From positions 1 through 50,780 of the forward strand of contig NZ_JAFKIC010000128.1 of assembly GCF_017306585.1 (NCBI RefSeq): DNA of 50,780 nt, given 5' to 3'. The position numbers were made by a program, and so were the translations under genes. Below, in pieces: positions 1-50,780 of this stretch; the stretch's first letter is position 1, and each line of letters opens with the position of its first letter. The notes below the pieces were generated by a model. The model did no database searches and was not told the DNA's origin. It worked only from the letters and a program-made list of their open reading frames with translations. The DNA comes from Mesorhizobium sp. (GTDB lineage Bacteria > Pseudomonadota > Alphaproteobacteria > Rhizobiales > Rhizobiaceae).

Positions 1-999
1 TATTACGTAACGACCGGCTTGGACCCTGAAACGGCTTTCGCCACATGGAGCGCGGTGTTGTCGCCTCTCTTCGAGCCGCGCCCGTGGACCCGCAGCAAAA
101 AACTCCCCACCGGATCGGCCAACGGAGCAATCCTGGGGGACATGATCATCGCGAAAGTGGCTTTCGCACCGCAGGCGTTCGTGCGCGACACGCAGCGCAT
201 AGCCGTCACGCCGGACCACATCTTGTTGCACCTCTATATGAGCGGCGGCTTCAACGGGATGATTTCGGGAGAGCAGGCCTCGATCGGCCCGGGAAGGGTC
301 GCCGTGATCGATCTGGCCCACGAGGTCCGTACCCGCGCCTATGCCTCCAACACACTGTCTCTCATCGTTCCCCGCGCGCTGCTGGGCGGCATAGTGCCGG
401 GCACTCTGAAGCCACGCCTCGATCCGCTGCGCAACGACCTCCTCGCCGCGCATATGCGCTCGCTCCAGGAGCGAAGCACGCAGATTTCGGAGGAAGAGGT
501 TGAAGGCACTGTTTCCGACACCGCGGATTTCCTGCGGCGGTTGCTGATCAAGCCCGACTTCACATCCCGGAATGCGCGGGACGCGGACGATGATCTGCTG
601 TCGCTGGCGGAGGCCGCAATCCGTGACAATCTCGCCATCGGCAAGCTCTCCCCGGAATTCCTGGCGGAGAAGCTCAGGACCTCGCGCGCTTCGCTCTATC
701 GGGTTTTCGCGCCGCATGGCGGCATCATGCGTTATGTCCAGGAACGCCGGCTCGTGGCGGTCCGGGTGGCATTGAGCGATCCTCTCGAGACGCGCAAATT
801 GTCACGAATTGCGGCGGATCTCGGCTTCAACAGCGAAGCGCATTTCAGCCGGGCGTTCCGCCAGCGGTTCGGCACGACCGCCAGCGACTATCGCAGGGAA
901 CAGATGGAGGCGTCGGCGCAAACCCAGCTGACGAGCCCGGAAGTCGTCAACCGGTGGTGGGTGGAGGTTGCGGCGAGGGCGCGGCAGGCCGGCGCGTAG
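1..999 (+). CDS. AraC-family transcriptional regulator (5' end probably outside the window)
   Basis: A one-component DNA-binding regulator. About 200 N-terminal residues form an AraC-binding-like sensor region, followed by a C-terminal AraC double helix-turn-helix of about 100 residues. The second helix-turn-helix is recognisable as IAADLGFNSEAHFSRAFRQR, followed by the family-typical FGTTASDYR. The frame is open back to base 1. The first possible start inside the window is a TTG at 19 without a visible ribosome binding site, and the sensor domain seems to begin right there, so the real start is probably a little upstream. The neighbour on the minus strand is convergent, so its target cannot be inferred from position. 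Ligand unknown. Confidence 0.85.
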   Translation, partial: YYVTTGLDPETAFATWSAVLSPLFEPRPWTRSKKLPTGSANGAILGDMIIAKVAFAPQAFVRDTQRIAVTPDHILLHLYMSGGFNGMISGEQASIGPGRVAVIDLAHEVRTRAYASNTLSLIVPRALLGGIVPGTLKPRLDPLRNDLLAAHMRSLQERSTQISEEEVEGTVSDTADFLRRLLIKPDFTSRNARDADDDLLSLAEAAIRDNLAIGKLSPEFLAEKLRTSRASLYRVFAPHGGIMRYVQERRLVAVRVALSDPLETRKLSRIAADLGFNSEAHFSRAFRQRFGTTASDYRREQMEASAQTQLTSPEVVNRWWVEVAARARQAGA

Positions 1000-1035
1000 C
1001 GCCGGTCCGGGCTGGAGCCTTGCGTCGCAGAGCCC

Positions 1036-1638
1036 TCAGGACGAAGGAATATGCGGCTCCTCCACCAGAAAGAACCGCTCCTTCGGCGAAAAGTCCGTCA
1101 CCAGGAACGAGAACGACGCGGTCTCCAGCGGGTCGACCTTGCCTTTCCTGAACAGCAGCCTGTCATAGGGCTCGAAGTCGCGTTTGAACTCCGCGAAGCT
1201 GTCGGACTTGATCATGCCGTCCTCGCGCTGCGCCTGGTCGAAGGACAGGCCGTCGCCATAGTCGCTGGGCGTGCCCATGATCGATTGCAGTTCGAACTCG
1301 AATTCGATCCAGGCGTCGCCGCTGTTGTTGAGGACGACGATCTTCAAGGGCATATAGCCGGTCGCGTAATCGCCCGTCGATCCGAAGGGCTGGATGGGTT
1401 TGGCCGCGCGGATGGTCAGCGTCACCGGATCGGCGGTCTCCAGTTCCTCGGTCACCACGATCGGATCTGCGCGGGTTCCCACGCCGGTGGCCGAGAGGAT
1501 GCGGAAGCCGCCGAGTTCGTCTGAGAAGGAGTAGGCGCCGGCCTCGTACAGCCTGGCGCCGTCGGCCACGGCGCGCGGACAGTCCGCGGCCAGCAAAGCC
1601 GCACATAGCTGCACACAGCGCAGGCCCGGACGCGTCAT
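1036..1638 (-). CDS. Hypothetical secreted protein
   Basis: About 200 residues. I do not recognise the family. The N-terminus is hydrophobic with several cysteines and small residues (ALLAADCPRAVADG), consistent with a signal peptide, so the protein is probably periplasmic or surface-exposed. The remainder is rich in beta-prone residues and aromatic/acidic pairs (WIEFEFELQ, FSFLVTDFSPKERFFLVEEP), suggesting a beta-sandwich. It lies downstream of the amine oxidase-cytochrome-RidA group in the same direction, separated by about 180 bp, so it may or may not be co-transcribed. No strong Shine-Dalgarno is visible before the chosen ATG at 1638. Confidence 0.6.
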   Translation of the reverse strand: MTRPGLRCVQLCAALLAADCPRAVADGARLYEAGAYSFSDELGGFRILSATGVGTRADPIVVTEELETADPVTLTIRAAKPIQPFGSTGDYATGYMPLKIVVLNNSGDAWIEFEFELQSIMGTPSDYGDGLSFDQAQREDGMIKSDSFAEFKRDFEPYDRLLFRKGKVDPLETASFSFLVTDFSPKERFFLVEEPHIPSS

Positions 1639-1819
1639 GGCGCGAGTATGAACGACAATTGCCCTCCCGCATACTGGTCGGTGCGAGAGGGCGACCTGGT
1701 CGAAAGGGCGAGGCCGGGAGAAAGCCAGCTGGGCCTTTATCCAGCCGGAGGATTGCGAGCGTCCGGTTCTGCGTTCGTGGCGGGCCTGCTGGTCAGCAGC
1801 TAGACGCGGTTCCCCGGAT

Positions 1820-2320
1820 TCACGGCCTTACAGCTGTCACTTCGATCTCCACCAGGAAACCTGGGCTGGCGAGGCCCGCGACCTGCACGACCGAACGTGT
1901 CGGCAGGTTCGGCTGGTCCTTGGTGCCGAAGAACTGCGTGTAGCCTTTCATGAAGCCGGCGAAATCCATCTTGCCGTCCCTGGCGGGGTCGCCGACCAGG
2001 AAAACCTGCATCTTGATGACGTCGCCCATCTTCAGGCCGAGGTCTGCCAGCGTCTTGTCGATCGATTTCAGCACCGATGCGGTCTGGGCCTCGGTATCGC
2101 CGTAGGCGGCCACTGTTGCCTTGTCGGCCTTTTCATCGGCGACCGAGGGCACGGCGCCGCTGAGATAGACCGTGGTCTTGTCGGCCGGCACTTCGACGGC
2201 GCGTAAAATCGGAAAATCCGAATTTGGAATCTTGTGGCGAATGACATCGGCGGCCAGCGCGTGTCCCGCTGCCATCACTCCCGCCGCAAAGGCCGCCGCC
2301 CTGATCACTGATTTCATCAC
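1820..2320 (-). CDS. Exported RidA (YjgF/YER057c/UK114) family protein
   Basis: RidA proteins hydrolyse reactive imines or enamines to carbonyl compounds and ammonia. The 166-residue product has a typical Sec signal peptide (about residues 1-22, ending GHALA-AD), unlike most RidA proteins, which are cytosolic. The family's deaminase arginine is present in PTRSVVQVAGL (R142), and the C-terminal VEIEVTAV carries the conserved acidic residue, so it is likely to be active. It is the third gene of a minus-strand run after a Tat-exported amine oxidase and a cytochrome c. That context suggests it hydrolyses the imine the oxidase makes in the periplasm. A six-base inverted repeat (TTTGCG-TTGT-CGCAAA, 2383-2398) lies upstream of its start. 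Confidence 0.85.
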   Translation of the reverse strand: MMKSVIRAAAFAAGVMAAGHALAADVIRHKIPNSDFPILRAVEVPADKTTVYLSGAVPSVADEKADKATVAAYGDTEAQTASVLKSIDKTLADLGLKMGDVIKMQVFLVGDPARDGKMDFAGFMKGYTQFFGTKDQPNLPTRSVVQVAGLASPGFLVEIEVTAVRP

Positions 2321-2461
2321 CCGGTTTCCTTCTTTTCGCGAGGGGTTGAAAAGCGGTGGGCGCCACAGCGCCCGCCGCGCGGTTTGCGTTGTCGCAAATC
2401 GGCTTTTCAGATCGATCCGTTAGCGGCTCATCCCAAGCGTTCCGCTTGGCCGACGTTCCAG

Positions 2462-2887
2462 CTATCGAGCGTCCTTGACGTCCTGCGCCGTCACGGCATC
2501 CTTGTAGTCGTTGCCAAAATGGGTCCGCACATAGTTGACCACCGCGGCGACCTGGTCGTCGCTCATCATCTGACCGACCGGCGGCATGCCGTTCTGCCCG
2601 TGCAGAACGAGGGTGACGGGATAGCCGCCCGATTCCAGATTGGCATTCTTGGCAAGCGCCGGATAGTGGCCCGCGCCAACGGCGCCTTGGCCCTTGTCCA
2701 GATGGCAGGCGGCGCAGACATTGGCGTAAAGGGCCGCTCCGTCTTTCTCGGTGAACGTATCGCCCTGGCTGAATGTCATGCCGCCCGAATCGGCAAATGC
2801 GCCCGAGACCGGCAAAGCCAGGGCGGCGGACATTGCGGTCGCCACGGCGGCGATGCGGCCTGACGGCCTTTTGAAAAAGCTGCTCAT
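2462..2887 (-). CDS. Periplasmic c-type cytochrome
   Basis: A small mono-haem cytochrome c of 141 residues. It has a Sec signal peptide (about residues 1-32), the haem-binding CAACH at residues 58-62, and a probable methionine ligand at M101 in GQNGMPPVGQM, as in class I cytochromes. The frame is open further upstream, but the ATG at 2887 is preceded by GAGG at a normal distance and begins a proper signal peptide, so that start is preferred. It follows the amine oxidase by about 50 bp and precedes exported RidA. The likely role is to accept electrons from the flavoprotein in the periplasm and pass them to the respiratory chain. Confidence 0.85.
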   Translation of the reverse strand: MSSFFKRPSGRIAAVATAMSAALALPVSGAFADSGGMTFSQGDTFTEKDGAALYANVCAACHLDKGQGAVGAGHYPALAKNANLESGGYPVTLVLHGQNGMPPVGQMMSDDQVAAVVNYVRTHFGNDYKDAVTAQDVKDAR

Positions 2888-2937
2888 GATGGGATGCCTC
2901 GCAAGATTGGGTGTGAATGAGCGGGTCGGCATGGCCG

Positions 2938-4539
2938 TCACCCCTGCATTACGCGCTGATGCAGGCGGCCGATGGCATTGAGCGAGGACAGGATAGCGCC
3001 TTCCTGCCAGGCAGGGATGTAGGACGCGTGTTCGCCCGCCAGCACGATGCGCCCGTCGATCTGGCAGAGATTGTTGTAGTGCTCCTTGCGCGCCTCGTCG
3101 GTCCAGTCGCCGGCGCAGCCGAGCGTGAAGGGCGAGCGGTGCCATGCCCAGGAGACGCCGGTTTCGAACTCCTGGTTGTACTGCGGATGCAGCTGCGCCC
3201 CGTATTCCACCGCCTTCTGCACGCGCTGCTGTGGTGTCATGGCGGTGAACTCGTAGGAATTCGGCCCGTTCCAGGTGTAGCAGCCGAGCAGCACGCCCTT
3301 GCCGCCGGCGTTGAAACCGGTGCTTGGGTAGGAGATTTGCGAGATCGGCAGGTTGGTATAGCTGACGCCGCCAAAGATCGATTCATCCTCCTCCCAGAAA
3401 CGGCGCTTCATTTGCAGGCCGACCTTGACCGACGAGGCATAGGGCACCGCTCCGATCGCCGCCTGCATGGCGCCGCTGACCTGTGTTTCGATCTGGCTCA
3501 GAATGGTGAGTGGAATGGTGCAGACGCACCAGTCGGCGCTAGCCTCCTGCGGGGTGCCGAGGTTCTTGGCGTCTTCATAGGTTACCGTAACGCCCTTGTC
3601 GTTCTGGGCGATCTTGGTGACCTTGGCATTGTAGGTGATGAGGTCGCCGACCTGCTTGGCGAAAGCGTCGCCGATCCGGCCCATGCCGCCGACCGGCTGG
3701 AACATGGTCGTCTGGAACTCGTAGAGCGAGAAATTGGCGAGACCGCTCCACAGGCGCGAATTCAGGATATCGGAGGCGCTGATGACCTGTCCCGCCACGG
3801 GCTCGGCGCCGATGCCGCCGCCGGGTTCCTTCTCGTAGCCGCGGAATTCACCGGTGGCGAGGCTGGATTTGTAGCTGTAATCCTTGTCCAGCGCGCCCCA
3901 GGACTGCAGCGCCTCGAGCAGGATCTCCTGGTCCTCCTTGGAGACGTTGCCTTCCAGCTGGCCTTTCTTGGCCACCTTGGCCAGTAGCTCCGAGGTGTGG
4001 CCCTTGAAATCCGTCTCGATCTCGCGCACGCGCTTGGGCTTGCCGCCAAACGCCTCGGTCGAGTGCAGCAGTGCGTTGTGATTGATCTGCTGGAACGGCT
4101 CCAGCGTCACCCCGAGCCTGCGGCAATAGTCGAGCAATCCATTGTGATGGAAGGGAATACGCCACGGGCCGGGGTTGAGGTAGAGCCCCTCGTCGAATTC
4201 GCATTTCTGCGTATAGCCACCGAGTTCGGTGACGGTATCGCCGCCGCGGATGCTCCAGTTGCGGCCACCGGCGCGGGAGTTGTATTCGAGGATCTTCACC
4301 TTGTAGCCGGCCTGGCGCAGCTCCAGCGCTGCCAGCATGCCGGCAAGGCCGGCGCCCAGAATCAGCACCGAGGCGCCCTTGGGATCGCCTTCGAGCTTGA
4401 TCGGTCCCTTGTAGTCGGACTCCGCCGCCAGCCCCATGCTGGTCATGGCTTGATACATTGCGGCGCTGCCCGCCGTGATGCCGATCATTTTGAGAAGGTC
4501 GCGCCGACGCATGCCGGCAAACGGTTGTTCTAGCTGCAT
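2938..4539 (-). CDS. Tat-exported flavin monoamine oxidase/dehydrogenase
   Basis: A 533-residue FAD-dependent amine oxidoreductase. A twin-arginine signal (MRRRDLLKM, residues 10-18) followed by a hydrophobic stretch predicts Tat export of the folded, FAD-loaded enzyme. The dinucleotide-binding fold is at residues 59-90 (LILGAGLAGML, then ILEYNSRAGGRNWS), and the C-terminal FAD motif is AGEHASYIPAWQEGAILSSL. The family includes monoamine oxidases, L-amino acid oxidases and bacterial nicotine or pseudooxynicotine oxidoreductases. The substrate amine is unknown. The co-directional cytochrome c suggests that it acts as a dehydrogenase rather than an oxygen-using oxidase. It is the first gene of the minus-strand group. 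Confidence 0.88.
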   Translation of the reverse strand: MQLEQPFAGMRRRDLLKMIGITAGSAAMYQAMTSMGLAAESDYKGPIKLEGDPKGASVLILGAGLAGMLAALELRQAGYKVKILEYNSRAGGRNWSIRGGDTVTELGGYTQKCEFDEGLYLNPGPWRIPFHHNGLLDYCRRLGVTLEPFQQINHNALLHSTEAFGGKPKRVREIETDFKGHTSELLAKVAKKGQLEGNVSKEDQEILLEALQSWGALDKDYSYKSSLATGEFRGYEKEPGGGIGAEPVAGQVISASDILNSRLWSGLANFSLYEFQTTMFQPVGGMGRIGDAFAKQVGDLITYNAKVTKIAQNDKGVTVTYEDAKNLGTPQEASADWCVCTIPLTILSQIETQVSGAMQAAIGAVPYASSVKVGLQMKRRFWEEDESIFGGVSYTNLPISQISYPSTGFNAGGKGVLLGCYTWNGPNSYEFTAMTPQQRVQKAVEYGAQLHPQYNQEFETGVSWAWHRSPFTLGCAGDWTDEARKEHYNNLCQIDGRIVLAGEHASYIPAWQEGAILSSLNAIGRLHQRVMQG

Positions 4540-4854
4540 TTTTCGTCTCCTCGATCAGCGGCATGGCCGCGATCCGTCATGCTGCTCACTGCCCCGGAGC
4601 TCATGGCGAACTCCGTCCGGCCGTGTGAGGCTATGCCTGCCGGCCGGCCTGTACAACCAAGACGCGGCCCTGGAACAAGTGTCATCGGACATTGGTGCAA
4701 TGGCGCGTGCGGAGGCTTCTTTAGCCGGCATTTCGTACGCTATGGGCCGGCGGGCGGCCGCCTCCACGGCTGCTGTGCCAATTGAATAAGGTCGGCTGGC
4801 CGGCTCGCGACAGGAATATCCGCAATCGGCCCGTGCAGCGAAGCGCTGTCGAAA
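4540..4854. other. Intergenic region upstream of the amine oxidase group
   Basis: A 315-bp gap between the start of the amine oxidase (minus strand) and the end of the LacI gene (also minus). It should contain the amine oxidase promoter. Open frames here lack ribosome binding sites and plausible composition. Apart from short GC-rich repeats (CCGGC clusters) I see no clear operator, terminator or RNA structure. Confidence 0.5.
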
Positions 4855-5976
4855 CTAGGGCAGGACCGCCACGGCCCGCACGCTCTCCCGCTCCACCAGC
4901 GGGCACTCCAGCTTGGTGATGGGGTAGCGTCCCCGTCCGGGCGCGGTCGGCGCTTCCAGCTGTTCGATCGCCCACTGGCCCATCGCCATATGCGGCAGGA
5001 TCGAGGTGGTCAGCGGCGGGAACAGGTGGCGGGCGATTTCCTCGTCGTCATAGCCGACGACCGAGATATCCTGGGGAATGTGCAGCCCGGCTTCCTTCAG
5101 CGCCTCGTAGCAGCCGATCGCTGTACGGTCGTTCTGGCAGAAGATGGCCGTCGGACGGTCCTTCAGCCCCAGGAGTTTCACGGTCGCGGCATAGCCGGCG
5201 CTGGCCGACCAGTCGCCCTCGACCACCAGTTCCGGATCGAAAGGGATGTCGGCGGTGGCGAGCGCGCGGCGGTAGCCCTTCAGGCGATCCTGCGCGGCCT
5301 GCATCCACGGCTCGCCGGTGATGGTGGCGATGCGGCGGTGGCCGTGGCTGATGAGGTGCCGGGTCGAACTCTGGCCGCCGGCGATCTCGGACGGCACCAC
5401 GGCGGGAAACGCATAATCCGCCGTGTAGCAGTTGAGCAGGATCACCGGGATGTCGAGCCCGTAGAGAAAGTCGGGCGCCGTGATCTCGCGGGTGAAGATG
5501 GTCATGTAGATCAGCGCCGAGATGCCTCGTCTTGTGAGCGCCTGTATGGCGCGCGGCTCCATCACCGCGTCGCCCATGGTCTGCGCCACCAGGAGCACAT
5601 TGCCGGCGTTCCACGAGGCCTGGCGCGCGCCCTCGATGGCCACCACCGCCTCCGGGCTGGTGGCGAGCTGGTCGACGGCAAAGCCGATGACGCCGTCGAG
5701 CCGGTCGAAGGCCGGCCCTTCGAAGGTTGCAATCGGCGCCTTCAGCGCCGAGAAGGCGGGCGCGCTGTAGCCGAGCGCGCGGGCCGCCTCGATCACCCGC
5801 TCACGCGTCTGCTGCGACAGTCTTATCCCGGGCGAATTGTTGAGTACGAAGGAGACGGTCGCCTGCGAGCAGCCGGCCGCCCGGGCGATATCGGTCATGG
5901 TGACACGGCCCTTCGGCTTCGCCGGCGCCTTGCGGCGCTTCGGCGTCTCGATGGCCGAATCCCTGGTCTCGCTCAT
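4855..5976 (-). CDS. LacI-family transcriptional regulator
   Basis: A 373-residue sugar-responsive repressor. After a basic 24-residue tail comes the LacI helix-turn-helix (residues 27-50, MTDIARAAGCSQATVSFVLN), then the hinge helix and a periplasmic-binding-protein-like effector domain to the C-terminus. It is divergent from the sugar ABC operon starting at 6580, with about 600 bp between them, and is the obvious candidate to control that operon and itself. The ATG at 5976 has only a weak GAAG ahead of it. Ligand unknown. Confidence 0.9.
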   Translation of the reverse strand: MSETRDSAIETPKRRKAPAKPKGRVTMTDIARAAGCSQATVSFVLNNSPGIRLSQQTRERVIEAARALGYSAPAFSALKAPIATFEGPAFDRLDGVIGFAVDQLATSPEAVVAIEGARQASWNAGNVLLVAQTMGDAVMEPRAIQALTRRGISALIYMTIFTREITAPDFLYGLDIPVILLNCYTADYAFPAVVPSEIAGGQSSTRHLISHGHRRIATITGEPWMQAAQDRLKGYRRALATADIPFDPELVVEGDWSASAGYAATVKLLGLKDRPTAIFCQNDRTAIGCYEALKEAGLHIPQDISVVGYDDEEIARHLFPPLTTSILPHMAMGQWAIEQLEAPTAPGRGRYPITKLECPLVERESVRAVAVLP

Positions 5977-6579
5977 TGGCTTCGTGTCCCCAATCCCGGC
6001 TCCTGTCTAGCGGCGACCTGCCGGGCCGACAAGATGGCGCGATGGCGTCAGTTTATAGAGATAGTCGCGCGATTAATATCTATAATCAACCGCGCGGTCC
6101 ATCGCCCACTTATCTCTGGAGGTCAAAATATATGGGAATTGTGAAGCGTTGTGTGCCGCGCGCAGCGAGGGATCCTCGCCGCGTGGCGGCCGCGAGACCT
6201 CAGGGGACTGTTAGGCAAGGAGCCTAAACTAATACTGTTTACTAATACAAAAATGCGCTGTAACGTCAACCCGTCGCCTCCGGATCCAGTTCGGACCTGG
6301 AGGCGGTGGGAGTGTATCTGAATAGCCTGATAGCGAGCGGATTTCGCCTCCGCGAAGTTATGTCTCGGACATGTGATATGTCAGACAAATCGGACTATTT
6401 ACGAACGAGGGATGAGTCTCTAAAGTCTGTGGCCGTGGCTGGAAAGACGCCATTCTTTCGGTGCCGGGAACCCCTGAGGAGGAGGGGCGTCCAAGCCGCA
6501 AACGGCAAATTCGGGTGAGCAGATTTTAAGTGAGCAAGACCGGTCAGCCGCACGGCTGGACCAAAACGGGAGGTTGAAC
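5977..6579. other. Long divergent regulatory region with repeats (LacI / sugar ABC operon)
   Basis: A 603-bp non-coding interval. Visible elements are: an imperfect dyad TTATAGAGATA...TATCTATAA around 6052-6086; a direct repeat ACTAATAC at 6228-6235 and 6241-6248; a GC-rich inverted repeat CGCCTCC...GGAGGCG (6275-6305); the dyad TGTCTCGGACA followed by a related ATGTCAGACA (about 6362-6388); and a hairpin CAGCCG-CA-CGGCTG (6545-6558) just upstream of the ribosome binding site GGGAGG of the binding-protein gene. Any could be operator or leader elements; none can be assigned by eye. A 70-codon open frame at 6306-6518 has no ribosome binding site and I do not call it. Confidence 0.45.
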
Positions 6580-7542
6580 ATGAAATCCTTGATACGCAAT
6601 GCATCCGTGGCCGCCGCGGCCCTGGTTGTCGGCCTGACGGCGACGGCCATCGCGCGTGCCGACGACAAGCCGACGCTGGCCTTCGTCGTCAACGGCGCTT
6701 CCGACTTCTGGAAGGCCGCCGAAGCCGGGGTGAAGAAGGCGCAGGGCGAACTGCCCGATTACACTCTGGAACTCAAATATCCCGAGCAGTCCTCGGTCGC
6801 CATCCAGCAGCGGCTGATGGACGATCTGGTGACCGCCGGCGTCAAGGGCATCATGGTCTCGGCCGTCGATCCCAAGACCTCGACCGACGGGCTGAACAAG
6901 ATCGCCTCGGAAACGGCGCTGTTCACCACCGACTCGGACGCCCCGCAGACCAAGCGCGTCGCCTATATCGGCTCGTCTAATGTCGACGCCGGCAAGCAGG
7001 CGGCCGAAATCGCCAAGAAGGCTATGCCCAATGGCGGCAAGTGCCTGGGCTTCGTCGGCCTGCTCGGCGCGGACAACGCCAAGGAGCGCATCCAGGGCAT
7101 GAAGGACGGCCTGGCCGGCAGCAAGATCGAGCTGGTCGACGTGCGCGGCGACGACATCGACCAGGCGCGCGCTAAGAAGAATGTCGAGGACGCGCTGGTC
7201 GCCAGCCCCGACATCACCTGCATGGTCGGCTTCTACTCCTACAACACGCCGCGCATCTATGAAGCGCTGCGCGATGCCGGCAAGCTCGGCTCGATCACCG
7301 TCGTCGGCTTCGATGACGATCCGATCACGCTGGGCGGCGTCAAGGAAGGCACCATTGCCGCCACCGTCGTGCAGCAGCCCTTCGAATGGGCCTATCAGGG
7401 CATGAAGCTGATGGCCGCCTACCTCAAGGGCGACAAGTCGGGCATCCCGGCCAACAGTCTCATCATCATCCCGACCAAGATCATCGGCAAGGATGATGTC
7501 GACGCCTACGCCGCCAACCTGAAGGCCATGGCTGGGAAATAA
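6580..7542 (+). CDS. Sugar ABC transporter, periplasmic substrate-binding protein
   Basis: A 320-residue type-1 periplasmic binding protein (ribose/galactose-binding class) that captures a sugar and delivers it to the permease at 9331. A Sec signal peptide covers about residues 1-27. The mature protein starts with the family pattern LAFVVNGASDFWKAAEAGVKKA, where the aromatic and asparagine near the N-terminus usually contact the sugar, and carries VVGFDDDP late in the sequence. The ATG at 6580 follows GGGAGG by six bases, so an upstream in-frame TTG is disfavoured. First gene of an operon with 7739 and 9331. The 196-bp gap after it carries a strong hairpin. The sugar is unknown. Confidence 0.9.
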   Translation: MKSLIRNASVAAAALVVGLTATAIARADDKPTLAFVVNGASDFWKAAEAGVKKAQGELPDYTLELKYPEQSSVAIQQRLMDDLVTAGVKGIMVSAVDPKTSTDGLNKIASETALFTTDSDAPQTKRVAYIGSSNVDAGKQAAEIAKKAMPNGGKCLGFVGLLGADNAKERIQGMKDGLAGSKIELVDVRGDDIDQARAKKNVEDALVASPDITCMVGFYSYNTPRIYEALRDAGKLGSITVVGFDDDPITLGGVKEGTIAATVVQQPFEWAYQGMKLMAAYLKGDKSGIPANSLIIIPTKIIGKDDVDAYAANLKAMAGK

Positions 7543-7625
7543 TCGCCAGCGCGACGCATGATCCTCCCGCCGGCGCCTTTGTACCGTGCAAACGGCGCAT
7601 GAAGGAAAACGACCGCGTGCCGGCG

Positions 7626-7658
7626 CATCCTCTCCCCGCTCTCCTCGGGGAGAGGATG
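7626..7658. repeat. Perfect 12-bp inverted repeat between binding protein and ATPase
   Basis: CATCCTCTCCCC (7626-7637), a nine-base loop, then the exact complement GGGGAGAGGATG (7647-7658). It lacks a T-run, so it looks like a REP-type palindrome or mRNA-stabilising hairpin rather than a classic terminator. Its position after the binding-protein gene matches five other hairpins in this window. Confidence 0.8.
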
Positions 7659-7738
7659 AGGGTGGATCGCCGCTTCAACCTCTTCTTGACGGACCGCAAC
7701 CGGCCCGTCAGTCTGCAGGCCACCGGCTGCTGTCAGGC

Positions 7739-9280
7739 ATGATGAATTATTCCGACACATCCATCGCAGCTATCACCCCGTTTCTCAGCCTTGAGAACGT
7801 ACGCAAGACCTATCCGGGCGTTGTCGCGCTGGACGGGTTTTCGATGGACGTCATGCCGGGTGAGGTCATCGGCCTCGTCGGCGAGAACGGCGCCGGCAAA
7901 TCAACCCTGATGAAGATCCTCGGCGGCGTCACCACGCCGGACACCGGAACCATTTCCGTCGACGGCACCGCACACAAGGGGTTGAGCGTGGAGGGCAGCC
8001 TGGCTTCGGGCATCGCCTTCGTCCACCAGGAACTCAACCTGTTCGAGAACCTCGACGTCGCCGCCAACATCTTCTTCGGCCGTGAGCCGCTGCGCGCCGG
8101 GCCGCTGAGGCTCGTCGACCGCGCGAAACTGCGCGAGATGGTGGCGCCGCTCCTGAAGCGCGTCGGCGCCAATTTCTCCGCCGACACGCAGGTATCGGAC
8201 CTGTCGCTTGCCCAGCAGCAGATGGTCGAGATCGCCAAGGCGCTGTCGATCAAGGCCCGGCTGGTCATCCTCGACGAGCCGACATCGAGCCTGCCGATCG
8301 CCGAGACCGACAAGCTGCTCGACGTCATCAAGGGCCTGAAGGCCGACGGCATCAGTGTCATCTTCATCTCGCACCGCCTGCACGAGGTCGAGCGCGTCGC
8401 CGACCGTGTCGTCGTGCTGCGCGATGGCATGCTGGCCGGCACGCTCGCCAAGCGCGACGTCAACCACGACCAGATGGTCAAGCTGATGATCGGCCGCATG
8501 CTGAAGGAGCGCGAGAAAGCCTCCGAAGCGGCGCGCGCGCCCGGCGCCGTGGCGCTCAGCGCCAGGGCCATCCGCACCCCGACCTATCCCGCCCGCCCGG
8601 TCGACCTTGAAGTCCGGCGCGGTGAGATCCTCGGCCTCGCCGGCCTTGTCGGCTCCGGCCGCACCGAACTGGCGCGGGTGTTCTTCGGCATTGACGGCAG
8701 CCTTGGCGGCACGCTCGAACTCGACGGCAAGCCGCTGGCGCTCGGCTCGGCCGCCGATGCCGTCGCGCAGGGCATTTTTCTCGTGCCGGAGGACCGCAAG
8801 CTCACCGGCATCCTGCTCGACCTGTCGATAGCGCAGAACATCTCGCTGCCCAACCTGCCGGCGCATGCGACCCGCTCGCTGGTCTCGGCCAGTGCCGAAA
8901 CCGCGACCGCCGAGAAGCAGAAGAAAAATCTCGGCATCAAGGCGCCTTCGGTCGAGACGCGCACAGGGACGCTGTCGGGCGGCAACCAGCAGAAGGTGGT
9001 GCTGGGCAAGTGGCTGGCCATGAACCCGAAGGTAATGATCCTCGACGAGCCGACGCGCGGTATCGACATCGGCGCCAAGGCCGAAATCTACGGGCTGATG
9101 CGCGCGCTGGCTGATGCCGGCGTCGCCGTGCTGATGATCTCCAGCGACATGGAGGAGGTGATCGGCGTGTCCGACCGCATCGCCGTCATGCATGAGGGCC
9201 GGATCTCGGGCATTCTCGACAAGGACCGGTTCAGCCAGGAAAACGTGCTGCTGCTGGCGGTGGGCAAGCAGCCGAAATAG
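7739..9280 (+). CDS. Sugar ABC transporter, double ATP-binding protein
   Basis: A 513-residue tandem ATPase of the RbsA/XylG type that energises import with the 9331 permease. First half: Walker A GENGAGKSTLMKIL, LSLAQQQMVEIAKAL in place of the classic signature, Walker B LVILDEPTSSL. Second half: GSGRTELARVF at the degenerate Walker A position, signature LSGGNQQKVVLGKWL, Walker B VMILDEPTRGID. The start is one of two tandem ATG codons (7739, 7742) at the head of the conserved region. The frame is open further upstream through the hairpin repeat, but that stretch is not protein-like. Confidence 0.9.
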   Translation: MMNYSDTSIAAITPFLSLENVRKTYPGVVALDGFSMDVMPGEVIGLVGENGAGKSTLMKILGGVTTPDTGTISVDGTAHKGLSVEGSLASGIAFVHQELNLFENLDVAANIFFGREPLRAGPLRLVDRAKLREMVAPLLKRVGANFSADTQVSDLSLAQQQMVEIAKALSIKARLVILDEPTSSLPIAETDKLLDVIKGLKADGISVIFISHRLHEVERVADRVVVLRDGMLAGTLAKRDVNHDQMVKLMIGRMLKEREKASEAARAPGAVALSARAIRTPTYPARPVDLEVRRGEILGLAGLVGSGRTELARVFFGIDGSLGGTLELDGKPLALGSAADAVAQGIFLVPEDRKLTGILLDLSIAQNISLPNLPAHATRSLVSASAETATAEKQKKNLGIKAPSVETRTGTLSGGNQQKVVLGKWLAMNPKVMILDEPTRGIDIGAKAEIYGLMRALADAGVAVLMISSDMEEVIGVSDRIAVMHEGRISGILDKDRFSQENVLLLAVGKQPK

Positions 9281-9330
9281 TTCGCCTCGGGTTCGCGATA
9301 TCGACTCGGCCAGGCATTGGGGAGAAGACG

Positions 9331-10326
9331 ATGAGCAAGAAAGATCTCGGCCTGCTGATCCTGATCCTGGTGGTCGGCGCCATCGTGGCCATCATCAATC
9401 CGCGCTTCCTGCTGCCGATCAATCTTGCCAACACGTCCAACCTGATCGGCCTGTTCGGCATCCTCTCCATAGGCCAGGCCTTCGTCATCATCACCGGCGG
9501 CATCGAACTGTCGGTCGGCTCGCTGGTGGCGTTACTCGGCACGCTGTTCATCGATTTCATCGCCGTGCGCGAACTGGACTGGCCGCTGGCCTTCGTGCTG
9601 ATCATCGTCCTCGGCGCCATCATCGGCCTGGTGCATGGCTGGCTGATCACGAGGCTGAAATTGCAGCCCTTCGTGGTGACGCTGTGCGGCCTCCTGATCT
9701 ATCGTGGCGTCGCCCGCTTCTACACCGCCGACGGCACGGCGGGTTTTGCTTTCGGCCAGAATTTTCCCGATCTGGAATTCCTCACCGCCGGCCGCAGCTA
9801 TGGCGTGCCGAACTCCTTCATCGCGCTGATCGTCATTGCCATCGTCATGTGGGTGGTGCTGCATCGATCGGTGTTCGGCCGCTATCTCTATGCCATCGGC
9901 AAGAACGAGGAGGCGGCGAAATATTCCGGCATCCGCACCGGGCGCGTCGTCATGGCCGCCTATGTCATCTGCGGCGTGCTGACGGCGTTGTCGGCGATCT
10001 ACTTCGCCATGTACACGCGCTCGATCTCGCCAGCCAGCCACGGACAGTTCTATGAACTCTACGCCATCGCGGCGGCCGTGCTCGGCGGCTTCTCGCTGCG
10101 CGGCGGCGAGGGTTCGCTGATCGGTGTGATCCTCGGCACGGTGCTGCTGCAGGAATTGCAGAATCTCGTCAACCTGCTCGGCATTCCGTCCTCCCTGAAC
10201 TTCGCGGTGATGGGCGGCGTCATCCTCATCGGTGTGCTGGTCGACCAGCAATGGGGCGTGTTCCGTGCACGCCGCCAAATGGTCGATGCCGCTCGCAAGG
10301 GCGCCGTCGGGGCTGCCGCGGAATAA
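9331..10326 (+). CDS. Sugar ABC transporter, permease
   Basis: A 331-residue integral inner-membrane protein of the RbsC/AraH family with about eight to ten hydrophobic segments. Family landmarks are GQAFVIITGGIELSVGS in the second/third segments and AIAAAVLGGFSLRGGEGS toward the C-terminus. It forms the channel of the system encoded by 6580 and 7739. ATG at 9331 is preceded by GGGGAG. The next gene starts 84 bp downstream, with a copy of the ATTATAATAGCAT motif between. Confidence 0.9.
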   Translation: MSKKDLGLLILILVVGAIVAIINPRFLLPINLANTSNLIGLFGILSIGQAFVIITGGIELSVGSLVALLGTLFIDFIAVRELDWPLAFVLIIVLGAIIGLVHGWLITRLKLQPFVVTLCGLLIYRGVARFYTADGTAGFAFGQNFPDLEFLTAGRSYGVPNSFIALIVIAIVMWVVLHRSVFGRYLYAIGKNEEAAKYSGIRTGRVVMAAYVICGVLTALSAIYFAMYTRSISPASHGQFYELYAIAAAVLGGFSLRGGEGSLIGVILGTVLLQELQNLVNLLGIPSSLNFAVMGGVILIGVLVDQQWGVFRARRQMVDAARKGAVGAAAE

Positions 10327-10368
10327 TCCTCCGGCGGCCGTCGTGACGCTTGCCGGCATCGGTCTATT

Positions 10369-10381
10369 ATTATAATAGCAT
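10369..10381 (+). promoter_or_regulatory. ATTATAATAGCAT motif, copy 1 (putative GntR operator)
   Basis: Exact copy of a 13-base word found in four intergenic regions of this window (others at 25544, 30721, 39973). It lies 28 bp before the SDR start at 10410. The core TATTATAATA is self-complementary, as expected for a dimeric repressor site. The included TATAAT could also be a -10 box. Assignment to the GntR protein at 29897 is inference. Confidence 0.6.
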
Positions 10382-10409
10382 AACCGTTAATGGCGGAGGT
10401 TGACGGGGC

Positions 10410-11189
10410 ATGCGCTGCGATTTGCGAGGCAAGGTAGCGCTGGTCACCGGAGCCGCCGGCGCGATCGGCGGTTCGATCGCCAGACGCCTGGCCGACAATG
10501 GCGCGGCCGTGATTGTCGCCGACATAAACGCCGATGGTGCGAGACAGGTCGCCGAAGGCCTGGCCGATGCCATGGCGTGTGCTACCGACATCCGCGACGC
10601 CGGATCGGTGGACGCAACGATCGCCGAGATCATGGACCGTTATGGCCGCCTCGACATTCTCGTCAACAATGCCGGCGTCAACACGCTGGCGCACCGCGTC
10701 ACACTGGACGAATTTCCCGCCGAGGAATGGGACCGCATCACCGGCATCGACCTCGACGGCCTCTACGTCATGAGCCGGGCCGCGCTCGGCCCCATGCTCG
10801 CCGCCGGCCGGGGCGGGCGCATCGTCAACATCGCTTCGGTCGTCGGTCTCGCCGCCATGCGCCTGCAAAGCCCGTTTGTGGCGGCCAAGGCCGGCATCAT
10901 CCATCTGACGCGCTCCATGGCGATCGAACTCGGCGGCAGAGGCATTCTGACCAACGCGATCGCGCCGGGCTCGGTGATGACGGCGCTGACGGCGAAACTG
11001 TTCTATGGCGAGGACGGCAAGTTCGCCGGCCGCACGCAGGAATTCCTCGACCATGTGCCGCTCGGCCGGCCGGCCGAGCCACTGGAGATCGCCGAGGCGG
11101 TGCTATTTCTGGCCTCGCCGGCCGCCAGCTATGTCAACGGCCAGGTTCTGGCCGTCGATGGCGGCTGGACGGCGGGATACATGATGTGA
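10410..11189 (+). CDS. SDR-family protein with catalytic Tyr replaced by Phe
   Basis: A 259-residue short-chain dehydrogenase/reductase fold. The NAD(P)-binding TGAAGAIG (residues 13-20), the LVNNAGVN motif, the NIASVVG serine region and the C-terminal VNGQVLAVDGGW are intact. The catalytic YxxxK, however, reads FVAAK, with F156 (codon TTT, 10875-10877) in place of tyrosine and K160 retained. Classical hydride-transfer catalysis would be impaired, so the protein may use another residue or work with its neighbour. It overlaps or abuts a second, more degenerate SDR gene and an aldose epimerase gene, and follows a sugar ABC operon, so a role in sugar oxidation or binding is likely. Confidence 0.85.
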   Translation: MRCDLRGKVALVTGAAGAIGGSIARRLADNGAAVIVADINADGARQVAEGLADAMACATDIRDAGSVDATIAEIMDRYGRLDILVNNAGVNTLAHRVTLDEFPAEEWDRITGIDLDGLYVMSRAALGPMLAAGRGGRIVNIASVVGLAAMRLQSPFVAAKAGIIHLTRSMAIELGGRGILTNAIAPGSVMTALTAKLFYGEDGKFAGRTQEFLDHVPLGRPAEPLEIAEAVLFLASPAASYVNGQVLAVDGGWTAGYMM

Positions 11190-11197
11190 GCAGGGCC

Positions 11198-11776
11198 ATG
11201 GAAATCGATCTTGCGGGTGTTGCGGTCGCGCTGGACGGCGAAGCCAATCCGGTCGTCGATGGCGTGCTTGCCGCGCTGCGCGCCAATGGCGGCACCATCG
11301 TTGAAGACGCTGAAACCGCCGACATCCTGCTGATGTCCAATCCGTTGCGTCCGGGAACGGCGGCGCAGGACCCGCGCTGCCAGCATGCCGATGCCCGCAA
11401 GGTGGCCAAGGCCATGGCCGAGCGCGGCGGCGGGCGTATCGTCTTCCTCGTCTCGGCGGTCGCCGGCATGCCGATGCGCCGGCATCCGCGCTTTTCCATC
11501 GAGAACGCCGCGATCCTGGCAGGCATGCGCACGCTGGCGATGGAGTTCGGCCCCAAGGTGCTGGTCAATGCCGTCGGTGTCGGCGTTGTCGAGGATGAAA
11601 CGCTGGTCTCCGGCGACAGGGCGATGCTCAGCCACACGCCCGTCGGCCGCGCCGGCAGCATCGAGGAAGCGGTTGCGGCCGTGCTGTTCTTCTGCGATCC
11701 ACTCAACACCTACACGACAGGCCAGATGTTGGGCGTCGATGGTGGATGGATGGCAGGCTATGGGCGCAATTTCTGA
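11198..11776 (+). CDS. Short degenerate SDR-fold protein
   Basis: 192 residues from the ATG at 11198; an in-frame GTG at 11186 overlapping the previous stop is an alternative. The second half resembles an SDR (RIVFLVSAVAG, then VLFFCDPLNTYTTGQMLGVDGGW), but the N-terminal glycine-rich cofactor loop is missing and the catalytic YxxxK position reads FSIEN (F99, N103), so both tyrosine and lysine are lost. The frame has no stops and the ends match the 10410 SDR (both finish with a VDGGW-x-AGY-type tail), suggesting an ancient duplication kept as a non-catalytic partner. Function unknown. It overlaps the epimerase start by 17 bases. Confidence 0.75.
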   Translation: MEIDLAGVAVALDGEANPVVDGVLAALRANGGTIVEDAETADILLMSNPLRPGTAAQDPRCQHADARKVAKAMAERGGGRIVFLVSAVAGMPMRRHPRFSIENAAILAGMRTLAMEFGPKVLVNAVGVGVVEDETLVSGDRAMLSHTPVGRAGSIEEAVAAVLFFCDPLNTYTTGQMLGVDGGWMAGYGRNF

Positions 11777-12659
11777 ACCCCTGACGCTGAAGGCCGGTGC
11801 GCTCGAGGTTGGGCTGGTGCCGGCCATCGGCGGGTCCGTGAGTTTCCTGCGCTGGCGCGGCATCGATCTCATGCGCCAGCTATCTGACGGCGATCGCGAA
11901 GCGGGCAACGTGCTCGGCGTCGCCATGTTCCCGATGACGCCCTATGCCAACCGTATCGCCAGGAACAGTTTCGATTTCGCGGCGAAACGCTGGCGGGTGC
12001 TGCCCAACAATCCGCCCGAAAAATTCAACGTGCATGGCAGCGGCTGGCAGAACGCCTGGACCGTCGCCGAGGCGGGAGCCGCGGAGGCGACGCTGTCGCT
12101 GGATATCGCGGGCGGAGCCGAACCCTATTCCTATCGCACGACGCAACGCTGCGCGGTTTCCGGCGAAGGGTTGAGCGTGACCATGACATTGACCAACACC
12201 GGCCGGGAGACCTTGCCCTTCGGCTTCGGCCTTCACCCATGGTTCGACCGCGATCCGGACGTGACGCTGCGGTTCAAGGCCCGGCGTTTCTATCTCGAAG
12301 AACCGGAGGGCATTTCGGGCGATCCGATCACCTTGCCGCAGGAGCTCGACTTTGCCGGTGGCAGGCCGTTGCCGGGCGGATGGCGCAACAATGATTATGG
12401 CGGCTGGAACGGCGAAGCGGCCATCCGGTTTCCGGCGCGCGGCGCGGGGCTGCGCATCAAGGCCGATCCAGTCTTCGGCCATCTGATGCTCTATGCCGAT
12501 CCGGCAAGACCCTATTTCTGCGTCGAGCCGCAGACCAATGCCTCGGGCGCGTTCAACCGTGGCCGATGGGACGACCCCGAGGAAGGCGTGATCGTGCTCG
12601 CTCCGGGCCAAAGCGCCGGCGGCACTGTGTGGTTCGTGCCTTTCGCGCTGGCAGGGTAA
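11760..12659 (+). CDS. Aldose 1-epimerase (galactose mutarotase-like)
   Basis: A 299-residue mutarotase-family protein that interconverts alpha and beta anomers of a sugar, readying it for a dehydrogenase. Family landmarks are PYANRIARNSF near residue 60, the two histidines in KFNVHGSGW and GFGLHPWF, and the glutamate in CVEPQTNASGAFNRG, corresponding to the catalytic base/acid set. ATG at 11760 overlaps the end of the preceding SDR-like gene, indicating translational coupling. Last gene of the 10410-12659 cluster and probably fed by the 6580-10326 transporter. Which sugar is not visible. Confidence 0.85.
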   Translation: MGAISEPLTLKAGALEVGLVPAIGGSVSFLRWRGIDLMRQLSDGDREAGNVLGVAMFPMTPYANRIARNSFDFAAKRWRVLPNNPPEKFNVHGSGWQNAWTVAEAGAAEATLSLDIAGGAEPYSYRTTQRCAVSGEGLSVTMTLTNTGRETLPFGFGLHPWFDRDPDVTLRFKARRFYLEEPEGISGDPITLPQELDFAGGRPLPGGWRNNDYGGWNGEAAIRFPARGAGLRIKADPVFGHLMLYADPARPYFCVEPQTNASGAFNRGRWDDPEEGVIVLAPGQSAGGTVWFVPFALAG

Positions 12660-12788
12660 GGCCGCAAGACTGTCCTCCTAATTCTGTTCGATCCGCAATG
12701 GCGACGCTCGCGAGGCGGCGCCCGTTTGATCGTGATTTCACCCGGGCCGGCCAGCGCCAGATTAGCCGTACGAAACAAGGCCAAACCA

Positions 12789-12823
12789 CTACCTTGCATA
12801 AACAGGTAGCGTGTTATATACAC
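12789..12823. promoter_or_regulatory. Tandem dyads upstream of the PadR gene (putative operator/promoter)
   Basis: CTACCT-N9-AGGTAG (12789-12809) is immediately followed by the near-palindrome GTGTTATATACAC (12811-12823), 22 bp before the PadR start. PadR proteins commonly repress their own promoters through such dyads. The TATATA core may also be the -10 region. Inference from position only. Confidence 0.5.
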
Positions 12824-12844
12824 TTCATGAAACAGAGGCCTTTG

Positions 12845-13171
12845 ATGACCGACTCGATCCAAGTCCAGCTGCGAAAAGGCGCGCTTGATCTGTGCGTGCT
12901 GGCCGTGCTGTCGCGAGGAGAAAGCTATGGCTACGAGATCGCCAGCATGCTGGTCGCGGCGGTGAACATGGGGGAAGGCACGATCTATCCCCTCATGCGC
13001 CGCATGCAGAATGACGGGCTGGTCGCCACCCGCATCGTCGAATCGAGCAGCGGCCCGCCGCGCAAATACTACCGGCTGACGCCGCTCGGCCAGAAGGCCT
13101 TCGAAGCTCACAGCCGCGACTGGCGCGCCTTCTCGGGCGCGGTCGACAAACTTCTGGAGGACTTGCCATGA
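12845..13171 (+). CDS. PadR-family transcriptional regulator
   Basis: A 108-residue winged-helix regulator. The core LRKGALDLCVLAVLSRGESYGYEI, then GEGTIYPLMRRMQNDGLV and GPPRKYYRLTPLGQ are PadR hallmarks: recognition helix, wing, and the start of a short dimerisation tail. The ATG at 12845 has GAGG six bases upstream. An in-frame ATG at 12827 lacks a ribosome binding site and overlaps the dyad region. Its stop overlaps the next start (ATGA at 13168). PadR plus a DUF1700-type membrane protein plus a GIN-domain protein is a recurring envelope-stress-like module, with PadR as probable autorepressor. Confidence 0.88.
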   Translation: MTDSIQVQLRKGALDLCVLAVLSRGESYGYEIASMLVAAVNMGEGTIYPLMRRMQNDGLVATRIVESSSGPPRKYYRLTPLGQKAFEAHSRDWRAFSGAVDKLLEDLP

Positions 13172-13734
13172 CCAGGGACGCTTTCTTGCGCACGCTGAGA
13201 CAGGAACTTGCCGGCATGGCGTCTCAAGAGATCGATGACATCGTCGGCGACTACGCCGCGCATTTCGCCGATGCCTCGGGCCGCAGCGAAGCGGAAGTCG
13301 CGGCCGCCCTGGGCGACCCGGCCCGGATCGCCCGGGAATTGCGCGCCGAAGCCGGCCTGCGCCGTTTCGAAGCGCATTGGAGCGTCTCCAACATGCTGGC
13401 GGCGACCTTCGCCCTGGCTGGCCTCGCCTTTGTCGATATCGTCTTCCTGCTGCCGCTGCTGATCACCGCGGTGGTGCTTGCGCTCGGCCTTGGCATCACG
13501 CTTGTCGCCATCGGCGCGCTCGGCATCAAGATCATTCTGACCACGCTGCTGTTCGATCCCGGCGGCACGGCATCGGCCACCCTGGGCCGCGTCTTCATCG
13601 GCGCCGGCCTGGTCAGCATGTTCCTTGGCGGCGGCGCCCTGCTGTTGCTGGCCTCGGGCGCTGGCGTACGGGTCGTCGGGCGCTATGCCCGGCTGCATTC
13701 CCGCATCACGCAATCGGACCGCAACCCGGCCTGA
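13168..13734 (+). CDS. DUF1700/HAAS-type membrane protein
   Basis: 188 residues. The first about 75 form a soluble helical region (EIDDIVGDYAAHFADASGRS, then VAAALGDPARIARELRAE) typical of the HAAS/DUF1700 domain that accompanies PadR regulators. The rest contains three or four hydrophobic segments rich in Leu/Ile/Ala/Gly with very short loops and ends in a basic cytoplasmic tail. It overlaps the PadR gene by four bases. The function of this family is not established; an inner-membrane sensing or partner role is inferred from synteny. Confidence 0.78.
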   Translation: MTRDAFLRTLRQELAGMASQEIDDIVGDYAAHFADASGRSEAEVAAALGDPARIARELRAEAGLRRFEAHWSVSNMLAATFALAGLAFVDIVFLLPLLITAVVLALGLGITLVAIGALGIKIILTTLLFDPGGTASATLGRVFIGAGLVSMFLGGGALLLLASGAGVRVVGRYARLHSRITQSDRNPA

Positions 13735-13781
13735 GCGTTGCCGGACATACTCATCTGTCTTCATGTCGAAGGAAACGGACA

Positions 13782-14489
13782 ATGACTGGAAAATTGGCAT
13801 TCGTCGCAACGGTCGGGCTGATCGGCGCCGGCCTGTTTCTGGCCGTGGGCATCGGCCTCGCTGGGCCGGACTGGGTCAATGCCGGAGGGTCGTGGATCGG
13901 CGGGCAATCTACCTGCGGGCCGACCACATCCACCCAAAAGGAGGTAAAGCTGCCATTCAGCCCCGACGGCAGCTTCACCATCGCTTTGCCGGCTACCGTA
14001 CACTATCAGCCCGGCGACAAGACCGAGGTCACCGTCAGCGGCGATTCGTCCCTGACCGATCGTGTGCGGATGGAGGGAAGCAGGCTCAGCCTGGATTGCG
14101 AGGGTGGCTGGTTCGCCTCCAAACTCGATGTCAGCGTGTCCGGCCCGGCGATCACGGACTGGAACCTGCTCGGCAGCGGCGATCTTGCGCTCTCGCAGGT
14201 CAATCAACCCAAGCTCAGGCTGAGCATCCGCGGCAGCGGCAGCGTCACCGCCGCCGGAACGGCCCAGACGGTCGACCTGGAGATATCGGGCTCGGGCTCG
14301 GGACGGCTCAAGGACCTCATCGCCCAGTCCGCACAGATCGACATACGCGGCAGCGGCGACGCTGAAGTGACCGCGCAGGCCGACGCCGATGTCTCGATCT
14401 CCGGCAGCGGCGACGTCGATCTCTACGGCCACCCGACCATGCGGCGTTCACAGGTCAGGGGCAGCGGCAGCATCACGCAGGTGCCGTAG
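13782..14489 (+). CDS. GIN-domain (DUF2807-like) exported protein with GSG repeats
   Basis: A 235-residue protein with an N-terminal hydrophobic signal or anchor (about residues 5-27). It then has a beta-solenoid-like region built of repeated turns: IRGSGSVTAAG, ISGSGSGRLKD, IRGSGDAEVTA, ISGSGDVDLYG and VRGSGSITQV. This (I/V)xGSG periodicity is the hallmark of head-GIN/DUF2807 domains, putative surface or adhesin-like domains. The ATG at 13782 is preceded by GGAAACGGAC. Third gene of the PadR module. It converges with the SDR at 14513 with only 23 bp between stop codons. Confidence 0.8.
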   Translation: MTGKLAFVATVGLIGAGLFLAVGIGLAGPDWVNAGGSWIGGQSTCGPTTSTQKEVKLPFSPDGSFTIALPATVHYQPGDKTEVTVSGDSSLTDRVRMEGSRLSLDCEGGWFASKLDVSVSGPAITDWNLLGSGDLALSQVNQPKLRLSIRGSGSVTAAGTAQTVDLEISGSGSGRLKDLIAQSAQIDIRGSGDAEVTAQADADVSISGSGDVDLYGHPTMRRSQVRGSGSITQVP

Positions 14490-14512
14490 CTGGGATTGGT
14501 TCCGGGCGTGTC

Positions 14513-15274
14513 CTAAAGCAGCCGTGCCAATAGGCCGCCATCCACCTGCATGGCGCTGCCGGTAACGAAGGACGCGGCGTCCGAGATCAGGAAGCCGATG
14601 GCCGTGGCGATCTCGGAAGGGTTGGCGATGCGGGCGATCCGGTTCGGTTCGAAGGACAAGCCCAGCGCCTCCGCGCCGCCGGCCGCTTCCAGTCCGTCCA
14701 GCGTCATCCGCGTGGCGACCGAACCGACCAGCAGGGCGTTGACGCGGATGCGGTCGACGGCATAGTCGAGCGCCATCTGCCGTGACAGGCCGACGACCGC
14801 GGCCTTGGTCGCGGCATAGGCCGGCACGCCGGGCACCGTGGCGTCGGCATGTACCGAGGCGATGTTGACGATCGAGCCGCCGCCTGCCGCGCGCAGCAGC
14901 GGCAATGTCGCGCGGCAGACGCGGAAGATCGCGGTCAGGTTGACGGCGATGGTCCGGTCCCACTCCTCGTCGGAAACCTCCTCCAGGCGTTTCCCTGTCG
15001 GATAGATGCCGGCGCAGTTGACGACCGCGTCGAGCCCGCCAAGCCGCTCCTTCGCCGCCGCCACGGCTGCCTGCACGTCCGCCTCGCGGGTGAGGTCGCT
15101 CTCGCGAAAGGCAAGGCGGCCCGTAGTATCACTGGCTGCCAGTTCCCTGCCTTCGTCACCGTCGAGCCCGGCGCCGAACACGTGCCCGCCTTCGGCCGCG
15201 AGATAACAGGCAGTCGCCCGGCCGATCCCGGTCGCCGCGCCGGTAACGAAGATATTTTTGCCGGCAAACATCAT
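14513..15274 (-). CDS. SDR-family oxidoreductase
   Basis: A canonical 253-residue short-chain dehydrogenase. It has TGAATGIG for NAD(P) near residue 11, VVNCAGIYP (NAG variant), serine in VNIASVH, the catalytic pair in AYAATK, and ends with MQVDGGLLARLL. It probably oxidises the sugar or sugar alcohol imported by the ABC genes upstream in the same operon. The start ATGATG at 15274 overlaps the stop of the ATPase gene. The frame is open further upstream into the ATPase gene, but the overlap start begins exactly at the SDR fold. Confidence 0.88.
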   Translation of the reverse strand: MMFAGKNIFVTGAATGIGRATACYLAAEGGHVFGAGLDGDEGRELAASDTTGRLAFRESDLTREADVQAAVAAAKERLGGLDAVVNCAGIYPTGKRLEEVSDEEWDRTIAVNLTAIFRVCRATLPLLRAAGGGSIVNIASVHADATVPGVPAYAATKAAVVGLSRQMALDYAVDRIRVNALLVGSVATRMTLDGLEAAGGAEALGLSFEPNRIARIANPSEIATAIGFLISDAASFVTGSAMQVDGGLLARLL

Positions 15275-16833
15275 GATGAAACCCGCGAAGCCATGGCTTG
15301 ACGCTCGGCCTGCGCCGCTGTCACCGAACGCAGCACGCGATCTTCCCCGCCTTCGCCACGGCCGAATTCGTCGACGATACGGCCATCGGCCACCACAAGG
15401 CAGCGGTCGCAAAGGCCGATCAATTCCTCCAGCTCCGAGGCGACGATAAGCAGCGCGACGCCCTTGTCAGCCAGCTCGACCACCAGCCGGTAGATCTCGT
15501 GGCGGGTCGCGGCATCGACACCCTTGGTCGGCTCGTCGAGCAGCAGCACGGTCGGCGCCCGCATCAGCACGCGGGCAAACAGCAGCTTCTGCTGGTTACC
15601 GCCGGAGAGATGGGTGACGGAAGCCTGCGGCGACGAGGCCTTGACGTTGAGCGCGCGCATGGCCGCCAGGATGGAGCTCTTTTCCACCCCACTCCGAACC
15701 ACGCCGTTGCGTGACAGCGGGCCGAGATTGCCGATGGTGATGTTGGCGCCGACCGGCAGGTTGAACAGCAGGCCATCCCGCTTCCGGTCCTCGGTCAGCA
15801 GCGCGATGCCGGCGGCACGAGCATCACTTGGCGACTTGATCGTGGTGGGTTGTCCGGCAACGCGAATCTCGCCCTCGGCATGCACCCGGCCATAGATGCC
15901 GTGCAGGATTTCGCTGCGGCCGGACCCGAGCAGCCCCGCCAGCCCGACGATCTCGCCGGCCGCCACCGAAAGGTTGATGTCATTGGCGCCATGCACGGCG
16001 CCGCTATGGCCGGCTACGGTGAGGTGGCGGACCTCAAGCGCGGCCGGCGCGCCGACCGGTGCCGCGTGCTCGGGAAACAGCCGCTGCAGCCTCTGGCCCG
16101 ACATGGAGAAAATGAAGGTTTCGGCGTCGAAATCCTCTCTTGCGATCCTGAACGCGACCTGCCCGTCGCGCAGCACGGTGGCGCGGTCGCAGATGGCGAG
16201 CACTTCCGGCAGGCGATGGGTGATGTAGATCATCGCCACGCCCTGTGCCTTGAGGCGGCGCAGCACGGCAAACAGCGCATCGACTTCCGTGCCCGACAGC
16301 GAGGCGGTCGGCTCGTCCAGCATCAGCACGCGCGGCTTCATGACGATGGCGCGGGCGATCATCACCAGATGCCGTTGCGCCGAAGTCAGCGACGCGACAT
16401 AGGCTCTGGGGTTGATGTCGATGCCGAGGTCGGCGAAAATCTCGCCGGCCCGCTGCTCGAGCCTGCGCTGGCGCACCAGCACGCCGTCGCCGAGGCCGGT
16501 GCGTCCTGCAAAGACATTCTCCGCCACCGACAGCTGTTCGAGAATCTCGATTTCCTGCGGCACGTAGCCGACACCGTTCGATCGCGCATCCGCCGGCGAG
16601 GCAAAGCTGACCGGCTGGCCGTCGAGCATGATGGTGCCGGTGTAGGACCCGGCCGGATGCACGCCGTTGAGGATCTTGACCAGTGTCGACTTGCCGGCGC
16701 CGTTCTGGCCGAGCAGGGCGTGGATCTCGCCGGCGACGACATCGAAATCGACGCCGCGCAGCGCCTGCACGCCGCCGAAATTCTTGGCGATCGCGGTGGC
16801 CGAAAACAGGGGCTGTGGTGAGACGTTGGACAC
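15271..16833 (-). CDS. Sugar ABC transporter, double ATP-binding protein
   Basis: A 520-residue tandem ATPase. First domain: Walker A GQNGAGKSTLVKIL, LTSAQRHLVMIARAI, Walker B VLMLDEPTASL. Second domain: GSGRSEILHGIYG, LSGGNQQKLLFARVL, VLLLDEPTKGVD. It energises the permease at 17903 and binding protein at 16884, in operon order permease, binding protein, ATPase, SDR. A perfect 12-bp hairpin (16850-16876) separates it from the binding-protein gene. Substrate unknown; a pentose or sugar alcohol is typical for the family. Confidence 0.9.
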   Translation of the reverse strand: MSNVSPQPLFSATAIAKNFGGVQALRGVDFDVVAGEIHALLGQNGAGKSTLVKILNGVHPAGSYTGTIMLDGQPVSFASPADARSNGVGYVPQEIEILEQLSVAENVFAGRTGLGDGVLVRQRRLEQRAGEIFADLGIDINPRAYVASLTSAQRHLVMIARAIVMKPRVLMLDEPTASLSGTEVDALFAVLRRLKAQGVAMIYITHRLPEVLAICDRATVLRDGQVAFRIAREDFDAETFIFSMSGQRLQRLFPEHAAPVGAPAALEVRHLTVAGHSGAVHGANDINLSVAAGEIVGLAGLLGSGRSEILHGIYGRVHAEGEIRVAGQPTTIKSPSDARAAGIALLTEDRKRDGLLFNLPVGANITIGNLGPLSRNGVVRSGVEKSSILAAMRALNVKASSPQASVTHLSGGNQQKLLFARVLMRAPTVLLLDEPTKGVDAATRHEIYRLVVELADKGVALLIVASELEELIGLCDRCLVVADGRIVDEFGRGEGGEDRVLRSVTAAQAERQAMASRVSS

Positions 16834-16849
16834 GAAAACCCTCCCGGAA

Positions 16850-16876
16850 CGCCGGACCCGCGCTGCGGGTCCGGCG
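16850..16876. repeat. Perfect 12-bp hairpin between binding protein and ATPase
   Basis: CGCCGGACCCGC (16850-16861), loop GCT, exact complement GCGGGTCCGGCG (16865-16876). No T-run follows on the transcribed (minus) strand, so it is more likely a 3'-end stabiliser or partial terminator for the binding-protein message than a full stop. Confidence 0.8.
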
Positions 16877-16883
16877 GCATGTT

Positions 16884-17906
16884 CTACTGGCCGGCGCTGT
16901 CCAGCATCTTGTAATAGGGGTCGAGGTCGGCCGCAGTGATCACCTTGGCCGGCAACGGGTTGAGATAGGGCACGGTCTTGCCCTGGGCGAGATCGCCGAG
17001 AAGCTCGGCCACCTTGGCGCTTTCCTCATAGAGCGGCTGCGCGACGATGCCGTAGGCTGCTCCCGATTTCACCAGGTCGAGATTCTGCCTGATATAGTCC
17101 ATGCCGACGATGACGACGTCACGTCCTGCCTTGCGGGCGGCTCCCGACCAGGTCTGGATGCTGTTGCCGGTGGTGCCGAAGGCGGCGGTCACGTCGGGAT
17201 TGCCTTGCAGGATGGCAACCGCCTTGGCTTCGGCGGCGGAGGGTTCGAAACCTTCCATCTGCGTGTCCAACACCTTGATGCCAGGATACTTCGCCGCGAT
17301 GGTCTTGCGGAAGGCATCCGACATGGCGTTCTCGGTGTCGTTGGATGCGCCCTGGGTCAGCGCCACGGTGCCCTTGCCGCCCAGCTTGTCGCCGATAGCG
17401 ATCGCGGCGTTGGTGCCGGCCTCGGCGATGTTCTCGCCGGTGGCCGCCTTCAGGCCGTTGACGGTGCCTTCGGGCGGCAGCACGTGCCAGGTGACGATCG
17501 GAAAGCCTTCCTTGGCCAGCTTGGAGATGTAGGAATAGATTGCGGGATCGGGACCGTAGACGCCGATGGCGTCGTATTTGGTGCGGGCAAGAGCGGCTTC
17601 GGCCAGCGGCAGGGTCGCGGGAATATCCCAGTTGGTCGCGCTCGGGTCGCCGACCACCTCGCAGGTATAGCCCAGTTCCTTGCACTTGTTGAGGAAGCCC
17701 GCCTGCATCAGCCGGTGCACGGGATGATCCTTCATCGCCTGCACCCAGAGCAGGTGCACGTCGGCCGCCTGGGCGACGCCCGCCGAGCCTATCGATGCGG
17801 CAACCGTCGCCGCGACGAGTGTCGCGCGGATCAGTCCGTTCTTCAGATTGATATCATGCCTTACCTCCCTTGGTCCGCCGGCTTCTGCCGGCGCGATTGC
17901 TTTCAA
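16884..17906 (-). CDS. Sugar ABC transporter, periplasmic substrate-binding protein (start uncertain)
   Basis: A type-1 sugar-binding protein of about 310-340 residues. It has a signal peptide (LIRATLVAATVAASIGSAGVAQA-AD in outline), then VHLLWVQAMKDHPVHRLMQAGF and the domain-crossing IVGMDY late in the sequence. The start is odd. The only start codon with a good ribosome binding site (GGGAGG, six bases ahead) is an ATG at 17858 that is out of frame and reads only four codons before TGA. In frame, the choices are TTG at 17906, overlapping the permease stop but without a ribosome binding site, or a CTG near 17844 that overlaps the mini-frame's TGA. Partner of 17903 and 15271. Confidence 0.82.
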   Translation of the reverse strand: MKAIAPAEAGGPREVRHDINLKNGLIRATLVAATVAASIGSAGVAQAADVHLLWVQAMKDHPVHRLMQAGFLNKCKELGYTCEVVGDPSATNWDIPATLPLAEAALARTKYDAIGVYGPDPAIYSYISKLAKEGFPIVTWHVLPPEGTVNGLKAATGENIAEAGTNAAIAIGDKLGGKGTVALTQGASNDTENAMSDAFRKTIAAKYPGIKVLDTQMEGFEPSAAEAKAVAILQGNPDVTAAFGTTGNSIQTWSGAARKAGRDVVIVGMDYIRQNLDLVKSGAAYGIVAQPLYEESAKVAELLGDLAQGKTVPYLNPLPAKVITAADLDPYYKMLDSAGQ

Positions 17907-18913
17907 GCGCCGGCGATGAAGTAGCGGCGGCGCACGATGTCGAGCCCGACCGCCATGACCATGATCACGCCGACCGCGATCTGCTGCCAGTTCGAGTTGA
18001 CGCCGATGACGACGAGGCCGCTCTGCACCACCTTCAGCATCAGGATGCCGACGACGCCGCCAGCCACCGTGCCGGCGCCGCCGAACAGGCTGACGCCGCC
18101 GACCACGACGCCGGCGATGACGGTCAGTTCCCAGCCGCTGCCGATCGAGGTGCCGCCGCTGCCGAGATCGGCCATGACGAACATGCCGGCGATCGCCGAC
18201 AGCGCGCCGACGGTGATGAAGGCGCCGATCTTGTAGGCATTGGTGTTGATGCCGACGAGATGCGCCACTTCCTTGTTGCCACCCGTGGCATACATGTTGC
18301 GGCCGAGCACGGTGCGCCGCAGCACGAAGTCGGCGACGATGGCCGCGACGATGAAAAAGGCGAAGCTCCAGCCCAGCCCGAAGACGAGATCGGCGCCGCC
18401 GATCGTGTTGATCGCCTCCGGCAGGGGATAGACCGGATAGCCGCCGGTCACCACCTGGATCAGGCCCTGGCCGATGAACAGCATGCCGAGCGTCTGGATG
18501 AAGGCGGGAATGCCCAGCCTGACGACGATCAGCCCGTTGAGCAACCCGATCAGCGCGCCGACGCCGATGCCGCCGAGAATGCCGACGCTCACCGGCAGCG
18601 CGGCGGCGGTCATCAGCTTGGCGGCGACCACCGCGGACAGGCCGGCCACCGAGCCCACCGACAGGTCGAACTCGCCGGCGACCAGCAGAATGGTCTGGCC
18701 GATGGCGATGATGCCGACGAAGGACACGACGTTGAGAATGGCGCGGATGTTACGCTCCGACAGGAAGGCCGGTTCGAGCAGCCAGAAGAAGGCAATCAGC
18801 AACGCCATGGCCGCCAGCACGCCGACCTCGCCGACGGCTATGAGGCTGATCAGCCGCCGCCGCAAAGACCGTGCATCCGCGATCGGCGAACCTGTTTCGG
18901 CCGCGCTGTTCAT
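17903..18913 (-). CDS. Sugar ABC transporter, permease
   Basis: A 336-residue RbsC-type inner-membrane channel with about nine hydrophobic segments. Landmarks are GQTILLVAGEFDLSVGSVAG and VVVGGVSLFGGAGTVAG. The ATG at 18913 follows GGGAGG, so an upstream in-frame start at 18961 is disfavoured. It is the first gene of the minus-strand operon and diverges from the LacI gene at 19165. Its promoter region holds two perfect palindromes (18968-18983 and 19004-19017). Unusually, the permease precedes the binding protein. Confidence 0.9.
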   Translation of the reverse strand: MNSAAETGSPIADARSLRRRLISLIAVGEVGVLAAMALLIAFFWLLEPAFLSERNIRAILNVVSFVGIIAIGQTILLVAGEFDLSVGSVAGLSAVVAAKLMTAAALPVSVGILGGIGVGALIGLLNGLIVVRLGIPAFIQTLGMLFIGQGLIQVVTGGYPVYPLPEAINTIGGADLVFGLGWSFAFFIVAAIVADFVLRRTVLGRNMYATGGNKEVAHLVGINTNAYKIGAFITVGALSAIAGMFVMADLGSGGTSIGSGWELTVIAGVVVGGVSLFGGAGTVAGGVVGILMLKVVQSGLVVIGVNSNWQQIAVGVIMVMAVGLDIVRRRYFIAGA

Positions 18914-18967
18914 CCTGACCTCCCTGGCGGCGCCGGGGCCGGCTCTCGCGGCCGGCTCCATTCACCC

Positions 18968-18983
18968 GTGCCGGTTCCGGCAC
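18968..18983. promoter_or_regulatory. Palindrome GTGCCGGTTCCGGCAC in the divergent permease/LacI region
   Basis: Seven-base perfect arms (GTGCCGG/CCGGCAC) around TT, 55 bp before the permease start. It resembles a LacI-type operator with a central symmetric CCGG-rich core but is not the TGGTACCGGTATCA word. It could instead be a leader hairpin. Confidence 0.45.
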
Positions 18984-19003
18984 GCTCCTCGCCGCCATTA
19001 AGA

Positions 19004-19017
19004 TTATAATATTATAA
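19004..19017. promoter_or_regulatory. Perfect AT palindrome TTATAATATTATAA
   Basis: A 14-base perfect palindrome between the divergent permease (18913) and LacI (19165) genes. It contains TATAAT on both strands and shares ATTATAAT with the four-copy ATTATAATAGCAT motif but lacks GCAT. It could be overlapping -10 boxes or a degenerate GntR site. Confidence 0.5.
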
Positions 19018-19164
19018 CTTGTCAACGATGAAGTTCGCGCTTCCCGGGGACAGCATGGGCCGTCGCTGGAAAGCATCGGCCGCAACCGCTATGAATTGGC
19101 ATTTGACGCATGATCCTCAGCACATTGCCTGCTGCGGGTAGGGCACTGTTTGGAGCCATTCGAC

Positions 19165-20199
19165 ATGACCGGCAGGGAGGATGATCCAGGCGGGAAAAAG
19201 CCGCAGCGTCTCGGTGTCCGCGAGATCGCCAAGCGCGTCGGCGTCGCGCCGATGACGGTGTCGCGCGCACTGTCCAATCCCGACATGGTATCGCCGGAAA
19301 CGCGCGCCAAGGTGCTCGAGGCGATAGAGCAGGCCGGCTTCGTACCCAACCGGCTGGCCTCCAGCATGCGCGGCAATGGCCGCATGATCGGCACGGTGGT
19401 GCCGCCGCTGATCAATTCGGGCATCGCCGAACAGGTCCAGGGCATGTCCGACGAGTGCCATGAGAGCGGTTATTCGATGCTCCTGGTGCAGGGCGAGTTC
19501 ACGCAGGAGGCCGAGGACAAGGCGATCCGGGCCCTGCTCGGCTGGCGCCCGGTCGGCATGATCCTGCAGAGCTTCGTGCAGAGCGAGACCGCCCGCGCGC
19601 TCCTCAAGAGCAGCGGCGCGCCGGTGGTCGAGATTTCGGAGATCAAGGGCCGCAAGCCGATCGACATGGTCGTCGGCGTCTCCAACTTCGAAACGGCCTA
19701 TGCCATGACCATGCATCTGGCGGCCAAGGGCTATAAACGCATCGGCTTCGTCTCGACGCCCATCCATGGCAATGACCGCCTGCGGCAGCGCCGCACCGGC
19801 TACCATGCGGCGCTCACCGAACTCGGCTTCAAGAACCACGCCGACATGGAGGTCGAGGTGCCGATCACCGCGCAGGGCGGCGCCGAGGCGCTGGTGACGC
19901 TGACGTCGCGCCACAAGGACATCGACGCCATCTTCTTTTCCAGCGACACGCTGGCCGTGGGCGCCGTGCAGGAATGCCACCGCCGGGGTTGGGCGGTGCC
20001 CGGCAGGATCGCCATCGCCGGCTATGGCGACATGGATCTCGCCGCGCAGCTCTACCCGCCGCTGACAACGGTGAAGGTCAACCGCTACGAGATGGGCCGG
20101 CGCGCCGTCCGGCAATTGCTGGCAAGGCTCGGCGGCAACACCAAGGTTCCGACCATCACCAGCCTCGGCTTCGAGATCGTCGATCGCGAGAGTGCCTAA
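19165..20199 (+). CDS. LacI-family regulator of the gluconate-repressor (GntR of E. coli) type
   Basis: 344 residues. The helix-turn-helix is at about residues 17-40 (REIAKRVGVAPMTVSRALSN), followed by a hinge (FVPNRLASSMRG) and a periplasmic-binding-protein-like effector domain. The recognition helix VGVAPMTVSR and features such as AVGAVQECHRRGWAVPGRIAI resemble E. coli GntR/IdnR, whose operator core is TACCGGTA. The window has three copies of TGGTACCGGTATCA, making this protein their most likely binder (inference). The ATG at 19165 follows GGAG by nine bases; a TTG at 19150 is also in frame. It is divergent from the 17903 operon. Confidence 0.88.
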   Translation: MTGREDDPGGKKPQRLGVREIAKRVGVAPMTVSRALSNPDMVSPETRAKVLEAIEQAGFVPNRLASSMRGNGRMIGTVVPPLINSGIAEQVQGMSDECHESGYSMLLVQGEFTQEAEDKAIRALLGWRPVGMILQSFVQSETARALLKSSGAPVVEISEIKGRKPIDMVVGVSNFETAYAMTMHLAAKGYKRIGFVSTPIHGNDRLRQRRTGYHAALTELGFKNHADMEVEVPITAQGGAEALVTLTSRHKDIDAIFFSSDTLAVGAVQECHRRGWAVPGRIAIAGYGDMDLAAQLYPPLTTVKVNRYEMGRRAVRQLLARLGGNTKVPTITSLGFEIVDRESA

Positions 20200-20227
20200 C
20201 TTTCCTTGCGGTCAGGGGTCCTCCAGC

Positions 20228-20326
20228 TTCGTCATCCTAGGGCGAAGCAGCAGCGCAGCGGCGTCGCGGAGACCCTATGGTCTGCGCCGCGTCGCTACGC
20301 TCCTTGCTCCGCCCTAGGATGACGAA
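20228..20326. repeat. Long intergenic palindrome (rhizobial REP/RIME-like element)
   Basis: Seventeen-base perfect arms, TTCGTCATCCTAGGGCG (20228-20244) and its complement (20310-20326), enclose further partly self-complementary sequence (AAGCAGCAGCGCAGCGGCG against CGCCGCGTCGCTACGCTCC). It fills the gap between the convergent LacI and dehydratase genes, where it may act as a bidirectional terminator. I recognise the arm sequence as a common intergenic repeat in Mesorhizobium-like genomes (from memory). Confidence 0.8.
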
Positions 20327-20327
20327 C

Positions 20328-21512
20328 TCACGGGAGGCTGTGCGTCCCCGCCTGTTCCCGCCGCCCGAGGCGTTTTTCCCAACCTTCCGCATGGACGTTG
20401 AGATAGGCGTTGGGATCGTACGGATGCTCCCTGATCGCCTCGACATTGAGGTCGATGCCCAGGCCCGGCGCGTCGGGCAGCGACAGATGGCCGTTGTCCG
20501 GATTGACCTTGGGGTGCCAGGTCACCAGATCGCGGGTCCATGGGTCGTTGAAGGCGTCGAAATGCTCCTGGATGAGGAAGTTCGGCACCGCCGCCGCCAG
20601 TTGCAGGCAGACCGCCGTCGCGACCGGCCCGCCGCTCTGGTGCGGTGCGATGTGGCTGCCATGGGCGAAGGCGAGATTGGCCACCTGCATCGACGGCGCG
20701 ATGCCGCCGAGCGACATCGGCTCGGGCTGGAAGATGTTGACGCCGCCGCCGGCCGCAAGCGTGTAGAACTGGCCGACCGTGTCGTACATCTCGCCGGTCG
20801 CCACCGGGATCGGCGAGCGATGCGCAACTTCGTGCACCGTCTCCTGCCGGTCGCGCGAGGTCGGTTCCTCCCACCAGTAGATGTCGAGATCAGCGAATTT
20901 TTGCGCCGCCTGCAGGGCCGCGATCTCGGTGAAGCGGGCATGGACGTCGATCAGGATGCGCGTATCCGCCGGCAAACGATCGCGCAGCATGCGGCAGATC
21001 GCGTAGGACAGGTCGAGCTCCTCGCGCGAGATGAAGCCTTGCGCGGTCCCGAACGGATCGAGCTTGAATGCCTTGAAGCCTTTGGCCAGCACAGCCTTGG
21101 CGGCCTCCAAAAAGGCTTCGGGCGTGCGCTCTGTCCGGTACCAGCCATTGGCGTAGCCGAGCACGCTGTCGCGCACCTGGCCTCCGAGCAGTTGATGGAT
21201 AGGCGCGCCGAGGCTTTTGCCGAGAATGTCCCAGCACGCGACCTCGATTGCGGCGATGACGGTGCGGTGGATATGGCCGCCATCGAGCGAAACGCTGTCC
21301 AGCATGCGCTTGGCCAATGCGTTGATGCGGCGCGGATCCTGGCCGATGGCGAGATGCTTCAACTCATGCACGCCGGCTTCGGTCGTCCTGATGAAGCCGT
21401 TCAGCGTGCCTTCGCCGATGCCGTGGATGCCCTTGTCCGTGTGCACTTTGACAAAGAGCCAGTTCTTCCAGCCGGCGCCGACGGTGAAGGTTTCGATCTC
21501 GGTGATTTTCAT
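20328..21512 (-). CDS. Enolase-superfamily acid-sugar dehydratase (DgoD-like)
   Basis: 394 residues of the mandelate racemase/muconate lactonizing superfamily, which abstract the proton alpha to a carboxylate using Mg2+. An N-terminal capping domain (KITEIETFTV, GEGTLNGF, IGQDPRRI) is followed by the barrel: lysine in FKLDPFG, the acidic/histidine pair in LIDVHARF, metal ligands in WWEEP and ATGEMYD, and the catalytic histidine in APHQSGGP. DVH plus APHxxxGP matches the D-galactonate dehydratase pattern. Predicted product: a 2-oxo-3-deoxy sugar acid. It is the last gene of the minus-strand run SDR, transketolase N, transketolase C, dehydratase. Confidence 0.88.
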   Translation of the reverse strand: MKITEIETFTVGAGWKNWLFVKVHTDKGIHGIGEGTLNGFIRTTEAGVHELKHLAIGQDPRRINALAKRMLDSVSLDGGHIHRTVIAAIEVACWDILGKSLGAPIHQLLGGQVRDSVLGYANGWYRTERTPEAFLEAAKAVLAKGFKAFKLDPFGTAQGFISREELDLSYAICRMLRDRLPADTRILIDVHARFTEIAALQAAQKFADLDIYWWEEPTSRDRQETVHEVAHRSPIPVATGEMYDTVGQFYTLAAGGGVNIFQPEPMSLGGIAPSMQVANLAFAHGSHIAPHQSGGPVATAVCLQLAAAVPNFLIQEHFDAFNDPWTRDLVTWHPKVNPDNGHLSLPDAPGLGIDLNVEAIREHPYDPNAYLNVHAEGWEKRLGRREQAGTHSLP

Positions 21513-21519
21513 GCCGGTC

Positions 21520-22509
21520 CTACCCCAACCCTTTTATCGTCGCGACCATGGCGTCTGTCGTCAGGCCGTATTTCGCCTGCAAGGTCGGCACGGCGCCGCA
21601 TTCGATGTAGCGGTCCGGCAGGCCGATCCGGGCCACTTTCCTGGTAATGCCGGCATCGAACAAGGTCTCGACGACAAGGCTGGCGAGGCCGCCGACCACG
21701 ACATGGTTCTCCGCCGTCACGATGGTCCTGACCCCGGCGGCGAATTCCGCCACGGCCTCGGCGTCGAACGGCTTGATCGTCGGTATGTGCAGGACGCCGA
21801 CCGAGATGCCATGCTTTTGCAAGGCGTCGGCCGCGTCCAGCGCCCGCTCTGTCATGAAGCCGGTCGCGATGATGCCGATATCGCTTCCCTCGCGCAGCCG
21901 GCGCGCCTTGCCGATCTGGAACCGATAGCCCGGCTCGAACACCACCGGCACGCTGCCGCGCAGCAGCCGCATGTAGACCGGCCCCCGATGCTCGGCGATG
22001 GCCTCCGTCGCGGCTTCGATCTCGGTTGCGTCGCAGGGATCGATGATGGTGAGCCCCGGGATCATGCGCATCAAGGCGAGATCCTCGATCGCCTGGTGCG
22101 TGCCGCCATAGCCGGTTGTCAGTCCAGGCAGGCCGGCGACGATCTTCACGTTGAGATTTGAGTGGGCAAGCGCGATGGCGACAAAGTCATAGGCGCGCCG
22201 CGTCGCGAACACACCGTAGGTCGTGGCGAACGGCACCTTGCCGGTGCGCGCCAGCCCGGCGGCGACGGCAACCAGATTCTGCTCCGCCATGCCGACATTG
22301 AAGAAGCGCTCGGGAAACGCATCGCGAAACGGATGGATGTCGGTGTACTTGCCGAGATCAGCTGTCAGAGCGACAATATCGGGCCGGGTCTGGCCGAGCC
22401 GCGCCAGCGCCTTGCCGAACGGCGCCTCGATGCTGCGCCGTCCGCCGCCCACCGCCTCGTCCTGGCCCATGGCCAGCGTCCGTCCGGCCTCCATCGCCGC
22501 GCCGCTCAT
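21520..22509 (-). CDS. Split transketolase, C-terminal subunit
   Basis: 329 residues with the pyrimidine-binding (E1beta-like) and C-terminal domains of transketolase. The pyrimidine-binding motif with catalytic glutamate is NVGMAEQNLVAVAAGLA, followed by FATTYGVFATRRAYD and the C-terminal domain (IGIIATGFMTERALDAA). It pairs with the 22506-23354 product; the genes overlap by four bases (ATGA), typical of obligate partners. Two-gene transketolases often act on unusual or non-standard ketoses. The first about 20 residues are poorly conserved; the next methionine would also be plausible. Confidence 0.9.
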   Translation of the reverse strand: MSGAAMEAGRTLAMGQDEAVGGGRRSIEAPFGKALARLGQTRPDIVALTADLGKYTDIHPFRDAFPERFFNVGMAEQNLVAVAAGLARTGKVPFATTYGVFATRRAYDFVAIALAHSNLNVKIVAGLPGLTTGYGGTHQAIEDLALMRMIPGLTIIDPCDATEIEAATEAIAEHRGPVYMRLLRGSVPVVFEPGYRFQIGKARRLREGSDIGIIATGFMTERALDAADALQKHGISVGVLHIPTIKPFDAEAVAEFAAGVRTIVTAENHVVVGGLASLVVETLFDAGITRKVARIGLPDRYIECGAVPTLQAKYGLTTDAMVATIKGLG

Positions 22510-23354
22510 CGGGCATCTCCCATGGTCTTTTCGAACTCGGCGATGATGCCGTCCCACCGCGCGATGTCGATGCGGAAGAAGTGCGACTTCTCGGATGTCT
22601 CGATGCGGGGCACGCCCTTGCCGGGCAAGGTGCGCAGCACGATCGCCTTCGGCCTGCCGTTGCGCTCGCGCGCCTGGGCCAGCGCTTCTACGATCGCGGT
22701 CATGTCGTTGCCGTCGATCTCCACGGTCTGCCAGCCGAAGGCGCGCCACTTGTCGGCGACCGGCTCCATGTCGAGCACCACCGGCCCGTCGGCCTGGATG
22801 CCGTTGCAGTCGATCAGCGCCACCAGCCCGTCGAGCCCGAAATGGCTGGCCGACATCGCCGCTTCCCAGGTAGAACCTTCCTGCATCTCGCCGTCGGAAA
22901 GCTCCACGAAGACGCGCGCATCGGAATGGTCGACGCGAAGGCCCAGCGCCTGGCCGACACCTTGCCCCAGCCCGTGGCCGAGCGAACCGCCGATGACCTC
23001 GACACCCGGCGTCGTGTCGAGCGTGGACATTTCGAGCCGGCTGTTGTCGGCGCCGTAGGTGATGAGCTCGTTGACAGGGATGATGCCGGCCTCGGCCAGC
23101 GCGGCCCACAGCGCGATCGAATAGTGTCCGGTCGAAAGCAGGAAGCGGTCACGGTCGGCCCAGGCCAGATTGTCCGGGTCGTAGCGCAACTCGTGGAAGT
23201 AAAGCGCCGCCAGGGCGTCGGCGATGCCGAGACCCTGGCCGATGTAGCCCTGCCCCTGCCCACGGGCCATGGTCAGCATATGGCGCCGCAGCCTTGTCGC
23301 CTTGCGTTCGAGCGCGCCGATATCGGCGCTGCCGGGGGGAGAATTTCGCAGCAT
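22506..23354 (-). CDS. Split transketolase, N-terminal (thiamine diphosphate) subunit
   Basis: 282 residues containing the diphosphate-binding domain of transketolase. GGSLGHGLGQGVGQALG provides the family histidine, and the ThDP motif begins ELSDGEMQEGSTWEAAM and runs to LIDCNGIQ, with SDG in place of the more common GDG. It transfers two-carbon ketol units together with the 21520 product. It lies five bp downstream of the SDR stop and is presumably transcribed from the promoter at 24187-24215 with the LacI-type motif. Confidence 0.9.
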   Translation of the reverse strand: MLRNSPPGSADIGALERKATRLRRHMLTMARGQGQGYIGQGLGIADALAALYFHELRYDPDNLAWADRDRFLLSTGHYSIALWAALAEAGIIPVNELITYGADNSRLEMSTLDTTPGVEVIGGSLGHGLGQGVGQALGLRVDHSDARVFVELSDGEMQEGSTWEAAMSASHFGLDGLVALIDCNGIQADGPVVLDMEPVADKWRAFGWQTVEIDGNDMTAIVEALAQARERNGRPKAIVLRTLPGKGVPRIETSEKSHFFRIDIARWDGIIAEFEKTMGDAR

Positions 23355-23358
23355 CGGA

Positions 23359-24153
23359 TCAGTCCTTGTCGAGCCCGCCCGACATGTTGAGCCGTTCGGC
23401 GGTCATGTAATCAGGCGCGTCGAGGCAGAGCCAGACGACTGCTTCTGCCACCTCGGCGATTTCGGCGCGGCGGCCGAGCGGGATGCGGCGGGTGCGCTCG
23501 TCGAGAAAGGCCTGCAGGTCGTTGCGGCCATTGGCGCGGGCGAGATCGACCTCGGTCGACCGCTGCATCTCGGTGTCCATCATGCCCGGCGCCAGGCTGT
23601 TGACCAGCACGCCATAGGGCGCCAGCGCCACGGCAGCGGCGCGGGTGATGGAATCGACGCCGGCCTTGCTCGCCGTATAGGCGGTGTAGTCGGGCAGGGC
23701 CATGCGCGAGCCCGGCGAGGTGATGTTGACGATGCGGCCGGAGCGCTGGTCGCGCATGATGCGCCCGGCAGCCTTGCAGGCCATGGCAAGCGCGGTGACA
23801 TTGAGCGCCAGCGTGCGTGTCCAGGCCCTGAAGGTGGCGTCGAGAAACGGCTCGATGACGCCATAGCCGGCATTGTTGACCAGGATGTCGATGCCGCCCC
23901 AGCGCTCGACCACTTTTGTGACCGCCGCCTCCGGCGCGCCTTCGAGCGTGAAGTCGCCAACGATGCTTTCGGTCCGCGCGCCGGTCTCGCTGATCAGCCT
24001 GACGGTCTCGGCCAGCCCCTCGCCATTGATGTCGGTGACCGCGACGGCGCAGCCGCGCCGGGCAAGCTGGATCGCGACCTCACGGCCAAGGCCGCCGGCT
24101 GCCCCGGTGACCAGGGCTCTCCTGAGCGCGTCGGTTTGATTTTCAGCAGGCAA
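23359..24153 (-). CDS. SDR-family oxidoreductase
   Basis: A 264-residue canonical short-chain dehydrogenase: VTGAAGGLG (about residues 15-23), DILVNNAGYG, IVNITSPGS with the active-site serine, and catalytic Tyr/Lys in AYTASKAG. The start is TTG at 24153, supported by GGGAGGG eight bases upstream; the next in-frame methionine would cut into the cofactor fold. It heads the minus-strand operon with the split transketolase and the DgoD-like dehydratase. A plausible role is oxidation or reduction of the sugar acid or its keto product. Its promoter overlaps a TGGTACCGGTATCA site. Confidence 0.88.
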   Translation of the reverse strand: MPAENQTDALRRALVTGAAGGLGREVAIQLARRGCAVAVTDINGEGLAETVRLISETGARTESIVGDFTLEGAPEAAVTKVVERWGGIDILVNNAGYGVIEPFLDATFRAWTRTLALNVTALAMACKAAGRIMRDQRSGRIVNITSPGSRMALPDYTAYTASKAGVDSITRAAAVALAPYGVLVNSLAPGMMDTEMQRSTEVDLARANGRNDLQAFLDERTRRIPLGRRAEIAEVAEAVVWLCLDAPDYMTAERLNMSGGLDKD

Positions 24154-24186
24154 GCGAACACCCTCCCGGTGGCCATCTTGACGAAA

Positions 24187-24215
24187 TTGATACCGGTACC
24201 ATAAATGCCTGTCAA
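24187..24215 (-). promoter_or_regulatory. Promoter with TGGTACCGGTATCA operator, copy 1
   Basis: On the minus strand: TTGACA (24215-24210), a 17-base spacer, then TATCAA (24192-24187), a near-consensus sigma70-type promoter for the 24153 operon. The 14-mer TGGTACCGGTATCA (24201-24188) covers the end of the spacer and the -10, where a bound repressor would block polymerase. The same arrangement recurs at 30832-30860. A second transcript toward 24288 may also be affected. Confidence 0.72.
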
Positions 24216-24287
24216 CGGGGATGTGCTATCGTTCGTCGGCCATCGATCCGCCAATGCTGGGAGCAAAGAGATGCCGGGAGGAAAGAG

Positions 24288-25508
24288 ATGAAAGTCGTCG
24301 CGCTCGAAACGCTGCAACTGGCGGAGTTCCCATTCCTGTTCTGGCTGCGCGTCCATACCGATGCCGGCATCATCGGCACGGGCGAAACCTTCTGGGCGCC
24401 GGGGCCGGTCGCTTCCTACATCCACGACAATGTCGCTTCCTATCTCCTCGGCAGGGATCCGCGCGACATCGAACTGCACGACCGCACGCTCGGCAGCGTC
24501 TATGTCGGCGCGCGCGATTCCGGAGCCGAGGTCAGGGGCAATTCCGCGGTCAACATCGCGCTGTGGGACATATATGGCCAGGCGCTTGGCGAACCGGTCT
24601 GGCGGCTGCTTGGCGGGCGCACCCACAAGACGGTGCCGATCTACAACACCTGCGCCGGCTACAAGCATGTGCGCGCCACCAAGAAGAACGCGCTCTTCGA
24701 GCGCGGCGAGGACTGGTCGCTGAAGGCGGGCGATTCAAACGAAGGACCTTACGAAGACCTGCTCGCCTGGCGCTACAATGCCGGCGACCTCGCCAGAAGC
24801 CTTAAATCCGAGGGCATTCGCGCCATGAAGATCTGGCCGTTCGATATCGCCGCCGAGGCTTCGAACGGCACGCGCATCTCGCTCGCCGACCTCGACAAGG
24901 CGCTTGAGCCTTTCGCCAAAATTCGCGAGGCGGTCGGCCGCGACATGGAGATCATGGTCGAACTGCACGGCCTTTGGACCTTGCCGCCGGTGTTGCGCAT
25001 CGCCGACGCCCTGAAGGCCTACGACGTCGCCTGGCTGGAAGAGCCGATCCGCTACAACGAGCTCGACGCCATGGCCGAACTCGCCCGCCACACCTCGATA
25101 CCCGTCGCCGCCAGCGAACGACTGGCCTCGCGACAGATGTTCAAGCAGCTGATCGACAAGCGCGCCGCCAGCGTCATCATGATCGATCTGGCCTGGTGCG
25201 GCGGCCTCTCCGAGGCGCGCAAGATCGCCAACATGGCCGAAGCCAGCGAACTGCCCGTGACCTTGCATGACTGCACTGGACCCATCGTCTATGCAGCCAG
25301 TTGCGCCCTGTCGGCGACCTTGCCCAACGTCAATTACCAGGAAGCGGTGCGCGCCTATTTTACCGGCTGGTACACCGAAATCGTCGCCGACATTCCGCCC
25401 GTCAGGGACGGCCACGTCGGGCCGCTCGAAGGTCCGGGGCTTGGCCTCAGCCTGCGGCCGGAGCTGCTTCAGCGAGCCGACGCCACCGTTCGGGTCACGA
25501 AAATCTAG
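24288..25508 (+). CDS. Enolase-superfamily acid-sugar dehydratase (mandelate racemase subgroup)
   Basis: 406 residues, a second superfamily member only distantly similar to 20328-21512. Visible active-site elements are lysine in AMKIWPFD, ELHGLW (acidic plus histidine), WLEEP, AASERLASR, and the histidine in TLHDCTGP. A long insertion between the capping domain and the barrel (NTCAGYKHVRATKKNALFER) distinguishes it. The pairing suggests the pathway handles two epimeric or successive acids. The ATG at 24288 follows GGAGGAAAGAG. It is divergent from the SDR operon, and the next gene downstream is the E1-lipoyl fusion. Confidence 0.87.
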   Translation: MKVVALETLQLAEFPFLFWLRVHTDAGIIGTGETFWAPGPVASYIHDNVASYLLGRDPRDIELHDRTLGSVYVGARDSGAEVRGNSAVNIALWDIYGQALGEPVWRLLGGRTHKTVPIYNTCAGYKHVRATKKNALFERGEDWSLKAGDSNEGPYEDLLAWRYNAGDLARSLKSEGIRAMKIWPFDIAAEASNGTRISLADLDKALEPFAKIREAVGRDMEIMVELHGLWTLPPVLRIADALKAYDVAWLEEPIRYNELDAMAELARHTSIPVAASERLASRQMFKQLIDKRAASVIMIDLAWCGGLSEARKIANMAEASELPVTLHDCTGPIVYAASCALSATLPNVNYQEAVRAYFTGWYTEIVADIPPVRDGHVGPLEGPGLGLSLRPELLQRADATVRVTKI

Positions 25509-25543
25509 CGCCTTTCCCAACTGGTTCAGAGCCAGTAGACATT

Positions 25544-25556
25544 ATGCTATTATAAT
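25544..25556 (-). promoter_or_regulatory. ATTATAATAGCAT motif, copy 2 (putative GntR operator)
   Basis: Read on the plus strand as ATGCTATTATAAT, about 82 bp before the E1-lipoyl fusion gene. It is an exact reverse complement of the word at 10369 and 30721. Here the orientation relative to the downstream gene is opposite to the other three copies. Confidence 0.6.
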
Positions 25557-25638
25557 CTATGATACGTCGAAGCGGGCGGCCAACAAGCCCGCCGCCGGCG
25601 CTCTCCGCCCGGCGTCAGACGCATTCAGGGAGGCTTTG

Positions 25639-28035
25639 GTGGCAATGTCTGCAGCGCGCGCACGCCAGGATTTCAACGGTGCGCCAAATCTGCCCGACCG
25701 GAAAATCCTGCTCGACCTGTTCGAACGCATGGTGCTGCTGCGCCGCTTCGAAAGCATTGCCCAGATCGCCTGCCGCAAGGGCGAAACCCCCGGCTTTCTC
25801 CACCTCTATATCGGCGAGGAAGCGACCGGCGTCGGCGTCTGCGCGCATCTGAGACCCACTGACTGGGTCACTTCGACCCATCGCGGTCACGGCCATGCGT
25901 TGGCCAAGGGGGCTGACCCCGGTCGGGTCATGGCCGAGCTGTTCGGCAAGGCCGACGGCATCTGCGGCGGCCGTGGCGGCACCATGCATCTCTATGATCG
26001 CTCCGTCGGCCTGTTCGGCACCAACGGAATCGTCGCCGCCGGCATTGGCCATGCCGTCGGCATCGGCATGAGCGCGCGCCGGCAGGGCAAGGACGACATC
26101 GGCGTTGCCTTCTTCGGTGATGGCGCCGCCAACCATGGCGGCTTCCACGAGGCGCTCAACTTCGCCGCCGTGCAGCGCGCGCCCGCCGTGTTCATCTGCG
26201 AGAACAACCTCTACGCGACAGCGACGCCGCTGAAGTCGATCACGCTCAACCCCGAGATATCAACCAAGGCGGCTTCCTATGGCATGCCCGGCGTCGCGGT
26301 CGACGGCAACGACGTGTTCGCCGTCTGGCTGGCCATGAAGGAAGCCACCGAGCGCGCCCGCGCCGGCAAGGGCCCCACCCTGATCGAGGCCAAGACCTAC
26401 CGCACCGTTGGCCACCACGAGGGCGACCCCGTCATCGGCACCTACCGCACGCAGGAGGAACTCGACGCCTGGATCAAGCGCGATCCAATCGACATGTTCC
26501 GCAAGAAGCTGATCGAGGATTACGGCGTCGCTGATGCGGATGCGCTCGCCGCCATCGAAACGCGGATCGAGAAGGTCGTCCAGGAAGCGCTGACCTTCGC
26601 CCGCAATTCGCCCGAGCCCGATCCGTTGACGGTGCGACAGCACGTCTTTGCCGATCCGATCAATCCGCCGTCTGCCTTGCAGCCACGCGCCGTTGGAGAA
26701 ACCCGGACGCAAGGCTGGCTGGAAGCGGTTCGCGACGGCATTGCTGAGGAAATGCGCGCCAATCCGGCGATCCTCTATTTCGGCGAAGGCACTGGCGAGC
26801 GCGGCGGCAGCTTTGCCCACACCAAGAATCTCTGGCAGGAATTCGGCGCCGATCGCATGGTCGACACGCCGATCTCAGAACAGGGTTTTACCGCTGCCGC
26901 GGTCGGCGCCTCGGCCACCGGCGCGCGCACGGTCTCTGACCTGATGTTCGCCGACTTCGCCTTCGAGACCGCTGGGCAGATTTTCCTGCAGGCGGCCAAG
27001 CTGCGCTACATGACCAGCGGCGTCATGAGCGCGCCGATGGTGGTGCGCGTCGGCGCCGGTGCGTTGCGCAGCTCCGGTCCGCACCACAGCGGCATCTATC
27101 ATCCGGTGTTCGCCCACATGCCTGGACTGATCGTCTGCGTTCCCTCGACCCCGGCCGATGCCAAGGGCCCGATGAAGACCGCGCTCAGGGCTGGCGACCC
27201 CGTCATCATGCTGGAACCCAAGGCGCTGTTCGCCTCCAAGGGCGAGGTGCCTATGGGCGAGCATTTCGTTCCCTTCGGCGTCGCGCGCATCGCCAGGGCC
27301 GGCGCCGACATCACCATCGTTGCCGCCGGTCAGATGGTGCAGCGTGCACTCGAAGCGGCGCAAGCGCTGGCTAGTGAAGGCATCGAGGCCGAGGTCATCG
27401 ACCCGCGCACCATCATGCCGCTCGACATCGACACGATCGTCGACAGCGTGCGCAAGACGCATCGGCTGCTTGTGGTGGACGAGGCCTGGGCCATGTGCGG
27501 CCTCGGCGGCGAGATCGCGCAGGCGATCAACGAGCTCGCCTTCGACGAACTCGACGCGCCGCCTGGAAGGCTGCACACCGCGCCGACCTCGCATCCCTTC
27601 GCGCCGGTGCTGGAGCGCGCCATGCTGGTCGATACCGCGCGCATCGCCCAGGGCGCGCGCGACGTTATTTCGGGCCGGCCGCCGGTGCCGGATCACTGGT
27701 ACACGGTCGGCCTGAAAAGTGCTGCGCCGGCTAATTTGGCGCCTGCTCCGGTCAAGGCACCGCCCGTGGCGCCGGCGCCGGCCATTTCCGCAGCCGGAGA
27801 CGACGAGCCGATAACCATGCCGTTCGGCGATCTGACCGTCAGCGAAGGCACAGTCGTCAAATGGCTGAAGTCGGTCGGCGATGCCGTCAAGGAGGGCGAG
27901 TTGATCGCCGAGATCGAGACCGACAAGGCGGTCGTCGAGATCGAGGCGCCGGTCGGCGGAACGCTTTGCGCAATCGATCAGCCGGTTGGCGCCGTGGTGC
28001 CGATGGGCGGCCGCATCGGCGGCATCAAAAAGTAA
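25639..28035 (+). CDS. Fused 2-oxoacid dehydrogenase E1alpha-E1beta-lipoyl protein
   Basis: 798 residues with three parts. E1alpha is about residues 1-345, with LHLYIGEEATGVG, HRGHGHALAKG, the GGRGGTMH loop and ThDP motif FFGDGAANHGGFHEALNFA. E1beta is about residues 355-690 (EGTGERGGSFAHTKNL, DTPISEQGFTAAAVG with the catalytic Glu, FADFAFE). After an Ala/Pro linker comes a lipoyl domain (about 722-798) with the lipoylation lysine in IETDKAVVEIEAP (K763). The normally separate lipoyl arm of E2 is thus attached to E1. It decarboxylates a 2-oxo acid and reductively acylates its own lipoyl group. GTG at 25639 follows GGGAGG; ATG at 25645 is an alternative. The substrate is unknown. Confidence 0.85.
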   Translation: MAMSAARARQDFNGAPNLPDRKILLDLFERMVLLRRFESIAQIACRKGETPGFLHLYIGEEATGVGVCAHLRPTDWVTSTHRGHGHALAKGADPGRVMAELFGKADGICGGRGGTMHLYDRSVGLFGTNGIVAAGIGHAVGIGMSARRQGKDDIGVAFFGDGAANHGGFHEALNFAAVQRAPAVFICENNLYATATPLKSITLNPEISTKAASYGMPGVAVDGNDVFAVWLAMKEATERARAGKGPTLIEAKTYRTVGHHEGDPVIGTYRTQEELDAWIKRDPIDMFRKKLIEDYGVADADALAAIETRIEKVVQEALTFARNSPEPDPLTVRQHVFADPINPPSALQPRAVGETRTQGWLEAVRDGIAEEMRANPAILYFGEGTGERGGSFAHTKNLWQEFGADRMVDTPISEQGFTAAAVGASATGARTVSDLMFADFAFETAGQIFLQAAKLRYMTSGVMSAPMVVRVGAGALRSSGPHHSGIYHPVFAHMPGLIVCVPSTPADAKGPMKTALRAGDPVIMLEPKALFASKGEVPMGEHFVPFGVARIARAGADITIVAAGQMVQRALEAAQALASEGIEAEVIDPRTIMPLDIDTIVDSVRKTHRLLVVDEAWAMCGLGGEIAQAINELAFDELDAPPGRLHTAPTSHPFAPVLERAMLVDTARIAQGARDVISGRPPVPDHWYTVGLKSAAPANLAPAPVKAPPVAPAPAISAAGDDEPITMPFGDLTVSEGTVVKWLKSVGDAVKEGELIAEIETDKAVVEIEAPVGGTLCAIDQPVGAVVPMGGRIGGIKK

Positions 28036-28066
28036 CGCATCCCAATACGAGATCCGAAGGACTGGC

Positions 28067-29077
28067 ATGAAGATTCTGTGCGCCAACTGGCAAGCCGCCG
28101 ACGAGGCCGAACTCGAGCGCGAGCATTATCCCGACATCGAGTTCGTGCTCGCGCGATCGACCAATGACAGGGCGGCCACGCTCGATCCGGCCATCTGCGA
28201 GACGGTAGACGCCGTCATAAACTACTCGCCGACCCACAATGTCGCCGCCGCTCCGGCGGCCTTCCCCAAGGCCCGTATTGCCGTCCGCTCAGGCGTCGGA
28301 TTCGACAACATCGACACGGCGGGCTGGGGCGCGCGCAGGATTCCGGCCTGCAATGTGCCCGACTATGGCACGACCGAAGTCGCCGACCATGCGATCGGCC
28401 TGATGCTGGCGCTGACGCGCGGCACCTCGGCATATGGCGCGGCGCTTTCCGGCCATGGTCCCGAAGGCTGGCATTTCTCCAAAGCGCCGTTGGTGCGCCG
28501 CCACAAGGGCGCTACTTTCGGCATTGTCGGGCTCGGCCGCATCGGGCTTGCCACGGCCCGCCGCGCCGCCGCCTTCGACATGAAGGTGGTGTTCCACGAT
28601 CCGCATCTGCTGTCGGGCGTCGATCTGTCGACCGGCTATGAGAGGGTGCATTCGCTGGCTGAGTTGATGGGCCGCGCTGATGTCGTCAGCGTCCACACGC
28701 CGCTCAGCGACGAGACGCGAAAGCTGCTCGGCGCGGCTGCCTTCGATGCCGCTAAGCCCGGCCTTGTGCTGATCAACACGGCGCGCGGCCCGATCGTCGA
28801 CCTCGACGCGCTGGAGGCCGCCATGCGCAAGGGCACCGTCGCGGGCGCCGGGCTCGACGTGCTGCCGAGCGAACCGGGCGATCTCGATCATCCGCTTTTG
28901 GCGGCATGGCGCCGCCGCGAACCCTGGATCGCCAATCGTCTGATCGTCACGCCGCATGCCGCCTTCTACAGCCCGGCGTCGATGCGCGACCTCCGGCTGA
29001 AATCGATCGAGGTCGTACACGCCTACCTCGCCGAGGGCCGCCTCACCAACTGCGTCAATTCGGAGTTCCTGAAATGA
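28067..29077 (+). CDS. D-isomer-specific 2-hydroxyacid dehydrogenase
   Basis: 336 residues of the NAD-dependent phosphoglycerate/formate dehydrogenase family, interconverting a 2-hydroxy acid and a 2-oxo acid. The cofactor fold is FGIVGLGRIGLATARRAAAF, and the catalytic Arg, Glu and His lie in NTARGPIVD, LDVLPSEP and TPHAAFYS. It is sandwiched between the E1-lipoyl and E2-like genes, with a start 31 bp after the former and a four-base overlap (ATGA) with the latter. It therefore probably supplies or removes the 2-oxo acid used by that complex. Confidence 0.87.
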   Translation: MKILCANWQAADEAELEREHYPDIEFVLARSTNDRAATLDPAICETVDAVINYSPTHNVAAAPAAFPKARIAVRSGVGFDNIDTAGWGARRIPACNVPDYGTTEVADHAIGLMLALTRGTSAYGAALSGHGPEGWHFSKAPLVRRHKGATFGIVGLGRIGLATARRAAAFDMKVVFHDPHLLSGVDLSTGYERVHSLAELMGRADVVSVHTPLSDETRKLLGAAAFDAAKPGLVLINTARGPIVDLDALEAAMRKGTVAGAGLDVLPSEPGDLDHPLLAAWRRREPWIANRLIVTPHAAFYSPASMRDLRLKSIEVVHAYLAEGRLTNCVNSEFLK

Positions 29078-29814
29078 ATGCGGCCCTGGCACAGGCGAGG
29101 CGCCTCGCTGTCTCGCCCTATGCCCGCCGTCTGGCGCGCGAGCGCGCGCTGCCACTCGAGATACTTCGCGGCAGCGGCCCGCATGGCCGCATCCTGGCCG
29201 CCGACGTGCTGGGCTTCGCTTCGGCGGCCGTTCCGGCAATCGTACCGGAGGCCGCCGTCTCGCCCGAGCCCGTCACTCCCCCCGCGCCGGCCACCGCACC
29301 TATCCGCATCGCATCCTTCGCGACGTCGATCGCGCTCGGCCCGCTGAAGGATCTGCTCAAGGCGCTCGAGACGTCGGGTCATGCGTTTGATATCGAGGAC
29401 GTGCTGCTGCGCGCGGCCGGTCGGGCATCTGCCCAGGTGCCGGACGTTGGCGCCGGCAATGGACCCGTGGCCCTGGAACTGGCCGGCCGGCAGGCTGTGT
29501 TCGTCACCGTTCCCGAGATGCCGATGCTCTCGTTGCGCGCGACGCGGCTCGCGGCCCTGGCCGACGGCCGCGACGATGCCGAAAAACCGGCGACATTGTC
29601 GCTGCGGCTGCTGGCGGCAAGCGACATCCGGCCTGTGATGATGCCGCTTCTGGCTGACCGTGCCATGCGCCTCACCGTTTGCGTCGCGACGGCCGGCGAC
29701 TGTGCCGAATGCCTGTTCACGGTGGATGCGGCAAGCCTGGACGAGGCGGCCGCCGCCGCCTGGCTTTTGGGGCTGAAGTCGTCGATCGAGCGCCCGCTCC
29801 GGCTTTTCGTCTGA
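29074..29814 (+). CDS. Degenerate E2-like protein: peripheral-subunit-binding domain plus defective acyltransferase core
   Basis: 246 residues. Residues about 11-46 (VSPYARRLARE...GSGPHGRILAADV) form a clear E3/E1-binding peripheral-subunit domain. There is no lipoyl domain; that domain sits on the 25639 product. After an Ala/Pro linker, the remaining about 150 residues resemble a shortened acyltransferase core. Its C-terminus, FTVDAASLDEAAAAAWLL, aligns with the family DHRxxDG region, but the catalytic histidine is Ala (A219) and the glycine is Glu, with D223 kept. It is probably a scaffold or non-standard acyl carrier partner. The CoA-acyltransferase step is unlikely by the usual mechanism. 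Confidence 0.75.
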   Translation: MNAALAQARRLAVSPYARRLARERALPLEILRGSGPHGRILAADVLGFASAAVPAIVPEAAVSPEPVTPPAPATAPIRIASFATSIALGPLKDLLKALETSGHAFDIEDVLLRAAGRASAQVPDVGAGNGPVALELAGRQAVFVTVPEMPMLSLRATRLAALADGRDDAEKPATLSLRLLAASDIRPVMMPLLADRAMRLTVCVATAGDCAECLFTVDAASLDEAAAAAWLLGLKSSIERPLRLFV

Positions 29815-29855
29815 TACGGTTGATGGCTGTCGTCCTTGCCTAGCCTCGGCCCGAG

Positions 29856-29875
29856 GAAGCTATTATAAAAGCTTC
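29856..29875. promoter_or_regulatory. Dyad upstream of the GntR gene (putative autoregulatory site)
   Basis: GAAGCTATTATAAAAGCTTC has six-base arms GAAGCT/AGCTTC and contains GCTATTATAA, ten of the 13 bases of the ATTATAATAGCAT complement. It lies 21 bp before the GntR start at 29897, a typical autorepression position. Confidence 0.55.
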
Positions 29876-29896
29876 GACACAGGCGCGACGAGGCAC

Positions 29897-30667
29897 ATGG
29901 ACCATTCCGTTCCCACCATCGACAGTCTTCCCAAGCGCACGCTCGGCCGCGCAAACGGGCCGCTCTATCGCCAACTCGCCGACATCCTGCGCGAACCGAT
30001 CGGCAACGGCACTTTCCCGGTCGGCGGCGAATTGCCGAAGGAGGCGACCATCGCCGAGCATTTCGGTGTCAGCCTCATCACCGTGCGCCAGGCGTTGCGC
30101 GACCTCGAGGCCGATGGGCTGATCCGGAAACGCTCCGCCAAGCCGGCAGTGGTCGCTGCCCGCAGCCCGTCGGTCAATCTGAGCTGGAAGTTCAAGAACT
30201 TCGCCGACATGGCCGCCTTCACCAAGGACGCGCAGTTGACGGTGAAATCCTATCGCAAGGAGGTTTCGCCGGTGCTCCAGCGCCATTTCGGCATGGGCAA
30301 GGACGAGGCGGGCTATTGCCTGCGCAGCGTTTTGTCGATCGGCGAACAGCGCAAGGCGCAGATCACCACCTATTTCCCGCCCGACATCGGCGCTCGCCTC
30401 AAGCGCGAGGATTTCTCCGACGTGCTGATCTTCCGTTCGGTGCAGAAGCATCTCGGCTTGCGGCTCGATGTGGCGCACGTCACGGTGCGCGCCGAGATCG
30501 CTGATGAGGCGGTCGCCGCCGACCTTGGCATCGCGCTCGGCAAGCCGGTGCTGACGGTGGAAATGCTCTACCAGTCGGCCGATCAGCGCAGCATCGAGTT
30601 CTCCGTGGCCCGCCACCCCGCCGACATCTTCAGCATCACCTATGATGCGCCCAACGACCTGTCCTGA
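29897..30667 (+). CDS. GntR-family (HutC/UTRA-type) transcriptional regulator
   Basis: 256 residues. The N-terminal winged helix-turn-helix spans about residues 22-90 (PLYRQLADILREPIGNGTFP, KEATIAEHFGVSLITVRQAL, DLEADGLIRKRS). The C-terminal UTRA ligand-binding domain ends with VEMLYQSADQRSIEFSVARH and DIFSITY, typical of the HutC subfamily. It lies between the E2-like gene and the third sugar ABC operon. It is the best candidate to read the four ATTATAATAGCAT sites and its own upstream dyad, as HutC-type sites are often AT-centred palindromes. Effector unknown; a pathway intermediate is likely. Confidence 0.9.
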   Translation: MDHSVPTIDSLPKRTLGRANGPLYRQLADILREPIGNGTFPVGGELPKEATIAEHFGVSLITVRQALRDLEADGLIRKRSAKPAVVAARSPSVNLSWKFKNFADMAAFTKDAQLTVKSYRKEVSPVLQRHFGMGKDEAGYCLRSVLSIGEQRKAQITTYFPPDIGARLKREDFSDVLIFRSVQKHLGLRLDVAHVTVRAEIADEAVAADLGIALGKPVLTVEMLYQSADQRSIEFSVARHPADIFSITYDAPNDLS

Positions 30668-30720
30668 GGCGGTGCGGCACCGCCACTTTCTGATGCGGCC
30701 CGCATAGACAGGCAGATAAA

Positions 30721-30733
30721 ATTATAATAGCAT
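30721..30733 (+). promoter_or_regulatory. ATTATAATAGCAT motif, copy 3 (putative GntR operator)
   Basis: Exact 13-mer between the GntR gene and the 30930 ABC operon, about 200 bp before the latter's start and 112 bp before the TGGTACCGGTATCA site. Confidence 0.6.
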
Positions 30734-30831
30734 GATAGCTAAGCTGGTAGCCCGGCCGTGAACCGGGTTTTCGGTCCGGGAATCCGGTGAATTCCGTTCG
30801 TGGGCGCGGCGTCGAGGAGAGCCTCGGCAAA

Positions 30832-30860
30832 TTGACATCTGCAATTGGTACCGGTATCAT
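30832..30860 (+). promoter_or_regulatory. Promoter with TGGTACCGGTATCA operator, copy 2
   Basis: TTGACA (30832-30837), a 17-base spacer, then TATCAT (30855-30860), with the 14-mer operator at 30846-30859 overlapping spacer and -10. It drives the tandem binding-protein ABC operon from 30930. The layout is the same as at 24215-24187. Confidence 0.75.
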
Positions 30861-30929
30861 CTGTTGTCCTTGCCCGATCAAGCTGGCGCAGTCCATCAGC
30901 GGCAAGGCAGGAAACACAGGGAGGAGACC

Positions 30930-31994
30930 ATGAGAAAGAGGAGCTTGGGCGCCTGCTTCGTGGCGCTTGCCGGGGTCGCCATCGCCATGGGCGCTATGCC
31001 CGGCCATACCGCGACCCAGAAGTCCTACACCATCTATCTCTCGAACAATTTCGTCGGCAATGACTGGCGCCAGCAGATGGAGCGCGTCGCCAATGTGGCC
31101 GTCAACAAAGGACCGCTGAAAGGCCGCGTCGATCTCAAGATCGAGAACGCGGAGAATACGGTCCAGGCGCAGATCAATTCGCTGAACAACATCATCCGCC
31201 AGAAGCCGGCCGCCATCCTGATCGACGCTTCGTCGGCCGAAGCGCTCAACCCGACGATCAAGAAGGCCTGCGACGCCGGCATCGTCGTCGTCAGTTTCGA
31301 CCAAACCGTGTCGGCCGAATGCGCTTATAAGCTGCATTCCGATTTCGACATCATGGCCAACAACCAGGCCGAGTGGATGGCTTCCATTCTCGGCGGCAAG
31401 GGCAAGGTGCTGATGGACCGTGGCCTTGCCGGCGCGCCGATCTCCGAACAGTTCGAGAAGAATTTCGGCGCCGTGTTGAAGAAGTACCCAGGCATCGAGA
31501 TCGTCGGCTACTTCAACGGCAACTATGCCGCGGGTCCCGAGCAGGAAGGCGTGGCCAGCCTGCTTGCCGCGCACCCGGAAGTCGATGGCATCTTCTCGCA
31601 GGGCTACGGCACCGGCGCCATCAAGGCGCTGCAGAATGCCGACCGGCCGATGGTGCCGATCGTTGCCGCCGCCTTCAACGGCACCGGCATCACCTGCGCC
31701 GAGACCAGGGGCGCGAAATGCTGGCTCGGCGCCAATCCGCCCTCGCTGTCGGCCGAGGCGATCAAGCTCGCCGTCGACATTCTCGATACCGGCAAGAAGC
31801 CTGAGAACACGACGGTCCTGTTCAACTCGCCCGGCCTGACCACGGATATGGTGGACGCCAAATACGCGCCGAACTCGTCGGCGGTGAAGATCGAACTCGG
31901 CAAGACCGTGTTTCCCGACCTGGCGCCGGGCTTGTCCTTGCCGGTGTCCCCGACCTGGGTGGAGATCACGCCGAAGGAGGCTTCCGGAAGCTGA
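30930..31994 (+). CDS. Sugar ABC transporter substrate-binding protein, tandem copy A
   Basis: A 354-residue type-1 periplasmic binding protein with a Sec signal peptide (about residues 1-28). The N-terminal lobe contains YTIYLSNNFVGNDWRQQMER and AQINSLNNIIRQKPA, shared almost unchanged with the next gene. The central part (SAECAYKLHSDFDIMANNQA) and C-terminus differ. The ATG at 30930 follows GGGAGGAG. First gene of the operon 30930-37579, under the two-motif control region. Substrate presumably a sugar, lactone or sugar acid. Confidence 0.9.
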   Translation: MRKRSLGACFVALAGVAIAMGAMPGHTATQKSYTIYLSNNFVGNDWRQQMERVANVAVNKGPLKGRVDLKIENAENTVQAQINSLNNIIRQKPAAILIDASSAEALNPTIKKACDAGIVVVSFDQTVSAECAYKLHSDFDIMANNQAEWMASILGGKGKVLMDRGLAGAPISEQFEKNFGAVLKKYPGIEIVGYFNGNYAAGPEQEGVASLLAAHPEVDGIFSQGYGTGAIKALQNADRPMVPIVAAAFNGTGITCAETRGAKCWLGANPPSLSAEAIKLAVDILDTGKKPENTTVLFNSPGLTTDMVDAKYAPNSSAVKIELGKTVFPDLAPGLSLPVSPTWVEITPKEASGS

Positions 31995-32008
31995 GCCTTG
32001 TCAATGCG

Positions 32009-32024
32009 GACGCCGCTTGGCGTC
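32009..32024. repeat. Short hairpin between tandem binding-protein genes
   Basis: GACGCC-GCTT-GGCGTC: a six-base perfect stem with a tetraloop, 15 bp after the stop of copy A and upstream of the GGGAGG of copy B. Confidence 0.6.
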
Positions 32025-32057
32025 AGAGTTTCAAAACGAAGAATGGGAGGAAAAAAC

Positions 32058-33125
32058 ATGAAATCATTGAGCCGTAACATCGGCCTTGCCGCGCTTGCCG
32101 CCACCATGATGGCGACAGGCATGCAGTCCGGTCATGCCGAGGACAAGAAGCCCTACACCATCTATCTCTCGAACAATTTCGTCGGCAACGACTGGCGCCA
32201 GCAGATGGAGCGCGTCGCCACGGTCTCGGTCAACAAAGGCCCGCTCAAGGGACGCGTCGATCTCAAGATCGAGAATGTCGAAAACACCGTCCAGGCGCAG
32301 ATCAATTCGCTGAACAACATCATCCGCCAGAAGCCGGACGCCATCCTCGTCGACGCCGGCTCCGATTCGGCGTTGAATCCGACCATCAAGAAGGCCTGTG
32401 ACGCCGGCATCGTCGTCATCTCCTTCGACCAGGTGGTGACCGAGCCTTGCGCGCTCGCCGTCGCTTCCGACTGGGACCGCATACCCTCGGTCATGGCCGA
32501 ATGGATGGCCGTACAGCTGGGCGGCAAGGGCAACATCATTCTCGATCGCGGCCTTGCCGGTGCGCCCATCTCGGCGCAGTTGCAGGGCGGGTATGAGAAG
32601 GTTCTGGCGAAATATCCCGACATCAAGATCGTCGGCTACTACAACGGCAATTATGCGCTCGGGCCGGAGCAGTCCGGTGTCGCCGCGCTGCTTGCCGCCA
32701 ACCCGAAGATCGACGGCATCATGACGCAAGGCTATGGCTCGGGCGCCATCCAGGCGCTGAAGGATGCCGGCCGCCCGATCGTTCCGGTCGTCGGTTTCTC
32801 CTACAATGTCGCCGCCGTCACCTGCGCCCAGACGCAGGGCGCCAAGTGCATTCTCGGCTCCAACCCGGCCTATCTCTCGTCCGAGGCGATCAAGCTTGCC
32901 GTCGAGATTCTCGACACCGGCAAGAAGCCGGCCGAACGTTCCGTGTCGGTCAAGGGCGACTTCGTCACCACCGACCCCTTCGAGTCCAAGCTCTATCCCG
33001 GCACCAAGATGATCAAGATCGCGGTCGGCGAAAACGCCTTCCCCGACCAGGCGCCGGGCCTGACGCTGCCGATCACGCCCGACTGGGTCGAGATCACCGC
33101 TGCGGAAGCCGCCGGCTCGAAGTAA
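32058..33125 (+). CDS. Sugar ABC transporter substrate-binding protein, tandem copy B
   Basis: A 355-residue paralogue of 30930-31994 with signal peptide about residues 1-27. It shares YTIYLSNNFVGNDWRQQMER, VNKGPLKGRVDLKIEN and QINSLNNIIRQKP with copy A. At nucleotide level a stretch of about 70 bases around 32153-32220 differs at one position from copy A. The middle (TEPCALAVASDWDRIPSVMA) is divergent, so the two probably bind related but different ligands for one permease pair. The ATG at 32058 is preceded by GGGAGG. A strong stem-loop follows the gene. Confidence 0.9.
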   Translation: MKSLSRNIGLAALAATMMATGMQSGHAEDKKPYTIYLSNNFVGNDWRQQMERVATVSVNKGPLKGRVDLKIENVENTVQAQINSLNNIIRQKPDAILVDAGSDSALNPTIKKACDAGIVVISFDQVVTEPCALAVASDWDRIPSVMAEWMAVQLGGKGNIILDRGLAGAPISAQLQGGYEKVLAKYPDIKIVGYYNGNYALGPEQSGVAALLAANPKIDGIMTQGYGSGAIQALKDAGRPIVPVVGFSYNVAAVTCAQTQGAKCILGSNPAYLSSEAIKLAVEILDTGKKPAERSVSVKGDFVTTDPFESKLYPGTKMIKIAVGENAFPDQAPGLTLPITPDWVEITAAEAAGSK

Positions 33126-33146
33126 CATCCGATACCACGACCCTGT

Positions 33147-33172
33147 CTCCCGGCATCGCAAGATGCCGGGAG
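33147..33172 (+). terminator. Strong 11-bp stem-loop between binding protein B and the ATPase (attenuator-like)
   Basis: CTCCCGGCATC, loop GCAA, exact complement GATGCCGGGAG, followed by AGCTTTT. The stable stem with a short T-tract looks like a weak terminator that would lower ATPase and permease expression relative to the binding proteins. The ATPase ribosome binding site lies 8-14 bases further on. Confidence 0.75.
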
Positions 33173-33192
33173 AGCTTTTCGAAGGCGCATCC

Positions 33193-34695
33193 ATGGATCT
33201 CGTCACCGTCAACGGCCTGACCAAACGCTATGGCGGCATCGTCGCGCTGAGCGATGCGACATTCAGCGCCCGCGCCGGCGAGGTGCACGCGCTGCTCGGC
33301 GAGAACGGCGCGGGAAAAAGCACCTTCATCCAGATCCTGTCGGGCGCGGTCAGGCATGATGGCGGCTCGATCCTCATCGATGGGCAGGACTATCGTCCCG
33401 CCAATCCGGATGCCGCGCAGGCGCGGGGCATCGCCGCGGTCTTCCAGGAACTGTCGCTGATCCCCGACCTCAGCGTCGAACAAAACATCTGGTTCCGCCA
33501 CGAACCGAGGACACTGCTGCGCACCGTCAATCGCGGGGAGATGCGGCGCAAGACGCTGGCGCTGCTCGAAAAATACAGTTTTCCCACACTTCGCCCGGAT
33601 CGGGAGTTGCGCCGGCTGACGCTGGCCGAGCGGCAGATCGTCGAGATCGCCAAGGGCCTGGCCAAGGACCCCCGCATCATCATCCTCGACGAGGCGACCT
33701 CGGCGCTGCCCGCGCGCGAGGCAGAATGGCTGCTGAAGCTTACACGCCAGCTTGCCGCGGAAGGCAGGCTGGTGATCTTCATATCGCACCGCATGGCGGA
33801 GGTCCGCGCCATCGCCGACCGGTTGACCATCTTCCGCAATGGCGCCACCGTCGCGGCGCATGAGGCCAACGCCGTGTCCGACAACGAGATCGTCGCCCAG
33901 ATGATCGGCCGGCATCTCGACCGTCTCTATCCCGAGCGCATACCGACCGCGACCGACCGCGTTGCGTTGAAGGTGCAGGGGATTTCGAGCGGCAGCCGGC
34001 TGTCCGGTGTCGAGTTTGCCTTGCGTGAAGGCGAGGTGCTCGGCGTCGGCGGCCTGCAGGGGCACGGCCAGCGCGAATTGTTCCAGGCGCTGTTCGGGGC
34101 GACAAGGGCGACCGGCGCGGTCGAACTGTGGGGCAAGCCGGTCTCGATCGCCAATCCGCGTCAGGCGCTCACTGGCAGGGACGGTATCGCTCTTGTGCCG
34201 GAGGACCGGCGCGGCCAGGGTCTTCTGCTGACCAAGAGCGTGCGCGAGAACCTGACGCTGTCGGTGATCAAACGCTTTACCGAAAACGGCTTGCTAAGCC
34301 GGCAAAAGGAAGCTGAGTTGGTCAAGGAAATGGTCGACTTCCTCCGCATCAAGGCGGGCACGCCCGAACAGCTCGCGGGCACGCTCTCGGGCGGCAACCA
34401 GCAGAAGGTGATCTTCGGCAAGATGCTGCTGACGCAGGCGCGCATCTTGCTGCTCTACGATCCGACGCGCGGCGTCGATGTCGGCACCAAGGGCGAGATC
34501 TTCCAGCTGATGCGCGACCTTGCGGCCAAGGGCTATGCGATCCTGTTCCATTCCAGCGACATGCCCGAGCTCGTCCATGTCGCCGACCGGGTGATGGTGA
34601 TGCGCAATGGCCGCATCGCCGCGACGCTGGAAGGCGACCATATTTCGGAGGAGGAAATTCTGCGCGCCGCCATGCTTGAAACCAGGGCTGCTTGA
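33193..34695 (+). CDS. Sugar ABC transporter, double ATP-binding protein with altered second Walker B
   Basis: A 500-residue tandem ATPase. First domain: Walker A GENGAGKSTFIQIL, LTLAERQIVEIAKGL, Walker B IIILDEATSAL. Second domain: signature LSGGNQQKVIFGKML, but the Walker B reads ILLLYDPTRGVD, so the usual Asp-Glu pair is Tyr422-Asp423. One composite ATP site is therefore probably inactive or slow, which some sugar ATPases tolerate. The ATG at 33193 is chosen over 33163 because GAAGG sits seven bases upstream and the earlier start lies inside the stem-loop. It serves permeases 34699 and 35724. Confidence 0.9.
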   Translation: MDLVTVNGLTKRYGGIVALSDATFSARAGEVHALLGENGAGKSTFIQILSGAVRHDGGSILIDGQDYRPANPDAAQARGIAAVFQELSLIPDLSVEQNIWFRHEPRTLLRTVNRGEMRRKTLALLEKYSFPTLRPDRELRRLTLAERQIVEIAKGLAKDPRIIILDEATSALPAREAEWLLKLTRQLAAEGRLVIFISHRMAEVRAIADRLTIFRNGATVAAHEANAVSDNEIVAQMIGRHLDRLYPERIPTATDRVALKVQGISSGSRLSGVEFALREGEVLGVGGLQGHGQRELFQALFGATRATGAVELWGKPVSIANPRQALTGRDGIALVPEDRRGQGLLLTKSVRENLTLSVIKRFTENGLLSRQKEAELVKEMVDFLRIKAGTPEQLAGTLSGGNQQKVIFGKMLLTQARILLLYDPTRGVDVGTKGEIFQLMRDLAAKGYAILFHSSDMPELVHVADRVMVMRNGRIAATLEGDHISEEEILRAAMLETRAA

Positions 34696-34698
34696 GGC

Positions 34699-35727
34699 AT
34701 GGTGATGACTGTTGAGCAAACCGCCGAGATGGCGCAAAGGCCGGCCGAAATGAAGTCGGTAAATCCTGGCATCGACTGGCGTGGCCGTGCGCTCGACCGC
34801 GCGCCGTTCCTTGTCGCTTGCCTGATGCTGGCCCTGATCGTCGCCATCTATGGCAGCCTGCAATCCGGCGTCTTCACGCTCGACGAAATCAATCTCGACA
34901 CGGCGGCGGCGATGACGCTGATGCTGGCCGCGACTGGCCAGACCATCGTTCTGTTGCGCGGCGGCATCGACCTGTCGATCGGCGGCATGATCAGCCTCGG
35001 CACGGTGATCGCGGCAACGCGCTTCACCGATGACCCCTCGACGACGGCATTTTGGGCGCTGGCCATCCTGGCGCTCGGCTTCGGCATCGGCGCGTTGAAC
35101 GGGCTGCTGATCTCCCTGCTCAGGCTGCAGCCCTTCCTGGTCACGCTCGCCACTTGGTCGATATTGAACGGCATCGCCATGATCATCCTGCCGACCGATG
35201 GCGGCAGCGTGCCGTCCTGGTGGGTGGGCTTTGCCTCCGCACAGCTTTTCGGCCTGACCAGCCCGGTCTGGATGCTGCTCGCGCTGCTCGTGTTCTGGTG
35301 GTGGTTTCGCGCGACGGGGACAGGCATCACCATCCAGGCTTCGGGGTCGAACGAGAAGTCCGCTTTCCTGTCGGGCGTCTCGATCACCCGCGTCAATCTC
35401 GTCACTTATGGGCTCTCTGGCCTGTTCGCGGCAGGCGCGGCGCTGTTCCTGGTGACCCAGACCGGCGCCGGTTCGCCGACCATCGGCAAGGACTACATCC
35501 TACCTTCGGTGGCGGCGGCGGTAATTGGCGGCGTCAGCCTGTTCGGCGGCCGTGGCCATCTCGCCGGAACACTGATCGGCGCCTTCGTGCTGACGCTGAT
35601 CGGCAACCTCGTCTTCGTCCTTCACGTGTCCAGCTACTGGCAGCCCGTCGCGTCAGGCGTCATCCTGCTGCTTTCGGTGCTGGCCAGTTCCATTGCCGAG
35701 AAGGCCGCGAGGAGCCGGGTTCAATGA
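34699..35727 (+). CDS. Sugar ABC transporter, permease 1
   Basis: 342 residues, RbsC/AraH family, with about nine hydrophobic segments after a roughly 30-residue cytoplasmic tail. Landmarks are GQTIVLLRGGIDLSIGGMIS and AAAVIGGVSLFGGRGHLAG. It starts three bases after the ATPase stop (GAGGC ribosome binding site) and overlaps permease 2 by four bases (ATGA). The two different permeases presumably form a heterodimeric channel. Confidence 0.9.
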   Translation: MVMTVEQTAEMAQRPAEMKSVNPGIDWRGRALDRAPFLVACLMLALIVAIYGSLQSGVFTLDEINLDTAAAMTLMLAATGQTIVLLRGGIDLSIGGMISLGTVIAATRFTDDPSTTAFWALAILALGFGIGALNGLLISLLRLQPFLVTLATWSILNGIAMIILPTDGGSVPSWWVGFASAQLFGLTSPVWMLLALLVFWWWFRATGTGITIQASGSNEKSAFLSGVSITRVNLVTYGLSGLFAAGAALFLVTQTGAGSPTIGKDYILPSVAAAVIGGVSLFGGRGHLAGTLIGAFVLTLIGNLVFVLHVSSYWQPVASGVILLLSVLASSIAEKAARSRVQ

Positions 35728-36686
35728 GCGCCTTCCTCGCCCGCAATCGCCTCATCGTGCTCGCCTATGCCGGCATGGTCGTGCTCCTCCTGGTCACCGC
35801 GCTGTTCTCGCCGGGCTTCCTGTCCGTCTCCAACATGCGCTCAACCGTAGTGCTGGCAGCCTTCGTCGGCATCGTCGCGCTCGGCCAGACATTCGTCATC
35901 ATCGGCGGCGGCATCGATCTCTCCGTGCCATGGGTGCTGAATTCGGCGGCGATCATCATGGCGCTGCTGTGCGGCGGTCAGGATGTGCCGCTGGTGTGGG
36001 TGACGCCCCTGCTGCTGGCAGGCGGCGCCTTCATCGGCCTGATCAACGGTGTCGGCGTCGCCCGCTTCGGCGTGCCGCCGATCATCATGACGCTGGCAAC
36101 CAACGTCATCCTGCAAGGTCTCATCCTGGTGCTGACCGGCGGCTCGCCGACGCCGTCCGCCCCGGCCCTGATCCAGTTCCTGTCCGTTGGCCGCATCGGT
36201 GGCTTCCCGGTCATCGCGCTGATCTGGCTGGCGCTGACGCTGGTTGCGACATTGCTGCTCTCCAAGGCGGCGTTCGGCCGCCATCTCTATGCGCTCGGCA
36301 CCAGCGCCACCGTCGCCGAGTTTTCCGGCGTGCCAACCGCGCGCACCACCATTCTCACCTATGTCGCCTCAGGCCTCACCGCCGCTTTCGCCGGCATGCT
36401 TCTGACCGGCTATTCCGGCCAGGCCTATCTCGGCATGGGCGACGCCTATCTGTTCACGTCGATCGCCGCCGTTGCCATTGGCGGCGCCTCGATCCTGGGC
36501 GGCAGCGGCCACTATCTCGGCACCGTCGCCGGCGCCATGGTGCTGACCATCCTGACCGGGCTGCTGCCGGCGCTCAACCTGTCGAGCGGCGCGTTGCTCA
36601 TCGTCTACGGCGCGGTGATCCTGCTCACCGTCTCGATCGGCAGCGAGGCCTTCGCCGGCCTTGGCGGCCGGCTGCGCCGGAATTGA
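35724..36686 (+). CDS. Sugar ABC transporter, permease 2
   Basis: 320 residues, the same family as permease 1 but lacking the long N-terminal tail. GQTFVIIGGGIDLSVPWVLN and AVAIGGASILGGSGHYLG are the conserved loops; the usual serine-glycine after LSV is replaced by Pro-Trp. Start and overlap (ATGA) show tight coupling to permease 1. The SMP-30 lactonase gene follows after 11 bp. Confidence 0.9.
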   Translation: MSAFLARNRLIVLAYAGMVVLLLVTALFSPGFLSVSNMRSTVVLAAFVGIVALGQTFVIIGGGIDLSVPWVLNSAAIIMALLCGGQDVPLVWVTPLLLAGGAFIGLINGVGVARFGVPPIIMTLATNVILQGLILVLTGGSPTPSAPALIQFLSVGRIGGFPVIALIWLALTLVATLLLSKAAFGRHLYALGTSATVAEFSGVPTARTTILTYVASGLTAAFAGMLLTGYSGQAYLGMGDAYLFTSIAAVAIGGASILGGSGHYLGTVAGAMVLTILTGLLPALNLSSGALLIVYGAVILLTVSIGSEAFAGLGGRLRRN

Positions 36687-36697
36687 ATGGAGGGGAA

Positions 36698-37579
36698 ATG
36701 GTCGAGATCACCTGTGTCGTCGATGCCGGCGCCGAACTTGGCGAAGGCACGCTATGGGACCCCAAGGCCGGGGTGCTCTGGTGGATCGACATCTGGAAGA
36801 AGCTGATCCATCGCTACGACCCCGCGACCGGCAGGGACGACGTTTTCGAGGCGCCGGAATATCTCGGTTGCCTCGGCCTGCGCGAGAAGGGCGGCCTGGT
36901 GCTGACCATGACCGACGGCTTTCATTTCTTCGATCCCGCGACGGGCGCCTTCGAGGCGATCGTCGATCCGGAAGCGCATATGCCGAAAACCCGCTTCAAC
37001 GACGGCAAGCCGGACCGCCAGGGCCGCTTCTGGTCGGGCTCGATGTTTGAGGTGCCGGGCCAACCGATCGAGTTCATCGGCGCGCTCTATCGCCTCGATC
37101 CCGATCTTTCCGTGCACAAGATGATCGATGGCATCGGCTGCTCCAACGGGCTCGCCTGGAGCCCGGATTCGAAGACCATGTATTTTTCCGACAGCCATGC
37201 CGGCGCGGTGTGGGCCTATGATTTCGACCCCGCCACCGGCGATATCGAGAACCGCCGCACCTTCATCGACATGACGGTGACCGGCGGCGTCGCCGATGGC
37301 GCCACCGTCGATGCCGAAGGTTGCTACTGGGTCACCATCCCGGTGACCAGCAAGGTCTGCCGCTACGACCCCCAGGGGAGGCTGATGCAGACCGTGCTCT
37401 TGCCCACCGACCTGCCGACCTGCTGCGAATTCGGCGGCAAGGATCTCGACATTCTCTACGTCACTTCGGCGGTGCTGAAGCGCCCAGCCAGTCATTTCGC
37501 CGGCCAGAAGAATCCGGGCGGCCTGTTTGCGCTCGACGTCGGCGTCAAGGGCCTGACGCTGCCGGCGTTCAAGGGATGA
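36698..37579 (+). CDS. SMP-30/gluconolactonase/LRE-family lactonase
   Basis: A 293-residue six-bladed beta-propeller lactonase that opens a sugar lactone to the acid using a divalent metal. Metal/active-site positions are visible: Glu in ELGEGTLWDP (about residue 16), Asn in TRFNDGKPD, Asn in CSNGLAWSPDSKTMYFSDS, and Asp in ATVDAEGCYWV. No signal peptide, so it acts in the cytoplasm on an imported or internally made lactone. It ends the ABC operon and links transport to the dehydratases. Its stop lies only nine bases from the stop of the convergent permease gene at 37589, with no obvious terminator between. Confidence 0.88.
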   Translation: MVEITCVVDAGAELGEGTLWDPKAGVLWWIDIWKKLIHRYDPATGRDDVFEAPEYLGCLGLREKGGLVLTMTDGFHFFDPATGAFEAIVDPEAHMPKTRFNDGKPDRQGRFWSGSMFEVPGQPIEFIGALYRLDPDLSVHKMIDGIGCSNGLAWSPDSKTMYFSDSHAGAVWAYDFDPATGDIENRRTFIDMTVTGGVADGATVDAEGCYWVTIPVTSKVCRYDPQGRLMQTVLLPTDLPTCCEFGGKDLDILYVTSAVLKRPASHFAGQKNPGGLFALDVGVKGLTLPAFKG

Positions 37580-37588
37580 CGTCCTCGC

Positions 37589-38281
37589 TCATACCGCCGA
37601 CATGACCAAAGGCGTTTCGACTTTCCGTGTCGTTCCGGTCGCGAAACGACGCTCGAGATAGCCGGCATAGAGCGACAATGGCCAGCACAAGGCGAAGTAG
37701 ATAATCGACACCGTACCGAACACCATGACCGGCTGGAAGGTCACGGTGTTGACCTGCGTCGCGGCGCGCGCAAGCTCGGTCAGCCCGATCAATGAGGCGA
37801 TCGACGTCGTCTTCACGATCTGCACCATGAAGCCGACCGTCGGCGGCAGCATCAGCCGCACAGCCTGGGGAATGATCACCAGCCGCAGCGTCCTGACGAA
37901 GCGGAAGCCCAGTGCTGTCGCCGCTTCCCATTGTCCTCGCGGGATCGCCTCGATGGCGCCGCGAAAGATTTCGCCGAAGAAGGCGCCGCCATTGAGCGAG
38001 AAAGTGACGGCCGCGGCCACCCACGGGTCTGGCCGGTAGCCCAGCAGGGACGAGCCGTAATAGGCCATGAACAGCTGGATCAGGATCGGCGTGCCCATGA
38101 AGAACTGGATGTAACCGGCGGCAAGCCAGCGCAGCGGCCGCGCCGGGGCCACCCTGACCGCCGCAATGAGCAGACCGATCAGGCCGCCACCGGCGAAGCC
38201 GACCAGCGCCAGCAGGATCGTCCAGCGCGTTGCCAGAAGCAGGAACATCAATTCATTGGGGCCGAAATCGCGCAGACTCAT
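37589..38281 (-). CDS. Polar amino acid-type ABC transporter, permease
   Basis: A 230-residue HisM/GlnP-type inner-membrane protein with about five hydrophobic segments. The EAA loop that docks the ATPase is QWEAATALGFRFVRTLRLVIIPQAV. It starts four bases after the stop of the companion permease (38286) and is the last gene of a minus-strand operon with the binding protein at 39017. No polar amino acid ATPase gene lies in this operon. Confidence 0.88.
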   Translation of the reverse strand: MSLRDFGPNELMFLLLATRWTILLALVGFAGGGLIGLLIAAVRVAPARPLRWLAAGYIQFFMGTPILIQLFMAYYGSSLLGYRPDPWVAAAVTFSLNGGAFFGEIFRGAIEAIPRGQWEAATALGFRFVRTLRLVIIPQAVRLMLPPTVGFMVQIVKTTSIASLIGLTELARAATQVNTVTFQPVMVFGTVSIIYFALCWPLSLYAGYLERRFATGTTRKVETPLVMSAV

Positions 38282-38285
38282 GGCC

Positions 38286-38950
38286 TCAGACCTTCCACCG
38301 GAACAACAGTCTGCCCACCCCGGCGAAAAGCAGGCTCGCCGCCTGCACCACGGCGAAATAAATGACCGCGATGACGATGTAGACCTCGAAGCTGCGGAAG
38401 GTCTGCATGACGAGGTTGTTGGCGACCGCCGTCAGCTCTTCCGCGGCGATGGCGCCGACGATCGAGGTTCCCATGATCTGCAGGATGAATTGCGCCGAGA
38501 GCGACGGGTAAACAGCACGCGCCGCCGGCACCAGCACGACGTGGCGGATGATCCGGTAGCGGCTGAGCCCCAACGATTTGGCAGCCTCGATCTGCCCTTC
38601 GGGATGGCCTCGATACCGGCGCGCAGGATCTCCGTGGCATAGGCGCCGAGATGGATCGACAGCGCGACGATTGCCGCCGTGCTGCTCGACAGTTTGAAGC
38701 CGAACAGCGGCAGCGAGAAGAAGACGAAATAGAGCTGGATCAGCAGCGGCGTGTTGCGGATCAGCTCGACATACCAGGCGATCGGCCAGGACAGGACGCG
38801 CGGCCCGTAACTGCGCCCGACCGCGCCGAATATGCCTATGAGGGTGCCGAACAGGATCGACAGCGCCGCCAGCTGGATGGTCTTTTCCAGCCCGCGCAGC
38901 AGCAGGTCGAGATGCACCAGCACCGGGCCGAATTGCAGGGCGGTTTGCAT
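38286..38950 (-). pseudogene. Polar amino acid-type ABC permease with a one-base frameshift
   Basis: The first about 120 codons (from ATG at 38950) encode a normal HisM/GlnP-type permease up to EAIPKG. The frame is then lost. The expected continuation, QIEAAKSLGLSRYRIIRHVV and the rest to RLLFRWKV, is intact in another frame down to 38286. Adding one C within GGGC-AGATC (about 38594-38597) restores a full 221-residue protein with its EAA loop. As it stands the product stops at 38432 and lacks the ATPase-docking loop and final membrane segments. Recent inactivation or a sequencing error; the rest of the gene shows no decay. Confidence 0.85.
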
Positions 38951-38978
38951 TGATATCCCGTCACGAGGTCAGGGAAAT

Positions 38979-39000
38979 GGGGCCGCTCTCACGCGGCCCC
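38979..39000. repeat. Eight-bp hairpin between binding protein and permease
   Basis: GGGGCCGC, loop TCTCAC, exact complement GCGGCCCC, lying 16 bp after the stop of the 39017 binding-protein gene in the direction of transcription (minus). Confidence 0.75.
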
Positions 39001-39016
39001 GCCGAAGACGAGGCAA

Positions 39017-39826
39017 TCAGAACACCGGCAGCACGGGCAGCGGCTGGTTGCGGTATTTCATCGACAGCGCGTCCAGCGTGCCGTCTGTCTTCATCGTGAA
39101 CAGCCAGGTGTTGATCCACTGGCGCAGATTGTCGTTGCCCTTGGCCACGCCGATGCCGAAGTAGAAGGTCTTCAGCACGTATTTCTGCTCGAAGGCGTCG
39201 CCGTTCTGGGCCTTCTTCAAATAGATCTCGCCATAGTCGCCGCCGCCCATGGCGTCGATCTGGCCAGACACCATCGCCTGAAGCAGCGAGGAATAGTCGT
39301 CGAAGCGCAGGATCTCGATGCCGGGATTGGTCTCGGCGGCCTTGGTCAGCAATCCGTCCTCGCCGGTGCCGCGCGTCAGGCCGACCTTCTTGCCGACGAG
39401 GTCGGCGACACCCTTTATGCTGGCGCTCTTCGGCGCGATCACCACAGCCGACTGGCCGGCATAGGGAATCGAATAATCGATCTGGATGGCTCTGGCCGGC
39501 GTGATCGAAAAGATGGAGATCACCGCGTCGACCTGCTTGGTCAGCAGCGCCGGAATGCGGCCGGGAGAGGTGACGGTGACGAACTCGACCGGCACGCCCA
39601 GCGCCTCGCCCATCTTGTTGGCGACCTCGATGTCGAAGCCGGTCGGTTTCAGATTGGCGTCGAGAAAGCCGTAGGGCGGGGTCGTGGTGTCGATGGCGAC
39701 GACCAGCTTGCCGCGCGCGATGATATCCTCGACCGACTGCGCCGAGGCGGTGGACGGTGCCAGCACCGAAAACGCCAGCACAATGCCGGCCAGCAAGGCG
39801 CCGGCCCCTCTCAGGAAAGTCCGCAT
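39017..39826 (-). CDS. Polar solute ABC transporter, periplasmic substrate-binding protein
   Basis: A 269-residue family-3 (HisJ/GlnH-like) binding protein with a Sec signal peptide (about residues 1-29, ending ASA). It has RGKLVVAIDTTTPPYGF, GFDIEVANKMGEALG and VGKKVGLTRGTGEDG. The family usually binds amino acids or other small carboxylates. ATG at 39826 follows GGGAGG; an in-frame start 57 bases upstream is unsupported. Its promoter region holds both regulon motifs (39973, 40033), linking it to the sugar-acid genes rather than to nitrogen control. Confidence 0.88.
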   Translation of the reverse strand: MRTFLRGAGALLAGIVLAFSVLAPSTASAQSVEDIIARGKLVVAIDTTTPPYGFLDANLKPTGFDIEVANKMGEALGVPVEFVTVTSPGRIPALLTKQVDAVISIFSITPARAIQIDYSIPYAGQSAVVIAPKSASIKGVADLVGKKVGLTRGTGEDGLLTKAAETNPGIEILRFDDYSSLLQAMVSGQIDAMGGGDYGEIYLKKAQNGDAFEQKYVLKTFYFGIGVAKGNDNLRQWINTWLFTMKTDGTLDALSMKYRNQPLPVLPVF

Positions 39827-39962
39827 GTTTTCCTCCCATGCATTTCTGGCGCCTTGCGTCTGTATCGGCGGTGCGGGGCGCACTCGCCGCCCGACGATTT
39901 GAAACTGACCTCCCGCTCGCCGGCATCCCTTGAAAACCGGGGAAACCGCGTCCTCTTCGCGA

Positions 39963-39985
39963 GTTATAATGGTATGCTATTATAA
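39963..39985 (-). promoter_or_regulatory. ATTATAATAGCAT motif, copy 4, within a larger dyad
   Basis: The exact 13-mer lies on the minus strand at 39985-39973, about 147 bp upstream of the 39826 start. It is part of a longer inverted repeat TTATAAT-N8-ATTATAA (39963-39984), so this copy has two half-sites. Confidence 0.62.
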
Positions 39986-40032
39986 TATTCTTGGCCTGTC
40001 CATTAACACTCGGATAGGGATGCTTGATCAAC

Positions 40033-40046
40033 TGATACCGGTACCA
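40033..40046 (-). promoter_or_regulatory. TGGTACCGGTATCA operator, copy 3
   Basis: Exact 14-mer on the minus strand, about 207 bp upstream of the 39826 start and facing it. The TATCAG at its end could be a -10, but unlike the other two copies no TTGACA lies 17 bases upstream. Confidence 0.62.
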
Positions 40047-40212
40047 TTGGTTTTGATTTTGTTCCCGGCGTCAAGCGGGGCGCGGCGGCCGACGGCGCGG
40101 ACATTCATGGCGCTGCCGAATTCCGCCGAGCCCCAGAGGTCCGGCCTTTCGAGAACCTGTTGCGGATCATAGAAACTGCGGCCGAGGCCGCAGGGCCGCG
40201 TGCTCTTTGCTG

Positions 40213-40428
40213 TTACCGGCGCGTCTGGCTCGCGGCGCGACGTACGCTTTGCAGCAGGATGGCAAGGCAGCCGACCAGCAGCAGCGCGCCGCCGAGCAGC
40301 GGCGGCAACGCCAGCAGTTTCACAGCCGCCGCGACGGCCGCCACCAGCACCAGCGCCAGCAGCGCCAGATTGCCGTCATCGACGAACATGCCGAAGAATT
40401 CCTTGACGATGAGACGAATGACGGTCAT
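40213..40428 (-). CDS. Small membrane protein
   Basis: 71 residues with two hydrophobic segments (LALLALVLVAAVAAAVKLLA and LLGGALLLVGCLAILL) and a basic tail; I do not recognise the family. ATG at 40428 overlaps the stop of the 40425 gene (ATGA), so it is translationally coupled and probably a small partner subunit. Longer starts upstream are Arg-rich shadow sequence of the neighbouring gene. Confidence 0.65.
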   Translation of the reverse strand: MTVIRLIVKEFFGMFVDDGNLALLALVLVAAVAAAVKLLALPPLLGGALLLVGCLAILLQSVRRAASQTRR

Positions 40429-41180
40429 CGGGCGAGCCCTCCGGCGGGTCTTGGATAGGCGCCGCGCAGCCAGCGCACCATGGCAAAGGCAGCGAGCGAG
40501 ACGATGGCGAAGATGGCGAGCAAAGCGAGATCGGCGCCGGGCCACTCCGCGCCGATGCCTTCGCCGGTCCAGAAGATGCCGAAGCTGGTCAGCATCAGTC
40601 CGACCACGAATTTGAGCGCGTTCTCCGGCACCCGCGCCAGCGGCCGGTGGACGGCGAAGCCGACAAGCATCACCAGGACGAAGGCCGCCAGCGCGCCCAT
40701 GCTGGCGTAAAACGTCTGCTCGTGCGCGGCGCCGACCGCGATCACGATGAAAACCACCTCGACGCCCTCGAGCAGCACCGCCTTGAAGGAGGCCAGTCCG
40801 GCAAGATAATTGGCGCGGCGGTCGTTGGCTTGCTGATGCAGGGCGGCCGTTTCCTTGGAGAAGGCGGCATCCTCGTCATGCAGGGCGATGACGCCGACGC
40901 TGCGCAGGATGGCCTTGCGCAGCCAGCGCATGCCGAACAGGATGAGCAGCACGCCGACGACGAACTGCAGCGTCGTGATCGGAATGAGCGCCAGCAGCGG
41001 CCCGAATGCCAGCACCAGGGCCGCCAGCACCGCCAGCGCGAGCGCCGCACCCGTCAGGGCCGGGCGCCAGCTGCGGGTCACGCCGACCGCGAGCACGATG
41101 GTGAAGGCTTCGACGACCTCGACGAAGGAGGCCAGAAACGCCGCCGTGACCGTCGAAAGAATGGGTGTCAGTGTCTGCAT
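40425..41180 (-). CDS. COG4280-like integral membrane protein with internal repeat
   Basis: 251 residues and six to seven hydrophobic segments. Two halves are homologous: ASFVEVVEAFTIVLAVG (E21, E24) and KAVLLEGVEVVFIVIAVG (E138, E141), each followed by LQFVVGVLLILFGMRW or LKFVVGLMLTSFGIFW. Paired membrane-embedded ExVE motifs recall metal transporters such as FTR1 (REGLE) or GDT1-type exchangers, but homology is not established by eye. It lies just downstream of a ferric-type ABC importer on the same strand. An inverted repeat ATGATC-N9-GATCAT (41210-41230) precedes it. ATG at 41180 follows AGGA. Confidence 0.65.
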   Translation of the reverse strand: MQTLTPILSTVTAAFLASFVEVVEAFTIVLAVGVTRSWRPALTGAALALAVLAALVLAFGPLLALIPITTLQFVVGVLLILFGMRWLRKAILRSVGVIALHDEDAAFSKETAALHQQANDRRANYLAGLASFKAVLLEGVEVVFIVIAVGAAHEQTFYASMGALAAFVLVMLVGFAVHRPLARVPENALKFVVGLMLTSFGIFWTGEGIGAEWPGADLALLAIFAIVSLAAFAMVRWLRGAYPRPAGGLAR

Positions 41181-41258
41181 GAAGGCTTCCTGTATTGTCT
41201 CGTTCGACCATGATCTCTTTGAGCGATCATTTCCATCCGCGATCCGGGCTCGGACTCA

Positions 41259-42302
41259 TCAAGCGTTGAGCACCACGCAGCGTTCCGGCGGCAGCGAAAA
41301 GGCAAGCGAGGCGCCAACCGGCGGCGCCTCCGGCCAGTCGAGCCGCACGCGCTGCGGCCCGAGATCGACCGCGAGCCGCCAGCATCGGCCCTGAAAGGCG
41401 CTCGACAGGACCCGGCCCTGCAGGCGGCTGTCGGGATAGGCCTCGGCGGGGCGCGCATCCTCCGGCCGGATGACCAGCATGCCGGCGCCGGACCGCGCGC
41501 CCGGCGTGCGCACGCTCTCGGCATCGTCCTCGGCGATCCGGAACCGTTCGTCGCGGACCTGCCCGCGAACGATCGAGAAGCCGCCGATGAAGCTGGCCAC
41601 GAAGGAATCGGCCGGCGCCTCATAGATGGCGCGCGGCGTGTCGAACTGGACGATCTCGCCCGCCCGCATGATGGCGATGCGGTCGGAGACCGCCATCGCC
41701 TCGGCCTGGTCATGCGTCACATAGACGACGGTGATGGCTTCGCGGCGCACCAGCTCCATCATCTCGATGCGCATGTCCTCGCGCAATGCCGCGTCGAGAT
41801 TGCTCAGCGGCTCGTCGAACAGCATCAGCGCCGGGCGCGCCGCGAGGCAACGCGCGATGGCGACACGCTGCTGCTGGCCGCCGGACAATTCCGTGGGATA
41901 GCGATCGCGATAGGGGGACAGGCGGGTGACATCGAGCGCATGGTCGAGGCGCTGGGCTATGTCGCGATCCGAAAGCCGCTGTGAACGCAGGCCGAAGGCC
42001 AGATTGTTGGCGACCGTCATGTGCGGCCACAGCGCATAGTCCTGGAAGACCATACCGATGCGCCGCTTTTCGGGAGGAACAACCGCCGTCTCGCTCCACA
42101 CCACGCGCCCGTCCAGGGTGATCGATCCCTTCTCGGGCTCGACCAGCCCGGCGATGATGCGCAGCAGCGTGGTCTTGCCCGACCCGCTGGCGCCGAGCAG
42201 GGACACCACTTCGCCGGCTTCGATCCTCAAATCGAGGTCGGTCAGGACGGGGCGCCCGCCGAGCGATTTACGGATGCCGGCGCAATGTAGTGAAGCGGTC
42301 AT
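41259..42302 (-). CDS. Ferric/spermidine/phosphonate-type ABC transporter, ATP-binding protein
   Basis: 347 residues. The ATPase domain (about 1-240) has Walker A GASGSGKTTLLRII, signature LSGGQQQRVAIARCL, Walker B LMLFDEPLSNLD and switch THDQAEAM. A TOBE-like C-terminal domain follows (MLVIRPEDARPAEAYP). It overlaps the permease gene by four bases. This class (FbpC/PotA/PhnT) serves iron, polyamines or 2-aminoethylphosphonate; the sequence alone does not decide which. Confidence 0.87.
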   Translation of the reverse strand: MTASLHCAGIRKSLGGRPVLTDLDLRIEAGEVVSLLGASGSGKTTLLRIIAGLVEPEKGSITLDGRVVWSETAVVPPEKRRIGMVFQDYALWPHMTVANNLAFGLRSQRLSDRDIAQRLDHALDVTRLSPYRDRYPTELSGGQQQRVAIARCLAARPALMLFDEPLSNLDAALREDMRIEMMELVRREAITVVYVTHDQAEAMAVSDRIAIMRAGEIVQFDTPRAIYEAPADSFVASFIGGFSIVRGQVRDERFRIAEDDAESVRTPGARSGAGMLVIRPEDARPAEAYPDSRLQGRVLSSAFQGRCWRLAVDLGPQRVRLDWPEAPPVGASLAFSLPPERCVVLNA

Positions 42303-44128
42303 GGCTGGGCTCCTGTCCGGACACTCTGATTGCCATGCGTATCGACGGCCACGGAGCTTCGACGCGGTCTGACGAGCCGTTGCAGCGGATACCAGACCAG
42401 GGCGGCGCCGATAGCAGCGGCGGCCATCGCGGTCAGCGCTATCGCCGACGCCAGCCCGTCGCGGTCATGGCTGAAAAGCTTCAGGATCAGCGTCGGCGCC
42501 GGCGGGCCGCTCTGCGGGATGAGCATCTGCGACATGGGCAGTTCGAACACGGTGCGGATGAACGTCAGCAGGAAAGCCGTCACCACGCTGAGCAGCACCA
42601 GCGGCAAGGTGATCGCCAGCAATCGCCGCAGCGTGCCCACGCCGTGCAGGCGCGCCGCGTCCGTCAGGCTGGGCGCCAGCTGGCCGATCGCCGAAAGGAT
42701 TACCACCAGGCAGTAGGGAAGGGCCGCCGCGACATAGCCCATGACCAGCAGCGAGCCGTCGCCATAATGGGGGAACGGCCAGTCGCGGAAACCCGGCAAC
42801 CGGTTCCAGACCAGGATATAGCCGAAGCCGAGCACGATGCCCGGTATCGCCACCGCGCCCAGCGACAGGCCGATGACGGCGGTTCGCAGCACGGGGCTGG
42901 CGCGGTCGAGCCGCGCCGACAGGAGCAGCGCCAGCGCGCTGGTGATCAGCGCCGTCAGTCCCGCATAGAACAGGCTGCGCAGCAGGCCCTCATTGGCCGC
43001 GGTGTTGGCGCCGAGCACCGCCGTTACATTGGCCGAGGTGAAATTGCTCCAGACCAGCCCGTTGCCCAATGTCTGCGTCAGCGCGCGCGCGACGATCGCG
43101 GCGAGCGGCAAGACAAGCGCCAGGAAGGCGGTGGCAAGCGCCGACGCCATGGCCGGCCAGCGCCAGCTGCCGGGATTGTAGAGCCGCGCCGGCCTGGCGC
43201 GGCCGGAGATCAGTCGCGGGTCGGCGCGGCGCCGCAACAGCCGGTCCGCCACGACGACGAGCAGGACGAGGCTGAGCAACACGAGCGCCTGGGCACCTGC
43301 GGCGGGGAAGTCGACGGGATAGTCGCTTGCCGCGGCATAGATGCCGTAGGTCAAGACACCGAAGTCGGACATTCTGGCGATGGTCGAGGCCAGGCCGAAA
43401 TCCGACAGCACCTCGGCGAAAGTAGCGATGAAGCTGAGAGCGATGGCCGGCGCCAGCAGCGGGCCGTTGATGCGCAGCCAGATCCTGAATGGTGCCGCAC
43501 CTGACAGCCGCGCGGCATCTTCCAGTTCACTGCCAAGTCCGGCCAGAGCGCTGCCGATGATGAAGCTTGCCAGTGGAAAAAGGCTGAGCGTGTGTACGAA
43601 CACCAGCCCGCCCAGGCCGAAGAACGATGTCCCGAGCCAGGAAGGCAACAGCCCGAACTGCGCCAGGTAGCCGCCGGACGACATCAGCAGCACCCAGGCT
43701 AGCGCCTTCAGGTAGGACGGCGTCAGGAAGACGAGCCACGGTACCGTCGAAATGGCGGCCCGAAACGGGATGTCGCAACGCTGGACAAGGATGGCGAAGG
43801 CGCCGCCCACCACCGTCGTGGTGCAGGCGACGAGCATGCCGAGTTCGAGCGAATGCAGGACCGAGGCAGCGACACGGGGCGAATTGAAAACGCGCGCCAG
43901 AGGTTCGAGGCTCAAGGCGCTGCCGGCATCCCGCGCCGAGAAGAGGTCGGGCACAACCGCCTGGACCAGCACCAGGGCAAGCGGCAATCCGATCAGCAGG
44001 GCAAACACCGCATAGATGGCAATCGGCCCGCTGCCGCGAACGAGCGCCGGCAGCCCCCGTTGCAGCGATGTTGCGATGCTGGCGCCGCGGGCAACAGCCG
44101 CGGCGCCGGTGGGCGGGAAGATCGTCAT
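42299..44128 (-). CDS. Ferric/phosphonate-type ABC transporter, fused double permease
   Basis: 609 residues, about twelve membrane segments, with two permease domains in one chain as in FbpB. Two EAA-type loops are visible: DAARLSGAAPFRIWLRINGP and DAARLHGVGTLRRLLAITLP. The start at ATG 44128 lies 31 bases after the binding-protein stop. The frame continues upstream, but that stretch is an Arg/Ser-rich shadow of the binding-protein gene. Confidence 0.86.
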   Translation of the reverse strand: MTIFPPTGAAAVARGASIATSLQRGLPALVRGSGPIAIYAVFALLIGLPLALVLVQAVVPDLFSARDAGSALSLEPLARVFNSPRVAASVLHSLELGMLVACTTTVVGGAFAILVQRCDIPFRAAISTVPWLVFLTPSYLKALAWVLLMSSGGYLAQFGLLPSWLGTSFFGLGGLVFVHTLSLFPLASFIIGSALAGLGSELEDAARLSGAAPFRIWLRINGPLLAPAIALSFIATFAEVLSDFGLASTIARMSDFGVLTYGIYAAASDYPVDFPAAGAQALVLLSLVLLVVVADRLLRRRADPRLISGRARPARLYNPGSWRWPAMASALATAFLALVLPLAAIVARALTQTLGNGLVWSNFTSANVTAVLGANTAANEGLLRSLFYAGLTALITSALALLLSARLDRASPVLRTAVIGLSLGAVAIPGIVLGFGYILVWNRLPGFRDWPFPHYGDGSLLVMGYVAAALPYCLVVILSAIGQLAPSLTDAARLHGVGTLRRLLAITLPLVLLSVVTAFLLTFIRTVFELPMSQMLIPQSGPPAPTLILKLFSHDRDGLASAIALTAMAAAAIGAALVWYPLQRLVRPRRSSVAVDTHGNQSVRTGAQP

Positions 44129-44159
44129 GGCCGGGACAGCCTGAGTTCGGACAGCCCGG

Positions 44160-45164
44160 TCACTGGACGAAATTGTCCTTGTACCACTGCTTCCACTCGG
44201 TCTCGTGGGCGGAGGCCACGGCATCGTCGAGATGCGTGTAGGCGATGTTGGTTTCGCGGCCTGGCTTGGCGTTGATGCCCTTGATGATCGGGATGTAGAA
44301 GAAGTCGGTGTCATCGCCATTCTGCATGGCGGCCTGGCCCTCGGCGCTGGTAACGAAGTCGATGAATTTCTGTGCCGCGTCCATGTGCTGCGTCTTGGCG
44401 CTGATGCCGAGACCTTGCGGCAGCGACACGGAACCCTCGCTCGGATAGACCGCGACGACGGGCTCGCCGGCCGCGATCTTCGAGAAGATGGCGCTGTCCT
44501 GGTTGATGCCGACCGAGGCATCGCCGGTCAACACCGCCTTGTTCACCTTGCCACCGCTCGACAGGCCCGACAGGGACTTGTTGGTCAGCGTCTTGGAAAG
44601 CAACGTCTTGCCGGTGTCGAGGCCATTGGTCTGGAAGAAGCCGGCGAGCCATTGATAGGCAGGCCCCGACAGATTCGGATCCTTGGCGGCGACACTGCCG
44701 GCGAAGGACTGAAGATCGGCCCAGGACTTGGGCATCTTGTCGGCAGGCACTTTCTTGGTGTTGACCTCGATCGCGGTGGTGCTGGTGCCGGTTGGCAGGA
44801 AAGCGTGGCTTTGCGGGATCAGCGACTTGCCGAGATCGGTGAATGCCACCTTGTCGTAGGCGGCGGCGGGAATGGCCTGCAGCACGTGGTCCGCCGCCAT
44901 GCGCTCCATCACGGCCGAGCCGTCGAGCCAGACGATGTCGAATTGCGGATTGTTGCCTTCGGCGGCGATCTTGCCCAGCGTCTCGCCGGTGCTGCCGGGC
45001 TCGACGACGTCGACGGTGAGGCCTGTCTTGGCCTGGAAGGCCTTGGCCACCGGGCCGGCGAAATCGAGTGCGTCGTAAAGCACCAGGTCGGATGCCGAGG
45101 CAGGCATCGTCAAGGCGAGCGTGCTCAAGCTTATTGCGAAGCAGAATGTCGTGCGGGTTCTCAT
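44160..45164 (-). CDS. ABC transporter substrate-binding protein (family 1/ferric-type)
   Basis: 334 residues with a Sec signal peptide (about 1-24, ending PASA-SD). The mature start LVLYDALDFAGPVAKAFQAK, then STGETLGKIAAEGNNPQFDIVWLDG is typical of FbpA/PhnS/ThiB-type proteins. The usual adjacent tyrosines of ferric-binding proteins are not clearly visible, so 2-aminoethylphosphonate or another ligand is equally possible. GGAGAG precedes the ATG, and a strong AT-rich promoter lies about 40 bp upstream. No stem-loop follows this gene, unlike the other binding-protein genes here. Confidence 0.82.
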   Translation of the reverse strand: MRTRTTFCFAISLSTLALTMPASASDLVLYDALDFAGPVAKAFQAKTGLTVDVVEPGSTGETLGKIAAEGNNPQFDIVWLDGSAVMERMAADHVLQAIPAAAYDKVAFTDLGKSLIPQSHAFLPTGTSTTAIEVNTKKVPADKMPKSWADLQSFAGSVAAKDPNLSGPAYQWLAGFFQTNGLDTGKTLLSKTLTNKSLSGLSSGGKVNKAVLTGDASVGINQDSAIFSKIAAGEPVVAVYPSEGSVSLPQGLGISAKTQHMDAAQKFIDFVTSAEGQAAMQNGDDTDFFYIPIIKGINAKPGRETNIAYTHLDDAVASAHETEWKQWYKDNFVQ

Positions 45165-45203
45165 GTTTCTCTCCGGTAGATTTCCATGGGCAAAGTAATT
45201 CCC

Positions 45204-45212
45204 ATTATATCA
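45204..45212 (-). promoter_or_regulatory. Extended -10 promoter for the 45164 operon
   Basis: Minus-strand TGATATAAT (45212-45204) is a perfect -10 hexamer with the extended TG. No clear -35 lies at the standard spacing. It is within an unusually AT-rich stretch in an otherwise GC-rich region, 40 bp before the ATG. Confidence 0.55.
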
Positions 45213-45238
45213 TACCTATATTTCTTGAATGTTTTGTG

Positions 45239-46162
45239 TCATCTTCCGATGTATTTTGATTTGTTCTTTTTAACGCCCCGCTTCATCCACGCCTTGTCGA
45301 TCGAGCCGCGCAGCGAGCTCAACCGTTCGAGGCTGTCCAAGGCGGCTTCGCTGGCTCGCTTCGCCAGCCCGATGATCATCGCCTCGAGGAGGACGATCGT
45401 GCCGCCATGCATTGCCAGGTGATCGGCCTTGCCGCGCGGAATGGGCAGCGTCTCGGCCACCTTGCCTGAAACAAGCGGCGCCAGATTGTCGCTGATCAGC
45501 ACGACCGGGACGTCGAGCTGCATGGCCTGTTCGAGGACGATCTCGACCTCGCGGTAGAGTGGTGCATAGGCCATCATCAACACCGCGTCGCCCTTGCCGA
45601 GCCACAGCAAGCGGTCCGCGAGCGCAATTCCCGATACCGACAGCGCGCTGGTTGGCAACCCGATCCGGTTGAATTGCAAACTGGCGTAGTCGGCCATGGC
45701 GCCCGATGGACCGATACCGAAGACATGGCGGCGATTGGCCCGCGCCAGAATGTCGATGCTGCGCTCGAACGCGGCTGCCATCTCCGGACGCTTGAGCACA
45801 TCGAGCACGCTCTCATGCAGGTCGATCACATGCCGCAGCGCGCCGGCGCTGCCCTCGCCTGTCTCCTCCAGCGTGCGCGCCAGCCGCCTGCCGGGAGACG
45901 GCGCGCCGGTCAGGTCCGAGAGCAGCATCTGGCGCAAGGCCGAAAGACTGTCGAAACCGAGCGAACGTGCCGTCCGCACCACCGTCGCGTCGCTGGTGCC
46001 GGCCAGCTGGGCGATCTCGGCGGCCGAGCCCAGGAGGACGGATTGCTTCTGGTCGACGAAGAAACGCGCCATGCGTTGCTCGGCCGGAGGCAGGCTTTCA
46101 AGCGCCGCCTGGACACGGGCATCGACCGTCATCGTGGCGTCTTGCGAGGTATCGTCTGTCAT
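45239..46162 (-). CDS. MurR/RpiR-family transcriptional regulator
   Basis: 307 residues. N-terminal RpiR helix-turn-helix (about residues 20-90; ALESLPPAEQRMARFFVDQ, then SAAEIAQLAGTSDATVVRTA) and a C-terminal SIS domain that binds phosphosugars (RRHVFGIGPSGAMADYASLQ, then DAVLMMAYAPLYREVEIVLE). Unusually the C-terminus ends in a Lys-rich tail. It lies upstream of and in the same direction as the 45164 ABC operon and diverges from the amino acid ABC operon at 46446, so it may control either. ATG at 46162 is the best of three in-frame starts; none has a strong ribosome binding site. Confidence 0.85.
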   Translation of the reverse strand: MTDDTSQDATMTVDARVQAALESLPPAEQRMARFFVDQKQSVLLGSAAEIAQLAGTSDATVVRTARSLGFDSLSALRQMLLSDLTGAPSPGRRLARTLEETGEGSAGALRHVIDLHESVLDVLKRPEMAAAFERSIDILARANRRHVFGIGPSGAMADYASLQFNRIGLPTSALSVSGIALADRLLWLGKGDAVLMMAYAPLYREVEIVLEQAMQLDVPVVLISDNLAPLVSGKVAETLPIPRGKADHLAMHGGTIVLLEAMIIGLAKRASEAALDSLERLSSLRGSIDKAWMKRGVKKNKSKYIGR

Positions 46163-46326
46163 GAGGCCGGCCCATTCGCCTGTAGCAATTACAACCGAAG
46201 CCAGCATTCGAAATGTCTATTACAAGGATGTGACAGCGGCGCTCTGGCGAGAAGGCGATCATTCCAACTATCCGGAGGAGAGCAGCGACATTCCCCATCG
46301 GCGCCGGCATGCCCGGCATCTCGGCG

Positions 46327-46343
46327 ACTTTTTCACAAAAAGT
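46327..46343. promoter_or_regulatory. Palindrome ACTTTTTCACAAAAAGT (putative RpiR operator)
   Basis: Seven-base perfect arms ACTTTTT/AAAAAGT around CAC in the divergent region between RpiR (46162) and the amino acid ABC operon (46446). AT-rich symmetric sites with A/T tracts are usual for RpiR-type regulators. Assignment is by position. Confidence 0.5.
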
Positions 46344-46445
46344 TGAAGCGCACGGGCGGCGGCTAACAGCCCTTGTCGGAAAATAGGGGCTGGGCTAAGC
46401 AATTGGCATCACATGCTTCAAGAGCAGAAAATGGGAGGGAATACC

Positions 46446-47288
46446 GTGAAATCATCACGTTGGATGGCGCTCGCCGCGCTGGCGCTGGCCTGTTCGACCC
46501 CGGCGATGGCCAAAGACTGGAAGACCGTCACCGTGGCGATGGAGGGCTCCTATGCCCCCTGGAACCAGACGGATGCCAGCGGCAAGATCGTCGGATTCGA
46601 AGTCGACATACTGAACGATGTCTGCGGCCGCGCGAAGCTCGAATGCAACATCGTCGCGCAGGACTGGGACGGCGTCATCCCCGGCCTGACCGCGGGCAAG
46701 TTCGACATCGTCATGGATGGCATGTCGATCACCGAGGAGCGCCTGAAGACCATCGACTTCTCGATCCCCTATGCCTCTTCCCCGGTGGCCTTCCTCGCCG
46801 ACAAGAACGGCCCGCTGGCGAAACTCTCCAACAGCGGCAAGATGATCGATCTTTCCAAGGACGACGCCGAATCCAAGGCGGCGCTCGACACGTTGCGCAA
46901 GGAACTCACCGGCAAGAATGTCGGCCTGCAGGTTTCGACCACGGAAGCGACTTTCGCCGACAAGTATCTCAAGGACGTCGCCAACGTCCATGAATACAAG
47001 ACCACGGACGAGCATGACCTCGACCTGATGGCGGGCCGCATCGACGTGGCCTTCGCCGACACCACCTACTTCCTCGGCACATTGGCGAAGCCCGACGCCA
47101 AGGACCTGGAGTTCGTCGGACCGCAGTTCAAGGGCGGCCCGATCCTGGGACCGGGCATCGGCGCTGCCTTCCGCAAGACCGACAAGGATCTGCAGGACAT
47201 CTACAACAAGGCCCTGAAGGCCGCCCTCGACGACGGCTCGGTGTCGAAATACAGCATGCAGTGGTTCAAGATCGACATCACCAAATGA
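46446..47288 (+). CDS. Polar amino acid ABC transporter, substrate-binding protein
   Basis: A 280-residue family-3 binding protein of the lysine/arginine/ornithine or octopine/nopaline type. Signal peptide about 1-22 (ending AMA-KD). Then VTVAMEGSYAPWNQTDASGK, GFEVDILNDVCGRA, WDGVIPGLTAGKFDIVMDGM (with the T/S-EER motif following), and IGAAFRKTDKDL. GTG at 46446 is six bases after GGGAGGG. First gene of the complete importer 46446-49676. A perfect 12-bp stem-loop follows. Confidence 0.9.
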   Translation: MKSSRWMALAALALACSTPAMAKDWKTVTVAMEGSYAPWNQTDASGKIVGFEVDILNDVCGRAKLECNIVAQDWDGVIPGLTAGKFDIVMDGMSITEERLKTIDFSIPYASSPVAFLADKNGPLAKLSNSGKMIDLSKDDAESKAALDTLRKELTGKNVGLQVSTTEATFADKYLKDVANVHEYKTTDEHDLDLMAGRIDVAFADTTYFLGTLAKPDAKDLEFVGPQFKGGPILGPGIGAAFRKTDKDLQDIYNKALKAALDDGSVSKYSMQWFKIDITK

Positions 47289-47295
47289 TGTCGCA

Positions 47296-47321
47296 ACGGG
47301 AGCAGCCAAGGCTGCTCCCGT
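47296..47321. repeat. Perfect 12-bp hairpin between binding protein and permease
   Basis: ACGGGAGCAGCC, loop AA, exact complement GGCTGCTCCCGT, beginning eight bases after the binding-protein stop. No T-run follows, so a stabiliser of the upstream message is likelier than a complete terminator. Confidence 0.8.
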
Positions 47322-47373
47322 CCTGCATTGAGGTGTAGTCGGAGCATATCTCGGCGCCCGGAGGGAGACGTGC

Positions 47374-48120
47374 GTGGAGTTTCTCAATAGCCTGCTGGAA
47401 CAGATGTCGACGGCCTACGATCTGTTGGCCGCCGGCTGGGGTGTGCAGTTGCTCTGGGGCATCGGCTGGACCCTGGCGGTGACCTCGGTCTCGATGGTGA
47501 TCGGCGCGGTGCTGGGATCGCTGGTGGCGGCGGCCAAGCTTTCACATCGCGCCAGGCTGAGATTTCTCGGCGAAAGCTACACCACCGTGTTCCGCGGCGA
47601 GCCAGAACTTCTGATCATCTACCTGTTTTACTATGGCGGCACGCAGGTGCTGACAGGCGTGGCGAGGTCCACGGGATCGATAGGGCCGACCGACATTGTG
47701 AACATGCCGAGCTTCCTGGGCGGTGTCCTGGCGGTCGGCATCATTTCGGGCGCGTATCAGGCCGAGGTTTTCCGCGGCTCGTTTCTGGCGATCCATCGCG
47801 GCGAACTGGAGGCCGCCCGTGCCTACGGCATGTCGGCCTGGCTGCGGTTCCGCCTGGTGATCATGCCGCAGGTGCTGCGTCTGGCAGTGCCGGGGCTGGG
47901 CAATGTGTGGCAGCTGACCATCAAGGATTCCGCCCTCATCTCGGTCACCGGCGTCGCCGAGCTGATGCTGACCGCGAACAAGGCCGCCCGTTCGACGCAT
48001 CATTCGCTGCTCTTCTACACCGTTGCCGGCATCCTTTACCTGGTGATGACCTCCATCTCGACACCGATCTTCGACCGGGCCGAGCGCTATACGTCACGCA
48101 GCTTCACACGGCCGAAATGA
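47374..48120 (+). CDS. Polar amino acid ABC transporter, permease 1 (HisQ-like)
   Basis: 248 residues, about five hydrophobic segments, FRGEPELLIIYLFYYGG near the middle and the EAA loop ELEAARAYGMSAWLRFRLVI. The start is GTG at 47374 after GGAGGGAG. It forms a heterodimer with the next gene, nine bases downstream. Confidence 0.89.
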   Translation: MEFLNSLLEQMSTAYDLLAAGWGVQLLWGIGWTLAVTSVSMVIGAVLGSLVAAAKLSHRARLRFLGESYTTVFRGEPELLIIYLFYYGGTQVLTGVARSTGSIGPTDIVNMPSFLGGVLAVGIISGAYQAEVFRGSFLAIHRGELEAARAYGMSAWLRFRLVIMPQVLRLAVPGLGNVWQLTIKDSALISVTGVAELMLTANKAARSTHHSLLFYTVAGILYLVMTSISTPIFDRAERYTSRSFTRPK

Positions 48121-48129
48121 GAGGTCGCG

Positions 48130-48861
48130 GTGGATTTTGATTTCTATCTTTCAACGATGTGGAGCGTGCTGAAAGCACTGCCGCTCACGCTCGAGATCTG
48201 GTTCTTCGGCATTGCCTTCGGCCTCGTCATCGCCACCGGCCTGACCTGGCTGCGGGCGTCGGGCTACAAATCGGGCGAATATTTCACCCGCGCCTATGTC
48301 TTCATCTTCCGCGGCTCGCCGCTCCTGGTGCAGCTCTATCTGATCTATTTCGGGCTTTCCCAGTTCGATTTTGTGCGCCACAGCCCGATCCTGTGGCCGA
48401 TCCTGCGCGACCCGATGTATTGCACCATCGTCGCGATGGCCTTGAACACGGCCGCCTATGAAAGCGAGATTTTCCGCGGCGCGCTGCGGGCGGTGCCTGT
48501 CGGCCAGATCGAGGCGGCCAAGGCTTTCGGCATGTCGGCCTTCACCCGCTTCCGCATTGTTACGCTGCCGATCGCCTTGCGGCTGGCGCTGCCGGCCTAT
48601 TCGACCGAGATCATCCTGATGACGAAGGCGACGGCGCTCGCTTCCGTGGTCACGATCATGGAGATGATGGGAACGGCGCAGAAAATCCAGCACGACACGT
48701 TCCGGCCGATCGAGGTGCTCACTTGCGCAGGCGTAATCTACCTGCTGCTCAACCTGTCGATCGCCCGGCTGTTCGCCTGGGTCGAATACGCGCTTTCGCC
48801 GCATCTGCGACCGGCCCCAGACCGGTCGCAGCAGATCAAGCCCGTCCCGGAGGTGTTGTGA
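48130..48861 (+). CDS. Polar amino acid ABC transporter, permease 2 (HisM-like)
   Basis: 243 residues with FRGSPLLVQLYLIYFGLSQF and the EAA loop QIEAAKAFGMSAFTRFRIVT. GTG start at 48130 preceded by GAGG. Its TGA overlaps the ATG of the ATPase gene by one base, showing coupling. Confidence 0.89.
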   Translation: MDFDFYLSTMWSVLKALPLTLEIWFFGIAFGLVIATGLTWLRASGYKSGEYFTRAYVFIFRGSPLLVQLYLIYFGLSQFDFVRHSPILWPILRDPMYCTIVAMALNTAAYESEIFRGALRAVPVGQIEAAKAFGMSAFTRFRIVTLPIALRLALPAYSTEIILMTKATALASVVTIMEMMGTAQKIQHDTFRPIEVLTCAGVIYLLLNLSIARLFAWVEYALSPHLRPAPDRSQQIKPVPEVL

Positions 48862-49676
48862 TGTCGGCAAGTCCCGCCGCTGCCGCCAATGCGGAACCGT
48901 CCCCCGACGCGATGGCGGCCATCAGCGTCAAGGATATGCGCAAGTGCTTCGGCGACCACGAGGTGCTCAAGGGCATTTCGCTCGAAGCCCACAAGGGCGA
49001 TGTCATCTCGATCCTCGGCTCCTCGGGATCCGGAAAGAGCACGTTGCTGCGCTGTATCAATCTGCTGGAGACCCCTGATTCCGGCGAAGTGCGGGTAGGC
49101 GGCGAACTCATCCGGATGAAGCAGGGCCAGGGCGGTCATCAGACGCCGGCCGATATCCGCCAGGTGGAACGGATTCGCGCCGACCTCGCCATGGTTTTCC
49201 AGAGCTTCAATCTCTGGTCGCACATGACCGTGCTGGAAAACCTCGTCGCCGCGCCGGTGCATGTGCAGAAGCGCCCGCGCGCCGAATGCCTGGAACAGGC
49301 GGAAGCGCTGCTGAAGCGCGTCGGCATATGGGAGCGCCGCAACTATTATCCGCCCCACATGTCGGGCGGCCAGCAGCAGCGCGCGGCAATCGCGCGGGCC
49401 TTGGCGATGAATCCCAAGGTGATGCTGTTCGACGAGCCGACATCCGCGCTCGATCCCGAACTGGTCGGCGAGGTGCTTCGGGTCATGCGCTCGCTCGCGG
49501 AAGAAGGGCGCACCATGCTGGTCGTGACCCATGAAATGGGCTTTGCCCGCGACGTGTCGAGCAAGGTGATGTTCCTTCACAAGGGCGAGGTGGATTCGCT
49601 GGGCGAGCCGAAGGAAATGTTCGCCAGGCCGCCCACGCAGCAGTTCAAGCAGTTCATCACCAACTTCAACAAGTGA
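48861..49676 (+). CDS. Polar amino acid ABC transporter, ATP-binding protein
   Basis: 271 residues of the HisP/GlnQ type: Walker A GSSGSGKSTLLRCINLLE, Q-loop MVFQSFNLWSHMTV, signature MSGGQQQRAAIARAL, Walker B VMLFDEPTSALDPE, switch VVTHEMGFARDVSSKVMFLH. The first about 20 residues are a variable Ala/Pro-rich tail. It is the only polar amino acid ATPase in the window and might also serve the ATPase-less system at 37589-39826. Confidence 0.9.
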   Translation: MSASPAAAANAEPSPDAMAAISVKDMRKCFGDHEVLKGISLEAHKGDVISILGSSGSGKSTLLRCINLLETPDSGEVRVGGELIRMKQGQGGHQTPADIRQVERIRADLAMVFQSFNLWSHMTVLENLVAAPVHVQKRPRAECLEQAEALLKRVGIWERRNYYPPHMSGGQQQRAAIARALAMNPKVMLFDEPTSALDPELVGEVLRVMRSLAEEGRTMLVVTHEMGFARDVSSKVMFLHKGEVDSLGEPKEMFARPPTQQFKQFITNFNK

Positions 49677-49715
49677 CGCGACTGCGGGCGATAGGCCCTA
49701 ACTCTTTATTTTTTC

Positions 49716-49783
49716 GCAATTCCCCAGGGGAAACGCTACGCGTTTCTCCCGGGGAAACCGTTTCACACTTTTCCTGGAATTGC
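49716..49783. repeat. Intergenic composite palindrome (rhizobial repeat)
   Basis: Outer arms GCAATTCC (49716-49723) and GGAATTGC (49776-49783). Inside are AAACGC-TAC-GCGTTT (49731-49745) and CCCCAGGGG/CCCGGGG. A T-rich run lies just upstream (49706-49714). It sits between the convergent ATPase and phnN genes, probably serving as terminator. The minus-strand reading AGAGCAATTCCAGGAAAAGT is a word I recall from many Rhizobiales intergenic regions. Confidence 0.75.
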
Positions 49784-49784
49784 T

Positions 49785-50414
49785 CTAGATCAGACCCGAC
49801 ATGTCGGAGAAGGCCATGGCCTTGCGCAGCAGGTCGGCGAAACGCTCGCCGGCGGCCTCGCGCGGGCCGCTATTGTCGATCGACGTGACGCCGGGGCCGG
49901 ACAAGGTGACATTGGCGCTGCGCGCCAGGCGGGCCAGCACTTCGCCGCGCGACTCGCGGCCGCGCATCGCCAGCCGTTCGGCCAGCACCTCGGGCGACGC
50001 GGTGATCTCGACGACGGCCAGGTTGGCATAGCGCTCGCGCAAGGCGGGGATGACCGCGCGCGACACGTTGGCCACGGCGACATGGCCATTGGAGACGGAC
50101 CAGTCGACATCGGCGGGCAGGCCGTAGCGCAGGCCGTGCGCTTCCCAGGAAAGGGCGAAGGCGCCGTCGGCCTCGGCCTCGGCGAAGGCGGCGTCGGCCA
50201 GCGTGTCGTGGTCCTCGCTCGCCGCGTCGCTCGGCCGCGTGATGACGCGGCGCACGAACTCCAGCCGGCTCTCATCGGCGAAAAGAGCCTTGGCGTAGCC
50301 GATCACCGTGTCCTTGCCCGCGCCGCTCGGACCGACGACGGCGACAAAGACGCCATGGCGGATCGGAAACGTCTCGGCCGACAGTTCGCGCTCGATCAAG
50401 GCCGACACCATCAT
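49785..50414 (-). CDS. phnN: Ribose 1,5-bisphosphate phosphokinase PhnN
   Basis: 209 residues, guanylate-kinase-like P-loop enzyme that phosphorylates ribose 1,5-bisphosphate to PRPP in the C-P lyase phosphonate pathway. Walker A GPSGAGKDTV (about residues 28-37), then RRVITRPSDAASEDHDTL, FALSWEAHGLRYGLP and VSRAVIPALRERYANLAVVE are characteristic. It overlaps the phnM end by four bases (ATGA) on the minus strand, as in rhizobial phn operons. Its 3' neighbour is a repeat element, so it may end the operon. Confidence 0.9.
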   Translation of the reverse strand: MMVSALIERELSAETFPIRHGVFVAVVGPSGAGKDTVIGYAKALFADESRLEFVRRVITRPSDAASEDHDTLADAAFAEAEADGAFALSWEAHGLRYGLPADVDWSVSNGHVAVANVSRAVIPALRERYANLAVVEITASPEVLAERLAMRGRESRGEVLARLARSANVTLSGPGVTSIDNSGPREAAGERFADLLRKAMAFSDMSGLI

Positions 50415-50780
50415 GCGACCCGGCGTCCCTGCCGCCAGACGGTGCGCACCACAGGCACATGGTCGTCGACGCGCACGCGCACCAGATCGGCGCGACGACC
50501 CTGTTCGATGACGCCGCGATCGTCAAGGCCGACGGCCTGGGCCGGGTTCTTCGAAACCATCGCCACCGCCTGCGGCAGCGAAATGCCTTCGACCATGTCA
50601 CCGAGGAAAAAGGCCGACTGGATCAGGCTGAACGGGATGTAGTCGGAGGACAAGATATCGAGCAGGCCGTCGCTGGCCAGCGTACGGGCCGAGACATTGC
50701 CGGAATGCGAGGCGCCGCGCATGACGTTGGGCGCGCCCATCAGCACGCCGAGCCCGGCGGCCTTCGAGGCGCGCGCCGCT
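50411..50780 (-). CDS. phnM: PhnM, C-terminal part (runs off the window)
   Basis: The last about 122 codons of an amidohydrolase-family protein matching alpha-D-ribose 1-methylphosphonate 5-triphosphate diphosphatase, which releases pyrophosphate in C-P lyase phosphonate degradation. Visible: LMGAPNVMRGASHSGNVSA, LDILSSDYIPFSLIQSAFFL with the metal-site aspartate, and the closing KNPAQAVGLDDRGVIEQGRRADLVRV sandwich. The frame is open to base 50780, so the catalytic N-terminal part lies outside. Coupled to phnN. Confidence 0.9.
   Translation of the reverse strand, partial: AARASKAAGLGVLMGAPNVMRGASHSGNVSARTLASDGLLDILSSDYIPFSLIQSAFFLGDMVEGISLPQAVAMVSKNPAQAVGLDDRGVIEQGRRADLVRVRVDDHVPVVRTVWRQGRRVA

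Follow-up and report, generated by a model that had tools for sequence, protein, structure and literature searches.

2-Oxoacid dehydrogenases are usually depicted as self-contained machines of E1, E2 and E3. A gene cluster of Mesorhizobium sp. raises the question of how the reaction is completed when E1 itself carries the lipoyl arm and the adjacent E2-like protein has no catalytic histidine. The window, i.e. the whole analysed stretch of 50,780 nt (contig NZ_JAFKIC010000128.1), encodes an E1alpha-E1beta-lipoyl fusion and a short E2-like protein, here called mini-E2 (Table 1). An earlier note on this DNA had proposed that the acyl group might be handed to an acceptor other than CoA, or hydrolysed; its interpretation was partly supported by the results below.

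Table 1. Features of the fusion cluster and of its surroundings in the window
Feature	Coordinates	Strand	Remarks
E1alpha-E1beta-lipoyl fusion, 798 aa	25639..28035	+	GTG start 25639; ATG at 25645
E1alpha domain (E1_dh, residues 29-329)	25723..26625	+	Pfam; GDG...ENN motif present
E1beta domain (Transket_pyr 359-531, Transketolase_C 547-669)	26713..27645	+	PISEQGF and GPHHSG present
Lipoyl domain (Biotin_lipoyl, residues 732-793)	27832..28017	+	Lys763 codon 27925-27927
D-2-hydroxyacid dehydrogenase (HADH), 336 aa	28067..29077	+	Between fusion and mini-E2; overlaps mini-E2 by 4 bases
Mini-E2 (PSBD and degenerate E2 catalytic-domain fold), 246 aa	29074..29814	+	Pfam, alignment, AlphaFold2, Foldseek
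Peripheral subunit-binding domain (PSBD), residues 13-46	29110..29211	+	Pfam E3_binding; lowest dN/dS region of mini-E2
DAASLDE, residues 218-224, replacing DHRxxDG of active E2s	29725..29745	+	No catalytic His
C-terminal octapeptide ERPLRLFV, at position of E2-core intertrimer knob	29788..29811	+	Lowest entropy among elements measured
Mandelate racemase (MR)/enolase-superfamily, sugar-acid dehydratase-like gene	24288..25508	+	Upstream of fusion
Divergent group (MR-type gene, split transketolase, SDR)	20328..24153	-
Second MR-type gene	20328-21512	-	Divergent group
Split transketolase, C half / N half	21520-22476 / 22506-23354	-	Divergent group
SDR	23359-24153	-	Divergent group
GntR/UTRA regulator, two periplasmic sugar-type binding proteins, ABC ATPase, two permeases, SMP-30 lactonase-type protein	29897..37579	+

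An E1 fusion with its own lipoyl domain

All four Pfam domains of the fusion (E1_dh, Transket_pyr, Transketolase_C and Biotin_lipoyl) scored above the cut-offs. Pfam and alignment identify an alpha2beta2-type E1 by its domains, the ThDP motif and the conserved Glu and His of the E1beta part, which we take to have their usual roles in E1 enzymes. They also identify a lipoyl domain with the DKA lysine, so that the lipoyl arm does reside on the E1 chain, as the earlier note had stated. The predicted lipoylation site, Lys763, lies within an ETDKA motif and is retained in 61 of 63 aligned fusions (three rows duplicate the contig of another row); the other two are truncated by contig ends. The structural model (22-row alignment) has a mean pLDDT of 60.6, with a fairly confident lipoyl domain and a low-confidence linker preceding it.

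The companion statement, which assigned the lipoyl arm of known complexes to E2, was wrong, because the PDH E1beta of the source genome itself bears an N-terminal lipoyl domain. The E1beta of Zymomonas reportedly has one as well, to judge from the title of a reference. The fusion thus resembles alphaproteobacterial PDH in having a lipoyl domain covalently attached to E1. In PDH, however, the domain is N-terminal on E1beta and E2 has a lipoyl domain too, whereas in the fusion it is C-terminal on the combined E1alphabeta chain, and the local E2 has neither a lipoyl domain nor the catalytic His.

The mini-E2 has an E2 fold and has lost the catalytic histidine

The E3_binding match is the sole Pfam match of the mini-E2 at E values up to 0.1. 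Pfam detected no lipoyl domain, and the 2-oxoacid_dh model (PF00198), which yields 290 bits on the E2 of locus L078 (see below), gave no match; the N-terminal core segment of E2 is also missing. The AlphaFold2 model (mean pLDDT 86.5) matched E2 catalytic domains in the PDB, with E values of about 1e-11 to 1e-8 and TM values of about 0.5-0.6 for the best 50 Foldseek rows. The description of this protein as a PSBD without lipoyl domain on a reduced core was therefore correct. It lacks two characteristics of active E2s, i.e. the catalytic His of DHRxxDG and a lipoyl domain of its own, and it has that of an E3BP-like protein, an E2-homologous fold with a PSBD.

In a 45-row alignment, the catalytic column contains A, T, P, G or E in all 44 mini-E2 rows, which include one pair of identical sequences and two fragments of broken genes, and His only in the row of L078. 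The loss of the histidine had likewise been noted from the DAASLDE motif. No invariant or near-invariant His was found anywhere in alignment A1; the histidine has thus been lost and not shifted, the latter being a possibility that the note had raised. We infer from the sequences that the core of the mini-E2 is catalytically inactive. As a side observation, a single mini-E2 (L007) has His at motif positions +3 and +5, and its nearest relatives do not.

Kinship with PDH-type E2

In profile comparisons, the mini-E2 is nearest to PDH-type E2: a core profile built without L078 scored 30.7 bits with the PDH E2 of the source genome, 19.7 bits with that of OGDH and 10.0 bits with the third E2. Judging from sequence, a PDH-type E2 of bacteria is the more likely ancestor, and we do not claim orthology with eukaryotic E3BP.

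At two loci, L077 and L078, the place of the mini-E2 beside the fusion is taken by an E2 that has a core of PDH type and no lipoyl domain; this arrangement is known from two MAG contigs. The L078 core is complete and contains DHRVVDG, while the L077 gene is cut. The identity of the L078 core is 92.5% with the PDH E2s of both genome G347 and genome G428. With 26 PDH-type E2s from the family to which the window belongs it is 55-67%, and with that of the window's own genome 63.4%. The 128 core residues present in L077 are 94.5% (G347) and 91.4% (G428) identical. At the DNA level, the L078 E2 is 83-84% identical to the PDH genes of these genomes, about as close as L078 and G347 are in their fusions (86%) and G428 and G347 in their PDH regions (84%); G428 yielded no fusion match at the search cut-off. 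A TRAP transporter comes after the L078 copy, just as it does after the L132 cluster, which shows that the copy is not the PDH operon. Misassembly is unlikely, since the contig continues into the TRAP genes.

The branch uniting L077/L078 with L131/L132 is weak (93/57). With the profile of the mini-E2 PSBD, L077/L078 scored 38-40 bits and other full-length PDH-type E2s 43-58 bits; their PSBD thus shows no particular likeness to this profile, and the two loci may represent a separate capture of a PDH gene instead of an intermediate. A PDH-type core in the place of the mini-E2 points to ordinary PDH-type transfer to CoA.

Proposed role of the cluster

We propose, with moderate confidence, that the cluster encodes an accessory 2-oxoacid dehydrogenase for sugar acids with its own lipoyl arm, in which the mini-E2 is an E3BP-like adapter derived from PDH E2, and that a PDH-type E2 and the housekeeping E3 complete the reaction. 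The fusion E1 would decarboxylate a 2-oxo sugar acid, probably a 2-oxo-3-deoxy acid, and acylate the lipoyl arm of its own chain. The mini-E2 would behave as an E3-binding protein, with the PSBD as docking site for E1, E3 or both, and with the knob and the remnant of the core anchoring it to an active E2 core. CoA would receive the acyl group at the active site of a PDH-type E2, either in the housekeeping PDH core or, in L077/L078, in the cluster itself, and the housekeeping E3 would reoxidise the lipoyl arm.

The neighbouring genes suggest a sugar acid as the substrate. Among the neighbours that match window genes, an SDR recurs in all 20 representative loci, HADH in 11, GntR in 10 and MR in 9; the best-scoring solved chains for HADH are CtBP. 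Besides the limits of the L077/L078 evidence given above, further points count against the proposal. Hydroxyacyl groups may not be accepted by the E2 of housekeeping PDH, the motifs that discriminate between E1 and E3 in eukaryotic PSBDs are inconsistent in the mini-E2s (by eye), and the mini-E2 is missing or broken at some loci (see below).

A more general reading, in which a bacterial E3BP-like pseudo-E2 acts as the adapter between the housekeeping PDH core and a self-lipoylated E1 for substrates other than pyruvate, is offered more tentatively. The presence of a selected dead E2 beside a self-armed E1, together with the PDH-matching core of L077/L078, suggests that bacteria share PDH cores in a modular way and have a counterpart of E3BP. 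If true, the PDH core would be a shared acyl-CoA factory open to accessory catabolic E1 modules. The arrangement makes the use of a foreign E2 core by accessory E1s directly testable in a soil bacterium that is harmless.

Distribution, conservation and selection

Members of the fusion clade occur at 49 loci (66-95% identity). An intact mini-E2 adjoins the fusion in 38 of them, spread over several genera; three have a broken one, three have none, two have a full-core E2 and three are cut by contig ends. The association of the fusion with the truncated E2, which the earlier note had asked to be surveyed, is therefore recurrent. No mini-E2 match was obtained at L058, L071, L074 and L132, the reading frame is broken at L044, L048 and L081, and all seven fusions retain Lys763. 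Genome G307 has the fusion and two ordinary E2s and gave no mini-E2 match (16 kb covered). By these sequences, some loci can do without the mini-E2. The A1 profile, whose alignment contains the L078 row, matches ordinary E2s in 329 of 387 genomes of the class. An apparent gene fusion of HADH and mini-E2 in L083 was ruled out, as the frame crosses a stretch of N.

The mini-E2 evolves much faster than the neighbouring genes. As judged from 25 Mesorhizobium-type sequences, it is under purifying selection, with median dN/dS values of 0.13 for the PSBD, 0.27 for the core and 0.50 for the linker. The PSBD and the C-terminal knob are the best-conserved parts: in 29 rows, the entropy is 0.78 for the octapeptide, 0.83 for the PSBD and 1.07-1.80 for the other core elements. 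In E2 cores, the C-terminus is described as the intertrimer knob (PMC9681731).

The strong constraint on the PSBD, which is doubled above the degenerate core in L131, and the dispensability of the mini-E2 at some loci would also fit a purely structural subunit that docks or oligomerises the fusion, or the fusion and the dehydrogenase, outside of the PDH core, with acyl transfer by diffusion to any cellular E2. We regard this as unlikely, since the conserved knob and the PDH-like core of L077/L078 suggest contact with an E2 core.

E2 and E3 genes elsewhere in the genome

The source genome has three ordinary E2 loci and one E2 fragment at a contig edge, which answers the question whether complete E2 genes exist elsewhere. 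As had been stated, E3 is not encoded nearby: none of the 35 TIGR01350 matches of the genome falls on this contig. All 32 genomes searched contain ordinary E2s, and those that carry the fusion have about as many as those that lack it. Within the genus, there are 2-6 PF00198 matches per genome with the fusion (mean 4.3; 11 of the 13 genomes known to have it) and 3-5 without it (mean 3.8; 12 genomes), fragments at contig ends being counted. An extra, weaker-scoring E2 is present in G799 and another in G800. The same counts revealed no special canonical E2 that accompanies the fusion; a consistent co-occurrence, named in the earlier note as evidence against its view, exists only in the trivial sense that fusion-less genomes have ordinary E2s too. 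E2 gene numbers differ little between genomes with the fusion and those lacking it, which is neutral for the adapter proposal.

The absence of an active E2 from the window cluster and the retained lipoyl Lys at the four loci without mini-E2 match would be compatible with a system that makes no acyl-CoA, the acyl-dihydrolipoyl being hydrolysed or handed to another acceptor by the mini-E2 or a further enzyme. This is improbable: the mini-E2 has no conserved His, a PDH-type core stands in its place in L077/L078, complete with DHRVVDG in L078, and SDR, HADH, GntR and MR, i.e. the neighbours matching window genes in 20 loci, include no obvious acyl acceptor, although a conserved one may lie among the neighbours that have no counterpart in the window. 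With ordinary E2s available as well, the transfer to a non-CoA acceptor received no positive support. Least probable is a slowly decaying, functionless mini-E2 beside a fusion that is useful alone, which would suit the fast evolution, the broken frames (3 of 49), the missing matches (3 of 49, and G307) but not the dN/dS values of core and PSBD or the 38 intact copies in several genera.

Comparison with known systems

Literature searches yielded no description of a fusion with a mini-E2. A close likeness is eukaryotic E3BP (protein X), especially of fungi, which is also an E2 paralogue and combines a PSBD with a reduced core of E2 fold that has no catalytic activity; according to PMC10156792, the fungal protein trimerises within the PDH core and recruits E3. 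The mini-E2 differs in being bacterial, in its location beside a sugar-acid-type E1 and in having no lipoyl domain, and the role of an E3BP is proposed by analogy. In the Foldseek search, rank 18 was 6h60, a pseudo-atomic model of human E3BP; the ranks above are E2 chains, and the matched 7r5m_A is named as the E2 of a fungal entry, not as its E3BP.

Another parallel is actinobacterial OdhA/KGD, described in PMC10415282 as a chain of E1 and E2 that uses lipoyl groups of PDH in trans within a mixed PDH/ODH complex. By analogy, both would be 2-oxoacid E1s that lean on a housekeeping PDH component for the missing part. An active E2 domain is present in OdhA and a lipoyl domain is missing, in contrast to the fusion system with its lipoyl domain on E1 and no active E2, and the E1 types differ.

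Gene cluster and distribution of the fusion

The earlier note had placed a lipoyl domain on the E1 chain and had reported no E3 gene. Both observations hold: Pfam assigns the domain to the C-terminus of the 798-aa fusion, and neither an E3 gene nor a PF00198-type E2 was found on the window contig. In the 246-aa E2-like protein (mini-E2), Pfam detects a peripheral subunit-binding domain (PSBD), and no match to an acyltransferase domain. The flanking genes encode two MR-superfamily proteins (sugar-acid dehydratase type), a split transketolase, an SDR, a GntR regulator, a sugar-type ABC transporter and an SMP-30 lactonase-type protein. An SDR gene lies near the fusion in all 20 representative loci; SDRs are common genes. 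The transketolase is likewise split in Devosia records and in one further locus (L067).

Features of the window and of compared loci
Feature	Record	Position	Strand	Description	Source
Split transketolase	window	21520-23354	-	two genes, one for each half (C and N), divergent from the fusion operon	
Fusion	window	25639-28035	+	E1alpha, E1beta, C-terminal lipoyl domain	Pfam
D-2-hydroxyacid dehydrogenase	window	28067-29077		between fusion and mini-E2	
Mini-E2	window	29074-29814	+	PSBD	Pfam
Periplasmic binding-protein genes	window	30864-33125		tandem pair of similar Peripla_BP_4 genes, preceding one ABC ATPase and two permeases	
Lipoyl-less PDH-type E2	L078	5521-6438		complete	
Lipoyl-less PDH-type E2	L077	from about 4269		cut by contig end	
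E2-like gene	L131 (G392)	7345-7848		beside fusion; two tandem PSBDs over degenerate core; cut by contig end	
E1alpha + E1beta	L094	7869-10394		one frame; Anaerolineae	
E1alpha + E1beta	L112	5911-8013		one frame; Anaerolineae	

The fusion is an accessory module of patchy distribution: with an E-value limit of 1e-200, searches recovered it from 12 of 61 genus genomes, 9 of 394 family genomes and 4 of 387 class genomes, the window's genome included each time. In the search that gave 49 fusion loci (L035-L083), the closest relatives are from Mesorhizobium (90-95% identity), in line with a Mesorhizobium-like source of the window. The lipoyl lysine (K763) is conserved in 61 of 63 aligned fusions, and the remaining two are truncated; L083 was left out of this alignment because its frame is split.

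The co-occurrence of fusion and E2-like protein, for which the earlier note had proposed a survey, is frequent: the mini-E2 is intact in 38 of the 49 loci, including records from Mesorhizobium, Devosia, Oricola, Bauldia, Kaistia and Bosea, and frame-broken in three (L044, L048, L081). Searches of open frames on both strands, plus the forward frames of 18 loci, gave no match in three (L058, L071, L074). Two loci have a full-core E2 (L078, and L077, cut by the contig end), and three are cut (L063, L073, L079). Among further fusion loci, four contain a mini-E2 (L134, L135, L136, L140), one gave no match (L132) and one is cut (L133); the contigs of L137-L139 equal those of L069, L070 and L082 in length. 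Conversely, among the matches listed for 199 family genomes, four mini-E2 matches are of nearly full length (G000, G080, G074, G089), and each of these genomes also carries the fusion.

Loss of the E2 active site

The catalytic histidine is indeed missing, as the earlier note had claimed. In a 45-row alignment, all 44 mini-E2 rows have A, T, P, G or E at the histidine column of L078 (DHRVVDG), and compared with L078 the mini-E2 also lacks the SNLG motif and a segment around IRKVLARRLTESKQQAPH, both with catalytic roles in E2. The AlphaFold2 model of the mini-E2 is good (mean pLDDT 86.5), and its best 50 Foldseek rows consist of E2 chains, OdhA and a model of the human E3-binding protein (E3BP), which ranks 18th. 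Because the catalytic elements are absent and the model matches E2 chains, the mini-E2 is predicted to be an E2-fold pseudoenzyme.

For 25 Mesorhizobium-type sequences, the pairs of which are not independent, the median dN/dS within the mini-E2 rises from 0.13 (PSBD) through 0.27 (core) to 0.50 (linker), compared to 0.055 (E1), 0.107 (lipoyl domain) and 0.084 (dehydrogenase). Among the elements measured in 29 rows, conservation is highest in the C-terminal octapeptide, with an entropy of 0.78, and in the PSBD, with 0.83; PMC9681731 describes the C-terminus of E2 cores as the knob of the intertrimer contact.

In a tree of 36 chosen fusions and four outgroup rows, the four loci that lack an E2-like gene fall on separate branches, suggesting that the gene was lost repeatedly. 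The outgroup is too distant to give the direction of core degeneration. Since several lineages have lost it, the mini-E2 must be helpful but not essential, or else replaceable.

Relationship to PDH-type E2

A mini-E2 core profile, built without L078, scored 30.7 bits with the PDH E2 of the window genome, and 19.7 and 10.0 bits with its other two E2 types. The PSBD profile gave 43-58 bits for 26 PDH-type E2s of the family, 16.5 for OGDH and 30.3 for the third E2; the window genome's PDH PSBD, cut in the piece used, is outside this comparison.

In L077 and L078, two MAG contigs, the fusion and dehydrogenase are followed by a PSBD and a PDH-type E2 core without a lipoyl domain. These cores share 91-95% identity with housekeeping PDH E2s from related genomes. 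For L078, identity to the PDH E2s of G347 and G428 is 92.5% in the core and 62-68% in the PSBD, versus 55-67% to 26 PDH-type cores of the window's family, a class assigned by motif. G347 has a sister fusion to this lineage; G428, of the same genus, has no fusion match at the search cut-off. TRAP transporter genes, not PDH genes, lie downstream of the L078 copy, and its DNA divergence from the PDH genes of both genomes is about that between the genomes themselves. From the core identity, the neighbours and this divergence, a PDH E2 core has been captured, or is being kept alike, at the mini-E2 position of the sugar-acid-type cluster, through core capture or gene conversion. Of all the evidence, this hints most strongly at a PDH-type core as the working partner of the fusion. 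The L077/L078 PSBDs score 38-40 bits with the mini-E2 profile, below ordinary PDH E2s, and therefore this E2 may be a separate capture rather than a simple intermediate.

Possible reaction path

The domain organization is observed, whereas the substrate, product, partner core and docking given here are inferred from sequences and single-chain structure predictions, the one for the fusion being poor; E2 gene counts per genome take in fragments at contig ends. The E1 part would decarboxylate a 2-oxo sugar acid, the acyl group would be loaded onto the fusion's own lipoyl arm and transferred to CoA by an active PDH-type E2, and the housekeeping E3 would reoxidize the arm, while the mini-E2 would dock the parts of the complex. 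The window genome's own PDH, with its lipoyl domain on E1beta, is a precedent for a lipoyl domain on E1. OdhA, which according to PMC10415282 borrows lipoyl from PDH, is a precedent for borrowing a part from it, and fungal E3BP, described in PMC10156792 as a truncated and inactive E2 bound to the PDH core, where it recruits E3, for the docking role. Hydrolysis of the acyl group or its transfer to a non-CoA acceptor, as put forward in the earlier note, is compatible with the data, but we consider it unlikely; the recurring neighbours with a nameable match in 20 representative loci do not suggest either.

The one-frame E1alpha/E1beta genes of two Anaerolineae records (L094, L112) lie far from the fusion clade; they either arose by a separate fusion event or are distantly related to it.
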